Assembly: GCA_951799405.1 (NCBI GenBank)
Contig: OX637359.1
Span: 2,352,201 to 2,416,200 of the forward strand
Direction of reading: 5' to 3'
From: Agapetus fuscipes
Lineage: Eukaryota > Arthropoda > Insecta > Trichoptera > Glossosomatidae
DNA length: 64,000 nucleotides
Position numbers and translations under genes: made by a program. Below the pieces are notes generated by a model. It was given only the letters and a program-made list of their open reading frames with translations. It searched no databases and was not told the DNA's origin. This document shows positions 1 to 64,000 of the stretch, piece after piece (position 1 is the first letter of the stretch; each line of letters opens with the position of its first letter).

Positions 1-194
1 TGGGTAAAATAGTTTTAGACCCTTGCTGTAGGTACACAACAGGGATATTCCATGTTTGTAAGAATTAATCAGTGTTATTCATTAGATTCCACCCATGCCA
101 GCTTAGTGCATGGTTTCCAGAATCCATTTCATGTCTGTATAAAGACTAAGTTAAACCAACATCAAAAGAAGGTTATTCATTCGCCAAATATAGT

Positions 195-812
195 ATTTTT
201 TTTTTTTTAAGAAAGCCTATGCGGGAGACTCCCTAGATTCGAGAGACTGAGTCTTTGACACTTGTTATAGTGCCGCAGAGGTGTTGGTGATGTGGCAGTT
301 GTCCATGTCCGGATGCAGGGCCGTTAGCTGCGCAGTGCTGTGGTGTGTGTGGCGTCGCTTTGTTTTGAGACACTGAGAGGAAATGGCGATTCATGTTGGA
401 TTTGAAAAGGGCAAGGTTAAATTGGGATGGAAACACAGATACCGGTAACACATTCCATAAGCGGGCAGTTTGGCAAAGGAATGAGTCGTGAAAACGCCAA
501 GTTCTCATAGTTTTGATATAGACTGCAAATGGTTGAATGTGAGCCATTCTACGAGTTGCCCTTGTTGTGACGAGAGGAGGGGGTATAAGTGAGGATATTT
601 CATCAGAGCAGATGCCATTGTAGTACCTTTAGAAGAGAATGATCATTCCAACTTTCCTTCTGTGCTCAAGAGGGTGTAGGTTGGCTGTGAGAATGGGATC
701 ATCAATCAGCTTCACCGCTCTTCTTTGCACAGAATCAAGTTGGTCACACAGCCTCTTTGGTATACTGGACCAGAGATGGCTGTTATACTTACCTTGAATT
801 GTTTTACCGGTA
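195..812 (-). mobile_element. CR1/jockey-type LINE, 3' end with RT C-terminus
   Basis: Read on the minus strand, 812 to 233 encodes, with one stop, the C-terminal segment typical of insect CR1/jockey reverse transcriptases: RLCDQLDSVQRRAVKLIDDP, then LEHRRKVG, then FHDSFLCQTARLWNVLPVSV and LFKSNMNRHFL. Only the last ~190 codons remain, so the copy is 5'-truncated. A short 3' UTR ends in an A-run (T-run at 198-210 on the plus strand). The ~90 bp of 3' UTR recurs at 44897-44987, 46368-46455 and 47733-47818, in two cases fused to a SINE. Dead copy. Confidence 0.8.
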
Positions 813-1490
813 GGTTTCTCAACTAAAAAAAATACAAATACACTACGTCTGAAAATGTACTATACCAATACAATAAAGTAACTATACCAGTTTGTTTTCA
901 TTTTTTGACATCTTTTTGGAGCATTTGAGGAACCACTGAATGCCTCTGAGCGTATCTGAACTTATTTGGTATGAGCGACATGTCGAATGAGAAAATAATA
1001 TAGTCAACTGCGAAGAAGAATTACATGATAAAATAGATTTTAATGAATTTCTATAAATTCCGATGGACATACCAAAAATATCTATATCATCATTAGTTAG
1101 ATAATCATTACCGAGTCAATGAAGCCGATACATCATAGTATGCATTAAAAATGTTTTTGTTGCAACGTCGCAGTGGAATATATTTCGACTTCTTGTTCGA
1201 CTCGGTGTGTGTATGATATTCAATAATTCAGGGCTGTCCACCAATGAATTAACAACTTTATACAAAAAAAAAAATCATGAAATATTCTGCGATTTTCCAA
1301 AGTTTCAAGATTCAAAAAATTTAACAAAAAACTATAGTTCAAGTCATCAAAACGAATATTTAATTTAAAAGTTACAAATCTTAAAAATCTTTTTTGGATA
1401 CGCTCTATAGCATTACAATGAAGCTTGCAATTTACCTTACTTTAATTTTAATTTGATTTTAAGTTTTTCAATTATTTCACTTTCACACAC
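813..1490. other. AT-rich spacer, no gene seen
   Basis: AT-rich, with no convincing coding frame, tRNA head or inverted repeat. The only open frames are short and have no recognisable protein pattern. Confidence 0.5.
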
Positions 1491-1975
1491 GACCGGTCCG
1501 TAGTTAAGTGATAACACTTTGTACTCTGAATGGAAGGTTGTGGGTTTGAATCCCGGCGGAGCACAAAAAAATATCATTTATATTTTCAAACTTGCACTTG
1601 GCTGGGTTGAAAAATTCATAAGGATTTACCAATGACTGGTGACCAGCCTTACAGCAACTGGGTCTTACTTGAGAATTGGCGCTTTGTAGCGACGACGACC
1701 AAGCTTGTAAAAAAGGTTGATAGCTCAATTGGTAGAATGCTTGCATTCAATGCCGAGAGCAAAGGTTCGATCTCAAGGTTTACTCAGCCTTCACAAGAAA
1801 TGAGAACCAGTCGCCCCAGGAGCTAGGAAACCCCCACTTCAACTGAAAGTGGTTGGTGTGAGGCCCCCTTACCCATAAAAATAAATAGGTCCTGAAACGC
1901 CACATGCGCCCCCTTCGGGGATAAGGCAGGCAAGAAGTTACACAATATGTGTAGCTTAGTTGCGTTCGCGTTCAC
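1491..1975 (+). mobile_element. dimeric SINE: family A fused to family B
   Basis: Family A (1496-1706) has a tRNA-like head with B-box GGTTTGAATCC and the shared body (ttacagcaactgggtctta, tgagaattggcgcttt). It runs straight into a family B head (GATAGCTCAATTGGTAGAAT, B-box GGTTCGATCTC) and body ending near gtgtagcttagttgcgtt. The same A-B junction is found on the minus strand at 47820-48280. Confidence 0.75.
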
Positions 1976-1989
1976 TTTCCAAAAAAATT

Positions 1990-2225
1990 ATGTTCCTACA
2001 CAAATAGGTTGGTATGAGGCTCACCCCTCATGCTGTAAAAACATGTTTCACTTTTGCCATCCCAGTTTCAGGAAAGGGTAGCAGGAGTTGCCAGATATAT
2101 ATTCATGTGAGGTTTTTTTTGTAAGTACACATGCAGCATGTGTGAGCGCTAGCTTACATGTGTGTGCCTGTTGGGGTAAATTAAATATAAGCCATGTGTT
2201 TGCCATGTTTGCAACTAAGATTAAG
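1990..2225 (+). repeat. T repeat copy
   Basis: Copy of a ~250-bp dispersed repeat that starts near taggttggtatgaggct, contains catgcrgcatgtg in the middle, and ends in tttgcaactaagatta. Family hallmarks are a conserved 5' half, a YATGTGGAC/GTCCACATG-type centre and a 3' tail of AGATT units. Non-coding. Confidence 0.7.
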
Positions 2226-2261
2226 GTACCATTCTAATGATAACAAAGATAAGTAATTGAT

Positions 2262-2570
2262 ATTGTGTATAATAAAGATTTAATCTTGCAATGTAATATT
2301 TGTTTGTATTTCCACAAAATAACCTCCTAAGTCACAGATAATCCATGGCTCAACCACCACCTAACGTGAATCTCCATACAACCCCCATCTCTCAAAACAC
2401 AAATCTCAAATGAACTTACTTGCGCCCTGCAACTCTTGCCGATCTTTGGAGGAACAGGAGTGACATTTGAAAAGTCAACCATTTTTTACACTATGGGAGC
2501 AACATACAGGACTATTAAGTTAGGTAACTCTAATAATGAACTATGTTTTACAAGTGTAATAAATAGTAAT
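2262..2570 (+). repeat. duplicated 3' flank of a zinc-finger gene
   Basis: aataaagatttaatcttgca, then ccacaaaataacctc, then catggctcaaccaccaccta match 18008-18130, downstream of the second zinc-finger exon. It continues into an antisense T-repeat fragment (2421-2510) that also matches 18165-18260. No finger-coding DNA lies upstream here, so this is an orphan 3' end of a duplicated unit. Confidence 0.65.
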
Positions 2571-2714
2571 TGAAGGAAAACCATATAGAAATTTGTATTG
2601 AAAATAAGTGACGTCACAAGGCCGATATGCTAGGGCAGGGGTCGGAAAAGCCAAAAATGACAATTTACACAGTTTCAATGTTGCAAAGAGCCACAAATTG
2701 CTTTCTTGTCCGCA

Positions 2715-2975
2715 GTTTCCTTGACTGATAGGTTGGTATGAGGTTGACCACCCATACTGTAAAAATGGTACACTTTGTCAATGTCACCCCTGTTTCAGGG
2801 AAGGTCGGCAACAAGAGTTGCAGGGTTTATGTTCATTTGAGATTGTTTTTTTTTTTATATTGTAGGTCCACATGCGGCATGTGTGAGCGCGAAATTATGC
2901 GTGTCTTCTTGTGGGAATACGCTTAATATGAATCTGAAATGATATACCTATATCTTTGCAGCTTAGATTTAATTT
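2715..2975 (+). repeat. T repeat copy
   Basis: Near-consensus T repeat: ttgactgataggttggtatg, then caatgtcacccctgtttcag, then gtccacatgcggcatgtg, ending tatctttgcagcttagattt. Confidence 0.75.
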
Positions 2976-3373
2976 CTGTTTCGCAGCCATCAGTGACACT
3001 GTCTTGAGGCGCTCGTACAAAAATTGATTACAAAAACAAGCATATTATACGAAGGGGGGAAATGTTTGTAAAAGAATGTGGGTTTTGATACTTTAAAAAA
3101 ATACCAATATTTTTCTTATCCAAGAAAATATAGACATTATTACAAAAAACATAGGTATCGATACTTTTGATAATCGATAGATTACGCTCATCTGTGGCCC
3201 ATCATGGGCCCATCCCTACACCACTGTCACAAAATTCTGTTCAAAAAGTTGAAAAGTAGGAATCCGCAGGAAAAAGAAGGAATTCTGTTGTAGAATGTAT
3301 CGCGGTTTATATTTGCATTTGCACATTAACTGTTAGCTGGTCAATGTATGTGAGTGTTGTTTAGTTGATTACC

Positions 3374-3623
3374 ATGGATATTGTGAAGCAAGAACAGGAT
3401 TCTGACACGGAGTCAGCGGATCCACAACTAGTGCACTTGTGCGAACAAATAGACATTGAAGAGAGCGATGTGAAGCAAGAGAGACTGGCTCGAGAGAGGG
3501 ACTGGGAAGCCGAGGACTCTGTACTGGATAAGATAAAGAATGAGTGCGCTGCCTCTCCACCTTCTGGCTTGTTGAAGGACTGCCGCGTACTTGTGGCCAG
3601 AATCAATGTGGCGGGACATTCAG
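3374..3623 (+). CDS. ZNF-1 exon 1
   Basis: The ATG sits in a favourable context (accATGG). The exon encodes MDIVKQEQDSDTES through GHSG and ends at CATTCAG|gtaact. Its phase also fits the acceptor at 15650/15651 of the second zinc-finger exon, so either array could be a partner. Confidence 0.7.
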
Positions 3624-6600
3624 GTAACTGGGCGCGCGCTCTATTATAATATAGACGTTGTTGTTTTGTGGGTACAATCAACTATTATACATTTGCGCTC
3701 TCAATAAATAACAAACTGAGAATTCATCCTTTCTTTTTACACAAAAATAGATTCCTGTCATGTTTTTATCTAGAATAAAACTTCCCTTCAGTCACATTGT
3801 GTTGAAGTTTTATTCAATTCTTTAAAATCATGTCCCATTTTGGAAAAGATTTTTTCTCATCAGAGTTTTCTTCTCAGCGGGCAAACGTCACATTTGTATG
3901 TGTCAGTGAGGATCCGCACATTAATCTGCATTGACAAAATTGTGTCATCACGCCACCGGTTTGCTAGGAAAAAGTCATACAAATATTTTGTTAATGTTTG
4001 CCAAGGATGAGAGTCTCATACACGTCTAACGTTTGCTCGCTGACGAAAAAATCCATGGTCCTGTACTAACCTTCAAGCAACTTAATTTTTGATGCGGGCA
4101 TGGGCAAATGAAACTAAACTGATTGGTGGAGGGAGTTAGAGACGTACTTACTTCAAATAAAATACTGATTCAAGTCAATTCATGTGCTGGGGCCATTTTG
4201 TATTTTTACAATACAAGTGTTACAAATACAGTGGAACCTCTCATAGCGAGCAGAATTTGTTCCAGAGTCTCACTCATTATATGAAACACTTGGTGAGCGA
4301 AACAAATCTTCCCATATAAATCACTGAAAAACACGACCATGCGTTCCATGTAAAATATTGTATTCAAAATGTTTATTTAAATAAAACTACATGCTTATAA
4401 ATAGTTAATGATGGTAACAACCTGTATGAAATCACACCTAGCTTATTGTTTAATTCATTAATGACAAACAATTAATTCTTTTTTCTAGAAAGCTGACTAG
4501 AGACATTAGTTTTAGCAGATTCCTTAAACTTTAGTGAAACTACATATAACACTGTGTTATCATTGAATTTACGATGAAAGAGTTTGATGATGATGATGAG
4601 TTGATGATATCTTTATAACGCCGTTTCGTGATGTATTCACTCCAAGGGCGCTGGTGCAAACGATGCCAGAAATTTGCTTGTCTTCAGTGCATTCCGGAAC
4701 TTTCCATGGTCCTCTAGCTCTCTCACATGATGTGGCGGGTGGTTCCAGGCCAGAGGGCCAGCAACTGCAAATGCACGCTCTCCAAACACTGTGTTAACTC
4801 TATTTATAGGTTCTTTAATCCTTGATTTGGCTCCAGTCTCAGCCTGTAGTTTCCCATGCTGTCAGCATTTCTCTTGTTGCCCCAGAAGATTGTTATTGAT
4901 TGATTGAAGATTGTTGCTCTACTACTTCCTCTTCCTCCACTACCATACTCTCCTTCTTAACTTCTTGCTGTGAAATACGACACAACTTCATAAGCTTGTG
5001 ATGTGAAATTTCCCTCATTAAGGGAGCAATGTTTTCACTTTTTTTTTTGTTTGTTATGCAAAGAAAGAAGTTCTCGTTGAGAGAGGTTCTACTTTTTATG
5101 GATGATTAAAAGGCAGTAGAGCATAAGCCACATTTTGGTTAAAAATAAGTTATGAATGCTATCCTACTTGAAATTTTCCACTCTTTCTAATGCTTTAACT
5201 CCCATAGCTCTACAATGATTTTTTGTTGTTTATGCCCAAGCAAACAATGCGTTTTCGCAGGATGGGTTTGGTGTAACCGATAAGATTTTGACCTTTTTTT
5301 TGTCCAAAAGGCGCTTGTGAGGTAAAATAATCTTAAAACCACATCAATACAAATGCCATTAACTGCACAGGTGCACACTGGTGCATAGGAACCTTTAGTT
5401 ATAACTTGTCTTGTCTTGTCTTGTATCCTGCCGCCATTCCTCTAGGGGTGGCCGGTACCTCCACACAAGTGCCTCCACTTGACTCTGTCCCTGCAAACTT
5501 CTTTGATCTCATCTAATTTCATCACTCTTTTCATGCATGCTCTTCTCTTGTTTCCACTCTGTAAATTCCATTCATTCGCAATCTCACTTATTTGATCAAT
5601 CCATTCTTTTCTAGGTCTTCTCCTTCCACGCTGACCTATTACATTCCCTTTATACACTCTTTTTGTCAGTCGGTCTTCATTCATCCTTTCAATATGTCCA
5701 AACCATCGCATCACACTTCTTTGAACTTTCACTTTCACGCTTTCTTTTACTCCGCATTCATTCAGAACCCATTCGTTTCTCACTCTATCTTCATTGTTAT
5801 TTCTACTATAACAAGTATATTGGTGTGTCACTGTGTGTGTACTATTATGCAATATGTTAGCCTCTTCTAAATCTAAATCTAAGTTGCAAAGATTGCATCA
5901 TTTGAGATTTATAATAAATACATTCCCACAAACAGACACGCATAATTCTGTGTGCGGAAGGAACAACAAGATGAGTCAAAAATGCAAATGAGATCGAAAA
6001 CAAAATTGAAGAATTTGACAAATATTAGAGATATTTTTTCATGTCATTTGTCCTTTTTCAATGTAAATCTTAGGTTTATTTTATTTTTTGGCTCAAATAA
6101 TTTTTCTTTACCACATATATATCTAAAGAATCACTCTAAAGGCGAACATTCAAACCTTGATTTTTTTTACTTATTCCTTCGTTCCTTTCGCACACAGAGT
6201 TTTGCACTCACACATGCCGCATGTGGACCTACAATATAAAAACCCAATCTCAAATGAACATAAGCCCTGCAACTCTTACCGACCTTCCCTAAAACTGGAG
6301 TGACATTGGCAAAGTGAACCATTTTTTTACACTATGGGTGGTCAGCCTCATACCAACCTATAAGTCAGGCAAACTCTTCAGTCAGTATAATAGTTCAGAA
6401 AAGCTTAGTTTGCCATTCTATTTATATATTTCTTATTTTTTTAAATGTAAATAAAAGTTTTTTTTATATTTTAGGCGTTGGTGCTCCTGCGCAGAATCCT
6501 ACCACTAAGCCCCATGTGTGTCCTGTCTGCAGCTACACATGCAGTCAAATAAAACAAATGAGGATCCATCGAGTGTTGTTCTGCAACACGATGGAGGCCA

Positions 6601-7454
6601 CTTCTGATGGCTTGGTACAACTCAAAGCCAAGTCAAGGGTCCCAGCCCAGACAAGAAGTAATATTAGTTATTTGTTATCTTCAAAAATATGTGGCATGAC
6701 TCACACTGGGGAGAAAAGATTTGTGTGTAACGTTTGCAGCTATAAAACAAATCGAATGGGAAATTTAAACAAACATAAAATAAAGCACACTGGGGAGAAG
6801 CCATTTGCGTGTACCATTTGCAGCTATAAAACAAATGAAAAGAGTTCTTTAATAACCCATAAAATGAAGCACACTGGGGAGAAGCCATTTTGGTGTAACA
6901 GCTGCAGCTATAAAACAAATCAAAGGACTTCCTTAAAAAGACATAAAATGAAGCACACTAGGGAGAAGCCATTTGCGTGTACCATTTGCAGCTATAAAAC
7001 AAATGTAAAGAGTTCTTTAATAACCCATAAAATGAAGCACACTGGGGAGAAGCCATTTGTGTGTACCATTTGCAGCTATAAAACAAATGTAAAGAGTTCT
7101 TTAATAACCCATAAAATGAAGCACACTGGGGAGAAGCCATTTGGGTGTAACAGCTGCAGCTATAAAACAAATCAAAGGGCTACCTTAAAAATACATAAAA
7201 TGAAGCACACTGGGGAGAAGCCATTTGCGTGTAACAGTTGCAGCTATAAAACAAATCAAATGGGGAATTTAAAAAGACATAAAATGAAGCACGCTGGGGA
7301 GAAGCCATTTGGTTGTAATAGCTGCAGCTATAAAGCAAATCAAAGGAGATATTTACAAACCCATCAGTTGGTACACACTGGAGAGAATCTTTTTGCTTGT
7401 AACATTTACAGCTATAAAACAAATCATATGAATGCTTTAAAAACCCATCAGTGA
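3374..7454 (+). CDS. C2H2 zinc-finger protein gene ZNF-1 (two exons)
   Basis: Exons 3374-3623 and 6475-7454 join in phase 1 (G|gtaact ... ttttag|GC) to give 409 aa. The N-terminal 83 residues are acidic and charged, with two VKQE motifs that fit the SUMO-site pattern. Exon 2 opens with a variant C2HC finger (CPVCSYTCSQ), then eight complete fingers of the CxxCSYKTN...LxxHxxxH type joined by TGEKPF linkers. A ninth finger has its second Cys changed to Tyr and is cut by TGA at 7452. The protein is probably a nuclear DNA-binding regulator; its target is unknown. Finger-like frame continues after the stop, and a transposon splits the array at 7588, so the gene was once longer. It may still make a shortened protein. 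Confidence 0.75.
3870..4065 (+). repeat. G repeat copy
   Basis: gaggatccgcacattaatct, then ccaccggtttgctaggaaaa, then aacgtttgctcgctgac. Related pieces occur at 2600-2640, 8930-8960, 18395-18660, 43560-43620 and 54445-54620, always pairing a GAGGTCCGCRC block with a GTTTGCYCGC block. Non-coding dispersed repeat in intron 1 of ZNF-1. Confidence 0.5.
4229..5092. mobile_element. pogo-like non-autonomous element, interrupted
   Basis: The left end cagtggaacctctcatagcg is flanked by TA. An inverted partner reads ctcgttgagagaggttctac near 5072-5091. CAGTGGAACCTC ends are characteristic of pogo/Tigger-type Tc1/mariner elements. No transposase frame remains. A LINE fragment lies inside at 4570-4815. 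Confidence 0.5.
4570..4815 (-). mobile_element. LINE 3' end fragment (GPLAWNHLP type)
   Basis: On the minus strand it encodes RVNTVFGERAFAVAGPLAWN-like C-terminal RT sequence followed by a GAT-rich (atc/gat) tail. It is a second copy of the fragment at 32640-32935. Truncated and dead. Confidence 0.65.
5400..5855 (-). mobile_element. non-LTR retrotransposon 3' fragment
   Basis: Minus-strand frame 5850-5442 reads NECGVKESVKVKVQRSVMRW, FGHIERMNEDRLTKRVYKG and RGRRRPRKEWIDQI: the conserved C-terminal tail of many LINE polymerases (VMRWFGHVERM ... GRPRKxW). The 3' end carries a short tandem tail (ACAAG)n, seen as cttgtcttgtcttgt at 5406-5422. Homologous pieces lie at 14725-14945 and 52076-52600. 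Confidence 0.75.
5860..6360 (-). repeat. T repeat copy split by a MITE
   Basis: Antisense T repeat: aatctaaatctaagttgcaa at the tail, cacatgccgcatgtggacct in the centre, and catgggtggtcag-type head ending at taccaacctataagtcag. It is interrupted at 5948-6197 by a small TIR element. Confidence 0.7.
5948..6197. mobile_element. ~250-bp MITE in a T repeat
   Basis: Ends ctgtgtgcggaaggaac and gttcctttcgcacacag are inverted copies differing at one base. The T-repeat sequence is continuous on either side of the insertion. No coding capacity; superfamily not assigned. Confidence 0.6.
6475..7454 (+). CDS. ZNF-1 exon 2 (finger array)
   Basis: Acceptor tatattttag|GCGTTGG. The exon encodes the C2HC lead finger (CPVCSYTC), a linker, then eight near-identical 84-bp finger modules. 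Backbone residues are constant; helix contact positions vary (RMGNLNK, EKSSLIT, QRTSLKR, VKSSLIT twice, QRATLKI, QMGNLKR, QRRYLQT). The final module has Cys to Tyr (CNIYSYKTN) and the stop TGA where paralogous fingers read TTG. Confidence 0.8.
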
Positions 7455-7587
7455 ATACACACTGTGGAGAAGCTTTTTGCCTGTAACATTTGCAGCTTTA
7501 AAACAAATCAAATGGGACTTTTAAAAACCCATAAAATGAAGCACACTGGAGAGAAGCCATTTGCGTGTAACATTTTCAGTTATAAAA
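7455..7587 (+). pseudogene. ZNF-1 array beyond the premature stop
   Basis: The same frame goes on: [19 protein letters not shown], one full finger, then ACNIFSYK (second Cys lost), up to the transposon at 7588. This shows the stop at 7452 truncated a once longer array. Confidence 0.75.
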
Positions 7588-7969
7588 CATTGAGGTATAT
7601 ATACTAGAGACTGAACGTTGCTCGAAACACGTAGGACCCTGCAGTAGGTCAAAAGTCTTACTCGAGAAAAACCCGATTTTGAGGCTCGTCAGTCTCACGC
7701 AGACTTACACAGCGAGCGGACATGACAGGTGGTAAAACATACTGCTATAAATGACTAAATATTGTGATTGGAGTTTTCAAACACCTTTGTTTGTGAACTT
7801 GATCAATTATACAACATGCATAAGTTAAAAACATAAATATATACATAATAAAAATAATCTAATTAACGTCCAGATCCCGCCCATATCTTCCCCCCTCCTT
7901 TCAATTTTAGCCCCGCCCCCTCCCACATAAATTGCATGTCTTGTTATTAGTTTTAAGTTTAGTATATAA

Positions 7970-8009
7970 GAAACTGAAGATGGAGAATGATCTCCGAAAA
8001 CGTTTTTTC
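7970..8009 (+). ncRNA. hammerhead ribozyme-like core (single)
   Basis: GAAA, CTGAAGA at 7974-7980, one spacer T, stem II GGAGA/TCTCC with loop ATGA (7982-7995), GAAA, minimal stem III AACGTT, then TTTC pairing with the leading GAAA. Type I layout. It is followed by the tail ggattaaaacaaagtttttt shared with other copies in the window. Activity not known. Confidence 0.6.
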
Positions 8010-8416
8010 ATAAAATAAATACTCATAGTGGATTAAAACAAAGTTTTTTCATTGAAGTGTTCTAAAAATTATTTATTAATATTTTTTGAATCAAATAGTT
8101 AAAAACACATGGGATCCTAGCACAAATTAATTATCAAAACAATTGTTAAACTTTAAATATTTCGTCGCTGTGAAGTCAAACCGACATATCGAACGCATAA
8201 GTAGAGCTACATATTTTTCCCCCTAAAAGTAGGGAAAAAAATATTAATAAAAATACGAAAGAACGTAAGAGCTTTATTTTGTATGTCAAAAATGTTTATT
8301 AACTCATGCACTGTTTGCAATTTTAAAAATATTACGTGTGATATAATTTATTTTTGTTAAAAAAAAAGTTTTTCTTAAATCTATTTTCATTAATTTGACA
8401 TAGACTTTGTCAACGA

Positions 8417-8842
8417 CGTGACCATGTGGAAAGCACCGGTTCCCATAGATCACCGAAGTTAAGCAACATTGGGCGCGGACAGTATTTGGATGGGTAACCG
8501 CTCAGGTACACCGCGTGTCGTTGGCATCTTGGACCGGTCCGTAGTCCGTAGTGGCAACACTTCGGACTCGTAAATGGAAGGTTGTGGATTTGGATTCGGA
8601 TCCCGGCGGAGCACAAAAATATACCATATATATTTCGAATGTGCTCTTCGCTGGGTTGAAAAATTCATAAACCTTTACCAATGACCGGTCACTGAAAGGT
8701 CCATCCAACCTTACAACAACTGGGTCTTGCTTGAGAATTGGCGCTTTCTACAGCGACGACCAAGCTCGCAGAGTGCTCTTGAGGTGTGATACACACAAAA
8801 ACAGCGCTCACCAAATAAATCATCCTAATATTATTATTATTA
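8417..8842 (+). mobile_element. SINE: 5S rRNA-like block + family A
   Basis: 8417-8532 resembles 5S rRNA (gatcaccgaagttaagcaac, ggatgggtaaccgctcaggt, accgcgtgtcgttggc). A tRNA-like head follows directly (B-box GGATTCGGATCC), then the A body, ending in caccaaataaatcatcctaa and an ATT-repeat tail. Same order at 44534 and 50095. Confidence 0.8.
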
Positions 8843-9465
8843 TAGACATAATTTTATACTACCGGGTTGCTGGTTGAAGAAAAATGTATATTTTTTTTAG
8901 TAGTTAAGGAGTAAAATTACATAAAAGTGTCATGTTTGCCCGCCGAGGAAAAAACAACTTTGGAACATATATGCGGAGAAGGCTTAGAATGTATTGTGAG
9001 CATATATCTGAATATACTGTATTATGAGTTATGACTTCATATTTCCAGAGGAATGTAGTACATTTATAAATTATAGGGGAGTAAAGTGTTAGTCTAACTT
9101 TTCCTACAGCATATTTCAATTATCTGAATTCTTTATGAACCCTTTGTTGAATGTAAAATGTTATTCTGGAAATTTCATTTTATTCAGACATGCATATTTT
9201 AATTTAATAACTGTAGGGGAATTCTGTATCATAGAATTATGAGATCTCAACCCTTTTTGTAGTGTTTGAAGTGTGCCATGTGTTTCGTAAAATTATTGCT
9301 ATCTCGTTTTAACCTGAGAGTACAGTGCGCGTTATTCGATGCAGAAGCGGGATAAAAACTGATTGTCTCCTTTGCGTCTGCATTAGAACGTTTCTAACGG
9401 TCTTGGGCTTGACATTTTTTTCCTGATTGTATGATGGTTATGCCTCTATAATATATACCTCAATG

Positions 9466-9720
9466 TTATAAAACAATTTATGGGTTCTTTAAAAACCCAT
9501 CAGTTGATACATTGATACATATTGGGGAGAAGCCATTTGCATGTAATATTTGCAGCTATAAAACAAATCAAAAGACTTTAAAAACGCATCAGTTGATTCA
9601 CTTTGGTAGAATAAAGGAGAATGGAGGGTTGGGATGGCTTGAGAGATAAGGTCCTAGTGTAGTTTTCCTCCTATTCAACGGATTGTAAGCTTGTGGTGGA
9701 TTCCAAACTTTTTCTGACCC
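9466..9720 (+). pseudogene. ZNF-1 array remnant and 3' end
   Basis: After the transposon the array resumes (aaaacccatcagttgataca, ggggagaagccatttgcatg, tgcagctataaaacaaatca) but with a 2-nt loss and a small insertion that break the frame. It ends in ggagaatggagggttgggat, matching the 3' end of the second array near 17876-17890. Confidence 0.75.
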
Positions 9721-9829
9721 TATACTTTGTTGTTTAATTTTTATAAATTAACAATATAGGTAATACATGTATGTAAATATTTATGTTGCATTTTCTATTG
9801 GTATCACAATGGCGACTGTTCTGATGATG

Positions 9830-10735
9830 TAATCAGTTAAATCCTCACTTATACCTCCTCCTCTCATCATACATACATAACATCACAGTATAATATCAAC
9901 GTTTCAGCAGTGGTGTCGCATCGCGCATTTAAATTAATCTTAAAAAGTGAATCACGATGCCCATCCGAGGGCAAACAAGTGCTGACAAGGTGGTGGAGGG
10001 GCTCGACAGCCTTACCTCCATCATCTTGGAATTAAAAGAACAAATTAACACTCAAAATAGTCTAATTTGTGAGTTAAGTGCCAGACTCATCAAACTCGAA
10101 ATCGGCATAGAGACCCAGGGGGTCCCAAACTGAATCAAAGGGGCCGCAAAATTACAGTCAAGCAGCTGCCAAAAAGGATCACCCATCGGAGCAGCTGCAG
10201 CAACAGAAGCAGCCACTGCGGCAACAGAGGCAGCAGCTGGACCAACAGAAGCTGCTACCGCAGCAACACAAACAGCCAGCGCAGCAACAGAAGCAGCCAG
10301 CTCAGCAGCAAAAGCAGCCAGCGCAACAACAAAAGCAGCCAGCGCAACAACAAAAGCAGCCAGCGCAACAACTAAAGCAGCCAGTGCAACAACAAAAGCA
10401 GCCAGCGCAACAACAGAAGCAGCTATTGCAAAAGCGGCCGTCTCTGGATCAGCCGCTCCAACAACAGCCTAATAAAGGGCAGTGGAAAACTGTCCAATGA
10501 CGGAAACCAAGACAGAAAATGCTGCAGGGTGTCCTATCGGTGGACAACCTGAAAGCAGCACCCAAGATTAGGGTTCTCCACGTTTGGAGGTTCCTGAAAG
10601 AGACAACTGCACAAGACATTGTGCAGCACGTTAAGAAGGTCACCGGCGTAGAGGTGGAGGCAACGCCTTTAGTGAACAGGGGTGGATACGCTTCATTTAA
10701 GGTGATTCTTCATGAAGAACTCACTTATTTGGAAT
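9830..10735 (+). pseudogene. LINE ORF1 (Gag-like), frameshifted
   Basis: The ATG at 9957 opens MPIRGQTSADKVVEGLDSLT with a leucine-rich, coiled-coil-like stretch to 10132. A five-G run then shifts the frame. The next frame is Gln-rich with about ten QQQKQPA-type repeats (10195-10440). A further frame starts at 10519 and holds IRVLHVWRFLKETTAQDI ... YASFKVILHEE, the pattern of the nucleic-acid-binding region of jockey/R1-type ORF1 proteins. Two breaks, and the 3' part is lost at a SINE junction (10735). Promoterless relic of an autonomous LINE; no endonuclease or RT follows. Confidence 0.65.
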
Positions 10736-11260
10736 AGAATAACGTTGGTTCGATCCCCGCTTGGGTGACTTTAACTTTGACCCTGGTTCAACAGATGTTA
10801 TTGGGTAATTAATAATTAATATAAACAATAATGAATTATTAATTGATAATATTAATACCTATCAATGACCTATTATTAATTGATGAGGCATTCACTTTGT
10901 AACCTTTCATTTTTAAAAAATTAAAATTTAAAATAAAAAACAAATTGTATTAGGTTACGGGGCGAGTAAAATTCAATAATGTACGACCGGTTTCGGAAAC
11001 AATGATTCCATCGTCAGGTACAAAATATTAGTACCTGAGTAGTAATATTTTGTACCTGACGATGGAAACATTGTTTCCGAAACCGGTCGTACATTATTGA
11101 TTTTACTCGCCCCGTAACCTAATACAATTTGTTTTTTATTTGTAATTTTAATTTTTTATATTAATACCTGTTTCTGGCCAGATAGAATAGGTTAGTGAAT
11201 GGCATTCCTCTTCACAAATCTATTTTTTAATTTAAAAAATATATATGGTGGTAACAAAAT
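10736..11260 (+). mobile_element. SINE family C, split by a ribozyme foldback
   Basis: ggttcgatccccgcttgggt then gttcaacagatgttattggg, matching 31365-31420 and the reverse copy at 13850-13990. Continuation at 11158 (attaatacctgtttctggcc, gcattcctcttcacaaatct) matches 31480-31535. The foldback 10861-11157 sits between. Confidence 0.65.
10861..11157. mobile_element. hammerhead-ribozyme foldback, 12-bp TSD
   Basis: Near-perfect palindrome inserted into a family C SINE and flanked by ATATTAATACCT at 10849-10860 and 11158-11169. Right arm, plus strand: GTAC, CTGACGA (11056-11062), spacer T, stem II GGAAAC/GTTTCC with loop ATT, GAAA, CCGGTC, then GTAC, which pairs with the leading GTAC. The left arm carries the same core on the minus strand (10981-11020), with one stem II mismatch. 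Core elements match a type I hammerhead with GUC at the cleavage site. Confidence 0.75.
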
Positions 11261-11261
11261 T

Positions 11262-11487
11262 GGTATGCGGCTGACCACCCATGCTGTAAAAATGGTTCCT
11301 TTGCCAATGTCACCCCTGTCTCAGGGAAGGATGGCAAGAGTTGCAGGGTGTATGTCCATTTGAGATTTGGTTTTTATGTTGTAGGTTCACATGAGGCATG
11401 TGCAAGCGCAAACTTGTTCGTGTCTGGTTGTGAGAATGCATGTAATGTGAATCTCCAATGTAACATATTATATTTGCAACTTAGATT
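11262..11487 (+). repeat. T repeat copy
   Basis: ttggtatgcggctgaccacc, then ggttcacatgaggcatgtgc, ending aacttagattacattagatt with AGATT tail units. Inserted within the left arm of the large inverted repeat; TATA is present on both sides. Confidence 0.75.
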
Positions 11488-11834
11488 ACATTAGATTAGA
11501 TATAAAAATTTCACACTTCGTCCCCACGACTTTTTGGCCAACGACATTTCGGTCAAAGACAAATCGGTCAACGACAACCCGTCCAAAGACAACTCGGCCA
11601 TTGATAAATCGGTCACACGACACTTCGTCCACACGACTTTTCGGCCAACGACATTTCGGCCCAAGACAAATCGGTAGACAAATTGTAAAAAATTTCATAA
11701 GCCTTAAAAATTGACAACTATATTTTATTCTTGTATTGAAAATATAAAAAATAAATCAGGGAATTGCACTCGACTTTCTTTCCTCAATGAAGTCCCAAAA
11801 TGTGTGTAAAACTAGAACCATGGACTAGCTTGTA

Positions 11835-12163
11835 CAACTAAGCTGCACGTATAGTGCAACTTCCTGCCGCTTTTTTCCCGAAAGGGTTGCTTATGGTGGG
11901 TAAAACCAATGTATTTTCACAGGTAAGGGAGCTGGCCTTACGCCAACCACTTCGTTGAAGTGGGGATTTCCCTACTAGGGGAGCTGGTTTCTTATTTCTT
12001 GTGAAGGCTGAGTAAACCTTGCCGGTTTTTTTTTATGGTAGGTGGGTTTGCAATACACACCGAAAAGAGAAATAATTTTGACACCCTTGGTGGTGGGGAT
12101 CGAATCCGAGCTTTCGGCATCGAACACAAGCATTCTACCTCTGAGCTACTGACCGGACTTATT
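11835..12163 (-). mobile_element. SINE family B
   Basis: Minus-strand tRNA-like head at 12095-12160 (plus reads gatcgaatccgagctttcgg ... gagctactgaccgg) followed by the B body to gtatagtgcaacttcctgcc. Pol III A and B boxes recognisable but degraded. Confidence 0.75.
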
Positions 12164-12597
12164 GTAATAACAATAATAGTACAGTCATTCTTATATCAAT
12201 AATAAATTAATTTTATTCCAACATGGTCACGCGGTGTGTGTTATATGTGACCAGCGTACGTAAAAGAGAAATTTGTAAAAATCAAGTCAATTCATTAAAA
12301 ACATGATTAAATCATTTAAATAGCCTTATTCAGATTCATTAAGCAAAGTAGTATGAGGGGCTTAGAACAAATTACTTTTTTATCGACGAATGATGAGCCG
12401 AGATATTTGTGATGGATTGGTTTTTTTACATGGCATCTCACAATAAATGACAAATTTGTGCAACCGCTAGATTCTTATTTTCATTCATATCACTGATGTA
12501 TAACCTCTGCACTTTTTGCGTCCTACTGACCAGTGACTGTTCACAAGTGAATAAGAAAAAACACTGCAGCCACACTGCAGCATCATGAAAATAATAT

Positions 12598-13114
12598 TGT
12601 TACGAAATTAGGGTTCAATTGTCTTCAAATTAAAAATACACAGGTCTTCTTCAATAGTTATTTATTTTACACAGTTACAAAATTTATTTTCACACTACTT
12701 TCTCGATTATTCCATTGGTTTCGGTTCACTGATCAGATGGCTTCGATGTGTTTGTTAGTCGCTATGATACTGCCCCGCTCTGCAGGCCATTCGCACCTTT
12801 ATACTCTTCAGAGCAGTATGATCCAGAACTAAAGTCGCCAGACGGTTCCAGAGTAATTATTACTTCTCGACGCTTCACGTACTACCTAGAGATACAACCA
12901 AAATCCTACCTACAAATGTAATACAGTATTCCTATAATTATAACAAATACCTACTTAGCCTAGAGAATTCTACACTTATACATAATTATCGATCTTACCT
13001 ACCAATACTTTTGAGGATTCTTATAACTATAACTATCCATACTTATTTCAATATTTATATTTACATAACACTATAACTACCCATACTTATTTCAATATTT
13101 ATATTTACATAACA
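12598..13114 (-). mobile_element. solo LTR (517 bp), TSD ATAT
   Basis: Starts TGTTACGAAATTAGGG and ends TTACATAACA, with ATAT on both sides (12594-12597, 13115-13118). Homologous in reverse to the solo LTR at 43068-43471 (shared ttagggttcaa, aaaacac-ggtcttctt, taatggaataatcgaga blocks). One end holds a tandem duplication of ~49 bp. TG...CA ends and a 4-bp duplication suggest a Ty3/mdg4-type element. Confidence 0.75.
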
Positions 13115-13504
13115 ATATTATTATCAAGACACCCTGCGCTTTGGATTCGTTCGGATAAAGTCGTGCCACCTCGTTTATGCAAATTAGGCTTACGCTCTGT
13201 CAACCCATGGTGGCAGGCAGAGTGAATGAATCATAATATACAATTATAATATTAGGATGATTTCTTCGGTACATATATACATGTGACTGAAATGCTCTAT
13301 GGCCGAGTTGTCTTTGGACGGGTTGTCGTTGACCGATTTGTCTTTGACCGAAATGTCGTTGGCCAAAAAGTCGTGTGGACGAAGTGTGAATTTTTTATAT
13401 ATTTTTTTTAATTAAAAAATATATTTGTGAAGAGGAATGCAATTCACCAACCTATTCTATCTGGCCAAAAAAATCATCAATTAATAATTCATTACGCAAA
13501 ACGC

Positions 13505-13990
13505 AAACGCAACTAAGCTACACATATAGTGTAACTTCTTGCCGCGTTATCCCCGAAGGGGTCGCATGTGGCGAGTTGAACCTATTTATTTTTACAGGTA
13601 AGGGGGCCGGCCTTACGCCAACCACTTCAGTTGAAGTGGGGGTTTCCCAGCTCCCGAGGGGGCTGGTACTCATTTCTTGTGAAGGCTGAGTAAACCTTGC
13701 CGGTATTTTATTATGGGGTTTGTAATAAACACCGAAATAGGAAATCATTTCTGACACCCTCCTCGGTGGGATTCGAACCCGAGCTCACGGGGTAGAATGC
13801 AAGCACTCTACCAACTGAGCTATCGACCGGACAATGCTTATATTAATGAATTATTAATTACCCAATAACATCTGTTGAACCAGGGTCAAAGTTAAAGTCA
13901 AGTGACCCAAGCGGGGATCGAACTAACGTTATTCTATTCCAAATACGCTAGAAAGATCAGCCTTTGGCCCACTCGGCCATAACACCGACT
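13505..13990 (-). mobile_element. SINE B abutting SINE C
   Basis: B: head at 13765-13832 (plus: ggattcgaacccgagctcac ... ctaccaactgagctatcgac), body to 13510. C: 13850-13990, with plus gggatcgaactaacgttatt and gcccactcggccataacacc giving on the minus strand GTTATGGCCGAGTGGGCC, a long-variable-arm (Ser/Leu-like) tRNA head. Both lie on the same strand, back to back. Confidence 0.7.
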
Positions 13991-14144
13991 AAATGAAATG
14001 AAAGTGAAATGATCGTATTTTTAATCGCTTGGACTAACTTTAATAGTTAAGTTTTCAAATATGTTGTATTTTTATAAAAAAAGTATAATATGTAAAAAAA
14101 GAAAACAACAAATGTAAAAAATTAAAAATATACAGTGTCAACCG

Positions 14145-14222
14145 GATTCGATCCAGTCATCTTTGAGTCCACTGTCCGGTAGGCACGTCGCTAGTCTAAA
14201 GCCCCCACGGCCAGAGGGCAGA
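14145..14222 (-). repeat. tRNA-like SINE head
   Basis: Minus strand reads ctctggccgtgggggcttta ... ggatcgaatccggttgacac, with A- and B-box-like blocks. No body recognised beside it. Not a functional tRNA gene. Confidence 0.45.
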
Positions 14223-14724
14223 AAATAGCTGTATAATACCTCACACTTCACAATATCGTGTTATGATTGTTAATAATAATACTATTATCGAGTGAGGTTT
14301 GTGCCCAAGATAAATAATTAATTATTATCATCGGTCGGTCGGCGCAAAATATATTGAAATTTACACATAATTTAATGACCGAAATGAATACCTTAGCGAT
14401 TTCATATTGATTTCATATTAGAATAGCGCAATCAACATTATATTTTCAATGCATTAAAAGTTTCGAATGAAGTAAAACTTCAGTAGTTTTTCATATTTGC
14501 CTGACGGAATGCCCCATACATTTTTGATGTGTCGTACCACCTTAATATGAATCTCAAATGATGCATATCTTTGCAACTTAGCTTTAGATTTAGATAGTGC
14601 TGCTTTTACCCTTAGTATTGTTCTTGAAATGCATTTCTCCAATGTAAGCGCTCGTTTGCCCTTAGGCAAGTGCTAGTTATCCCGCCCCACCCAGAACCCT
14701 GAATGACTTTTCAGCTTGTTATTC

Positions 14725-14945
14725 AATAATAGATACATATCGTGGTAGAGGAAGACCTAGAAAGGTATAGATGGACCAAATTCCTGAAATAGCGAGTAAA
14801 TGGGATATCCAGAGTCATAATAAAAAGAGAGCTTGTATGAAAAAGGATATGACTCTGGATGAAATGAAAGAAGTGTGTCTATATAATCTATGTCTATAAT
14901 GTAAGGACCGAAAAAAGTGGCGGCTGATCTGTAATGTAGGCGGCT
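14725..14945 (+). mobile_element. non-LTR retrotransposon fragment
   Basis: Plus-strand gtggtagaggaagacctaga ... tggaccaaattcctgaaata ... agagagcttgtatgaaaaag encodes, with stops, YRGRGRPRKV-MDQIPEIAS ... NKKRACMKK, the same C-terminal region as 5442-5760. Heavily decayed. Confidence 0.65.
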
Positions 14946-15189
14946 AAGGCCAAGAATCAATTTTAATTTTTATAGATGTTTTGTAGATTTTCTAGTGTTT
15001 GTTTGTTTGTATAACTGGATGTAATTAATTGTTTAACTTTTGTTTGTATTGACGGTTTATCTGTAATTCTGGCGGTAAGGGCTGAAACTTTTAAAAATTT
15101 TATTGTCATGTTTTACAAATTTTAATTTTATTATTTTATTGTTAATTGATTGTTTGATTAATATACATAACTGTAATTAATTGTTTGTG

Positions 15190-15432
15190 TTCCTTGACTT
15201 ATAGCTTGGTATGAGGCTGACCACCATACTGAAAAAAAGTTCACTTTGCTAATGTCACCCCTGTTACAGAGAAGGTCGGCAAGAGTTGCAGAGCTTATGT
15301 TCTTTTGAGCTTGGGTTTTATATTGTAGGTTCACATGGGGCATGTTTAAGCGCAAACTTATATGGTTCTGCTCGTGGGAATGCATGTAATATAAATCTTA
15401 TATGTAATATATCTTTGAAACTCAGATTACAG
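15190..15432 (+). repeat. T repeat copy
   Basis: ttgacttatagcttggtatg, then aggttcacatggggcatgtt, ending atctttgaaactcagattac. Confidence 0.75.
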
Positions 15433-15650
15433 TTTCGTGCAATTGCCCAGGAAATGAGGTACAAGTAGAGAATGGAGAGCAGATTATGTGCACAGGAACC
15501 TTTAGTAATAATAAACGTTATTACTTCTACATGAACAACTATAATGGTGTGTGTCACTGCGTACAATATACTATTAAAGCTTAGTTTGCAATTCTATTTG
15601 TATTTTTCTCATTTTATAAATGTAACTAACAGTTTTTCTAATATTTCAGG

Positions 15651-17908
15651 TGTTGGTGCTCCTGCGCAGAATCCTGCCACTAAGCCCCATGTGTGTCCTG
15701 TCTGCAGCTACACATGCAGTCAAATAAAACAAATGAGGATCCATGGACTGTTGTTCTGCCACACGATGGAGGCCACGTCTGATGGCTTGGTACAACTCAA
15801 AGCCAAGTCAAGGGTCCCGCCCAGAGAAGAAGGAATATGAGTAATTTGTTATCTTCAAAAATATGTGGCATGATTCACACTGGGGAGAAGAGATTTGAGT
15901 GTAACATTTGCAGCTATACAACAAATCAACTGGGAAATTTAAAAACCCATAGAATGAAGCACACTGGGGAGAAGAGATTTGCATGTAACATTTGCAGCTA
16001 TAAAACAAATGAAATGGGGAATTTAAAAAGACACCAGCTGATACATAGTGGGGCGAAGCTATTTGCGTGTAACATTTGCAGCTATAAAACAAATAAAATG
16101 GGGAATTTAAAAAGACATAAAATGAAGCACACTGGTGAGAAGCCATTTGGTTGTAACAGCTGCAGCTATAAAGCAAATCAAAGGAGATATTTACAAACCC
16201 ATCAGTTGGTACACACTGGAGAGAATCTTTTTGCTTGTAACATTTGCAGCTATAAAACAAATATATTGGGAAATTTAAAAACTCATAAAATGAAGCACAC
16301 TGGAGAGAAGCCATTTGGGTGTAACAGCTGCAGCTTTAAAACAAATCAAAGGGGACATTTAAAAACACATCAGCTGATACATACTGGGGAGAAGCCACTT
16401 GCATGTAACATTTGCAGCTATAAAACAAATCTAATGGGAAATTTATGCCCGTTTTCACCGACTCCTCCTAAACCGTCACCTAGCTAAAAGTATTTAAATA
16501 TAAGAGACTCTTTAAACGGGTACCTAGCACCGTTGAGTTTCACGAGTGAAACTGTCACCTAAAAATCGGCCACCTAGCTAGGAGCCTGTTTAGCAAACCA
16601 CTAGTGTTGTGAAACTCGATTTTTGTAAATTCGAAATGTATTTTATGGTTTATAAAATAATATACACATTTCAAATAAAAACAACACATGAATATTTGAT
16701 GTTTATAATAATATCTACCATTTACGCTGCAAATATTATTTGTTAATTGAATTTTTCTCTTTACAATGGTGTGTACATAGTATATTTTGATATGCACACA
16801 CTATAAAAAAAAAGCGTAATGTTGCCGGCTTGTAGTCTGCAGATGCATTCAGATGCGGTTTTGTTTTTGTTGACAATTCACATTCGACATGTAAAATCGG
16901 CATTTTCAAATATACGGCGGTCACCAATCAATTATCAAATTAAAGAAGAAACATGGTGTCACTGAATTGTTTCTGTACAAAACAATAAGTAACAATCCAT
17001 CTGAAGGATATCATAAGGCCTGTGATATGACAAATTTATGGTAGGTACCTATAAACATCGATCAATGTAAAAGATCGATGTTTTTAAATACGTAATAAAT
17101 TCATGGACGATAATAGTTATTCCACAACATCTTTACCAAAACTATATGTGTACAGCTCTGTTGTCCGAAAATATAAAAATTACTACAATTTTATCCAGCA
17201 AGGAGCTACATGATTGTATTTTTGACAGCCGATATCCGCACCAAAAATCGATGTCATTCTTATCGACATTTTTTTACCTTTCTCAAAACTTTTTGGACGT
17301 AGATAAGTCCTAGCAACTTCTATATCCTCAAGAGTTTCTAAAAAAACAAGGATATCGGCGTCCATATCCACTTATTTGCAGTTTAAACATGACATAACCT
17401 CACTGACAGGGCGCTAAAGTGTCCTTTAGCGTAAGAGACAGTTTAGGGAGCGGAATATCGGGCTCGCAAATATAAGAAGTTCTTAGCGAGTTAAGAGGTT
17501 CTTAAATGCTGGTGAAAACAAAACTGGTACCTAAATATTTTTAAACAGCACTTTATCTTTAAATATTCTTGGTGAAAACGGGCATAAAAAGCTCATAAAA
17601 TGAAGCACACTGGAGAGAAGCCATTTGGGTGTAACGGCTGCAGCTTTAAAACAAATCAAAGGGGACATTTAAAAACACATCAGCTGATACATACTGGGGA
17701 TAAGCCATTCGGGTGTAACAGTTGCAGCTATACAACGAATCAAATGGGAAATTTAAAAACACATAAGATGATGCACACTGGAGAGAAGCAATTTGCGTGT
17801 AACATTTGCAGCTTTAAAACAAATAAAAAGAGTGCTTTAAAAACGCATCAGTTGATCCACACTGGTAGAAGAAAGGAGAATGGAGGGTTGGGACGGCTTG
17901 AGAGATAA
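15651..17908 (+). pseudogene. ZNF-2, zinc-finger exon paralogous to ZNF-1 exon 2
   Basis: Acceptor aatatttcag|GTGTTGG in the same phase as ZNF-1 exon 2, followed by the same C2HC finger and linker. Loss of one base near 15815 brings TGA at 15838. The array goes on in another frame (ATG 15837) with six complete CNICSYKTN-type fingers and the start of a seventh, cut by the element 16446-17584. After it, one extra base precedes the resumed frame (17600-17908), which adds three fingers and ends TGRRKENGGLGRLER. No own first exon is seen. Two frame breaks and one insertion make it a pseudogene unless spliced oddly. Confidence 0.75.
16446..17584. mobile_element. 1139-bp TIR element with TA duplication
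   Basis: Perfect 14-bp inverted ends TGCCCGTTTTCACC, with TA at 16444-16445 and 17585-17586. GGTGAAAAC and cacctagct motifs recur inside the ends. One minus-strand frame (17371-17183, MDMDADILVFLETLEDIEVA) is open but not recognised. TA duplication fits Tc1/mariner or ISL2EU-like elements. It interrupts the seventh finger of ZNF-2. Confidence 0.75.
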
Positions 17909-18320
17909 GGTCCTAGTGTGGTTCTCCTCCTATTCGGCGGATCGTAAGCTTGTGGTGGATTCCAAACAATTTGTCTCACCCTATACTAAGGAATTTGTTG
18001 TTTAATTTTTATAATAAAGATTTTATCTTGCAATATTTGTTTTATTTCCACAAAATAACCTCATCAAGAAGAGATCGGAGGCTGCAGTCACAGATAATAC
18101 ATGGCTCAACCACCACCTAACGTGAATCTTTCATACAAATCTCAGGTCTCAAATCTCAAAAGAATTTACTTAAGCCCTGCAACTCTTGCCTATCTTTGGA
18201 GAAGCAGGAGTGACATTGGAAAAGTCAACCATTTTTACAGTATGGGAGCCACTTACCAGGCTTTTAGTTAGGTAACTCAAATAATGAACTACCTTTTACA
18301 AGTGCGATATTGATATGTAA
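17909..18320 (+). repeat. ZNF-2 3' flank, duplicated at 2262-2570
   Basis: Holds AATAAA-type signal (ataataaagattttatc at 18010), then ccacaaaataacctc and catggctcaaccaccaccta, both matched at the start of the window, then an antisense T fragment (18165-18260). Confidence 0.65.
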
Positions 18321-18394
18321 AATAATTTAACTGCAATCATACAGATCAGCAATTATGTTTGCAATCGAAAAATATTTTTTTTTGGAAATAAACA

Positions 18395-18665
18395 CGTTGA
18401 GGTCCGCGCATGAATCGCCATAGAGAAAAGTGTAATTTCATTCGGCCAGGTTGCTAAGAGAAAAGCAAACAAACATTTTTTATTGATAACTAAGGACAGC
18501 AGACCCATACAAGTGATGTTTGCTTGCAGGAAAAAAATCTAAAATCAAATTTGTCCATTCTGTGTGAATGGGAATGCGCATATGAATTTTATTGACAGAC
18601 AAGTCGCAAGGCCGATATGCTAGGAAAAACATCAACAATTATTTTGTTATTGGTTCACTTTTGCC
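18395..18665 (+). repeat. G repeat copies
   Basis: gaggtccgcgcatgaatcgc, ccaggttgctaagagaaaag, tgatgtttgcttgcaggaaa, then a second partial unit with aaggccgatatgctaggaaa matching 2615-2634. Confidence 0.5.
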
Positions 18666-19078
18666 AATGCCACCTCGTTTTATGAAAAGGCGGCAGGAGC
18701 AGGGATAGTCACTATATGCTAACGTTTAAAATATAAGAGCTTACTTGACACGTAAACTCAATAATACGATTCTATTTTCTAACTGCTGCCAATTAAATTT
18801 GCCGCCATCCATGAATTTCCGGTCTCGAAATCAGTAGTAGGTAATGTTTTGAGATGGTCGTAAAAATTTTCTTCAAAGAAGAAAATCATGTGCCTACCTA
18901 CTGAAAACTTTTCTTTAGGTAGGTACCTACTTGAGGGGCTTGTCCTATCCGACGAAAACGAAAATATTATTGTGGTAGCATTGTTGTTGTTAAAAAGAAA
19001 AAGAAGAAAATTAAAAGTGAATGTCAACCTGCAAACAAAAATCTGTTTCTTACACTTTTACGGAAGCTTATTAAAAAA

Positions 19079-19252
19079 ATGTCCGAGGATGTCCAGTGCT
19101 GTCACTATTCAAAAAATTATGACGTTGTTCTTTGTGTGGACGACAAAAAGATGTTCGTTGAAAAGAAAGCACTAATGGAAAATTCTTCATATTTTGAGGT
19201 TATGTTTGGAGGCAATTTTAGAGAGAACTTAGAAAATGAAGTTTCTATTCAG
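19079..19252 (+). CDS. kelch gene exon 1 (BTB N-half)
   Basis: The ATG at 19079 opens MSEDVQCCHYSKNYDVVLCV. The exon ends TCTATTCAG|gtaaaa in phase 0. All 58 codons belong to a BTB fold start; the upstream frame is not BTB-like. Confidence 0.75.
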
Positions 19253-22200
19253 GTAAAAGGCTTTTGAATACCTATCTTAATTAAATAAAACCTTTTTCAA
19301 TAACAATAAGTTATTGGAATAGTACACATGGTACACCTAAAAAATATGATTTCTCGAAAACGGATAAGGTACTTTAAGACACAAGTCTTGGTATATACAT
19401 TATTCTTTTATGTACAAATAATATTGCTAGCTCTTATTTTTAGCTGAACATGTTGAAAATCAGAACTTACGTCCCCATCTTGTAACAAATCACTTTTTAT
19501 GCTCCTTGACTTATAGGTTGGTATGCGGCTGACCACCCATGCTGTAAAAATGGTTCACTTTGCTGGATAGCCAGAGTTGCAGGGTGTATGTCCATTTGAG
19601 ATTTGGTTTTTATGTTGTAGGTTCACATGCGGCATGTGCAAGCGCGAACTTGTATGTGTCTGGTTGTGAAAATGCATGTAATGTGAATCTCCAATGTAAC
19701 ATATCTTTGCAACTTAGATTAGATTAGAAGGTGAAGTTTGAAGAGCTGCTAAAATTCAAGAAGTATTTTGTCAAAGAAAAACAATATACCCAATGCCTTT
19801 AGGAGTTTGACGGCCATAAAGCGCCCTCCTTTAGCTGCCATCTATGTTCAGTTTGAGCCTGTTAAGTCATTTTGAGTCTGTTGCCGTTCATTTCTCATCC
19901 ATGATTTTCATTTAAGTTTCTTTTGATTCTTTCAGGTGCCATTTGGCTTATTGAAATTTGCCATTGACCTTATTTACAGGAAAACCCAGTTTCAAGACCT
20001 CGCAAACTTTGACAATGTCCTTGAATCGGTGTCGTACTTTCAAATCAACCAAAAGTGCTTAAAAACATTTGAAATTGATTGCATCAAAAAGAATTTCATA
20101 AATTCAGAAAACTGCGATGAATGGTCCAGAGTTTCTAGTAATTTGAAATTGAAAATATTAGAAAAGGCAGTCAAGTTTTACAAAGTGAATAAAGACAAAT
20201 CGCCAGATTGGAAAGCATATCCTGGTTCTGATTTTGAAGCAATGAAAAAGAATGGCGATAAGCGATTGAAGAGAGTTGTTCCGGACAAAATTTGTTTCAC
20301 CGGGCTATGCAGTAATGAACTATATTTATATGGATGTAACACAAGAGACCACATGTTAGATCCTTTAGTAAAATTAAGCTCTAACGCTGTTTGGGGATAC
20401 AGTATAGTAACGTGGGACACTTATAATGTAATATTTGTTTGCGGGGAATTAAAAAGAGGCAAGAACGTTTGGAACACTGAAATCAAGATGTGGAACACGC
20501 TGACTGAAGAATTTTCAACTCTCAACACGCGGCCGGCACAACCTAGAAGGCATTTTGGTTGCATCGTCCACAAAGACGATCTCTTTCTCATTGGAGGCGT
20601 CGGCAACTACCGGATCACATTGAGTTCAGTCCAGAAGTTTAATCTTGTCAATGACACTTGGGAAAATTTACCAGATTTACCCGAAGTGTGCCAGAATCCC
20701 GTGGCAACGTTTCACCGGGAAGAACTTTATGTTTTAGCTGAGTCCATGCACATGTTTCAAGACGGAAATTGGAAGACATTGTTGAAGCTTCATGCTCGGA
20801 GCTGTTTTTCGACATCTCTGAATGATAAATTGCATTTTGTACAGAATTTTAGTGCCAAAATTAATTATTTTTTGATGGACCAACATGCAATCAGTCCTCT
20901 GGTGTTGCATGCTTGTAAGGATGTCCTTGCATCAGCCTGTCATAGTGGTAAGTATAGGTATTCATTATTTATTCAAAGTGTAAGGGTTTGTGTGTTGGCA
21001 TTGTGAAGATTCATTTTGAATTGATAATGTAAAAATATAACACAGTTTTTCTTCACAAGTTGATTTATTTCCCTTGAGCACTTTGCATGTTAGCACACCA
21101 TTATGTAGGAAGCTTATAGCAGACTTACAGGTTAGTATGACGGCGGCTGACCACCCATGCTGTAGAAAATGATTCATTTTGCCAATGTCACCCCTGTTTC
21201 AGGGAAGGTCGGCAAGAGTTGTTCATTTGAGATTTGGGTTTTTGTATTGTAAGTCCGAACGCGAACTTATACGTGTCTGCTTGTGAATACGCATATAATG
21301 TGAATCCCTAATGTTACATATCTTTGCAACTAAGATTAGATTAGATCAAGTTGTCCTCTTGATAATGGTGTGATAACATGGAAAGCGCAATCAACTTGTG
21401 AGGAAAAATTTAGCATTTTATTTTTGAATTATTTAATTATTTATTGTTGCATCTTAAAATTACTGAAATGGTTACTTAAGCGCACTTGCAGTTCGATTGA
21501 GTAATAATATTGCTGGAGATGAAACTTGCTAACACCATTGTGGCATAGGGGCCGTCCATATATTACGTCATCGATTTTGGCCGATTTTCGACCCCCTCCC
21601 CCCCCCCCCCTTACAATCATCCTATAGTCATTATCTAATGACCCCCCCTCCCTCTCTTGCTGTAATAATGGTGGAGCTTAACAATTAATAATGTTATATT
21701 ACTTACATAATATTTTGTATATTTTGTAGAAATTGGTATTTACAAAAACGACGTCACTTTTGGTACTCGTACATCATTTGCCATCATCCGCAGACTAGAC
21801 TCCCCCCCCCTTAATGCGAATGACGTAATATATGGACAGCCCCATACTACGGGACTTACCTGTCATTAGATCTTACATGCTCTTCGCTGGGTTGAAAAAT
21901 TCATATATCTTTACAATAGACCCGGTCACCAAAGGCGCATCCAGTCTTACAGCAACTGGGTCGTGCTTGAGAATTGGCACTGTCTATAGCGACGACCAAG
22001 CTTGCAGAGGGCTCTCGAGGTGTGATTCACACAAAAACAGCGCTCACCGAATAAATCATCCTAATATTATTAAATTATAACAGAATTTTTAAAACTTTTG
22101 ATGATGGGAGAACACATCCTAGGTTCCAAATCATGTTTGGCGTGAATATGGTGTGCATTTGTTCAGTAGTTCTTGAGTTTTATCTGTAAAACCATTGACT

Positions 22201-25200
22201 TGTGATATCTGAGGGCTAGAAATTATTTTAACGGAAATAGACATTATATATCTGTTTTATTGATTGTAGAGGCATTAACTTTGTTCATCTTAAGAGATAA
22301 AAAGAAAAACCACATTGTATTCGATTACTGTGAGTATTTTATTTAATTAATACCACAACCGGTTTCGCAAACATCCGTTCGCATCATCAGGTGGATAATT
22401 AATTTATCCACCTGATGATGCGAACGGATGTTTGCGAAACCGGTTGTGGTATTAATTAAATAAAATACTCACAGTAATCGAATACAATGTGGTTTTTCTT
22501 TTTATCTCATTGTTCACGCCAAAGCGCCATCTTTCGATCATTCCTCAAATTAACCTCCTTATCCTGGAACTTCACCATTATTATCCAAAATCTGTTTTAC
22601 CGACCCACATATTGCCACTTGCATTTTGATCTTGGAGCAAGAAGGTTGTCGATAAAACCTTCGTGGGTGAAATTCGAAAACGTCGTGAATTTAACCGTTG
22701 TGCAGTCCATAGCAAGTTTGGACATTTGTGTGTGTTTTGTGTCCTCAAGGGCCGTGTGGTTTGAGCGCGCCTTTTGGACAACGGGAGCCGACTGCAGTCG
22801 ATCCAAGCTGGATGACGGGAGACACGAGGTAGGTGGCAAATTCCTTGGGTCCTTCCTTCCTTTTGTCCCGATCGAGAGTTTGGAGCAGTTGCGCCCCCAA
22901 TCGTCGTCGTCGAGACTCCTCAGATCATTTCTCGCATTGAGGAGCCCTCGAAAGTAATTAAGATACTCAAATAAGAAACATCGGCGCAGTGGCGTGCGTG
23001 AGATTCGCTCGCGCGTGCAGCGTGCGCATCCATTGGTCACTTCGAATCGGATATTTGTGTTATTTTGCTGTTAATTGGACAGTAAAATATTTTGGTTTCT
23101 TCATTTGGTGTACTTATTTTGAATAGTTAGTTTTTGATATAGATATTGGAATAGATTATACAGAATCGTATTTTTATATTCATAATATTAGCTTTGGGTA
23201 GATGAGATAAAATTTGTAACAATAATTCGTTGTACAGATTTAAATTTGAAGGTTGGTACTGGAGAGGTCATTTGTTTAAATTAAATTCCCTTTATATACC
23301 TAACTGTTTATGTGAATTTTTGAAATCATCAATCGGTAGGTACCTACTTGCTAATGAGGTAATAAAAATAATAGTTGTTTTGATTTGCGAATTTATTTTG
23401 ACGTTTGTTTACATAATATTCAAGGTCAAAGGAATATTATCATTCATAACAGAGTTTTTGTTTATTATTTTTCTTTTTCTTCTTTTTGATATTTTGGATT
23501 CTTGATATATACAACCAAATATGGCTAAAAAAGAAGATCAAGAATATGCTGTTCAGCTTTTACAAAGCAAACTGACGGCCATTTACGGGAGAATTCAGAG
23601 TATATTCGATCAAAGTAGGAATTTAAATAATGATCCTGTAAAAATTGATGACTTTTTGGCTAACAGTTTTACAATCGATATTCTACGTGCCGATTTCATA
23701 AACACTATTGATGAACGAAATAAACTGCTGTCGGTTTCTGCGGAGAGTGTTCCCAATTATAATTCTCTAATGTCAGTTGAAGAGTTATATACAAAAATAA
23801 AGTTCCGGGTTAATCAATTACAAACGATTAGTCCAGCTGTCGAAAAATCGGGAACTGCAAAGAAGAGATTCAATTTGCCGAAACTGGAGTTATGTAGTTT
23901 TAATGGGGAAATAGAATCGTGGCCATTATTTTATGAATCATTTCGAACTGTAGTTCATGAAAATGAGGATCTCTCTGATAGTGAGAGAATTCAATATTTG
24001 ATTGGGAAACTTTCTGGAAAAGCTCTAAACCTTTGTCATGGGATTGTACCATCGGCAGAAAACTATGTGGTATTGTGGAAAGCGCTTATTGATAAATACA
24101 ATGATAAAAGGATGTTGGCTACTTCGTATCTAGAGAAACTGTTCAAACTACCTAGCGTAGATCGTGTTGAACAGTCACCCTCAAGTTTAGAAACTTTTAT
24201 AGATGCTTTCTCGTCAAACGTCGCGGCATTGAAGCAATTACAAATTGAAAACTTGGAGGATTTTTTGCTTATTTATATTGGAAGCAAGAAGATTGGCTTC
24301 GAGACAGTGAAATCTTTTGAGTCAGAATGGAGCCAAATTTTAGGCGGTCGTATGCCTAAATGTATGGATTTCATAGAGTTCGTTAGAAAGCAAGCACAGA
24401 TACTGCAGCGTTCTCGTCAAACATTGGGTTTGACAGATCACACGCAGCCTCGTAAAGGTTCATTGTCATCGTCTTCTGTTTCACGTTCGTATAAAGCCAA
24501 CAATGTGAAATCATTTGTGAGTATTCGAGAATCGATAAAATGTTTTTTGTGTGGCCTTAAAGATCATGGACGATTGTCAGAGTGTCCAAAGTTTAAGAGA
24601 ATGAATGTTAATTGTAGATTTAACGTTGTAAAAGAAAATAGATTATGCCTGAAATGCTTAGAGCCAGGACATATGGTGCGCGAGTGCAGCAAGGAGATGA
24701 AATGCAGTGTGTGTGCACGCCCTCATAATACTCTATTGCATTTTAAGGGCGCTAGCACGCCGGTAAGGGCAACTGGTGCTAACGTTGAAGGAAATGTTGC
24801 GTTGCAGTCGCCAACCAGCAATCCTGTATCGGTGGCGTTGTGCTCTGTTGGAGAGCGCAAGATCGGGTCGGACTGGGCTTCATTTTCATCTGTACTTTTG
24901 GGTACGGCAAAGTGTACTGCTAAGAATGAAAATGGACATGTCAAAGTTATTCGAGCCATAATTGATAGCGCTTCGCAGCGTGATTTTATCACGGTGGAGT
25001 GCGCCAAGTCTTTGGCATTACCTATTGTAGCCACTAAAAATAAATTTGTTTCTGGAGTGGGAAATAGTCAAAGCAAAATAAAGGGCGTCACATCTTTGAC
25101 GATTCGATCAAGGATTGACGAAACATTTGAGCTTGAAATCGAACCGTTGGTTGTAGACACCATAACAAATAAGTTGCCAACTGCGAAAATTGATAGATCA

Positions 25201-28200
25201 CAATTGACCTATTTCGAGGGGATCGTACTTGCGGATGAGGAATATGACATACCAGCTAAGGTGGATGTCATTTTGGGAGCTGACATTTTTGCAAGAATCC
25301 TACGTGCTAAAACGGTATCGAGATCTGCCGGGGAGCCAGTAGCAGTAGAAACTGCACTCGGCTTTATAATAGTAGGAAAGGCTCCAGCCATAGAAAAGGT
25401 AGCAAACGAGGTGGAAGCCTTTCACTCAATAGACACGCTTCCCTCCGATTTAACCGAGTTCTTTAAATTAGAAGAGGTCCCCCAGATGACAAAGATCTTC
25501 ACTCCTTCCGAACAGGTCTGTGAAAAATTATATTCTCAGACCACAGTAAGAAATGCATCAGGTAGCTACACAGTAGCATTACCGTTTAAGGATAAATCGT
25601 CGAGATTAGGAGAGTCTAAAACTGTGGCAATTCGAAGATTTGAGTCTTTAGAACGAAAGCTGAATAATAATCCCACTGTAAAAATTGAATATGATCGAGT
25701 ATTCCAAGAATATTTGGATAAAAAATATATTAGGCTTGTTGAAAAGGATTGGGAAACTGAAGATTTGGGTCAAGGATACGTGATACCTCATCATGGCGTT
25801 GTACGCGCAGATAAGACAACTACCAAGTTGAGGGTAGTTTTGGACGCAAGTGCGCCTACCTCATCGGGAGTAGCATTAAATAACATTTTGCACACTGGCC
25901 CAAATTTGCAAAATGATTTAATGAAAATAGTTTTGAGATTTAGACTACTTCCTATAGCGTTAAATGCAGATATTCGGCAAATGTATTTGCAAATAAAAAT
26001 TAGAAAGGAAGATCAAAGGTTCCAGAGATTGTTTTATAGATTCGATCCAAAAGGACCTTTGCAGTTGTTCGAAATGACAAGGGTGCCATTTGGACTATGT
26101 TGCAGTCCGTATTTGGCCATTCGTACGGTGCGGCAGCTGGCAATAGATGAGCGGGATCGATTTCCGGATGCAGCAGCCGTGGCGGAATCCGACATATACA
26201 TGGATGACATAGCTACGAGTTGTAGTACTGTAGCCGAAGGGGTGAAGCTGTCAACTCAGCTTATAAACTTTTTTAATGCTGGAGGATTTGAATTGACCAA
26301 ATTCTGTAGTAATGCTCCCGAAGCATTAAAACTTGTACCGCCAGAGCGTAAAGTCACTGGCGTCGTGAAATTTGACCCAGAAGAAGATCTGAAGGTTTTA
26401 GGACTTCGGTGGGAGCCGCGAGATGATGTCTTCACATTTAGGGTAAATAGACATCCAAGAAGCTGTACAAAGCGCGGAATATTGTCTACAGTAGCTCGCA
26501 TGTGGGATGTGCTAGGTATTGTAGCACCGGTCACGCTAATGGCCAAGTTAATTATCAAGTACCTATGGACAGAAGGGATCGGATGGGATGAGACTCCGCC
26601 GTTCAGTGTCATTGAGCATTGGGAGCGTTTAGAGAGGGAATTGGTTCTTCTGGAACGTCTTCGATTGCCTCGACATATTGGAGTGGTAGTGGAGGGTTGC
26701 ATCGTATCCCTATTAGGATTTGCAGACGCTTCGGAAAAAGCCTATGGGGGAGTGGTATACATGCATGTACACTTTCCTTCGACTCGAGATTCAATTGTTC
26801 GGTTAATTTGTGCAAAATCGAGAGTAGCGCCCTCTAAAACAGTAATTTCGCTACCGAGAATGGAGTTGTGCGCGAACTTAGTTTTAGCAAAACTGATGAG
26901 ATACGTGATTGACGTATATGCCCAGAGCTGCACAATCAGTCGGATTTTGGCGTTCACTGATAGTACTGTAGCTTTGGCTTGGATCAAATCGGATCCAACA
27001 AGGTGGCAGTGTTTTGTTGGTAACAGAGTGGCAAAAATTCAGCAGTTGATCGAAGCTGATAAGTTTTACCACATTTCTGGTAAGGATAATCCTGCTGACT
27101 GCCTGTCTAGGGGGTTAACTCCCGCTCAGCTCATGGAACATCCTTTGTGGTTTGCGGGACCCGGGTTTGCAAAACTTCCATCGGAAGAATGGCCAGTTCA
27201 TCCGTTTGACCTCAAGTTGGTCGACGATGCGCCCGAGAAAAGGAGACCAGTGCTAGCCTTATTGGAAATAGAGGAAACTGAAGAAGTACATATGTTATGC
27301 GAAATGGCAGAGCGTGTTTCCTCGTGGAGTAAGCTATTAAGGATAACAGTTTACATACTAAGATTTCTGAAGAAGCTACCTAAACCCTTTCATGTGTCGC
27401 ATTTAGAGATGGCAGAAAAGGTAATTATACAGAATTTACAATCTCGACATTTTGGAAATGAAATTAAATTGTTGAATTCCGGAAAGCAAGTAAAACCCGC
27501 TTTCAGAAGGTTGAGAACTTTCCTGAAGGATGGGGTTCTAAGAGTAGGTGGACGATTATCAAATGCGAGTATAAAATATGATAATCAGCATCCAATACTT
27601 TTACCTCGTCGCGATCATGTGGTCAATCTTATTATTGATCATTGGCATCGAAGAAATCTGCACACGGGGCCTCAACTCGTAATGGCTTTGTTAAGACAGA
27701 AATATTGGATTTTATCTGCGAGAGATATAGTTAGACAGCGAATACAAAGCTGCGTCATTTGTTTCAAAGCAAAGCCCCGAAATGAGTTCCCTTTGATGGC
27801 AGATTTGCCGGAGTTTCGAGTGAGAGAAGCCAAGGCCTTCTGTCATACCGGAGTAGATTATGCAGGCCCTCTGGCTATTATCCCTTATCGGCGCCGAGGC
27901 GTCCGAAGTATCAAGGCATACATATGTCTATTCGTATGTCTTGTAACAAAGGCTGTTCATTTGGAATTGGCCCCTGATCTTAGTACCGATGCCTTTTTAA
28001 GTGCATTAAAACGATTTATTTCCAGGCGCGGACCGATAAGCGTTATATATTCCGACCGAGGTACTAATTTTGTTGGAGCCAAATCCTCATTAGATGCTAT
28101 TTATAAAATGTTGGATTCAAAGGAATTCAACGAACGATTTGCACATGAACTTCAAGAGCATCGTATTGAGTTTTGTTTCAATGTAGCCGCCGCTCCTCAT

Positions 28201-30295
28201 TTTGGAGGTATTTGGGAGGCTGGAGTACGATGCGTGAAGTCTCATTTAGCAAAGGTAGTCGGATTGCAGCTGTTAACTTACGAGGAGATGTTGACGGTGC
28301 TCGTGCAAATTGAAAGCATACTCAACTCCCGTCCATTGACAGTGTTGAGTGGAGATCCGGCTGAGCCATTAGCTCTGACGCCGGCTCATTTTCTGACTTT
28401 AACTCCATTAAAGTCCTTACCTGCGGCACCCATCACTGATGGAGGCACAAGCTTGGTCAGAAGAAAAGAAGTGTGCGACCAGTTAGTGCAGTCGTTTTGG
28501 AAGCGGTGGAGAACGGAATACCTGAACACCCTTCAGGTGAGAAAGAAATGGGATAAAGACCATAAATCGATAGAAAAGGGCTCCATCGTAATATTGGATA
28601 ATGGAACGGGCGCACCGCTGAACTGGCCAATAGGTTTTGTTCAGGAGGTTTTCCCGGGTAAGGATGGAGTTGTTCGAGTAGTAGAGGTGCGAACAAAATT
28701 CGGTACATATCGTAGACCGGTAGTTAAAGTCTATCCTCTACCAACTCAATAGATTGTTTTTTGATATGGTTTTTGCTATTTTTTATTTTTGATTTTCGTT
28801 TATTTTCGTCGTTTTCTTTGTTTGATATACGTTAAGCTACTTGTAAATATTTTCGATTCGTTGATTTAGGTTTAGATATTACAGTCCACTTGTTTCGTGT
28901 CGATATAAGTATAGTTGCAAATAGATTCGGCATCTATCTTAAATTTTTCGTTTTCGTTTTGTAATAGGTAGTTGTGAGTAGGTAAATCAGAATCGAGGGC
29001 TGCTTGATGCGGGTGGTGGTGTGGGGTGTTGAGGCAGGGATGAGCAATGTTTGAAAGAAGGGGTTCTTTCAAGCCCGGGGGGATGTTCACGCCAAAGCGC
29101 CATCTTTCGATCATTCCTCAAATTAACCTCCTTATCCTGGAACTTCACCATTATTATCCAAAATCTGTTTTACCGACCCACATATTGCCACTTGCATTTT
29201 GATCTTGGAGCAAGAAGGTTGTCGATAAAACCTTCGTGGGTGAAATTCGAAAACGTCGTGAATTTAACCGTTGTGCAGTCCATAGCAAGTTTGGACATTT
29301 GTGTGTGTTTTGTGTCCTCAAGGGCCGTGTGGTTTGAGCGCGCCTTTTGGACAACGGGAGCCGACTGCAGTCGATCCAAGCTGGATGACGGGAGACACGA
29401 GGTAGGTGGCAAATTCCTTGGGTCCTTCCTTCCTTTTGTCCCGATCGAGAGTTTGGAGCAGTTGCGCCCCCAATCGTCGTCGTCGAGACTCCTCAGATCA
29501 TTTCTCGCATTGAGGAGCCCTCGAAAGTAATTAAGATACTCAAATAAGAAACATCGGCGCAGTGGCGTGCGTGAGATTCGCTCGCGCGTGCAGCGTGCGC
29601 ATCCACTCATTATATATCTGTTTCAACTTATTTATGAAAATGGTCCTTAGTAAGAAAGAGAACAAAGAACTGCACAGTTGCATTTCCATGTGTACAAAAA
29701 AACTCTGGCGAATGTAAATATATTTCTAGAAAGGTGCGTGCATACTATGTCTGAACCAGTCTGAACATAAACGCATCTTATGATCGATAAAATTGATGAA
29801 TTTTAAAGAAAAAAGGCATTATTTTAAGACGTTGCATGTGCTATAATTGGGTGTCAGAACACAAAATGGAGAAAGTAAGAAAATATAGAATTTTCCACGT
29901 AAAAACATGTTTTCTATTACCACTGCAACGTTTGACAGGACTGAAACAATTGTGGTCCATAGCATGTATCATTGCTGTAAGTATGTTTCTGCTCCTCTAT
30001 GTAATAAATAACTCAATGGTATTTGCTAATTTTTTTGTACGGCAAGGCTCTCCCTTTTTATAATACTGTAGATGTATGTGTTTTAATCTTTGTTACAGCT
30101 CCCTACATTTACACAGTGATCGACGAAGAGATTTCCAACTTTCCCTACATCGCCCTCGGGGAGCTGAACTGTGCGACTGTTGAAGCGTTGCAAGGCCCGC
30201 TGCACATCATAGAGAAGGACCAGGCCATACAACTGAGGACGTCTCTGTGCTGCAGCATTCCAGACTGGAACTATTTAGTGGAAATGACACTGTGA
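19079..30295 (+). CDS. BTB-BACK-kelch (KLHL-type) protein gene, three exons
   Basis: Exons 19079-19252, 19936-20947 and 30099-30295 join in phases 0 and 1 to a 460-aa protein with no internal stop. BTB: YDVVLCVDDKKMFVEKKALM ... SSYFEVMFGGNFRE across exons 1-2, then FQINQKCLKTFEIDCIKKNF. A BACK-like helical stretch follows, then a C-terminal kelch region with RRHFGCIVHKDDLFLIGGVG and EELYVLAES. Family members usually act as substrate adaptors for Cullin-3 ubiquitin ligases. Here the kelch part is short (about three to four recognisable blades against the usual six), so the protein is shorter than typical KLHLs (~570-600 aa). Intron 2 is 9.15 kb and holds a complete BEL element. A KLHL10-like insect paralog is possible but unproven. 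Confidence 0.75.
19500..19730 (+). repeat. T repeat copy in kelch intron 1
   Basis: ttgacttataggttggtatg, an internal loss of the gtcacccctg block, then ggttcacatgcggcatgtgc, ending cttagattagattag. Confidence 0.75.
19936..20947 (+). CDS. kelch gene exon 2 (BTB C-half, BACK, kelch)
   Basis: Acceptor gattctttcag|GTGCCATTT, donor CATAGTG|gtaagta. 337 codons plus one base, open throughout. The exon starts with VPFGLLKFAIDLIYRKTQF, the end of a BTB domain, and carries the GG-doublet kelch blade LFLIGGVGN. Confidence 0.8.
21125..21345 (+). repeat. T repeat copy
   Basis: gacttacaggttagtatgac, caatgtcacccctgtttcag, ending atctttgcaactaagattag. An internal deletion has removed the central catgcggcatg. 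Confidence 0.65.
21548..21843. mobile_element. 296-bp MITE with TSD ATA
   Basis: Ends ggggccgtccatatattacg and, inverted, ggggctgtccatatattacg, flanked by ATA at 21545-21547 and 21844-21846. C-rich and A/T-rich interior without coding frame. Confidence 0.75.
21872..22078 (+). mobile_element. SINE family A, 5'-truncated
   Basis: Starts at gctcttcgctgggttgaaaa and runs to caccgaataaatcatcctaa with an ATT tail. The tRNA-like head is missing. Confidence 0.7.
22200..22257 (+). repeat. old repeat, left part (continues at 29608)
   Basis: gctagaaattattttaacgg ... cattatatatctgttt matches 45395-45442 and 33870-33910. The rest of this copy lies beyond the nested foldback and BEL element, at 29608-30060. 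Confidence 0.65.
22258..22507. mobile_element. hammerhead-ribozyme foldback, 16-bp TSD
   Basis: Palindrome 22294-22508 preceded by 36 bp of other sequence. The 16-bp CATTATATATCTGTTT at 22242-22257 recurs at 29608-29623, that is, across the BEL insertion. Right arm: CCAC, CTGATGA (22412-22418), spacer T, stem II GCGAAC/GTTTGC with loop GGAT, GAAA (22436-22439), CCGGTT, then GTGG pairing with CCAC. The left arm carries the identical core on the minus strand. Confidence 0.75.
22511..23032 (+). repeat. BEL copy 1, 5' LTR
   Basis: TGTTCACGCCAAAGCGCC to GCGTGCGCATCCA. It differs from copy 2 LTRs by at least two substitutions (aagggcc/aagagcc, ccttttgg/cctattgg) and one indel (actcaaat/actccaaat). 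Confidence 0.95.
23034..23050 (+). other. BEL copy 1 primer-binding site
   Basis: TGGTCACTTCGAATCGG starts one base after the LTR. TGG is the complement of a tRNA CCA end. The primer tRNA was not identified. The matching site in copy 2 has a different sequence. Confidence 0.7.
23521..28752 (+). CDS. BEL/Pao Gag-Pol polyprotein, 1743 aa
   Basis: A single frame from ATG 23521. Rough residues: Gag with FNGEIESWPLFYESF (~126); zinc knuckles CFLCGLKDHGRLSEC (~340) and CLKCLEPGHMVREC (~376); aspartic protease IIDSASQ (~481); reverse transcriptase with RVVLDASAP, LNADIRQMYLQI and the catalytic YMDD (~893); RNase H with GFADASEKAYGGV (~1066) and FTDSTVALAWI; integrase with HHCC zinc finger (HWHRRNLHTGP ... 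CVICF), catalytic D in GVDYAGP (~1443), D in YSDRGTNF (~1510) and E in GGIWEAGV (~1563); a C-terminal DUF5641-like tail. All catalytic motifs are present and length is normal for the family. Confidence 0.95.
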   Translation: MAKKEDQEYAVQLLQSKLTAIYGRIQSIFDQSRNLNNDPVKIDDFLANSFTIDILRADFINTIDERNKLLSVSAESVPNYNSLMSVEELYTKIKFRVNQLQTISPAVEKSGTAKKRFNLPKLELCSFNGEIESWPLFYESFRTVVHENEDLSDSERIQYLIGKLSGKALNLCHGIVPSAENYVVLWKALIDKYNDKRMLATSYLEKLFKLPSVDRVEQSPSSLETFIDAFSSNVAALKQLQIENLEDFLLIYIGSKKIGFETVKSFESEWSQILGGRMPKCMDFIEFVRKQAQILQRSRQTLGLTDHTQPRKGSLSSSSVSRSYKANNVKSFVSIRESIKCFLCGLKDHGRLSECPKFKRMNVNCRFNVVKENRLCLKCLEPGHMVRECSKEMKCSVCARPHNTLLHFKGASTPVRATGANVEGNVALQSPTSNPVSVALCSVGERKIGSDWASFSSVLLGTAKCTAKNENGHVKVIRAIIDSASQRDFITVECAKSLALPIVATKNKFVSGVGNSQSKIKGVTSLTIRSRIDETFELEIEPLVVDTITNKLPTAKIDRSQLTYFEGIVLADEEYDIPAKVDVILGADIFARILRAKTVSRSAGEPVAVETALGFIIVGKAPAIEKVANEVEAFHSIDTLPSDLTEFFKLEEVPQMTKIFTPSEQVCEKLYSQTTVRNASGSYTVALPFKDKSSRLGESKTVAIRRFESLERKLNNNPTVKIEYDRVFQEYLDKKYIRLVEKDWETEDLGQGYVIPHHGVVRADKTTTKLRVVLDASAPTSSGVALNNILHTGPNLQNDLMKIVLRFRLLPIALNADIRQMYLQIKIRKEDQRFQRLFYRFDPKGPLQLFEMTRVPFGLCCSPYLAIRTVRQLAIDERDRFPDAAAVAESDIYMDDIATSCSTVAEGVKLSTQLINFFNAGGFELTKFCSNAPEALKLVPPERKVTGVVKFDPEEDLKVLGLRWEPRDDVFTFRVNRHPRSCTKRGILSTVARMWDVLGIVAPVTLMAKLIIKYLWTEGIGWDETPPFSVIEHWERLERELVLLERLRLPRHIGVVVEGCIVSLLGFADASEKAYGGVVYMHVHFPSTRDSIVRLICAKSRVAPSKTVISLPRMELCANLVLAKLMRYVIDVYAQSCTISRILAFTDSTVALAWIKSDPTRWQCFVGNRVAKIQQLIEADKFYHISGKDNPADCLSRGLTPAQLMEHPLWFAGPGFAKLPSEEWPVHPFDLKLVDDAPEKRRPVLALLEIEETEEVHMLCEMAERVSSWSKLLRITVYILRFLKKLPKPFHVSHLEMAEKVIIQNLQSRHFGNEIKLLNSGKQVKPAFRRLRTFLKDGVLRVGGRLSNASIKYDNQHPILLPRRDHVVNLIIDHWHRRNLHTGPQLVMALLRQKYWILSARDIVRQRIQSCVICFKAKPRNEFPLMADLPEFRVREAKAFCHTGVDYAGPLAIIPYRRRGVRSIKAYICLFVCLVTKAVHLELAPDLSTDAFLSALKRFISRRGPISVIYSDRGTNFVGAKSSLDAIYKMLDSKEFNERFAHELQEHRIEFCFNVAAAPHFGGIWEAGVRCVKSHLAKVVGLQLLTYEEMLTVLVQIESILNSRPLTVLSGDPAEPLALTPAHFLTLTPLKSLPAAPITDGGTSLVRRKEVCDQLVQSFWKRWRTEYLNTLQVRKKWDKDHKSIEKGSIVILDNGTGAPLNWPIGFVQEVFPGKDGVVRVVEVRTKFGTYRRPVVKVYPLPTQ
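29084..29605 (+). repeat. BEL copy 1, 3' LTR
   Basis: Starts TGTTCACG directly after the G-run cccggggggat and ends GCGCATCCA before CTCAT. No difference from the 5' LTR was noticed on reading. Confidence 0.95.
29611..30060 (+). repeat. old repeat, right part
   Basis: gtttcaacttatttatgaaa, gaactgcacagttgcatttc, ataattgggtgtcagaacac match 45437-45860 at ~75-80% by eye, and more weakly 33900-34000 and 34330-34500. It ends just before kelch exon 3. Confidence 0.65.
30099..30295 (+). CDS. kelch gene exon 3
   Basis: Acceptor tttgttacag|CTCCCTAC in phase with exon 2. The exon adds APYIYTVIDEEISNFPYIAL ... DWNYLVEMTL and ends at TGA 30293-30295. The compatible phase and protein-like composition support it; no family motif is strong here. 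Confidence 0.65.
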
Positions 30296-30572
30296 GCATA
30301 GAGACAACCGTCCAGTGGCAACCCAAGTCCAAACAAAGAGTGGGCAAGACCATCTGCTGATATGGTTTTTCATGCAATCTAAGAATATTATGGATATAAT
30401 GTTTTTGGTATCTAATCTAATCTATGTACATTGCAAAGATATATGTAAAAGAGAGTTCAATCCAGAGGCGGCTCGTTACTAAAATTTTCATTTCCTTTCA
30501 TCTTCCATTTATTTTGAATGGATATCACAAGAAATCCATACATTTTATTCTCTTGTTTATTTTACTTGATTT

Positions 30573-30960
30573 ATGAAAAGAAATGCAATTCACCAACCTA
30601 TTTTGCCTGGCCAGAAACAGGTATTAAAATTATCAAATAATATTGTATTGAATCAATACTTGTGGAATCTGGAGCGACCTGTAAACTTTGTGCAGCCAAG
30701 CGAGAACCTCCCACCTGGACAGGATCTTGAGTGGCCTGTGTGGAGGGCAGAACAGGTGTTGGCAGAACTCGCTGTAACATGAAGGCCTGGGGAATCCTTC
30801 ACCAAGATAACACCACGCTCTGTGAATGCGGAGCCCAACAGTGGATCATCTTGGGATCTGCTCGGCCTGCCCAACAAGCTACTCACTGGCCGATCTAATG
30901 GAGAGTAATGGTGGAGCAGTGGATTGTTGCCCGACACTGGGCAAGAGTAGTGTAGCGTCT
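30573..30960 (+). mobile_element. LINE 3' fragment (Cys/His tail)
   Basis: gtggaatctggagcgacctg, gcgagaacctcccacctgga, tctgtgaatgcggagcccaa: a decayed copy of the fragment at 48535-48895, which encodes NRLRTSVGR ... LCECGAQQSMDHLGIC. Preceded at 30573-30640 by antisense family C tail. Confidence 0.65.
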
Positions 30961-31004
30961 GACACGACGAAGAAGAATAATTAATAATTACCCGATGACA
31001 TTAA

Positions 31005-31275
31005 GACCGGTCCGTAGTCTAGTGGTAACAGTTCTGACTCGTAAATGGAAGGTTGTGAATGCGAATCCCGTCGGGGCACAAAAAAAAAACATTTATATTT
31101 TCAAATATGCTCTTCGCTGGGTGAAAAATTCATATACCTTTACCAAAGACCAGTCACTAAAGGTCCATCCAGCCTTGCAGCAACTGGGTCTTGCTTGAGA
31201 ATCGGCGCTTTCTACAGCGACGGCGAAGCTCGCAGAGGGCTCTTGAGGTGTGATACTCACAAAAATTGTCAAAAA
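31005..31275 (+). mobile_element. SINE family A
   Basis: Head GACCGGTCCGTAGTCTAGTG with degraded B-box, body ttgcagcaactgggtcttgc, tail gaggtgtgatactcacaaaa. Confidence 0.75.
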
Positions 31276-31289
31276 AATTGAAAAAAAAT

Positions 31290-31545
31290 TGTCGGGGTTA
31301 TAGCCGCGGGAGCTAAGAGGGCTGATCTTTCTAGCGTGTTTCGAATGGAACAACGCTGGTTCGATCCCCGCTTGGGTCACATGACTTTAACTTTGACCCT
31401 GGTTCAACAGATGTTATTGGGTAATTATTATTTAATAATTCATTAATAATAAACAATAATGAATTATTAAATGATGATATTAATACCTGTTTCTGGCCAG
31501 GAAAAATAGGTTGGTGAATTGCATTCCTCTTCACAAATCTATTTT
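31290..31545 (+). mobile_element. SINE family C
   Basis: Degraded head, B-box region ggttcgatccccgcttgggt, body gaccctggttcaacagatgt, ending gcattcctcttcacaaatct and long A/T runs. Confidence 0.65.
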
Positions 31546-31623
31546 TTTTTTAAAAAAAAAAATAAAAAAAAATAAAAAAAAAAAAAATAGCGCTCACCAA
31601 ATAAATCATCCTAATATTATTAT

Positions 31624-31837
31624 AAATATTTAAAAATATAAATGGAAAAACATTGTTTTAATTCACTTTATTTTATTTGTTTATGCTCGAATATTTTCGC
31701 CTAATGAGGCATTTTCAAAAATATTCGAGCATAAACAAATAAAATAAAGTGAATTAAAACAATGTTTTTCCATTTATATTTTTAAATATTTATAAAAATG
31801 GACTTTCACTGTGTTAACAGATCAACACTAAAAAATA
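31624..31837. mobile_element. hammerhead-derived foldback (decayed)
   Basis: Palindrome 31622-31792 with conserved outer blocks (tgaattaaaacaatgttttt). On the minus strand, TTGAAAA, T, stem GCCT/AGGC with loop CATT, then GAAA is a mutated hammerhead core in which CTGAAGA has decayed. TAATATTATTAT flanks the insertion at 31612-31623 and 31838-31849, though this is simple sequence. Confidence 0.55.
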
Positions 31838-31854
31838 TAATATTATTATTATCT

Positions 31855-31990
31855 GTTGAACCAGGGTCAATGTTATTGTCGATAGGACGTGGCGCAGGCG
31901 AGGTTCGAACTTGTGATTGTTTCAATAACACAAACTCAAGTGCCGATGCCTTATCCCCACGACCATACCAGCGACTACATAAATGATGTA
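31855..31990 (-). mobile_element. SINE family C-like head
   Basis: Minus strand: gctggtatggtcgtggggat ... aagttcgaacctcgcctgcg then reversed gttcaacagat at 31855. Class-II tRNA-like head with a long variable region. Confidence 0.5.
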
Positions 31991-32132
31991 TTTTTAGGTA
32001 TATACATACCTACACCCGTTTTTTTATACCACAAATAAATGTAAAGCATGTTCATACTAATCTAATCTAAGTTGCAAAGATATTAAATGCATTTGAGATT
32101 TTTAAATACCCTATTGACTGCTGGCAAGTTTC

Positions 32133-32256
32133 TTTCTGGGATCTGTCTCTGTGGGCTATAGGAGCTGGAGCTTCCGGACGTTTCGCCCGTGTCTGCAGTG
32201 GGCTTCTAAGGGGGGAAACGTCCGAAAGATCCAGCTCTCACAGACCACGGCAGCAG
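32133..32256. mobile_element. hammerhead-derived foldback (short)
   Basis: Arms ctgggatctgtctctgtggg / reverse of cagaccacggcagcagatct pair. Minus strand at the centre: AGCCC ... GGGC stem II, GAAACGTCCGG, that is GAAA and GUC; the CTGANGA box is damaged. Same subfamily as 34010-34213. Confidence 0.5.
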
Positions 32257-32639
32257 ATCTCCACAATTTTTCGATATGAGTATATTGTAATTGTATATTG
32301 TATATGTATTGTTAAAAAAATCTTATATTGACATACACGGCTTAAACTGAGCGTGGTTAAGGTCAGAACTAACGTTGCCATCTTGTAAAATGATTCTTTT
32401 GATAGTTCAATGTGAAGTTAGCTAGAAGTGAAGTATTTTGTTGAAGAAAAACAAATTAGTAAACATTTATTTTATCAGTTGAAAGCCTTAAAGGCATAAC
32501 AATTCCCTCCCTTAGCTGTCATAGATGTTCAGTTTTTAAGCCATGCACAGGTTTATTATATAACAAATATGTAAGTAATGCAGAACCAAATATAGAATTT
32601 TTTTAAACAAAATAAATGCATGAAAAGTCATGAAATAAC

Positions 32640-32935
32640 ATTCTCTGTAAGAAGAGTGAACACAATATTTGGAGAGTGTGCATTTGCAGTTGCTGGCCCT
32701 CTGGCCTGGAACCACCTGCCACATCATGTGATGATGATGATGATGGATGATTTCTTTCCTGTGGCGCCATTTAATGGTCCAGGACCATCTCAAGGGCGCC
32801 ACATGTGAGAGAGCTAGAGGACCATGGAATGTTCCGGAACGCACTGAAGACAAGCAAATTTCTGGCATCGTTTGCATCAGCGCCCTTGGAGTGACTACAT
32901 CACGAAACGGCGCTATAAAGAAATCATCAACTCAT
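32640..32935 (+). mobile_element. LINE 3' end fragment (GPLAWNHLP type)
   Basis: Encodes RRVNTIFGECAFAVAGPLAW, NHLPHHV, then with frame breaks ERARGPWNVPERTEDKQISG. Ends in tcatcatcatcat. A 60-bp insertion of atgatgatg-rich sequence repeats part of the local sequence. Second copy at 4570-4815. Confidence 0.65.
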
Positions 32936-32999
32936 CATCATCATCATCTGTATTTCCATATATTTAGATTTTTTTTACTTTTGATTCAATGCTACTCAT

Positions 33000-33590
33000 T
33001 TGTAAGTTTATTATAATTTATTTAAGTTAAACATGACACATTTTTTAAAAATAATTATAAATAAATATGCATTCCTTTATTTATCAACATTTTTTAACAA
33101 TGACTATTATTAGCTTATCGTGTTAAAACATTCATCAGTTTTTGTAGTGGACTGTGTTTTTTTTTTTTAAATTCAGTAAACAATAGTTTAGCCCGGTCTA
33201 AAGTCTAGTGGACAGGAGGAGTTGGGGGTGAAGGCTGATGGAGGTCAAGGCTCGATATGGGCTGTAAGGCCATCAAAGAGAAAGAAGAGAGTAGTCTAAT
33301 GAGAGAGTAGGTTAATGCTGTTGTAAGTTGGTAGTGCGAGTTGGCAACTCAAAGTTGCAGTTTATTTTTATTGGGTTGCTCAACCTGTCAGAGAGAAAAT
33401 GGAGGGCTTTTCAAATTGTGTGAGCTAAATGTTGTGTCTGTTAAAACTAACTAATAAAACATATAAACCCGATATATGAGTGTTTATCTTCAATTTCACC
33501 GCTGACAAATAAGATAACAATAAATGCTACCGACAGAAGGCTAAGAGCTCGATTTCCATTGGAGAACTTTTTTTTTTCAATTTTGGGTTG
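33000..33590. other. AT-rich spacer, no gene seen
   Basis: No coding frame, tRNA head or repeat family recognised except a tRNA-like fragment near 33190 (agcccggtctaaagtctagt). Confidence 0.4.
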
Positions 33591-33775
33591 AAAACTTCAT
33601 CTGTATTTACTGAATTTTTTGACTGTTCACCGATGGTTCATCCAGCCTTACAGCAACTGGGGTCTTGCTTATGTCATTGACGCTTTCAATAGCGATGACC
33701 AAGCTTGTCGAGGGCTCTGAGGGTGTGATTCACACAAAAACAGCCCTCACCAAGTAAATCATCATAATTTATACT
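33590..33775 (+). mobile_element. SINE family A, 5'-truncated
   Basis: Body (ttacagcaactggggtcttg, agcgatgaccaagcttgtcg) and tail (caccaagtaaatcatcataa); head missing. Confidence 0.65.
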
Positions 33776-34009
33776 TATTTTATTTAATTAAATTTAGCAA
33801 CTCATCATTCACAGACGTAACACGGGAGTTTGCAAGCCATTGAGGTATAATAATTTATATAGTGGAGCAGTGGAGCGGAAACTATTTTAACGCAAGTGCC
33901 GCTATATCCGTTTCAACTTACCTCAACACAAATCTTCCTTCTAACTAGAAAGAGAACAAAGATGCTCATAGTGTAACTGCCCTGTGAGCAAATGCAAGAG
34001 ATGTTAAGA

Positions 34010-34213
34010 GTTTGCTGGAGAGCTGCTTTCCGGAATCTGTTGCCGTGGTCTGTGGGAGATGGAGCATCCATACTGTGTCACAGTTTCATCAAGATCATCT
34101 TCATCATTTCACTTTCACGCTCAAGAAGCCCATCGTAGACATGGGTGAAACGTCCGCAGCTCCACCTCCCACAGACCAGGAAAACAGATCCCGGAAAACA
34201 TCTCTCCAGCGTC
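34010..34213. mobile_element. hammerhead-derived foldback
   Basis: Arms: ctggagagctgctttccgga ... tggtctgtgggagatggagc pairs with 34155-34213 reversed. Plus strand core at 34120-34155: CTCAAGA (one change from CTGAAGA), stem II AGCCC/GGGT, GAAA, CGTC (GUC). Confidence 0.55.
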
Positions 34214-34575
34214 ATCAAGCCTAAGCCTTAAACTATTATTCATGATAGTTTTTTTTCTGCATTTCATCTCTCCGTGGAAATTGTGTTGGTCGATGAATTT
34301 GACAATTTTGATAGAAAAAATGCATTATTATAATACAAAACAGCATGTGTAATTATTGGGTGCCAAAATACAAGATGAAGAAAGCAAGAAAACATAGGAA
34401 TTCACATGATTATTAAGTTTGACATATCTGTAGTTGACAGGTCCGGCTGACAGATTTGTCTCATAGTATGTATCTCATAACATGTCTCATCAATGTCATA
34501 AGCTAGCTTCGTCTCCACTAATATTATAGCTCATCGGTAGAATCTCACCATTGATAGAAGTAAACTGTCAACGTT

Positions 34576-34855
34576 CTAAATAAGATGCTGCACCGGTTTA
34601 TTGGTGAGAATATGGTGTCTGTAGGACCAGCTTCTGCTCGTGGACGAGGAAGGTGGTGACCCAGGCGGAGAGAAGAGCGGAGGCGACCCCGGAGGAGACA
34701 GGAAGACGGGGGAGACCGGCAGGGAACCGGAGACGGAGCTGAGATCGCTGGCCAGCTGGCTCAGGAGTCTGGCGCTGCACAGCGGGGTGTCTACCCGCAG
34801 CATCTTGTCCAGGGATCCGACGTCCACACTGTATTCACCCTTCTTGATGTTGAAA
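34576..34855 (-). CDS. Kir exon 8 (C-terminus)
   Basis: Acceptor gattattttcag|TTTCAAC. Encodes FNIKKGEYSVDVGSLDKMLR, VDTPLCSARLL, then a Ser/Pro-rich tail (LSPPGSPPLFSPPGSPP) ending at TAG 34578-34576. TPLCSA is a Kir signature. Confidence 0.9.
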
Positions 34856-37800
34856 CTGAAAATAATCAGTAAATTGTCACAAAAATCCTCATCAGCTTGA
34901 TTGTTCCGACTCTTTTGTCACAAATATGTTAATTTATACTTATTCCTACGGCGGAGCCTGTAACCGCTATAGGACGCGTCCCCAGGTGGCGGATAGGGGA
35001 AAGCTCGGCAGATATGCAGGGCAGGAGGGAAATAAAATACCTCCTGTGGACCAACAGGTAGTAGCGTCTGATCCAGAGTGGGCGGCTACAAACAGCGTCT
35101 GTTCCCCATGTTAGGGGCGGCTGAAGATAATATACACCAACCCGCATGGCAAGCGTGGTGTAGAAATGCCAAAAAACCCTCCAAATATGTAATGTCGACT
35201 TTCAAAACAGGTATACCCCAGGCGGGTAGAGCAAAACGCTCAGAATCCCGCACTGCCGATGCAGTCAGCCCCACGGATTCTGGGGGGGGCAAAAATCCGA
35301 CATCGAGAAAGAACAACAAGAGAAATCAACTATTTGTGGCTACATATAACATACGCACTATGAGATTAGAGGAACATCTTACTGCACTTGAAAATGAGTT
35401 GAGTGGTGTAAATTGGAACGTCCTAGGAATCAGTGAAACACGTTTGGCTGGTGAAAAAGCTACTTCACTTCCATCGGGCCACTTTATGTTCCAGAGAAAT
35501 GCTGACACGACGCGACAGGGGGGAGTGGCACTACTGGTGCATAGAGACATCAGAAAACTTGTAGTTAAGACAAAGGCAATATCTGACCGTGTTATATATA
35601 TAACCCTTAAACTAAAACCAAAATATACCATTCAGATCATTCAAGGGTATGCACCGACAACCACACATCAAGATGAAGACGTGGAACAATTCTATGAAGA
35701 TATAGCGATGGCAAATTCTGAAGAAAACTCTCAACTGACAATTGTAATGGGCGATTTTAATGCTAAAATAGGAAAACGAACCGACGCAGACCCTAAAAAT
35801 ATCGGAAAATTCGGTTTGGGAGATAGAAATAACAGAGGACAAATGCTGGTCGACTTTCTGAGTAGAGAAAACCTGTATTGTATGTCAACTTTCTTTCAAA
35901 AACCAGTACAGAGGAAATGGACGTGGAGAAGTCCAGGTGGGGCTACGCAAAATGAAATTGACTAATCTAATCTAATCTAATCTAAGCTGCAAAGATATAT
36001 ATCATTTAAGATTTATACTAAATGCATTCCCACAAGCAGATATGTATAATTTCGCGCTAACACATGCCGCATGTGGACCTACAATATAAAAACCCAATCT
36101 CAAATGAACATAAGCCTTGCAACTCTTGCCGTCCTTCCCTGAAACAGGGGTGACATTGGCAAAGTGAACCAATTTTTATATTATGGGTGGTCAGCCGCAT
36201 AACAACCTATAAGTCAAGGAACATACATGACAAATTACATTTTTTAAAATCAAAGAATAAAAATAACAATATATACATGGACATAAAAAACTAAATATCT
36301 TCTTATATCTAATAAAAAAGTTTGTTCAGACGTATCAGTCCTAAATAGATTTGACACAGGTAGTGATCACAGACTAGTAAGAGCCAAAATATCTGTGAAC
36401 CTCCGAAAAGAAAGGAAAAAGATGGTGACAAATACCAAAAAACATGACACTACTGATTTAAGAGAGAGAGAGAAGGAATACCAGGTACATATAAGAAAGA
36501 AAATTGGACCAAGAGAAGATTTAATACATCTAAGTTCCGACGATTTGAGTGCGAAGATTGTTGGTGATATACATGGAGCAGTAAAGAGCGTATGTACTCT
36601 CAAAAAAAAGAAAACCTCCAAGATAACACCCGGAACGATGGCACTAATAGAACTTAGAAGGAATACTAGCAGATGTTCTCCACAATATGAGGAAATCAAT
36701 AAGCTTGTCAAAAAGGCAATTAGAAAAGATACTAGAGCATTCAATTCCCAACAGATAAAACAAGCCATAGAAGACAACATGAATATGAAAGTTTTACGCT
36801 CAAAGCTCAGTAAAGGCACAGAAAGAATTACTTGCATGAGAAATGACCAAGGAATATTAATGTACGAGAAAGAAGGCATTGTAAACATCATACAAAAATT
36901 CTATGAAAATCTGTATGACCAACACATTCCAACACCTTGGCAGCTGAGAACACAAAGTAATCGAACAGTATTGAATGTGGGGTCAGAAGAAATCCCAGAA
37001 ATAAACAGATCTGAAGTCAGAGCCGCACTGAAGGAGCTCAAAAACCGGAAAAGCCCAGGTGAGGACAGAATCACTGCAGAAATGTTAAAATATGGCGGAA
37101 ATTATCTGGAAGACGCCTTGTGTGTTCTGTTGAACAAATGCCTAGACGAAGAGAAGATACCGGAGACATGGCGAAATGCGGAGGTAAAAATACTCTTCAA
37201 GAAAGGAGACCCTAAGAGCGTTGAAAATTATAGACCAATAAGTCTACTCAGTGTTTTGTACAAGTTACTAACAAAAATTATCACAAAACGTTTGACAAAC
37301 AAATTTGACTTTTACCAACCAGTGGAACAGGCAGGATTCCGAAAAGGATACAGTACCACCGACCATATACATACTGTTCGATCATTAATAGAGAAGTGTA
37401 CAGAATATAATGTACCACTATGCTTAGGTTATGTCGACTACCAAAAAGCTTTTGATTCCATCGAAACATGGGCCATACTGGCAGCAATGGATCAAGCACG
37501 CATTGACTCGAGGTATACAGCTCTAATAAAAAACCTCTACCAAAATGCAACCTTACAGGTAAAATTCAATGAGGACTGGTCGACGGATAAAATACAAGTT
37601 AAAAGAGGAATCCGACAAGGTGACACAATATCCCCGAAACTGTTTACACTGGCATTGGAATACATTTTCAAAAAGCTTAGTTGGGAAAACAAAGGAGTAC
37701 TCATAGATGGAAAATACCTAAGCCATTTACGATTTGCTGACGATATCATTGTTATGAGTAAAAATCAAGAAGAGTTAGCCGAAATGCTACAGGAACTGAA

Positions 37801-40800
37801 CGAGGCCTCTAAAGATGTAGGACTGAGTATGAACCTGGCAAAAACCAAAGTAATGGGCACACAAAACTTTCAAATTAGGATTGAGGGCAGCAATATCGAG
37901 GATGTCCAAGAATACATATACCTAGGTCACAGTATCCGAATAGATAAGAAAAACCAGACTGCTGAGCTTAGAAGAAGGGTTGGATTAAGCTGGGCTGCAT
38001 TCGGAAAAATGGGATATATTTTAAAAAACCGGAAAATACCCATAAACCTGAAAAAGAAGGTGTATGAACTATGTGTGTTGCCAGTAGCTACATATGGCCT
38101 AGAAACAGCAACTCTCACAAAACAAAGTGCCGAGAAGTTAAGAACGACCCAAAGAGCCATGGAAAGAGCCATGTTAGGACTCTCCCTTAGAGATAGAGTC
38201 AGAAACGAAACGGTGAGAGAAAATACAAAGGTCACTGACATAATCCACCGTGTAATGACTCAGAAATGGCAGTGGGCGGGACATGTAGCCAGAAGTCCGG
38301 ATGACAAATGGACAAAAAGAATGCTGACTTGGAGACCTCGAACGACGAAGAGAAGTGTAGGGCGACTACAGTTGAGATGGAAGGATGACCTGAACCGGCA
38401 TGCTGGCGCGACCTGGACGCAGATTGCACAAGACAGGTCGGTATGGAAACAGATGGAGGAGGCCTTCGTCCAGGAGTGGACGGAAATGGGCTAAAGAAGA
38501 AGAAGAAGAAGATGTGCAAAACTTGAATTTTCAATAAGATGATGTTCCTTGACTTATAGGTTGGTATGAGGCTAACCAGTAACCACCCATTCTGTAAAAA
38601 AATATTCGCTTTGAAGATGTCACCCCAGTTTCAGGGAAGGTCGGATAGACTTGCAGGGCGCTTGTGTTCATTTGAGATTCGGCTTTTGTTGTTGCAAGTC
38701 TACATGCAGCATGTGTAAGCGCGAACTTATACGTGTCTGTTTATGGGAATGTATTTAAAATGGATCTCAAATGTAATATATATCTTTGCAACTGAGATTG
38801 TAAATTATAGATATGGATAACTGAGTCATATATTTCCAAAATTTGCTATCTCCGCATGCATTTGAGAAATTTACATTTGACATGTTTGCGCTGAAGGAAT
38901 GGGGAACTAACCGTTGAACAACTTGTTGTTTTTATACAATAAAATAAAAATTGCTTTGTTTTAATTCACATGAGCTTATTTTTGGACACGACCAGTTTCG
39001 GGAGAAGCAGTAGGTACCTCCCATCTTCAGGTGTAAATAGAAACTAACACAGAATACAGAATTACGAAGCAAGGATTTCCATTTCCATTTCCATTTCCAT
39101 TTACGAAGCAAGGATTACGAAGCAAGGAAATCCTTGCTTCGTAATTCTGTATTCTGTGTTAGTTTCTATTTACACCTGAAGATGGGAGGTACTGCTTCTC
39201 CCGAAACTGGTCTTGTCCAAAAATAAACTCATGTGAATTAAAACAAAGCAATTTTTATTTTATTGTATTCAAATGAACTTTCACGAAGTAACTGCTGAAA
39301 ATCTAGATAATATTGTTGTTTTTAGTTCAGATAATATAGTGGGTATAGGAGCAATTTTAATATAACTCCATGGGAGCAACTAAAAGATTATATATACACG
39401 GGTAGGTACTTATCCCATTACAAAATTATTAGTCATTTTTCTATTTTCCATAAAATTCAAAATTTAAGTTTGATTGGAGCCATCGTTAGCACTTCAGTTG
39501 GTTTCAAATGAGTTATTGTAAAGGAAGGGGAGATAATATTTATTCTGAAATGTCTTTGCCTGTACTCTATGCACGCGCCTGAAACACGTAGACACACAAT
39601 CATAAGTAAACATACTCGTACACAGACACACATTTCTAACATTATGTACCTTAAAACGTTGATGAATCTATGTCCCCATCTGATGTCGCTGGGCAGATAT
39701 GATGTTTTACTTTGACTCATCTGGCCTGTGAGTCTGGAGGCTCCCGTAAATGTGATCACAATTTCAAATCTGAAAAACCACATTCCTCCAATTACAATCT
39801 TTGTTTTGCACGTCAATAAAGAAATCGCACCATCTCTTCGGTACACCTCCAAAGAGATGGCGTGGTAGCTGGCAGCCTGGATCACACGGGGAAGTAGCAC
39901 ATATAGATCTTTCGGATCTATGAAAGGACGAATAAGGAAATGTTGTGGTAAATTTGTAGGCATAAGTACCTAGTAGCAAAAAATATCAATAATTGAAAAT
40001 TTGACCACCCATACTGTAAAAAAATGGTTCACTTTGCCAATGTCACTCCTGCTTCAGGGACGGTCGGTCGAGTTGCAGGGCTTATGTTCATTTGAGATTG
40101 GGTTTTTTATATTGTAGGTCCACATACGGCATGTGTAAGCGTGAAATTGTGCATGTCTGCTTGTGGGAATGCATTTAATATGAATCTCAAATGATACATA
40201 TCTTTGCAGCTTAGATTTAGATGCAAGACTTTTAACAGTTCTGCACACATTGAAACTTGAAAAATTCTGATTCAGAATTCATTTTGGGGAACTTTGGTCA
40301 TAAATTGTGAAGCCACATGACAAGTTGGTAGAGCGCTTGCTTTTAATACCAGACGACCTTGACTTATAGGTTGGTATGCGGCTGACCACCCATGCTGTAA
40401 GAATGGTTCACTTTGCCAATGTCACCCCTGTCTCAGGGAAGGACGGCAAGAGTTGCAGGGTATATGTCCATTTGAAGTTTGATTTTTATGTTGAAGGTTC
40501 ACATGCGGCATGTGCAAGCGCGAACTTGTACGTGTCTGGTTGTGAAAATGCATGTAATGTGAGACTCCAATGTAACATATCTTTGCAACTTAGATTAGAT
40601 TAGACCAGGGTTCAAAAAAGCGCTAGATAGAAAAAATATTTTTGAATATTTTAATCTAGAAAAGGTGTTGGTGAAATCAGACTTAAGATAAGGGATGAGA
40701 GAGAACTCAGTGACATATTTTTACACTTATTTCTTATACAAACAATAGTACGAATATATAAAGGGAATGAGAAATGAAAGGATCCCACGCATCGCTGTTA

Positions 40801-43800
40801 TATGTTAGGATAATTTATTTGATGAGCGCTGTTTTTGTGTGAATCACACCTCAAGAGTCCTCTGCCAGAAAGTGCCAATTCTCAAGCAAGACCTAGTTGC
40901 TGCAACACTGGATAGACCTATGGTGCCCGGTCTTTAATTGCTAAAGGTATATGAACTTTTCAACCCAGCGAAGAGCATATTTGTAAATATACTTAAATGG
41001 TCTATTTTTTGTGCTCCATTCGAACTCACGACCTTTCATTTTCGAGTCCAAAGCTTTACCAATAGACTACGGACCGGTCAAGGGAACTCAACCGGAAAAA
41101 GACCCCCAGGAAGACCTCTGAAGAGATGATGTGACAGTTGGCAGTCTAGCTCACAGGAACAAGTAACAGCACAAGCATACCCTTTGGATCTATTGTTACA
41201 AACTTATGAGCCCGATTGCGTGGCTTGCTTATGAGTGTGTGTCCACCTCTAGTATAGGCACGTAGTTGTTGGTATGCGTAACTAGAATAGTATGGAACAA
41301 TACAGAGGTGTGTAGAAAGGTTCACTATAGAAGGGTCTTTATACAAGTCAAATATAAATTCAGATCATATACTTACTTTTTTTTTGCAAAAATTATGACA
41401 ATGTTCGGATACAATTTTATATAGAATGTATAACACTAGGATTGCCTTGGCCACCTCTAAAATATGAAATTTTAAAGATTGAACTTAGACATTTATTTTT
41501 CAAATTTATACATAGAGTTGTTTTAAATGGGTAAATATAACTTTAAATATAAATTAAGAGTGTAGTGTAGGTATAACAAAAAGAAAAAAAAAAAACAAAG
41601 ATGTAAGTAAGTATTAGGTATGTATAATTTATAATTTTGTAAATTTTATATAGAGTGTGGTTTACTGTATAAGTGGTACACACAAATAAACTCCCCCCCC
41701 ATTAGGGTTACTAATGGGGGGAAATATTAAAAAAAAAAAAAAAAAAAACTATGGAAGGGTCTGGAAAATGTGAGAGGCGTCTGTTTAGACACTATAGGTG
41801 CTATTCTTAAACATTTTGGTCCTCCGTTGAGCTCACGCTTTGACAAACTAATGATTCCTGGGCTGAAAGTCTCATCACCACGGTATTTCTTACCTACCGA
41901 CGATCGGTAATATTTGTATGAAGATTAACCAGCTGTTCACTTGCGGCCATCTTACCGATATACCTTGATGAGACTTCCAGCCCAGGAATCATTAGTTTGT
42001 CATAGCGTGGGCTCAACAGGCGACCAAAATGTCTAAGAATAGCACCGCATATATTTGGACCGCAATTGTGTGAGAGACCAGGTCGATTGAAACATTGAGC
42101 CGTGAAGTCGATAAGCCAAGAGCGAGAAATCAGTACAATGTGAACTGAGCACTTTGAAAGATTTCCTTACTTCTTGTCTACGAGGTCCTTGGCCGACATG
42201 TCGTACAGAGGGCTGTCTGCGTCTATGGTGTGCTGTATGACTCTGGGCCCCAGCACCAGGGCCCCGGCCTGCTGCAGAGCCAGCCTCCTGACGCAGGGCC
42301 CCGCGGGCAGGTGGCGCACCAGCCACAGAGAGATGGAGCCCCCGACAGAGTGCTTCTCCTTGGCGTCCCATACTCGTGCCAGCAGACACAGCTGCCCGTC
42401 CCTCATGCAAACCTGATTCAAGAAAATGTTTTTATAATAAATTTACGAAGAGGGATGCAATTTATCAACCTATTTTTACCTGGCCAAAAACAAGTAAGTA
42501 TATACATTATCCATTAGGAATTCATCAAGTTTTACTAGTCCGGTCGATAGCTCGGTTGTTAAGTGCTTGCATTCCATGCCAAGGGCCCGGATTCGAATCC
42601 CACCGAAGTAGTCAGAAATGATTTTTCGTATTGGTGTTTATTTCAAATCCAAAATAAAATTCCGGCAAGGCTTACTCAGCTCTTACAATAAATGAGGACC
42701 AGCCCCGTCGGTAGCTGGGAGAGCCCCACTTCAACTGAAGTGGTTAGCGTAGGGCTAGCCCTCTTACCTGTAAAAGTAAATAGGTTCCACTCGCCAAATG
42801 CGAATCATTCAGGGAAAACATGGCAAAAATTTGCACTAAATGTGTAGGTTAGTAGCAATTGAAATAAACACAGATACATAAAATCATCTCTGCTACCCTC
42901 GGTGGGATTCGAACACAAGCTCTCGGAATGGAAAGCAAGAACTCTACTAACTGAGCCACCGACCAAACAAACAAACAAAAAAATAGAGAATATGTGAAAA
43001 GGAAAAAGCGATTAAGGAAGAATCAAAAACAGATTTATAAAATGGACTTAGCACAGATCCTACATACTGTTATGTAAATATAAATATTAAAATAAGTATG
43101 GGTAGTAAGAATCCTCATAAGTATTGGTGGTTAGGATCGATAATTGTGTATAAGTGGAGAATTCTCTAGGCTAACTAGGTATTTCGAGAAGCATCAAGCA
43201 AAAATATATTCCTAAGTAATTGATTCTCTTAGTATATAAGACTCTTATTGCTTGCACTGTGTTCAGTTATTATTCAAGCTCTCACCACTACAATCTCCTG
43301 CCAGCTTTACAAACACATTGAACCAACTTGACCAGTGAACAGAAACCAAGCGTAATGGAATAATCGAGACTATCTTTGTGAAAATAAATTATTAAAAATG
43401 TAAAATAAACAACTGTCAAAGAAGACCAGTGTTTTTAATTGAAAGACTTTTTGAACCCTAAAATCGTAACAATACAAAAAAATTGTGAGTTTGCACTTCC
43501 AGGTTTCTATAAAAAAGGTACAAAATAGATTATTTTTGGTTGCTAATGACTCTAGTCGCACAGACCTGTGACGTTTGCCCACCAAGAAAAAAAAAAAAAT
43601 TCAAATTCTGTGCCCACTCCACTGTGAAAGAATCTTTTTCGTCGAGTCAGACGCTACTCTATTTTTTTATCCAGTGTCGGGTATTACCCTCCATTGTAAA
43701 AGAATGAGATATAGAGATTTAAGATAAGAAAAAATAAATTATGGCACTCACAGCCACGTTTTTGCTGAAGCCAACGCCTTCCACCCGCTTTTCTGGCCGG

Positions 43801-46800
43801 CTGATCTTGGCATAGACAATGCAGGTCATCCCTCCAATCAGCGCGTAGCCTGCAATCACCTGTTGACAAAAAAACGGCAATGCTTTCTTGGGTTGAATTC
43901 TATTAGCTTCTCGCTTCTGAATATTCCGGCTATATGAATGCCCCGAGTAGGTACGGAATACTTTTTCAAGCACATTTTTCAAAACATTTATTGATTTCCT
44001 GCCTTAATTGATTGACGATGCTTAAAACTATGTGAGCAGTCACATGTATTAGTTATTCAAGAAGAAAAATAACAATGGCTTAGCACATATTTCCACTTGC
44101 AGACTTTTGAATTCTTGAACACAGATGTCAGGGATAAGTTGAATGATGTCTATGATTGGCAGTTGCACTGTATGCAAGTTTACACTTGACGCTAATGCAT
44201 GTCACCCGCAGTTGAAGGGTTAAACTTTATAGAACTTTTAAAATTCTAATAAAACACTGTTTTATTTTCACTTTATGACAATACTTTCCATTGTTTGAAT
44301 GATTTTTCAGTTCCATAGAACGGCACAGTGACAAAACAACACATGACAGAGCATCACATGATAAATCATCACATGATAGAACATCACATGACAGAACATC
44401 ACATGACAGAACATCACATGACAGAACATCACATGACAGAACATCACATGACAGAACATCACATGACAGAACATCACATGATAGATCATCACATGATAGA
44501 ACATCACATGACAAAACATCACAAACAACACAAGCGACCATACCATGTTGAAAGCACCGGTTCTCGTCCGATCACCGAAGTTAAGCAACATTGGGTGCAG
44601 ACAGTACTTGGATGGGTGACCGCTTGGGAACACTGCGTGTCGTTGGCATTTCTTGGACCGGTCCAAAGACCAGTGGCAACACTTCGGACTCGTAAATGCA
44701 AGGTTGTGGATTTGAATCCCGGCGGAGCACAGAAAATATACCAATTTATAAATATGCTCTTTGCTAGGTTGAATAATTCATAAAAAACCTTTATCAAAGA
44801 CCGGTCACTAAAAAAAAAATGTTTATCCAGCGTTACAGCAACTGGGTCTTGCTTGAGTATTGGCACTTTGAAGCGACGACCAAGCTCGTAAACACCTCTG
44901 CGGCTACAACAAGTGTCATAGACCCCTAGAGTCTTTGAAATCTAGGGAGTCTCTCGCACAGGATTTCTTAAAAAAAAAAAAAAATTGTGAGTTTTTGTCA
45001 TATGATGTCTCTGTGTTGTTTTGTCATTGTGATGTTTTGTTATATGCTCGACGATACCAGCGACGTTTTAAATAAACAATCTTTAATTTAAAAGATTTAT
45101 TTTACTTACCTCCATAACCATTATGAATATGACTTCTGGACACTCCTCAGTCGGTGATTTTTCCCCATATCCAATGGAAACCTGAAAATACCAGTTAGCT
45201 GTCAAGGTTACTAAAGCATGTAGCAGTCTGTCTTAATTGTTAAATCACGACCAAATATTAATTTCAACGCAAACTAATTTTACCTAGGTAAGTGACCATG
45301 TCAGATATACCTATTAACTTTTATAATTGGAAGGCCAGTATGCAAACATGTGCTTAAACAGTCAGTTAGTACCATGGACTTATAATATATGTGGAATAGA
45401 AATTATTTTAACAAAAATATACATTAAGTATACATCTGTTTCAACCTACTTCCAAAAATGGTCATTAGTAAGACAGAGAAGAAAGAACTGCACAGTTGCG
45501 TTTCCATGTGTACAAATAACTTGGGCGAATGTAAAAATGATTCTTGAAAGGTGGCAGCATTGCCGCGTGTGGCAGTATTGTAGAAGCAGTCCGAACGTAG
45601 ACGCATGCGGTATAAATCTTACGATGGATAAATTAACGAATTTTAAAGGAAAAAGGCATTAGGGCATGTGTTGTAATTGAGTGTCAAGCCACAAAATGGA
45701 GAAAGCAAGAAAACATAAAAGTTGACACGTAAAAACATGCTTTGTATGACTACATGACTGCACAACTGCAACGTTTGACAGGACAGAGGCGAAAGTGGTA
45801 GATAGTATGTATCAATGCAGTAAGTTACCGCTCCTCTATGTTATTACTCAATGGTTGGTACCCTTTCCTAGTTAATTTTTGTAACATTGAAATTTATATT
45901 CCTTCATGATATAGACATCTATTGAGCAGACGAGAAAGTTATTTTTTATGAAGTTTTGAAAACGCAGCAAAGCTGCACATATAGTGTAACTTCTTTCTGC
46001 GTAATACACGAAAGGTTTCGCATGTTCCGAGTGGAACATATTTATTTTTAAGGGTAACGCTTACGCCAACCATTTCAGTCAAAGTGGGGGTTTCCCAGCT
46101 TCCGAGGTGGCTGGTACTCATTTATTCTGAAGGATGAGTAAACCTTGCAGGTATTTTATTTTGGGTTTTTGAAATAAACACCGAAACGGGAAATCATTTC
46201 TGACACCCTCGGTGGGACACGGACCCAAGCTCTCGGCATGGAATGCAAGCACTCTACCAACTGAGCTATCGACCGGACTTACGGAGCTGCTTTTGACTTA
46301 TTCTTAGTATTCATGAGTGGAACCTATTACTTTTTACAGGTAAATGGAGCAGCTTCACTTAACTACTTTTTTTTTTTTAAGAAATTCTGTGCGGGAGACT
46401 CCCTAGATTCTAGAGACTCCAGGGGTCTATGACACTTGTTGTAGTGCCGCAGAGGTGTTAGCCTGAAAGTATGATTTTCACTGTTCCCTAGGTGATAGGC
46501 TCTCATATCTTGTTTGTTTCGAAGTTGGCAATTGTCCGGTCGATAGCTCAGTTAGTAGAGTGCTTGCAATCCATGTTGCGAGTTCGTGTTTGAATCCCAC
46601 ATAGAGTGCTGGAAATGATTTCCTGTTTCGGTGTTTACTTCAAACCCAAAAAAAAATATCAGCACGGTTTACTCAGCCTTCACCGACTTGCCTTGACCGG
46701 TCCGTAGTCTAGTGGTTAACACTTCTGACTGGTAAATGGAAGGTTGTGGGTTTGAATCCCGGCAGAGTACACAAAAAAATGTACCATTTATATTTTCAAA

Positions 46801-49800
46801 TATGCTCTGCACTCGACCGGTCACTAAATGTACACCCAGCCTTACAGCAACTAGTTCTTGCTTGAGAATTGTCGATTCTACAGCGACGACCAAGCTCGAA
46901 GAGGGCTCTTGAGGTGTGATTCACAAAAAAACAGCGCTCACCAAATAAATCATCCTAATAATATAATATTATTATTCACAAGAAACGAGTACCAGCCCCT
47001 GGGGAGCTGGGAAACCACCACTTCAAGTGCAGTGGTTGGCGTAAGGCCGGCCCCCTTGCCTGTAAAAATAAAAAGGTTCCACTTGTAACATGCGAAACCC
47101 TTCGATAATAATAATGATAACGCGGCAAGAAGTTACACTATATGTATAACTTAGTTGCGTTGTTGCGTTGCCCTTACAATAATTTTTTCACTGCAATTTG
47201 AAGTTCGCTCACTTGAGTCTCCACGGAGAATCCGAAGATCCCCGTGAAGGAGCGGCCGTCTGTGATGCAAAGCTTGCTGTCGGGGTTGCCGTCCATGTCC
47301 CCGTTGGCGTAGGAGGACACGTAGAACATGAGCCCGAAGGCCAGCCACAGGGCGAAGTTGCAGATGGCGAAGAGGAAGATCAGCCAGCGCCAGCGACATT
47401 CAATCTGAAAGAAGAAGAAAAGATTTTAAAGAAACCTTCACTTTCAATGCATGGTCGGCGCTACTCACGCAACTAAGCTACACATAATATAGTGACCGGT
47501 CCGTAGTCCAGTGGCAACACTTCGGACTCGTAAATGCAAGGTTGTGGATTCGGATCCCGGGGGAGCACAAAAAATATACCATTTATATTTCCAAATATGC
47601 TCTTTGCTGGGTTGAAAAAATTCATAAAGCCTTTACCAAAGACCGGTCACTAAAGGTCCATCCAGCCTTACAGGTTACAGCAACTAGGTCTTGCTTGAGA
47701 ATTGGCGCTTTGTAGCGACGACCAAGCTCGTACACCTTTGCAAAACTGTAACAAGTGTCATAGACACCTAGAGTCTCTAGAATCTAGGGAGTCTCCCACA
47801 CAGGATTTCTTAAAAAAAACAACTTATTGCCTGCGTTATCTCCGAAGGGGAAGGCGATTCGGGACGTATTTATTTTTTACGGGTAAGGGGGCCGACCACT
47901 TTCAGTTAAAGTGGGGGTTTCCCAGCTCCCGGGGGGGGGGGGGCTGGTTCTCATTTCTTGTGAAGGCTGAGTACACCTTGAGATCGAACCCTTGCTCTCG
48001 GCATGGAATGCAAGCATTCTACCAATTGAGCTATCGACATTTTTACGAGCTTGGTCGTCGTCGCTACAAAGCGCCAATTCTCAAGCAAGACCCAGTTGCT
48101 GTAAGGCTGGATGGACCTTTTAGTGACCGGTCATTGGTAAAGGTTTGTGAATATTTCAACCCAGCGAAGAGCAAATTTTAAAATGTAATTGGTATATTTT
48201 TTGTGCTCCATAGACAGATTCGAACCCACAACCTTCCATTCAGAGTCCGAAGTGTTATCACTGAACTACGGACCGGTCTTTTTCTCTTTTTTAATCATTT
48301 TAGATTGAAGTCGCGTCACAGTTTCTTTCTTTCACTGTTTAACGATATATTTTGTTTGCTCTTTTTTCTCATATATTTCATCACATATTTTTCATGTTTC
48401 TACATTTTTGTAATTTTCTATGTACTTTTCTATTGATGTATTATTTTTTTATGGCTGGTCATGTATTGCACCCTCCACATGACTAAGCTGGAATAAACGC
48501 ATCTTATTATTATTATTATTATTTAGCTCTGTGCACCCTTTGACTACGGAGCCGGCGGGGAAGAGACTGCGCCTATGGAATTTGGAGTGACCTGTAAACT
48601 TTGTGCAGCCAAGCGAGAGCCTCCCACCTGGACAGGATCTTGAGTGGCCTGTGTGGAGAGCACTCAACAGGCTAAGAACAAGTGTTGGCAGAGCTCATTG
48701 TAACATGATGACCTGGGGAATCTTGCATCAGGATGACACCACGCTCTGCGAATGCGGAGCCCAACAGTCCATGGATCATCTTGGGATCTGTCCGGCCTAT
48801 CCAACAAGCTGCTCACTGGCCGACCTAATGGAGGGTACCTAATGATGGAGAGGTGGAGGGTGCCCGATAGCGTCTGACTTGAAGAAGATTTCATATTATG
48901 GAACCTGTTCTTTTTCTTCCGACGTTTTATTTTCACGAGAAGAAAGTAATTTCAAGGATATTTTTAGTTTGTACAAAAAACAACTTATTCAATCAATTAT
49001 TGTAAAATGATCATACTTTCACAGTTTTAGTTTGACACGTAATTTTAATTTAAAAAAAAAAGTATATATTGCTGAAATATTTTCGCTTTCAAAGACATCT
49101 TCAGGAGCACTGATATTTGTAACAAAAAACTAATGTCAAACAAAGAATCATAGAAGAACACAATCTAATCTAATATAATCTAAGTTCATTTGATTTAAAT
49201 CTAAGTTGCAAAGATATGTATCATTTGAGATTCATATTAAATGCATTCCCACAAGCAGACACGCATAATTTCGCGCTCACACATGCCGCATGTGGACCTA
49301 CAATAAAAAAACCCAATCTCGAATGAACATAAGCCCTGCAACTCTTGCCGACCTTCCCTGAAACAGGGGTGACATTCGTAAAGTGAACCATTTTTACAGT
49401 ATGGGTGGTCAGCCTCATACCAACCTATAAGTCAAGGAATATTTGAGATTAATATTAAATGCATTCCCACAAGCAGACACAAATAATGCCGCATGTGGAC
49501 TTACAATATAAAAACCCAAACTCAAATGAACATAAGCCCTCCAACTCTTGACGACCTTTCCTGAAACAGGGGTGACATTGGCAAAGTGGACCATATTTTT
49601 ACAAGGAATATACGTAATTTTTTACTTACCAATGTTGTGACGAGGTCATTCATGAACTTGCCGGCTCTCCTGTCGATGTTTTGCCTCAAGGGCACATTGG
49701 TATCCCCATTCCTAAACACCACTCTCTTCCAGCGCTTCGACCGCAATCCGCCATGCTCGGGAGAAGGTCTAAAAATGTATAAAACTGATGATGATAAGGA

Positions 49801-52800
49801 TGTAGAATCCATCTTTCCGGGCTTGTAGACCATGGTCCAATAATTCTTTTGAAGTCTTTGACTCAGTCAAAGTACAAGCCCTGAAGAAGTCAGTCATATG
49901 TTACTGACGAAACGTAGCAGCCTTCCAAAAAGAATAAAGCGGCCTACAAAAGAATTATTGGACCATGGTCTACAAGCCCGGAAAGATGGATTCTACATCC
50001 TTATCATCATCATCTGAAGCCGGCCATGAAAGCCTAAAAACACTTATAATGTATAAAACTGTTTGTTTTTGTTATATGAGGTCCGCACGTGAATTGGTAT
50101 AGGTAGACAACATTGGGTGCGGATAGTACTTGGATGGGTCACCGCTCAGGTACACCCCGTGTCGTTGGCATCTTTGACCGGTCCGTAGTCCAGTGGCAGC
50201 ACTTCGGACTCGTAAATGGAAGGTTGTGGATTCGGATCCCGGTGGAGCACAAAAAAATATACCATTTATATTTCGAATGTGCTCTTCGCTGAGTTGAAAA
50301 ATTCTCAAACCTTTACCAAAGACCGGTCACTGAAAGGTCCATCCAACCTTACAACAACTGGGTCTTGCTTGAGAATTGGCGCTTTCTGCAGCGACGACCA
50401 AGCTCGCAGAGGGCTCTTGAGGTGGGATACACACAAAAACAGCGCTCACCAAATAAATCATCCTAATATTATTATTATGATTTATGAACCAAATGTTATA
50501 CACACAGATCCATTTTCAAAAGTAGTTTTGTATGAGTATACCGCCACCTTAAAGGTGCTGATTCACTGATTTGGGAAATTGCATGTAACTTCTCATAGTA
50601 CCTACCTAAGTGAACTATGTACCTAATTATAAGGAAGTGCTCAAGAAAAACATTTATACTACAGGATTTTCACATTTTTTAGCGTTTCCTCTCTTAAAAA
50701 TAGGAAATCTGAGATGTTATCTTAGATATCACTTATTTAGGTTTAGCTTTCAGAGATCGATGTATTACCTCTTGACAATATTCATTTTCACACAACCAAA
50801 GCAACTTTGCTGGTTTTTGAAATTGTATAACTATGTTGTTTATCCCATATATTACATGTATAACTGTTTGTTTGTCTAATAAAAAAAAAAAAAAAAACAC
50901 GTTCAGTAAAAAAAATCACAATAATCTTAGAATGAATTGTTTTTACAAAATCAATTGTCGTCGCAAAAAAAACTCTGTGTCCATAATGAACACGCAAAAT
51001 ATTATAAAATATGAATGGTTGATTAAAAAAGTCATTCAGTACCATAGTGGTTAAACTGAAAAAATAACGAAAACATTTTTGAGAAGGTTGGAAATATTTA
51101 TTGGATTTCTTGTAGAAATCTCAACAGAATCACTTTTTTGAGTTAATTTTCAATTTACAAAACATATTATTATAACCAGTACCCTTAGTACGAATTGCAT
51201 AACTTGAGTAATGTAAAGTTTACGGCAATTATTAAAGAGTGATTTCCCCCAAAATCTGCCGTTTTTGTTTGCTTGAACTTGATTTTCTTCATCACTGTAA
51301 CTCTTTTGCTAAGACTATAAAGTGTAAGAAACAAAAACGGCGGATTTTGGGAGAAATCACTCTTTAATATTTTCCGTAAACTTTACTTTTCTCAAGTTTT
51401 GCAACTCGTACTAAGGGTACAGTTGTGTTTACATAATTTTTAACACGTATTTTTTTAATGGGCAAAGTCGTATATCTAAGTGATTTGCCTTGTGCAAACC
51501 AAAATGCAAACTTGGTTCAAAATTTAATATTTTGGTACTTGGTTCCTTTAGTCAACCATTTAAATGTATTCCTGTCGTTTTACTATGAAACAAATCTCAT
51601 ATTTTTAGTTACTTACACACTCTGTCGAATGCGTGGCAAATTTGAAAAAATGGAAGAAAATAATTTATGTTAAATACGTATCCATGTGTGAATATTACTG
51701 TTAAATTTTCCATGACAAAAGAGACAAGCTGTGAACCATTGGCTCATTTCAACAGGCCTGCACATTATCTTTGCGACTAAGATAATATCGATCCGATCTT
51801 TGATAAAAATGGCACTGGCACAGAAAGAAGAGGAAAAACAAGTGGATTCAGATGCTTGAAATGGTTCTTCAAACTTAAGGAAATGTGAGCAAGATTAAGA
51901 TAAAAGAGCAAAAATAAGATGCGATGCAAGAGCAAGAACAAGATGCGAGATTAAGGCGTGCTATAAAGCTAAATCTGCCGTTTTTGTTTCTTACACTTTA
52001 TGGTCTTAGCAAAATAGCTACAGTAGATAATGAAAAAAATCAAGAATGTTTATTAATTTTTTATCTTAATTATAAACTGTAACTGTAACTGTAACTCTGT
52101 CGCCATTCCGCTAGGGGTGGCCAGAGCCTCTGCAGAGTTGCCTCCATTTTTTCCTATCCTTACATACCTCTTTCAATTCATTCATATCCATCACCTTTTT
52201 CATGCATTTTCTTCTTTTACGCTCACTTTGTACATCCCATTCTTTCACAATCTCCTCAATCTGATCACTCCATACTTTTCTCGGTCGTCCCTTCCCTCTT
52301 TTTCCTTTCACACTTTCTTTGTATACATACTTTGTCAGTCTATCATCATTCATTCTTTCCACATGTCCAAACCATCTCATCACATTCTTTTGTACCTTAA
52401 CTTTCACATCCTCTTTCAAATTACATTCTTTTTTTTACCCATTCATTCCTAACTCTATCCCTCAGAGTTTTTCCTGTCATGCTTCTCAAATGCTTCATTT
52501 CCACCGTACATACTTTACTCATTTCGCTATCGTTCACTGTCCATGCTTCACTTCCATACAACAAAGTCGGTAACAATATGCCATTGTGTACCATATATGT
52601 ATAAAGCTTGAACAAAATTTATAACTTAAGAATTGCCACCTCATAAAAAAAAAAAAACTGTTTTTTTTACATTTTTAGATTTTTTTTCGTGTGTGCTGTA
52701 TTTTGGATTTTTCTTTTTAATTACAGAACTATACATTGTTTAGGTTCCGTACTTAACATTTTTTTTATAATGTCAATAGTTTTTGAGTAAATATGGAAAA

Positions 52801-54038
52801 ACTGAAACTACTAAATTAATTAAATTTTAATTAAATCAAAGAACACAGTTTTTCCATATTTACTCAAAAACTATTGACATTATAAAAAAATGTTAAGGAC
52901 GGAACCTAAGCAATGTATATTTCTGTAATTAAAAAGCAAAAAAAAAAATCCAAAATACAGCACACACGAAAAAAAAGCTACAAATTTAAAAAAAACGCGT
53001 TTGTATAAATATTTTTTTGTGGTGGCAATTCTTAAGTTATAAATTTTGTTCAAGCTTTATAATTAAGATAAAAAATTAATAAACATGCTTGATTTTTTTC
53101 ATTACTGTAACTATTTTGCTAAGACCATAAAGTGTAAGAAACAAAAATGGCAGATTTAGCTTTATAACACGCCTTAAAATTTACAATACAAGAGCAACAA
53201 TAAGATAAAAGAGTAGAGTAAGATAGAAGAGTGAGTTTAAAAAAGAACAAAGCAATAGTTGCGTTTTGCAATAGACAGCGGTCAAGAACAGTAAGAAAAA
53301 ATGAAATAACAATTCGTCTTACCTTTTTCTCCTAGTGCTGTTTCGTCCAAAGTACTCAAGTGGAAAAACACTGCTTTCATCCTCCGGGATATCGTCCAAT
53401 TGGGAATTAGTTCTTTGAAAATTATCAATGTTTTCATAGATATCTATTCTACTGAAATCCTCGATGCCATTTGAAGGACCCACTCCCAACAAATCTCCTT
53501 CAGACAACGATCTTCTCGCGTACTCTTCTTTCACTATTGTGATTTGATCACCATCATTTTGGTGACTTTCCAAAACTGTTGTCCTTTCACCAAACTGTAA
53601 ATTACTCGGACTAAACCCATTCGAAGCAAACTCTTCATCTGCTTTCAACGCTGCACTATTTTTCGGACTCTGATGAACAATCACTAATTGTTCTTCGTTA
53701 AAATTCTCATCGCTTGTATCTGTAAAATTGTTGCTAGCGTTATTCTTCAAATCATAATCCACAAAATCCCCATCACTCTCTCCGTTCCAAGTCTTCGCAT
53801 CTTCTTCAATCACTTTCGTTTCGCTTCGATTCAACTCATCCTCTAAACTTTTGCTTTTAAAACTTGCATCGCCCAACGTGTTGTTTAACCCAGCACTGTT
53901 AGACATTTTAAAATCACTGACACTCGAATTTAGATTTTTTAACGAATTGCTAATTGGTTCACATGTGGCTTGGTAACAATTTGAGCTGTCGAGCGATCCT
54001 CTCTCCATTGCTTCCACATAGCTTCTCTTTCTCTGCAT
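34576..54038 (-). CDS. inward-rectifier potassium channel (Kir/Irk family), eight exons
   Basis: Coding exons 54038-53323, 49768-49630, 47404-47213, 45181-45110, 43859-43752, 42412-42171, 39769-39650 and 34855-34576 join without a break (phases 2,0,0,0,0,2,2) to 622 aa. Membrane K+ channel: cytoplasmic N-tail (1-285), TM1 (~291-317), pore with filter SIGYG (351-355) after ETQ, TM2 (~366-388), PIP2-type KISRPEKR, then the cytoplasmic Kir domain (DSPLYDMS; SYLPSDIRWGHRF; TPLCSA). Cys331 and Cys363 fit the pore disulphide. The N-tail (~240 residues, Ser/Asn/acidic) is far longer than usual. TM2 has Ile381 where strong rectifiers carry Asp. Possibly Irk3-like; paralog not settled. Confidence 0.9.
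35078..38494 (+). pseudogene. RTE endonuclease-reverse transcriptase, split by a T repeat
   Basis: Part 1 (to 35962): a likely ATG near 35192 (MSTFKTGIPQAGRAK), then endonuclease motifs YNIRTM, GISETRLAG, QGYAPTT, VMGDFNAKIG, NRGQMLVDF, NEID. Part 2 (from 36296, same frame): YLLISNKK ... SDHRLVRAK, then RT: GEDRITAEMLKYG, VEQAGFRKGYSTTDHI, VDYQKAFDS, VKRGIRQGDTISPKLF, catalytic FADDIIV, SMNLAKTKVM, and the C-terminal WAGHVARSPDDKWTKRML and WRPRTTKRSVGR. Both halves are otherwise free of stops, so the insertion is the only visible lesion. It is a mobile-element gene, not a host gene. Confidence 0.85.
35963..36295 (-). repeat. T repeat inserted in the RTE frame
   Basis: Long-form T repeat: tail of four AATCT units, centre cacatgccgcatgtggacct, head taacaacctataagtcaagg and an extra ~80 bp (acatacatgacaaattacat ... 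tatacatggacat) also found at 58560-58640. It sits exactly between codons for NEID and YLLI. Only TA, if anything, is duplicated. Confidence 0.85.
38540..38805 (+). repeat. T repeat copy
   Basis: ttgacttataggttggtatg, agtctacatgcagcatgtgt, ending atctttgcaactgagatt. Confidence 0.75.
38935..39312. mobile_element. hammerhead-ribozyme foldback, 12-bp TSD
   Basis: TTGTTGTTTTTA at 38923-38934 and 39313-39324. Arms pair over ~150 bp. Minus-strand core in the left arm: ACAC, CTGAAGA, spacer T, stem II GGGAG/CTCCC, GAAA, CTGGTC, then GTGT pairing with ACAC. The right arm has the plus-strand core at 39172-39216 with GTGT changed to TTGT. Both carry the tgaattaaaacaaagcaatt tail. A small (ccattt)n run lies at the centre. 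Confidence 0.75.
39455..39600 (-). repeat. dispersed repeat, copy at 63776-63990
   Basis: Minus strand catttcagaataaatattat ... ctgaagtgctaacgatggct ... ccaatcaaacttaaattttg matches the last 200 bp of the window. Both translate to similar ...TEVLxMAPIxLxF peptides, but similarity is at DNA level and no gene is evident. Confidence 0.55.
39650..39769 (-). CDS. Kir exon 7
   Basis: Acceptor tggtttttcag|ATTTGAA, donor TTTTAAG|gtacat. Encodes FEIVITFTGASRLTGQMSQS and KTSYLPSDIRWGHRFINVL, the Kir cytoplasmic core (compare TSYLxxEIxWGHRF). Confidence 0.9.
39790..39935 (+). mobile_element. LINE C-terminal fragment
   Basis: Plus strand, broken, reads GTPPKRWRGSWQPGSHGEVA, close to the GRPPKRW-type tail of LINE polymerases. 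A second, equally decayed copy lies at 41075-41185 (GKRPPGRPLKR). Both share ggcagYctRgMtcacaSGRR-type sequence. Confidence 0.5.
40000..40232 (+). repeat. T repeat copy
   Basis: gaccacccatactgtaaaaa, gtccacatacggcatgtgta, ending atctttgcagcttagattta. Confidence 0.75.
40362..40605 (+). repeat. T repeat copy
   Basis: ttgacttataggttggtatg, ggttcacatgcggcatgtgc, ending aacttagattagattaga. ACCAG occurs near both ends and may be a short duplication. Confidence 0.75.
40808..41082 (-). mobile_element. SINE family A
   Basis: Head on the minus strand at 41015-41082 (plus: cgaactcacgacctttcatt ... agactacggaccggtc), body to aggataatttatttgatgag. Full-length without a 5S block. Confidence 0.75.
41075..41185 (+). 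mobile_element. LINE C-terminal fragment
   Basis: ggaaaaagacccccaggaag, gatgatgtgacagttggcag; decoded as RKRPPGRPLKR with a stop directly after. Homologous to 39790-39935. Confidence 0.45.
41186..41796. other. AT-rich spacer, no gene seen
   Basis: AT-rich with A-runs at 41580 and 41730 and a small hairpin of nine C and seven G around attag...ctaat at 41693-41721. No coding frame. Confidence 0.4.
41797..42046. mobile_element. 250-bp MITE with ~80-bp TIRs
   Basis: ggtgctattcttaaacattt ... ctaatgattcctgggctgaa at left is inverted at right (ttcagcccaggaatcattag-like at 41968-42000 ... aagaatagcacc). About 90% arm identity by eye. Superfamily not assigned. Confidence 0.65.
42171..42412 (-). CDS. 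Kir exon 6
   Basis: Acceptor tgaatcag|GTTTGCATG, donor GACAAGAA|gtaagg (phase 2). Encodes VCMRDGQLCLLARVWDAKEK, the MRDGKLCL signature, through VIQHTIDADSPLYDMSAKDL. GC-rich compared with its surroundings. Confidence 0.92.
42538..42860 (+). mobile_element. SINE family B
   Basis: GTCCGGTCGATAGCTCGG head with GATTCGAATCC B-box, body acttcaactgaagtggttag ... taggttccactcgccaaatg. Confidence 0.75.
42880..42966 (-). mobile_element. SINE family B head
   Basis: Plus: ggtgggattcgaacacaagc ... ctactaactgagccaccgac, the reverse of a B head; body not present on this strand. Confidence 0.6.
43068..43471 (+). mobile_element. solo LTR (404 bp), TSD ATAC
   Basis: TGTTATGTAAATATAA ... ACCCTAAAATCGTAACA with ATAC at 43064-43067 and 43472-43475. 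Contains a TATA-like tagtatataagactc and aataaa near the 3' end. Relative of 12598-13114 in the other orientation. Confidence 0.8.
43752..43859 (-). CDS. Kir exon 5 (TM2)
   Basis: Acceptor tgtcaacag|GTGATTGCA, donor GTGGCT|gtgagt, phase 0. Encodes VIAGYALIGGMTCIVYAKIS and RPEKRVEGVGFSKNVA: TM2 end and the PIP2-binding RPEKR. Confidence 0.92.
44335..44525. repeat. 15-bp minisatellite
   Basis: About 12 units of aacatcacatgacag (variants with gatag and gataaat). It lies in a Kir intron, directly before the 5S/tRNA SINE. It makes long but meaningless frames on both strands. Confidence 0.9.
44534..44990 (+). mobile_element. SINE: 5S block + family A + LINE tail
   Basis: 44534-44655 is a full-length 5S-like unit (gaccataccatgttgaaagc, tctcgtccgatcaccgaagt, gacagtacttggatgggtga, aacactgcgtgtcgttggc). 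Then the tRNA-like head and A body to 44890, then ~90 bp (aacacctctgcggctacaac ... aatctagggagtctct) equal to the 3' end of the LINE at 195-300, ending in A14. Confidence 0.8.
45110..45181 (-). CDS. Kir exon 4 (selectivity filter)
   Basis: Acceptor tattttcag|GTTTCC, donor ATGGAG|gtaagt, phase 0. 24 codons: VSIGYGEKSPTEECPEVIF ... The SIGYG filter follows ETQ of exon 3; the Cys of EECP pairs with the Cys of exon 3 in the family. Confidence 0.93.
45385..45870 (+). repeat. old repeat, uninterrupted copy
   Basis: tagaaattattttaacaaaa, gaactgcacagttgcgtttc, ttgtaattgagtgtcaagcc, caacgtttgacaggacagag: the intact counterpart of the copy split at 22257/29608. No coding pattern. Confidence 0.65.
45955..46282 (-). 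mobile_element. SINE family B
   Basis: Head at 46210-46278 (plus: tctcggcatggaatgcaagc, accaactgagctatcgaccg), body to ttgaaaacgcagcaaagctg. Confidence 0.75.
46368..46455 (-). mobile_element. LINE 3'-UTR fragment
   Basis: tttttttttaagaaattctg, ggagactccctagattctag, cgcagaggtgtt: the same ~90-bp 3' end as the LINE at 195-300, without coding part. Confidence 0.7.
46530..47165 (+). mobile_element. SINE B split by a nested SINE A
   Basis: B head and first body part at 46532-46685 (gtcgatagctcagttagtag ... actcagccttcac); family A at 46694-46968 (gaccggtccgtagtctagtg ... ATT tail); B resumes with cacaagaaacgagtaccagc to 47160. TTCAC occurs at both edges of the insertion. Confidence 0.8.
47213..47404 (-). 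CDS. Kir exon 3 (TM1 and pore helix)
   Basis: Acceptor cttctttcag|ATTGAATGT, donor GACTCAA|gtgagc, phase 0. Encodes IECRWRWLIFLFAICNFALW ... FGLMFYVSSY and CITDGRSFTGIFGFSVETQ. RWRW and FxFSxETQ are Kir hallmarks. Confidence 0.93.
47490..47820 (+). mobile_element. SINE family A with LINE tail
   Basis: gaccggtccgtagtccagtg head, ttcggatcccgggggagcac B-box region, body to gcgacgaccaagctcgt, then the LINE-type 3' end (gtgtcatagacacctagagt, ctagggagtctcccacacag) and A-run. Confidence 0.8.
47820..48280 (-). mobile_element. dimeric SINE: family A fused to family B
   Basis: Minus strand: A head 48280-48215, A body to 48045, then gtaaaaa-gtcgatagctcaattggtagaatgc and the B body to 47825. Junction identical in layout to 1700-1730. 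A run of ten G lies at 47931-47943. Confidence 0.75.
48535..48895 (+). mobile_element. LINE 3' fragment (Cys/His tail)
   Basis: Frame 48600-48842 encodes LPPGQDLEWPVWRALNRLRT, SVGRAHCNMMTWG and CECGAQQSMDHLGICPAYP, matching the C-terminal CxCG...QTMxHLxxC region of jockey-like reverse transcriptases. Only this tail is left. Confidence 0.7.
49064..49108 (-). ncRNA. hammerhead ribozyme-like core (decayed, single)
   Basis: Minus strand: CTGAAGA, T, GTCTT-TGA-AAGC imperfect stem II, GAAA, then ATATTTC. Stem I not well formed. Probably a dead copy. Confidence 0.4.
49165..49600 (-). repeat. two T repeat copies in tandem
   Basis: First copy 49165-49440 is near consensus (cacatgccgcatgtggacct, tcataccaacctataagtca). 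The second, 49441-49600, lacks the tail and part of the centre but repeats ttaatattaaatgcattccc and gccctccaactcttgacgac. Confidence 0.7.
49630..49768 (-). CDS. Kir exon 2
   Basis: Acceptor atacatttttag|ACCTTC, donor ACAACATTG|gtaagt. Encodes PSPEHGGLRSKRWKRVVFRN and GDTNVPLRQNIDRRAGKFMN, the KRVVFKNGxxNV block just before TM1 in Kir channels. A foldback element lies 19 bp upstream of the exon. Confidence 0.9.
49788..50047. mobile_element. hammerhead-ribozyme foldback, 14-bp TSD, beside Kir exon 2
   Basis: AATGTATAAAACTG at 49774-49787 and 50048-50061. Arms (gatgtagaatccatctttcc, tagaccatggtccaataatt) pair perfectly with 49943-50012. Plus-strand core in the loop: CTGAAGA (49881-49887), spacer A, stem II GTCAGT/ACTGAC, GAAA (49909-49912), CGTA. 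Stem I is weak. Unlike its relatives, the core is single and lies in the loop. Confidence 0.7.
50095..50482 (+). mobile_element. SINE: partial 5S block + family A
   Basis: 50105-50172: caacattgggtgcggatagt, tggatgggtcaccgctcagg, gtgtcgttggcatc (3' half of the 5S block), then the tRNA-like head and A body to caccaaataaatcatcctaa with ATT tail. Confidence 0.8.
50483..51174. other. AT-rich spacer, no gene seen
   Basis: Only short frames and A-runs (50880-50897). No repeat family recognised. Confidence 0.4.
51175..51425. mobile_element. foldback MITE
   Basis: Left taacttgagtaatgtaaagt, agagtgatttcccccaaaat and right attttgggagaaatcactct, actttacttttctcaagttt are inverted copies. Shares the block ttacactttatggtcttagc (with variants) with the larger element 51955-53173. 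Confidence 0.6.
51955..53173. mobile_element. TTAA-flanked foldback transposon with LINE insertion
   Basis: Ends GGCGTGCTATAAAGCTAAAT and, inverted, GGCGTGTTATAAAGCTAAAT, with TTAA at 51951-51954 and 53174-53177. The arms are ~350 bp of near-identical sequence meeting at ~52835; the left arm is split by a LINE piece at 52076-52600. TTAA targets fit piggyBac or Kolobok superfamilies. No transposase. Confidence 0.75.
52076..52605 (-). mobile_element. non-LTR retrotransposon 3' fragment
   Basis: Minus strand: LYTYMVHNGILLPTLLYGSE, AWTVNDSEMSKVCTVEMKHL, then with a frameshift KVKVQKNVMRWFGHVERMND and KGRPRKVWSDQIEEI, an RT C-terminus. 3' tail (AGTTAC)n seen as gtaactgtaactgtaactc. TATAAA is present on both sides. 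Same family as 5400-5855, here longer. Confidence 0.8.
53323..54038 (-). CDS. Kir exon 1 (cytoplasmic N-tail)
   Basis: The first in-frame ATG is at 54038 (MQRKRSYVEAMERGSLDSSN), with an in-frame TAA upstream at 54077-54075. Donor GAGAAAAAG|gtaaga, phase 2, matches exon 2. 238 codons rich in Ser, Asn, Asp and Glu, no family motif. Open length and matching phase support it; a shorter alternative start cannot be excluded. Confidence 0.75.
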
Positions 54039-54444
54039 ATTTTCTCTGGTTTTTTCCACGTTATCATGTGATTTTTATCTTCGTTTGCTCAATTATCATC
54101 AAACATCTGAAGTTAACAGATTCGTTAAGAGACAAGTTTTGAGTTTGATTGCGGCGTTTTGTTGTCTTGTCTTATCTTATCTCGTGACATATTTTTAGTG
54201 TGTTTTGTCACTTGTGTGATAGGGAATACTAAAGAGAATGGTTCGCCTGTGACACCCACTACTGATTAAGGATCGGAAGTATGCCGTATTTTTGTGTTTC
54301 CTCTCTTTGTCTGCTATTAATCTTGTAGTAAGACACGAATATGCAGATGAACTTCTTCCGCTGTTTTTTTAATGAGACACACTTGCCGTGTCGAGACCTT
54401 AGATGAAACAATGGCGCTAGCCTGCAACAAAAAAAAATACAAAT

Positions 54445-54820
54445 GAGGTCTGCGCGTGAATTCGCATAGACGAAATTGTGTCGTCACGTGGCCGGGTTGC
54501 TAGAGGAAAGTTAAAAAAAATGTTATGGGTTGCTAAGAAATTTAGCCCCATCCAAATAATAATATGACATTTCCATTTCGAGAAAAATGTTCTAAATTGA
54601 TTATTTTTAGTCCATTTATTTATGTAAGTACATACTTGAAGAAATAAGAAAAAAATATTTGGTCCCTTAATTTTTATATAAGCCTTGTTTCGGCGTAAGG
54701 CTGACCACCCATACCTACTGTAAAAATTGGTTCACTATGTCAATGTCACCGCTGTTTCAAGAAAGGGCGACAAAATTTGTAGGGCTTATATGTTTATTTG
54801 ATGTTCGGGTGGTTTCCCAT
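54445..54820 (+). repeat. G repeat and T repeat fragment
   Basis: gaggtctgcgcgtgaattcg, ggccgggttgctagaggaaa (G repeat), then 54695-54810 ggctgaccacccatacctac, tcaatgtcaccgctgtttca (T repeat head only). Confidence 0.5.
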
Positions 54821-54924
54821 AGTGCCACGGAACGAAATAGGTATAAAATGAAAATAAAACACACAAGATAACTGCAATAGGTACGTCAAATATAAATGGA
54901 TTCATATTTGAACACTTTAGAACG

Positions 54925-55235
54925 TTATACCAAGTACAGTGTAACTTCTTGCCGCGTTATTCTCGAAGGGTTTCGCATGTGGTGAGTGAAACATATTTAT
55001 TTTGACAGGTAAGAAGGCCGTTCCATAATCACTGTATTTGAATTAAGGTTCCCAGCTCCCAAGGCGGCTAGGTACTTATTTCTTGTAAAGGCTGAGTAAA
55101 GGTAAGTATTTTATTTTGGAGTTGGAAATAAACAACGAAACGGGAAATCATTTCTGACACCCTGGGTGGGATTCGAACCCGATCTCTCTACATTGAATGC
55201 AAGCACTCCACCAATTGAGCTATCGACCTAAAATT
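54925..55235 (-). mobile_element. SINE family B
   Basis: Head at 55165-55230 (plus: gggattcgaacccgatctct, accaattgagctatcgacc), body to agtgtaacttcttgccgcgt. Confidence 0.75.
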
Positions 55236-55239
55236 GTGA

Positions 55240-55750
55240 AAATAATACTTCTTGATTATTGTTGCATTTTCTGCTGGATTATTTTTTTTAATTAAAATGC
55301 CAGAATTTATTTTTACCGAATGTATTTTTCACAATTTACAATTTATTTCACAACTTGACAATCACTGTTTATGTTTATAAGGTGTTACTTAGCGAATTGC
55401 TCTCTTCCGACTCCCTGTTGGTACCATTTTGATCTCTTTTATAATGAACCAGAGAGGTCTTTCTCGCGATTACTAGATCATGCCACCACTAGAGCATTAT
55501 GTGCACACACAATCACAACCACTCGCTGCCTTAGTTCTTGTTTATCGTATACGCCATTGAGAAAATTTTACATGAGCAATGTTTGCATGTGTACTGGACC
55601 AATGTGTCTTATGAAAACAAGAAATTTATTTTAAAAATATTTAAAAGAACTCTCACATTATCGAGTTTTACGGTTTTTCTTAGCTCAGATTGTGTAGAAT
55701 TTGATTCATAAAACAACTGCATGAAAAAGCCATATTTGACAAGATTGGCG
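55240..55750. other. spacer, no gene seen
   Basis: AT-rich; one 88-codon open frame without recognisable pattern. Confidence 0.4.
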
Positions 55751-55752
55751 TA

Positions 55753-57265
55753 GGGTAGAGCGGGGCTAATAGTGCCACTTTCGACATATTCCCTAATTGT
55801 GGGCCATATATTCCATCCATAAAAAAATAACTAATATCTACCGAAAGTATATCTATTCGGCTATACCACAGGCCTTACAATTGTACATTATTTTACTTGT
55901 TTGAGAAATTAAAGACATTTTTTTGGAAGTAGACAAATGGAACTTTAAGCCCCGCATGCGGGGCTTAAAGTTCCATGCATGGGGTAAAAAGTGCCAATCA
56001 ACTTAGTGCTTCATTTGGGATTAGTCAGTAGAGAAAAGGGCTAATATTATTTATTTTTTATTAATAATTATTAAAACATTAGCAATTATGAGAAATTACA
56101 ATAAAAATATCAACACACAAAAACAAAATACATGAAAAAAAAAAAAAAAAAATCGTCATCACTGTCGCAGTTTCGGCATATGTATACGACAGCTCCTGGA
56201 TTGGGCGCACACTTAGCATTCCTCGTCCTTTGAGCTGCAGGAGCTACTAGCTAATTGCAGAATCTTTATCGTCTCCTGCTTTTTCTTGGCAGCTAGTTTC
56301 TTAGCAGCGGGGTATGGCCTTTTTCTTGTCGCTTGCTCTAGGGCAAGAGCATTTTTTTAATATCTGTTATTATGGCTGCCCTGCTTTGCTTTCTTGTATA
56401 AGCCGACATCTTACGCGGTCCTGTCTTTGGAAGTGGCCTTACAACTTCCTGAGAATAGTTGTAAGAGGTTTCTCTAGCGACTTTACTTGCTGCGATGAAA
56501 AGACAATTCGAGGTGTTGTGTATCCAAATCTGGGATCTTCAGTGCCTTCCTTGAGCCGGTTTACAAACCTTTTCAAAGACATGCGACATATCTCAAATCT
56601 CTAGCGACAGTCCGCAGAGGTTTTCCTTCCTTCATCACCAATTCTGCGGCTCGCTTCATCACATCAAGGGAAGTTTAACCCCTTTCTGTTTTTCTTTTAT
56701 AGTTTTGTATTCTGAAAAAAACACAAATATGTAAAAATTACCAGAGGCGTTTTGAAAGAAAATAATGGAGCATAATGCTGGAAACATTAGACAGACCTTC
56801 TTAAAATATTGAAATTAAGGTAAAAAGTGTGCAATATAAACAGAGGGGTTAAAAGTTCCTGGACCTTCTTACCCCATATCAAATGGAACTTTTTGCCCCA
56901 TTTGTAGATTTCATGTCGTCTGAAGAATTATCAAAAAACTGCTGCATATTAACTTAAAACACTAGTTCCATTATAAAAAACATTAACGACACTATACAAA
57001 TAAACTTACTTTATCGAAGAAACTCCAATATACAGCTCACTGCTCCGAAACGTTCGCCGAAAAACGAAAATACTTTACAAGAGTCAAAACAAACATATGA
57101 TCCGTGCTCGCTCTGTGCCAGCCAAACGGTAGCAGGCGTTGGTTGGTCATCTCCTCCACCTTTCCCGCATCTACGGTCGGTGAAGCCGATTTACTACGGG
57201 TTTTTATTTCCTAGAAACAGCCAGTGGAACTTTTAACCCGCGGAACTTTTAGCCCCGCTCTACCC
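55753..57265 (-). mobile_element. pogo-like DNA transposon, decayed, TSD TA
   Basis: Inverted ends GGGTAGAGCGGGGCTAA (right end reads ttagccccgctctaccc), TA at 55751-55752 and 57266-57267. Subterminal repeats of GGGGCTTAAAGTTCC/TGGAACTTTTAACCC occur at 55945-55985, 56845-56900 and 57223-57250. Remnant transposase on the minus strand. Confidence 0.8.
56140..56700 (-). pseudogene. pogo-like transposase remnant
   Basis: Minus strand from ~56672: MKRAAELVMKEGKPLRTVAR, the Pipsqueak-type helix-turn-helix that starts pogo transposases, then after stops the Lys-rich C-terminal part (RKRPYPAAKKLAAKKKQETI) and a Ser-rich SSSCSSKDEEC. The central DDE domain is deleted. Confidence 0.7.
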
Positions 57266-57269
57266 TATA

Positions 57270-58040
57270 CCTTAAACAAGAACTGGGGGAGCGCACTGCC
57301 AGACGATTCCATCTCACGTGTAAATGTGTGCGTAGCCACTTTGATGTATGTGTGTGTATAAGCGCACGTATTTCAAGTTCGCAACAATATTCTGTCATAG
57401 CTGTGGTCACAGCAAACCGCAAAACAAGTAGCTTTGACCCACTCGTTGACGTTTGCCTGGGAATTGATTGTAACGTGAATTGTTCATAGATCAAATGCTT
57501 TATCAACCGATCTGTCGTCCAAATTCACTTGATATGACATAATATAATATGTTTTTGTATTGCTGTCAAAATTGCATGTCATACCTAGGTATTATATTGA
57601 TACGGCACACTTTTTTGTGCAGGCCCTGAATTTCGCCATCCGTCGAACTCCTTGACAAAACTTAACCCTACACGCTGATTGGCCGGCGTTCGGCAAGACA
57701 CCGGCCGAGCCGAATTTACTGTAACAAAATTTATGTGTTTTATTGTAATAAAAAGGGAATAATTTGTCACAAGGTTGTCGGCCTGTTGGCCCGAAGACCG
57801 GTTCTGTTTGTAATTTGTACTGAAAAGAGAAAAAGAGAATAAAAAAACGAAAGTTAAGAAAAACCCTTCAACCAAGTCTTCCTCATTTTAAAGAGAGGGT
57901 ATCAATATATATACCTACTCGCTAAGCCACATTGTTTGTTTCATCTATTATATTAAGTATATTTGCGCCTCTATTGTCATATTTTCATATAACGACTTAT
58001 TTCCTATAAAATGTTGTACCTACTATATCAGGCGCGTGCA
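57270..58040. other. spacer, no gene seen
   Basis: No supported frame. The end 58020-58040 (ggcgcgtgcatagggcacag) resembles 39585-39595 and 63950-63970, a fragment of the same dispersed repeat. Confidence 0.4.
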
Positions 58041-58044
58041 TAGG

Positions 58045-58640
58045 GCACAGGCAAATAATCTAATCTAATCTAATCTAAGCTGCAAAGATATATATCATTT
58101 AAGACTTATAATTAATGCATTACCACAAACAGACATGTATCATTTCGCGCTAACACATCGCACGTTTAATAATAAAGAGCAATAACTCAAAAAACATGAA
58201 TGTTGGGAAATCACGTTTGAAGTTCAGGCAGCCAGTACCTACAACTTGTATGGGATGAAAAAGGCGGCTGATGCTTTATCTCAGTCATCTTCGTCCAGAT
58301 TGAATGGCTGTGGCATTCTACCTATTCTTCTCGCATTGTTCTTGCGTTTTATTACAAAATCTCGATTTTCCCAATTTTCGAGTTATTTCTCTTTATTATT
58401 AAACGTGCGACATGCCGCATGTGAACCTACAATATAAGAACCCAATCTCAAATGAACATAAGCCCTGCAACTCTTGCCGTCCTTCCCTGAAACAGGGGTG
58501 ACATTGGCAAAGTGAACCATTTTTACAGTATATATAGGTGTTTGGCCGCATACCAACCTATAAGTCAAGAAACATACATGACAAATTACATTTTTTAAAT
58601 CAATAAATAATAATATATACATGGACATAAAAAAAAAAAC
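58045..58640 (-). repeat. long-form T repeat split by a MITE
   Basis: Tail of AATCT units, aagctgcaaagatatatatc; resumes after the MITE with catgccgcatgtgaacctac, accaacctataagtcaagaa and the long-form extension tacatgacaaattacatttt ... catggacat. BEL copy 2 starts six bases later. Confidence 0.75.
58159..58409. mobile_element. 251-bp MITE, TSD ACAT
   Basis: 30-bp inverted ends starting CGCACGTTTAATAATAAAGA (one mismatch) with ACAT at 58155-58158 and 58410-58413, inside the T repeat. A 4-bp duplication fits Chapaev-like or Sola elements; not assigned. Confidence 0.8.
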
Positions 58641-58646
58641 TAAAAC

Positions 58647-59169
58647 TGTTCACGCCAAAGCGCCATCTTTCGATCATTCCTCAAATTAACCTCCTTATCC
58701 TGGAACTTCACCATTATTATCCAAAATCTGTTTTACCGACCCACATATTGCCACTTGCATTTTGATCTTGGAGCAAGAAGGTTGTCGATAAAACCTTCGT
58801 GGGTGAAATTCGAAAACGTCGTGAATTTAACCGTTGTGCAGTCCATAGCAAGTTTGGACATTTGTGTGTGTTTTGTGTCCTCAAGAGCCGTGTGGTTTGA
58901 GCGCGCCTATTGGACAACGGGAGCCGACTGCAGTCGATCCAAGCTGGATGACGGGAGACACGAGGTAGGTGGCAAATTCCTTGGGTCCTTCCTTCCTTTT
59001 GTCCCGATCGAGAGTTTGGAGCAGTTGCGCCCCCAATCGTCGTCGTCGAGACTCCTCAGATCATTTCTCGCATTGAGGAGCCCTCGAAAGTAATTAAGAT
59101 ACTCCAAATAAGAAACATCGGCGCAGTGGCGTGCGTGAGATTCGCTCGCGCGTGCAGCGTGCGCATCCA
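58647..59169 (+). repeat. BEL copy 2, 5' LTR
   Basis: Same ends as copy 1 LTRs. Carries aagagcc, cctattgg and actccaaat variants, all shared with its own 3' LTR. Confidence 0.95.
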
Positions 59170-59170
59170 T

Positions 59171-59187
59171 TGGTCCTATCGTACCGG
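59171..59187 (+). other. BEL copy 2 primer-binding site
   Basis: TGGTCCTATCGTACCGG. Differs from copy 1 (TGGTCACTTCGAATCGG) at five of 17 positions, plus a nearby 2-bp indel, although flanks are almost identical. Confidence 0.7.
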
Positions 59188-59668
59188 ATTTGTGTTATTT
59201 TGCTGTTAATTGGACAGTAAAATATTTTGGTTTCTTCATTTGGTGTACTTATTTTGAATAGTTAGTTTTTGATATAGATATTGGAATAGATTATACAGAA
59301 TCGTATTTTTATATTCATAATATTAGCTTTGGGTAGATGAGATAAAATTTGTAACAATAATTCGTTGTACAGATTTAAATTTGAAGGTTGGTACTGGAGA
59401 GGTCATTTGTTTAAATTAAATTCCCTTTATATACCTAACTGTTTATGTGAATTTTTGAAATCATCAATCGGTAGGTACCAAATTGCTAATGAGGTAATAA
59501 AAATAATAGTTGTTTTGATTTGCGAATTTATTTTGACATTTGTTTACATAATATTCAAGGTCAAAGGAATATTATCATTCATAACAGAGTTTTTGTTTAC
59601 ACTTATTGTTTTTTATTCTTCTTTTTCTTCTTTTTGATATTTTGGATACTTGATATATTCTTTCAAAT

Positions 59669-62600
59669 ATGGCAAAAAAGGAAGATCAAGAAGTTGTTGT
59701 TCAGCTTTTACAAAGCAAACTGACGGCTATTTACGGGAGAATTCAGAGTATATTCGATCAAAGTAGGAATTTAAATAATGATCCTGTAAAAATTGATGAC
59801 TTTTTGGCTAACAGTTTTACAATCGATATTCTACGTGCTGATTTCATAAACACTATTGATGAACGAAATAAACTGCTGTCGGTTTCTGCGGAGAGTGTTC
59901 CCAATTATAATTCTCTAATGTCAGTTGAAGAGTTATATACAAAAATAAAGTTCCGGGTTAATCAATTACAAACGATTAGTCCAGCTGTCGAAAAATCGGG
60001 AACTGCAAAGAAGAGATTCAATTTGCCGAAACTGGAGTTATGTAGTTTTAATGGGGAAATAGAATCGTGGCCATTATTTTATGAATCATTTCGAACTGTA
60101 GTTCATGAAAATGAGGATCTCTCTGATAGTGAGAGAATTCAATATTTGATTGGGAAACTTTCTGGAAAAGCTCTAAACCTTTGTCATGGGATTGTACCAT
60201 CGGCAGAAAACTATGTGGTATTGTGGAAAGCGCTTATTGATAAATACAATGATAAAAGGATGTTGGCTACTTCGTATCTAGAGAAACTGTTCAAACTACC
60301 TAGCGTAGATCGTGTTGAACAGTCACCCTCAAGTTTAGAAACTTTTATAGATGCTTTCTCGTCAAACGTCGCGGCATTGAAGCAGTTAAAAATTGAAAAC
60401 TTGGAGGATTTTTTGCTTATTTATATTGGAAGCAAGAAGATTGGCTTCGAGACAGTGAAATCTTTTGAGACAGAATGGAGCCAAAATTTAGGCGGTCGTA
60501 TGCCTAAATGTATGGATTTCATAGGGTTCGTTAGAAAGCAAGCACAGATACTGCAGCGTTCTCGTCAAACATTGGGTTTGACAGATCACACGCAGCCTCG
60601 TAAAGGTTCATTGTCATCGTCTTCTGTTTCACGTTCGTATAAAGCCAACAATGTGAAATCATTTGTGAGTATTCGAGAATCGATAAAATGTTTTTTGTGT
60701 GGCCTTAAAGATCATGGACGATTGTCAGAGTGTCCAAAGTTTAAGAAAATGAATGTTTATTGTAGATTTAACGTCGTAAAAGCAAATAAATTATGCATAA
60801 AATGTTTAGAGTCAGGACATATGATGCGCGGGTGCAGCAAAGATATTGAATGCACTGTGTGTGCACGCCATCATAATACTCTATTGCATTTTAAGGGCGC
60901 TAGCACGCCGGTAAGGGCGACTGGTGCTGACATCGAAGGAAATGTTGCGTTGGAGTCGCCAACCAGCAATCCTGTATCGGTGGCATTGTGCTCTGTTGGA
61001 GAGTGCAAGATCGGGTCGGACTCGGATCCATTTTCGTCGGTACTTTTGGGTACGGCAAAGTGTACTGCTAAGAATGAAAATGGTCGTGTCAAAATTATTC
61101 GGGCAATAATTGATAGCGCTTCACAGCGTGATTTCATCACTGTGGAGTGCGCTAAGTCGTTGGCTTTGCCTATTTTAGCCACGGAAAGGAAGTTTGTTTC
61201 TGGAGTGGGAAATAGTCAAAGTGAAATAAAGGGCGTCACATCTTTGACGATTCGATCAAGGATTGACAAAATATTTGAATTTGAAATTGAACCGCTGGTT
61301 GTAGACACCATAACAGACAAGTTGCCAACAGCGAGAATTGATAGATTGAAATTAAACTATTTTGAGGGAATCCCATTTGCGGATAATGAATATGACATAC
61401 CAGCAAAGGTGGATGTCATTTTGGGAGCTGACATTTTTGCAAGAATCCTACGTGCTAAAACGGTATCGAGATCTGCCGGGGAGCCAGTAGCAGTAGAAAC
61501 TGCACTCGGCTTTATTATAGTAGGAAAGGCTCCAGCCATAGAAAAGGTAGCAAACGAGGTGGAAGCCTTTCACTCGATAGACACGCTTCCCTCCGATTTA
61601 ACAGAGTTCTTTAAATTAGAAGAGTTTCCCCAAAAGCCGTATTTGGAAACGGCAGAGAAAGTAATTATACAGAATTTACAATCTCGGCATTTTGGAAATG
61701 AAATTCAATTGTTGAATTTCGGAAAACAAGTGAAACCCGCTTTTAGAAGGTTGACAGCCTTCCTGAAAAATGGGGTTGTAAGAGTATGTGGACGGTTATC
61801 AAATGCAAATATAGAATATGATAGCCAGCATCCAATACTTTTACCTCGTCGCGATCATGTGGTCAATCTTATGCTTGATCATTGGCATCGAAGAAATCTG
61901 CAGACGGGAAATGAGTTCCCCTTGATGGCAGATTTTCCGGAGTTTCGAGTGAGAGAATCCAAGGCCTTCTGTCATACCGGAGTAGATTATGCAGGCCCTC
62001 TGGCTATTATCACTTATCGGCGCCGAGGCGTCCGAAGTATTAAGGCATACATATGTCTATTCGTTGGTCTTGTAACAAAGGCTGTCCATTTGGAATTGGC
62101 CCCTGATCTTAGTACCGATGCCTTTTTAAGTGCATTAAAACGATTTATTTCCAGGCGCGGACTAATAAGCGTTATATATTCCGACCGAGGTACTAATTTT
62201 GTTGAAGCCAAATCCTCATTAGATGCTTTTTATAAAATGTTGGATTCAAAGGAATTCAACGAACGATCTGCGCATGAGCTCCAAGAGCATCGTATTGAGT
62301 TTTGTTTCAATGTAGCCGCCACTCCTCATTTTGAAGGTATTTGGGAGGCTGGCGTACGATGTGTGAAGTCTCATTTGGCAGAGGTAGTCGGATTGCAGCT
62401 GTTAACTTACGAGGAGATGTTGACGGTGCTCGTGCAAGTTGAAAGCATACTCAACTCCCGTCCGTCGACAGTGTTGAGTGGAGATCCGGCTGAGCCATTA
62501 GCTTTAACGCCGGCTCATTTTCTGACCTTAACTCCATTAAAGTCGTACCCTGTGGGACCGACCAGTGATGGAGGCACAAGCTTGGTCAGAAGAAAGAAGT

Positions 62601-62872
62601 GGTGCGAACAGCTAGTGCAGTCGTTTTGGAAGCGTTGGAGAACGGAAAACTTAAACACCATTCGGGTGAGGAAAAAATGGCATAAATCGGTTGAAAACGG
62701 CTCCATCGTAATATTGAATAATGGAACGGGCGCACCGCTGAACTGGCCAATAGGTTTTGTTCAGGAGGTTTTCCCGGGTAAGGATGGAGTTGTTCGAGTA
62801 GTAGAGGTGCGAACAAAATTCGGTACGTATCGTAGACCCGTCGTTAAGGTCTTTCCTCTACCCACTCAATAG
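59669..62872 (+). CDS. BEL copy 2 Gag-protease-integrase fusion, 1067 aa
   Basis: Gag, both zinc knuckles and the protease (IIDSASQ) are as in copy 1. After EEFPQ (~residue 653) the frame jumps to KPYLETAEKV, losing RT and RNase H (~636 codons). A second gap removes 37 residues after HWHRRNLQTG, including the CxxC of the integrase zinc finger. The catalytic core remains (GVDYAGP, YSDRGTNF, GIWEAGV) with FEGIW for FGGIW. Both gaps are in frame, and no stop interrupts the 1067 codons. Product function unknown; it could act as a structural donor. Confidence 0.9.
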   Translation: MAKKEDQEVVVQLLQSKLTAIYGRIQSIFDQSRNLNNDPVKIDDFLANSFTIDILRADFINTIDERNKLLSVSAESVPNYNSLMSVEELYTKIKFRVNQLQTISPAVEKSGTAKKRFNLPKLELCSFNGEIESWPLFYESFRTVVHENEDLSDSERIQYLIGKLSGKALNLCHGIVPSAENYVVLWKALIDKYNDKRMLATSYLEKLFKLPSVDRVEQSPSSLETFIDAFSSNVAALKQLKIENLEDFLLIYIGSKKIGFETVKSFETEWSQNLGGRMPKCMDFIGFVRKQAQILQRSRQTLGLTDHTQPRKGSLSSSSVSRSYKANNVKSFVSIRESIKCFLCGLKDHGRLSECPKFKKMNVYCRFNVVKANKLCIKCLESGHMMRGCSKDIECTVCARHHNTLLHFKGASTPVRATGADIEGNVALESPTSNPVSVALCSVGECKIGSDSDPFSSVLLGTAKCTAKNENGRVKIIRAIIDSASQRDFITVECAKSLALPILATERKFVSGVGNSQSEIKGVTSLTIRSRIDKIFEFEIEPLVVDTITDKLPTARIDRLKLNYFEGIPFADNEYDIPAKVDVILGADIFARILRAKTVSRSAGEPVAVETALGFIIVGKAPAIEKVANEVEAFHSIDTLPSDLTEFFKLEEFPQKPYLETAEKVIIQNLQSRHFGNEIQLLNFGKQVKPAFRRLTAFLKNGVVRVCGRLSNANIEYDSQHPILLPRRDHVVNLMLDHWHRRNLQTGNEFPLMADFPEFRVRESKAFCHTGVDYAGPLAIITYRRRGVRSIKAYICLFVGLVTKAVHLELAPDLSTDAFLSALKRFISRRGLISVIYSDRGTNFVEAKSSLDAFYKMLDSKEFNERSAHELQEHRIEFCFNVAATPHFEGIWEAGVRCVKSHLAEVVGLQLLTYEEMLTVLVQVESILNSRPSTVLSGDPAEPLALTPAHFLTLTPLKSYPVGPTSDGGTSLVRRKKWCEQLVQSFWKRWRTENLNTIRVRKKWHKSVENGSIVILNNGTGAPLNWPIGFVQEVFPGKDGVVRVVEVRTKFGTYRRPVVKVFPLPTQ

Positions 62873-63192
62873 ATAGTTTTTTTGTTGTTGTTTATTTATT
62901 TTTGATTTTCGTTTATTTCGTCGATTTTCTTTGTTTGATATAAGTTAAGCAACTTATATATATTTTCGATTATTTCATTTAGATTTAGATGTTACAGTCC
63001 ACTTGTTTTGAGTATAAGTATAGTTGCAAATAGATTCGGCATCTATCTTAAATTTTTCGTTTTCGTTTTGTAATAGGTAGTTGTGAGTAGGTAAATCAGA
63101 ATCGAGGGCTGCTTGATGCGGGTGGTGGTGTGGGGTGTTGAGGCAGGGATGAGCAATGTTTGAAAGAAGGGGTTCTTTCAAGCCCGGGGGGA

Positions 63193-63715
63193 TGTTCACG
63201 CCAAAGCGCCATCTTTCGATCATTCCTCAAATTAACCTCCTTATCCTGGAACTTCACCATTATTATCCAAAATCTGTTTTACCGACCCACATATTGCCAC
63301 TTGCATTTTGATCTTGGAGCAAGAAGGTTGTCGATAAAACCTTCGTGGGTGAAATTCGAAAACGTCGTGAATTTAACCGTTGTGCAGTCCATAGCAAGTT
63401 TGGACATTTGTGTGTGTTTTGTGTCCTCAAGAGCCGTGTGGTTTGAGCGCGCCTATTGGACAACGGGAGCCGACTGCAGTCGATCCAAGCTGGATGACGG
63501 GAGACACGAGGTAGGTGGCAAATTCCTTGGGTCCTTCCTTCCTTTTGTCCCGATCGAGAGTTTGGAGCAGTTGCGCCCCCAATCGTCGTCGTCGAGACTC
63601 CTCAGATCATTTCTCGCATTGAGGAGCCCTCGAAAGTAATTAAGATACTCCAAATAAGAAACATCGGCGCAGTGGCGTGCGTGAGATTCGCTCGCGCGTG
63701 CAGCGTGCGCATCCA
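63193..63715 (+). repeat. BEL copy 2, 3' LTR
   Basis: Preceded by caagcccggggggat (polypurine tract) and followed by AAAAC. Confidence 0.95.
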
Positions 63716-63775
63716 AAAACATAAAACCAATTTTACTTTAATAAACCCTAGATGCAACATTACAGATCAACCGCC

Positions 63776-63990
63776 ATTTCTTACTTTTCTTAAAATACAT
63801 TTCAGAATAAATATTTTCTCCCATTCCTTTCAAATAACTCTTTTGAAATTGACTGAAGTGCTAGCGATGGCTCCAATCGAACTTAATTTTTAAATCTGAA
63901 TATCAAGCTTCTAGGTAGGTAATTTTTTTTAAAACATATATTGCCTACCTATTAGGCGCATGCGCCTGCATGGGATGCACGCCCCTGACA
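63776..63990 (+). repeat. dispersed repeat, copy at 39455-39600
   Basis: catttcagaataaatatttt, ctgaagtgctagcgatggct, then ggcgcatgcgcctgcatggg. Runs to the window end. Confidence 0.55.
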
Positions 63991-64000
63991 AATATGTTGG

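Follow-up and report, generated by a model that had tools for sequence, protein, structure and literature searches.

A hammerhead-bearing palindrome in Agapetus fuscipes as a probable twin-primed insertion of a Penelope-like element leader

We analysed a 64,000-nt stretch of Agapetus fuscipes DNA (the window) and focused on E1, a palindromic insertion at 10861-11157. The results indicate that E1 very probably arose when leader RNA from a Penelope-like element (PLE) was reverse-transcribed from both target strands and the two cDNAs were joined. Two starts, two stops, one tail, a flush duplication and a centre of its own could be read from the copies, which also gave a leader of about 120 nt and two reverse transcription (RT) start sites close to the beginning of the ORF, separated by about 33-45 nt. 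From these we infer the enzyme, the strand order and the joining. The PLE protein, with its telomerase-like RT and GIY-YIG endonuclease, would cut both target strands, mostly 12-14 nt apart, and both target 3' ends would prime cDNA on the PLE RNA. One primer would start at the inner site and give an untailed arm, and the other would start at the outer site and give a tailed arm. Synthesis of each cDNA would proceed in the direction of the RNA 5' end, and the free cDNA ends would be joined. A symmetrical palindrome (E1, E2) would form where both cDNAs ran all the way to that end, and an asymmetrical palindrome (E5) where one of them stopped early; the hammerhead would be carried along.

We also lean, with some caution, towards the broader view that PLEs generally insert by site-specific twin priming, in which the two target strands prime on the same kind of RNA at two different start sites and two-armed insertions carry exactly one tail. 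If true, this would account at once for the optional tail, the ribozyme palindromes and the inverted copies, and the hammerhead would lie 15-17 nt from the 5' end of the transcript and be uncut at insertion. Each copy preserves within a single DNA segment where the two first strands began and stopped, how they were joined and which target bases were duplicated. The model can therefore be assessed by counting in any PLE-rich genome, so that an insertion mechanism that is still poorly understood becomes testable from genomic sequence. It also means that ribozyme-bearing genomic palindromes are not necessarily functional double ribozymes.

Structure of E1 and of the other insertions in the window

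E1 is a near-perfect palindrome inside a SINE. Its arms pair at 10969-11034/11039-11104 (95%) and at 10914-10972/11100-11158 (97%), and the predicted RNA fold reached -180.3 kcal/mol, compared with -51.6 for shuffles (z -27). The palindrome is flanked by a 12-bp target site duplication (TSD), ATATTAATACCT, at 10849-10860 and 11158-11169, identified by flank comparison and from an empty SINE paralogue; by chance, at least 12 matching bases occurred in 0.74% of 5000 random 50 x 50 flank pairs from the window. The paralogue (31339-31564, + strand) spans the insertion site, and its two matches to the E1 flanks overlap by exactly the 12-bp TSD. These results confirm the palindrome, the duplication and the insertion into a SINE, all of which the first-pass annotation had proposed.

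From left to right, E1 consists of a tail, a tailed arm, a junction and an untailed arm. The tail is found on the left arm only (10861-10913, - strand; minus-strand reading MKGYKVNASSINNR..., peptide MKGYKVNASSIN), and its outermost 10 nt (10861-10870) were absent in most copies at other sites. The left arm, a putative cDNA of a PLE-type leader, spans 10914-11030 with its sense on the minus strand; the filler GTACCTGAG (11031-11039) lies between the two cDNA ends, and the right, untailed cDNA arm spans 11040-11157 on the + strand. The surroundings of E1 (positions 10461-11557 of the window) recur at L009, which lies on the same contig at a distance of about 0.75 Mb; the two stretches are 100% identical across 1097 bp.

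Besides E1, the window holds E2, E3, E5 and E6, each with flank duplications of 12-16 nt. The left TSD of E2, CATTATATATCTGTTT, lies at 22242-22257, followed by a tailed left arm (22258-22398, -; tail peptide MNKVNASTIN; core 22357-22390, -) and an untailed right arm (22404-22508, +; core 22412-22445, +), with 105 nt that are 100% complementary; the right TSD copy lies at 29608-29623, beyond a BEL/Pao insertion. This LTR element (22511-29605; ORF 23506-28752) is inserted where E2 ends on the right, with a 5-bp duplication, CTCAT, and its family label was given from the appearance of the ORF. E3 has the TSD TTGTTGTTTTTA at 38923-38934 and 39313-39324, an untailed left arm (38935-39080, -; core 38990-39030, -) and a tailed right arm (39126-39312, +; core 39176-39212, +) with the tail MNFHEVTAENLDN and the peptide MNFHEVTAENL. 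E6 is a palindrome (31624-31837) truncated within the ribozyme region, with the TSD TAATATTATTAT at 31612-31623 and 31838-31849 and a tailed right arm, MDFHCVNRSTLKN, whose tail peptide is MDFHCVNRSTL. E5 has the TSD AATGTATAAAACTG at 49774-49787 and 50048-50061, a left arm that is untailed and 5'-truncated (49788-49854, -) and a tailed right arm (49870-50047, +; core 49881-49924, +; tail peptide ...SEAGHESLKTLI). A further leader copy, E4 (7834-8096, +; core 7974-8005), occurs in a single orientation, with a possible 11-nt TSD at 7823 and 8097. Matches to 5S rRNA at 8409-8526 and 44530-44648 look like heads of dispersed repeats.

In E1, E2, E3, E5 and E6, the cores, where present, face outwards, indicating that the palindrome centre corresponds to the 5' side of the RNA and the ends next to the target to its 3' side. 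The extra tail was found on one arm of each of these five palindromes, and the untailed arm ended just ahead of an ATG in E1, E2, E3 and E6.

Hammerhead cores and relation to Penelope-like elements

The predicted core of E1, CTGACGATGGAAACATTGTTTCCGAAACCGGTC, lies at 11056-11088 on the + strand (11052-11092 with stem I), with the predicted cut after 11088, and its partner lies at 10985-11017 on the - strand (10981-11021 with stem I). Stem I is GTAC/GTAC and stem II is GGAAAC/GTTTCC, while the minus-strand copy reads GGAATC and has one stem II mismatch. We searched the window with a core pattern. The results showed five matches, against 0.11 expected, which represent four cores, a pair each in E1 and E3; further cores of similar kind were found in E2, E4 and E5. 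Among 13 distinct cores from the window and the PLE loci, stem III was self-complementary in 13/13, and one extra nucleotide stood ahead of stem II in 13/13. The pattern used for these cores asked for four base pairs in stem II and for A..U at stem III, and left self-complementarity free. Stem I pairing summed to 37 bp, compared with 14.1 in permutations (0/5000 as high), with only 0-2 bp in five of the cores. The CUGANGA...GAA motif, stems I and II and the NUH site were all found, as in a type I hammerhead with a minimal stem III.

Isolated cores showed no significant folding (8 examined, z -0.3 to -1.9), and the case for a ribozyme therefore rests on complementarity across families. The Rfam hammerhead search, which the first-pass annotation had named as a check, returned no match at gathering score and none at E up to 10; this may reflect the near-absent stem III. 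The hammerhead core that the first-pass annotation proposed for E1 is supported as a predicted ribozyme core, and each arm carries one. Rfam microRNA matches on the hairpins were below gathering scores and were taken as hairpin artefacts, and a motif scan of viral contigs gave 0 matches. Small PLE hammerhead variants, attributed to Lunse 2017, reportedly cleave as dimers. They resemble the present cores in their reduced, self-complementary stem III, and the 13 cores would fit such hammerheads.

The relation to PLEs was assessed from leaders and ORFs. The genome of the window (618 Mb) gave 55 scored matches to P0009, a PLE protein found using a rough query, and 54 scored matches to the ORF of locus L075. 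The E3 leader, core included, was 81% identical over about 195 nt to leaders directly before the PLE ORFs at L145-L148 (4/8 further loci fetched), and these ORFs begin MNFHEVTAKNLDN, a start to be compared with the E3 tail given above. The E5 leader and tail matched the PLE loci L065, L068, L070 and L076 at about 80% over 174-180 nt. At L068 and L070, the ORF start was almost identical to the E5 tail peptide, with MDSTSLSSSSEAGHESLKTLI in E5 matching METSSSSTSSEAGHESLKTLI at L068. The L075 ORF (MNFHSV..) was preceded by E4- and E6-like leaders, and the L081 ORF by an E4-like leader. In 35 PLE loci and 8 further leaders, we found no E1 or E2 leader followed by an ORF; E1 and E2 were linked to PLEs through alignment with the other leaders and through the tail peptide.

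Pfam RVT_1 was detected in 3/3 ORFs scanned, and RT is absent from the copies in the window. The GIY-YIG motif (GVYKI...YIG..) was visible by eye in 3/3 ORFs, and Pfam listed no GIY-YIG domain at E 0.01. In the PLE source loci the hammerhead sits in the leader near the ORF, and an optional tail at one end, bounded by two RT start sites, was found as in PLEs. The first-pass annotation had pointed to PLEs, and this link is supported by the E3-, E4-, E5- and E6-type leaders that precede PLE ORFs and by RVT_1. Judged from these alignments, the window palindromes are probably copies of PLE leaders.

Start sites, tails and origin of the palindromes

Copies of E5, E2 and E3 were searched with tailed-arm queries, and 40 copies of each, ranked by likeness, were scored; this ranking favours young, tailed copies and would miss tail-free E2, E3 and E5 insertions, and all copy counts come from one genome. 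An adjoining opposite-strand arm was found in 26/40 E5, 24/40 E2 and 15/40 E3 copies. The results showed that the outer ends of these 65 second arms were near-fixed and the inner ends variable. The outer end lay at 143-147 in 23/26 E5 copies (outliers 86, 136 and 140), with inner ends spread from 1 to 114. In E2, where the outer ends were blurrier than in E5, it lay at 97-115 in 23/24 (13 at 105-109; outlier 66), and in E3 at 116-125 in 14/15 by hand count (outlier 103). The outer start site was reached by 0/65 second arms, the furthest of which extended about 10 nt beyond the inner site. In E5, a TSD of at least 9 nt was flush with both outer ends in 18/21 copies (the window's included) and not in 3/21. 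At C11:10771680-10772463, four same-strand E2 leaders, repeating every 184 nt, form a short tandem array with ribozyme cores; an inverted copy lies alongside and was excluded from the 24 E2 second arms.

These ends bear on a snap-back origin, in which a target-primed cDNA would fold at its end and copy itself into the second arm. The short spacers (4 nt in E1, 5 nt in E2) and the 7-bp hairpin at the E5 centre (CTTTGAC-TCA-GTCAAAG) would suit such an origin. However, snap-back predicts a variable outer end and an inner turn-round, the opposite of what E5 showed, and it should sometimes copy the tail, whereas no second arm reached the outer site. We therefore consider it very unlikely.

No second arm was listed for 14/40 E5, 16/40 E2 and 25/40 E3 copies, nor for 17/40 copies in a tail-free E1 census. 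That census, with categories assigned by hand, divided 40 scored copies into 12 SINE composites, 10 independent palindromes, 1 inward pair and 17 single copies. On reading, six of the 17 (L083, L085, L091, L093, L094 and L099) showed a second arm, with the tail on one arm, and L083 was a thirteenth SINE-borne copy. The other 11 remain single-armed, indicating that palindromes are one outcome among several. At L100, two E1 arms face inwards and are probably two separate insertions.

One-tailed arrangements were also found in further copies. In 8/8 newly fetched E1 palindromes obtained with the tail-free query, one arm extended to at least 152 (tail) and the other ended at 105-140, with the inner site at about 121; the untailed arm entered the tail region in L124 (to 129) and L126 (to 140), where no TSD was found. 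A flush TSD was present in 4/8 (L123, L125, L127 and L128), and that of L122 leaves 26 nt. We found inverted arms of at least 50 bp in 16/30 PLE loci and of at least 40 bp in 2/5, and used the seven with a clear TSD together with L069. These seven larger PLE copies (L055, L056, L058, L068, L071, L076 and L080) had one tail each (7/7); L069 was also one-tailed, although here the TSD consists of a TA repeat.

To return to E1, the whole 297-bp unit gave 1813 first-look candidates, and 40 copies were scored. Twelve of the 40, including the window's, lie within a common SINE flank and have one centre in common; they evidently spread together with the SINE or through duplication. Three of them (L013, L017 and L018) carry this centre in inverted orientation, which resembles the outcome of recombination between the arms; the centre of L017 also differs by one substitution. 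Excluding the 12 SINE-borne copies and L021 (a duplicate of L020) left an independent set of 27 copies with unrelated flanks. The centres of these copies differed, with L040 and L045, joined by an identical minimal junction, as the only exception. Arm variants agreed within a copy: 37 both-arm cells were counted, compared with a permuted mean of 10.3 and maximum of 23 (0/10000), beside 28 one-arm cells, in columns 1-91. These columns were chosen after a first count, in which the AT-rich 3' ends contributed many one-arm differences, had given 73 both-arm and 155 one-arm cells. A copy's own partner arm was nearest or tied for only 23/54 arms. A flush TSD of at least 9 nt was found in 17/27 copies, reaching at least 12 nt in 14, and none was flush in 10/27. 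The junction filler was 0-30 nt long in 24 parsed junctions, and 4 copies were unparsable. With filler of at least 6 nt, 5/17 junctions (L031, L033, L039, L041 and E1) gave p < 0.02 against shuffled sequence and 12/17 did not, which is only suggestive of templating.

Since the centres differ and the arms are concordant at unrelated sites, each E1 palindrome appears to have been made afresh at its own insertion, and the second ribozyme would therefore be a second cDNA copy of one leader. The first-pass annotation had instead classed E1 as a foldback element, which would be a MITE-like or retrozyme-like palindrome with ribozymes on both strands, copied and inserted as a unit. Such an element would be compatible with the 40 scored copies of the 297-bp unit, many with identical outer boundaries, and with the centre shared by the 12 SINE-flanked copies (inverted in three). 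It is at odds with the 27 unrelated-flank copies and with the varying length of the E5, E2 and E3 second arms; arm conversion with centre decay would mimic part of the pattern, but not near-fixed outer ends combined with variable inner ends. We regard a mobile foldback unit as highly improbable and prefer the joining of two cDNAs at each insertion.

The other end of the copied RNA was examined from the arm ends. The longest arms often ended at an AGT that lies 15-17 nt upstream of the core (AGTAATATTTTGTAC in E1, AGTATTAATTTATCCAC in E2, AGTTTCTATTTACAC in E3 and AGTCTAAGTACAAGCC in E5). Some copies reach beyond AGT upstream, indicating that AGT is a preferred and not the sole end. The AGT start (TCAGT in E1 and E5, TTAGT in E2 and E3) resembles the insect initiator motif. 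Relative to the predicted cut, 51/65 second arms ran past and 14/65 stopped short, with 0/65 ending within 2 nt and 1/65 within 5 nt, so the reverse-transcribed RNAs were, on this reading of the sequences, probably uncut at the hammerhead. This is in line with an anole PLE for which, in the accessible text of the enzyme study, ribozyme cleavage was dispensable in vitro (PMC11167929). The least likely reading of all is that hammerheads on both strands yield circular or multimeric RNA as the mobile form: the pairing of stem I (37 bp vs 14.1, 0/5000) and stem III (13/13) and one E2-type tandem array with 184-nt spacing (C11:10771766-10772463) would favour it, but the full-length E1 transcript is predicted as a single hairpin with both cores buried, the second arms ignore the predicted cut as just described, and Rfam gave no hammerhead match at gathering score or at E up to 10.

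Comparison with known systems

PLEs, their tails, their hammerheads and their inverted copies are already known. In L1 twin priming, two target-primed cDNAs in opposite orientation are joined mid-insert; the present palindromes differ in that both cDNAs would start at near-fixed, distinct RNA positions. The one-tail rule was not found in the open-access papers searched.

Among the closest known systems is the anole PLE protein (Poseidon, Anolis). In vitro it cleaves both target strands and extends both, and the tail is delimited by two internal start sites (PMC11167929, accessible text). Poseidon resembles the present elements in having a hammerhead next to the ORF start and an optional tail between two RT starts; an ATG overlaps the core in E1-E4 (CTGANG-ATG), and in PAc the start codon follows nucleotides C3 and G8 (PMC11167929, accessible text). 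The same text gives no start-site difference between strands in vitro, which counts against strand-specific starts, and reports neither palindromic products nor a rule of different start sites for the two strands; the later insertion steps were left for validation (PMC11167929).

In Drosophila virilis, inverted Penelope fragments lie at most 100 bp apart in introns, with one predicted hairpin, and the available portion of that report presents them without an analysis of mechanism, tail, TSD or ribozyme (PMC1431729). Metazoan retrozymes, as far as the accessible part of their description goes, are likewise non-autonomous retroelements with type I hammerheads, but they have tandem repeats and circular RNAs (PMC7229834), whereas E1 has a single inverted pair and thus lacks the direct-repeat hammerheads of a retrozyme. 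Pseudo-LTR-type direct repeats were found in PLE source loci, for example L048, L050-L052, L068, L070 and L075, and none in E1. Head-to-tail PLE arrays with long open frames were also observed at C9:17696719, C15:8323904, C21:9918180 and C68:89.
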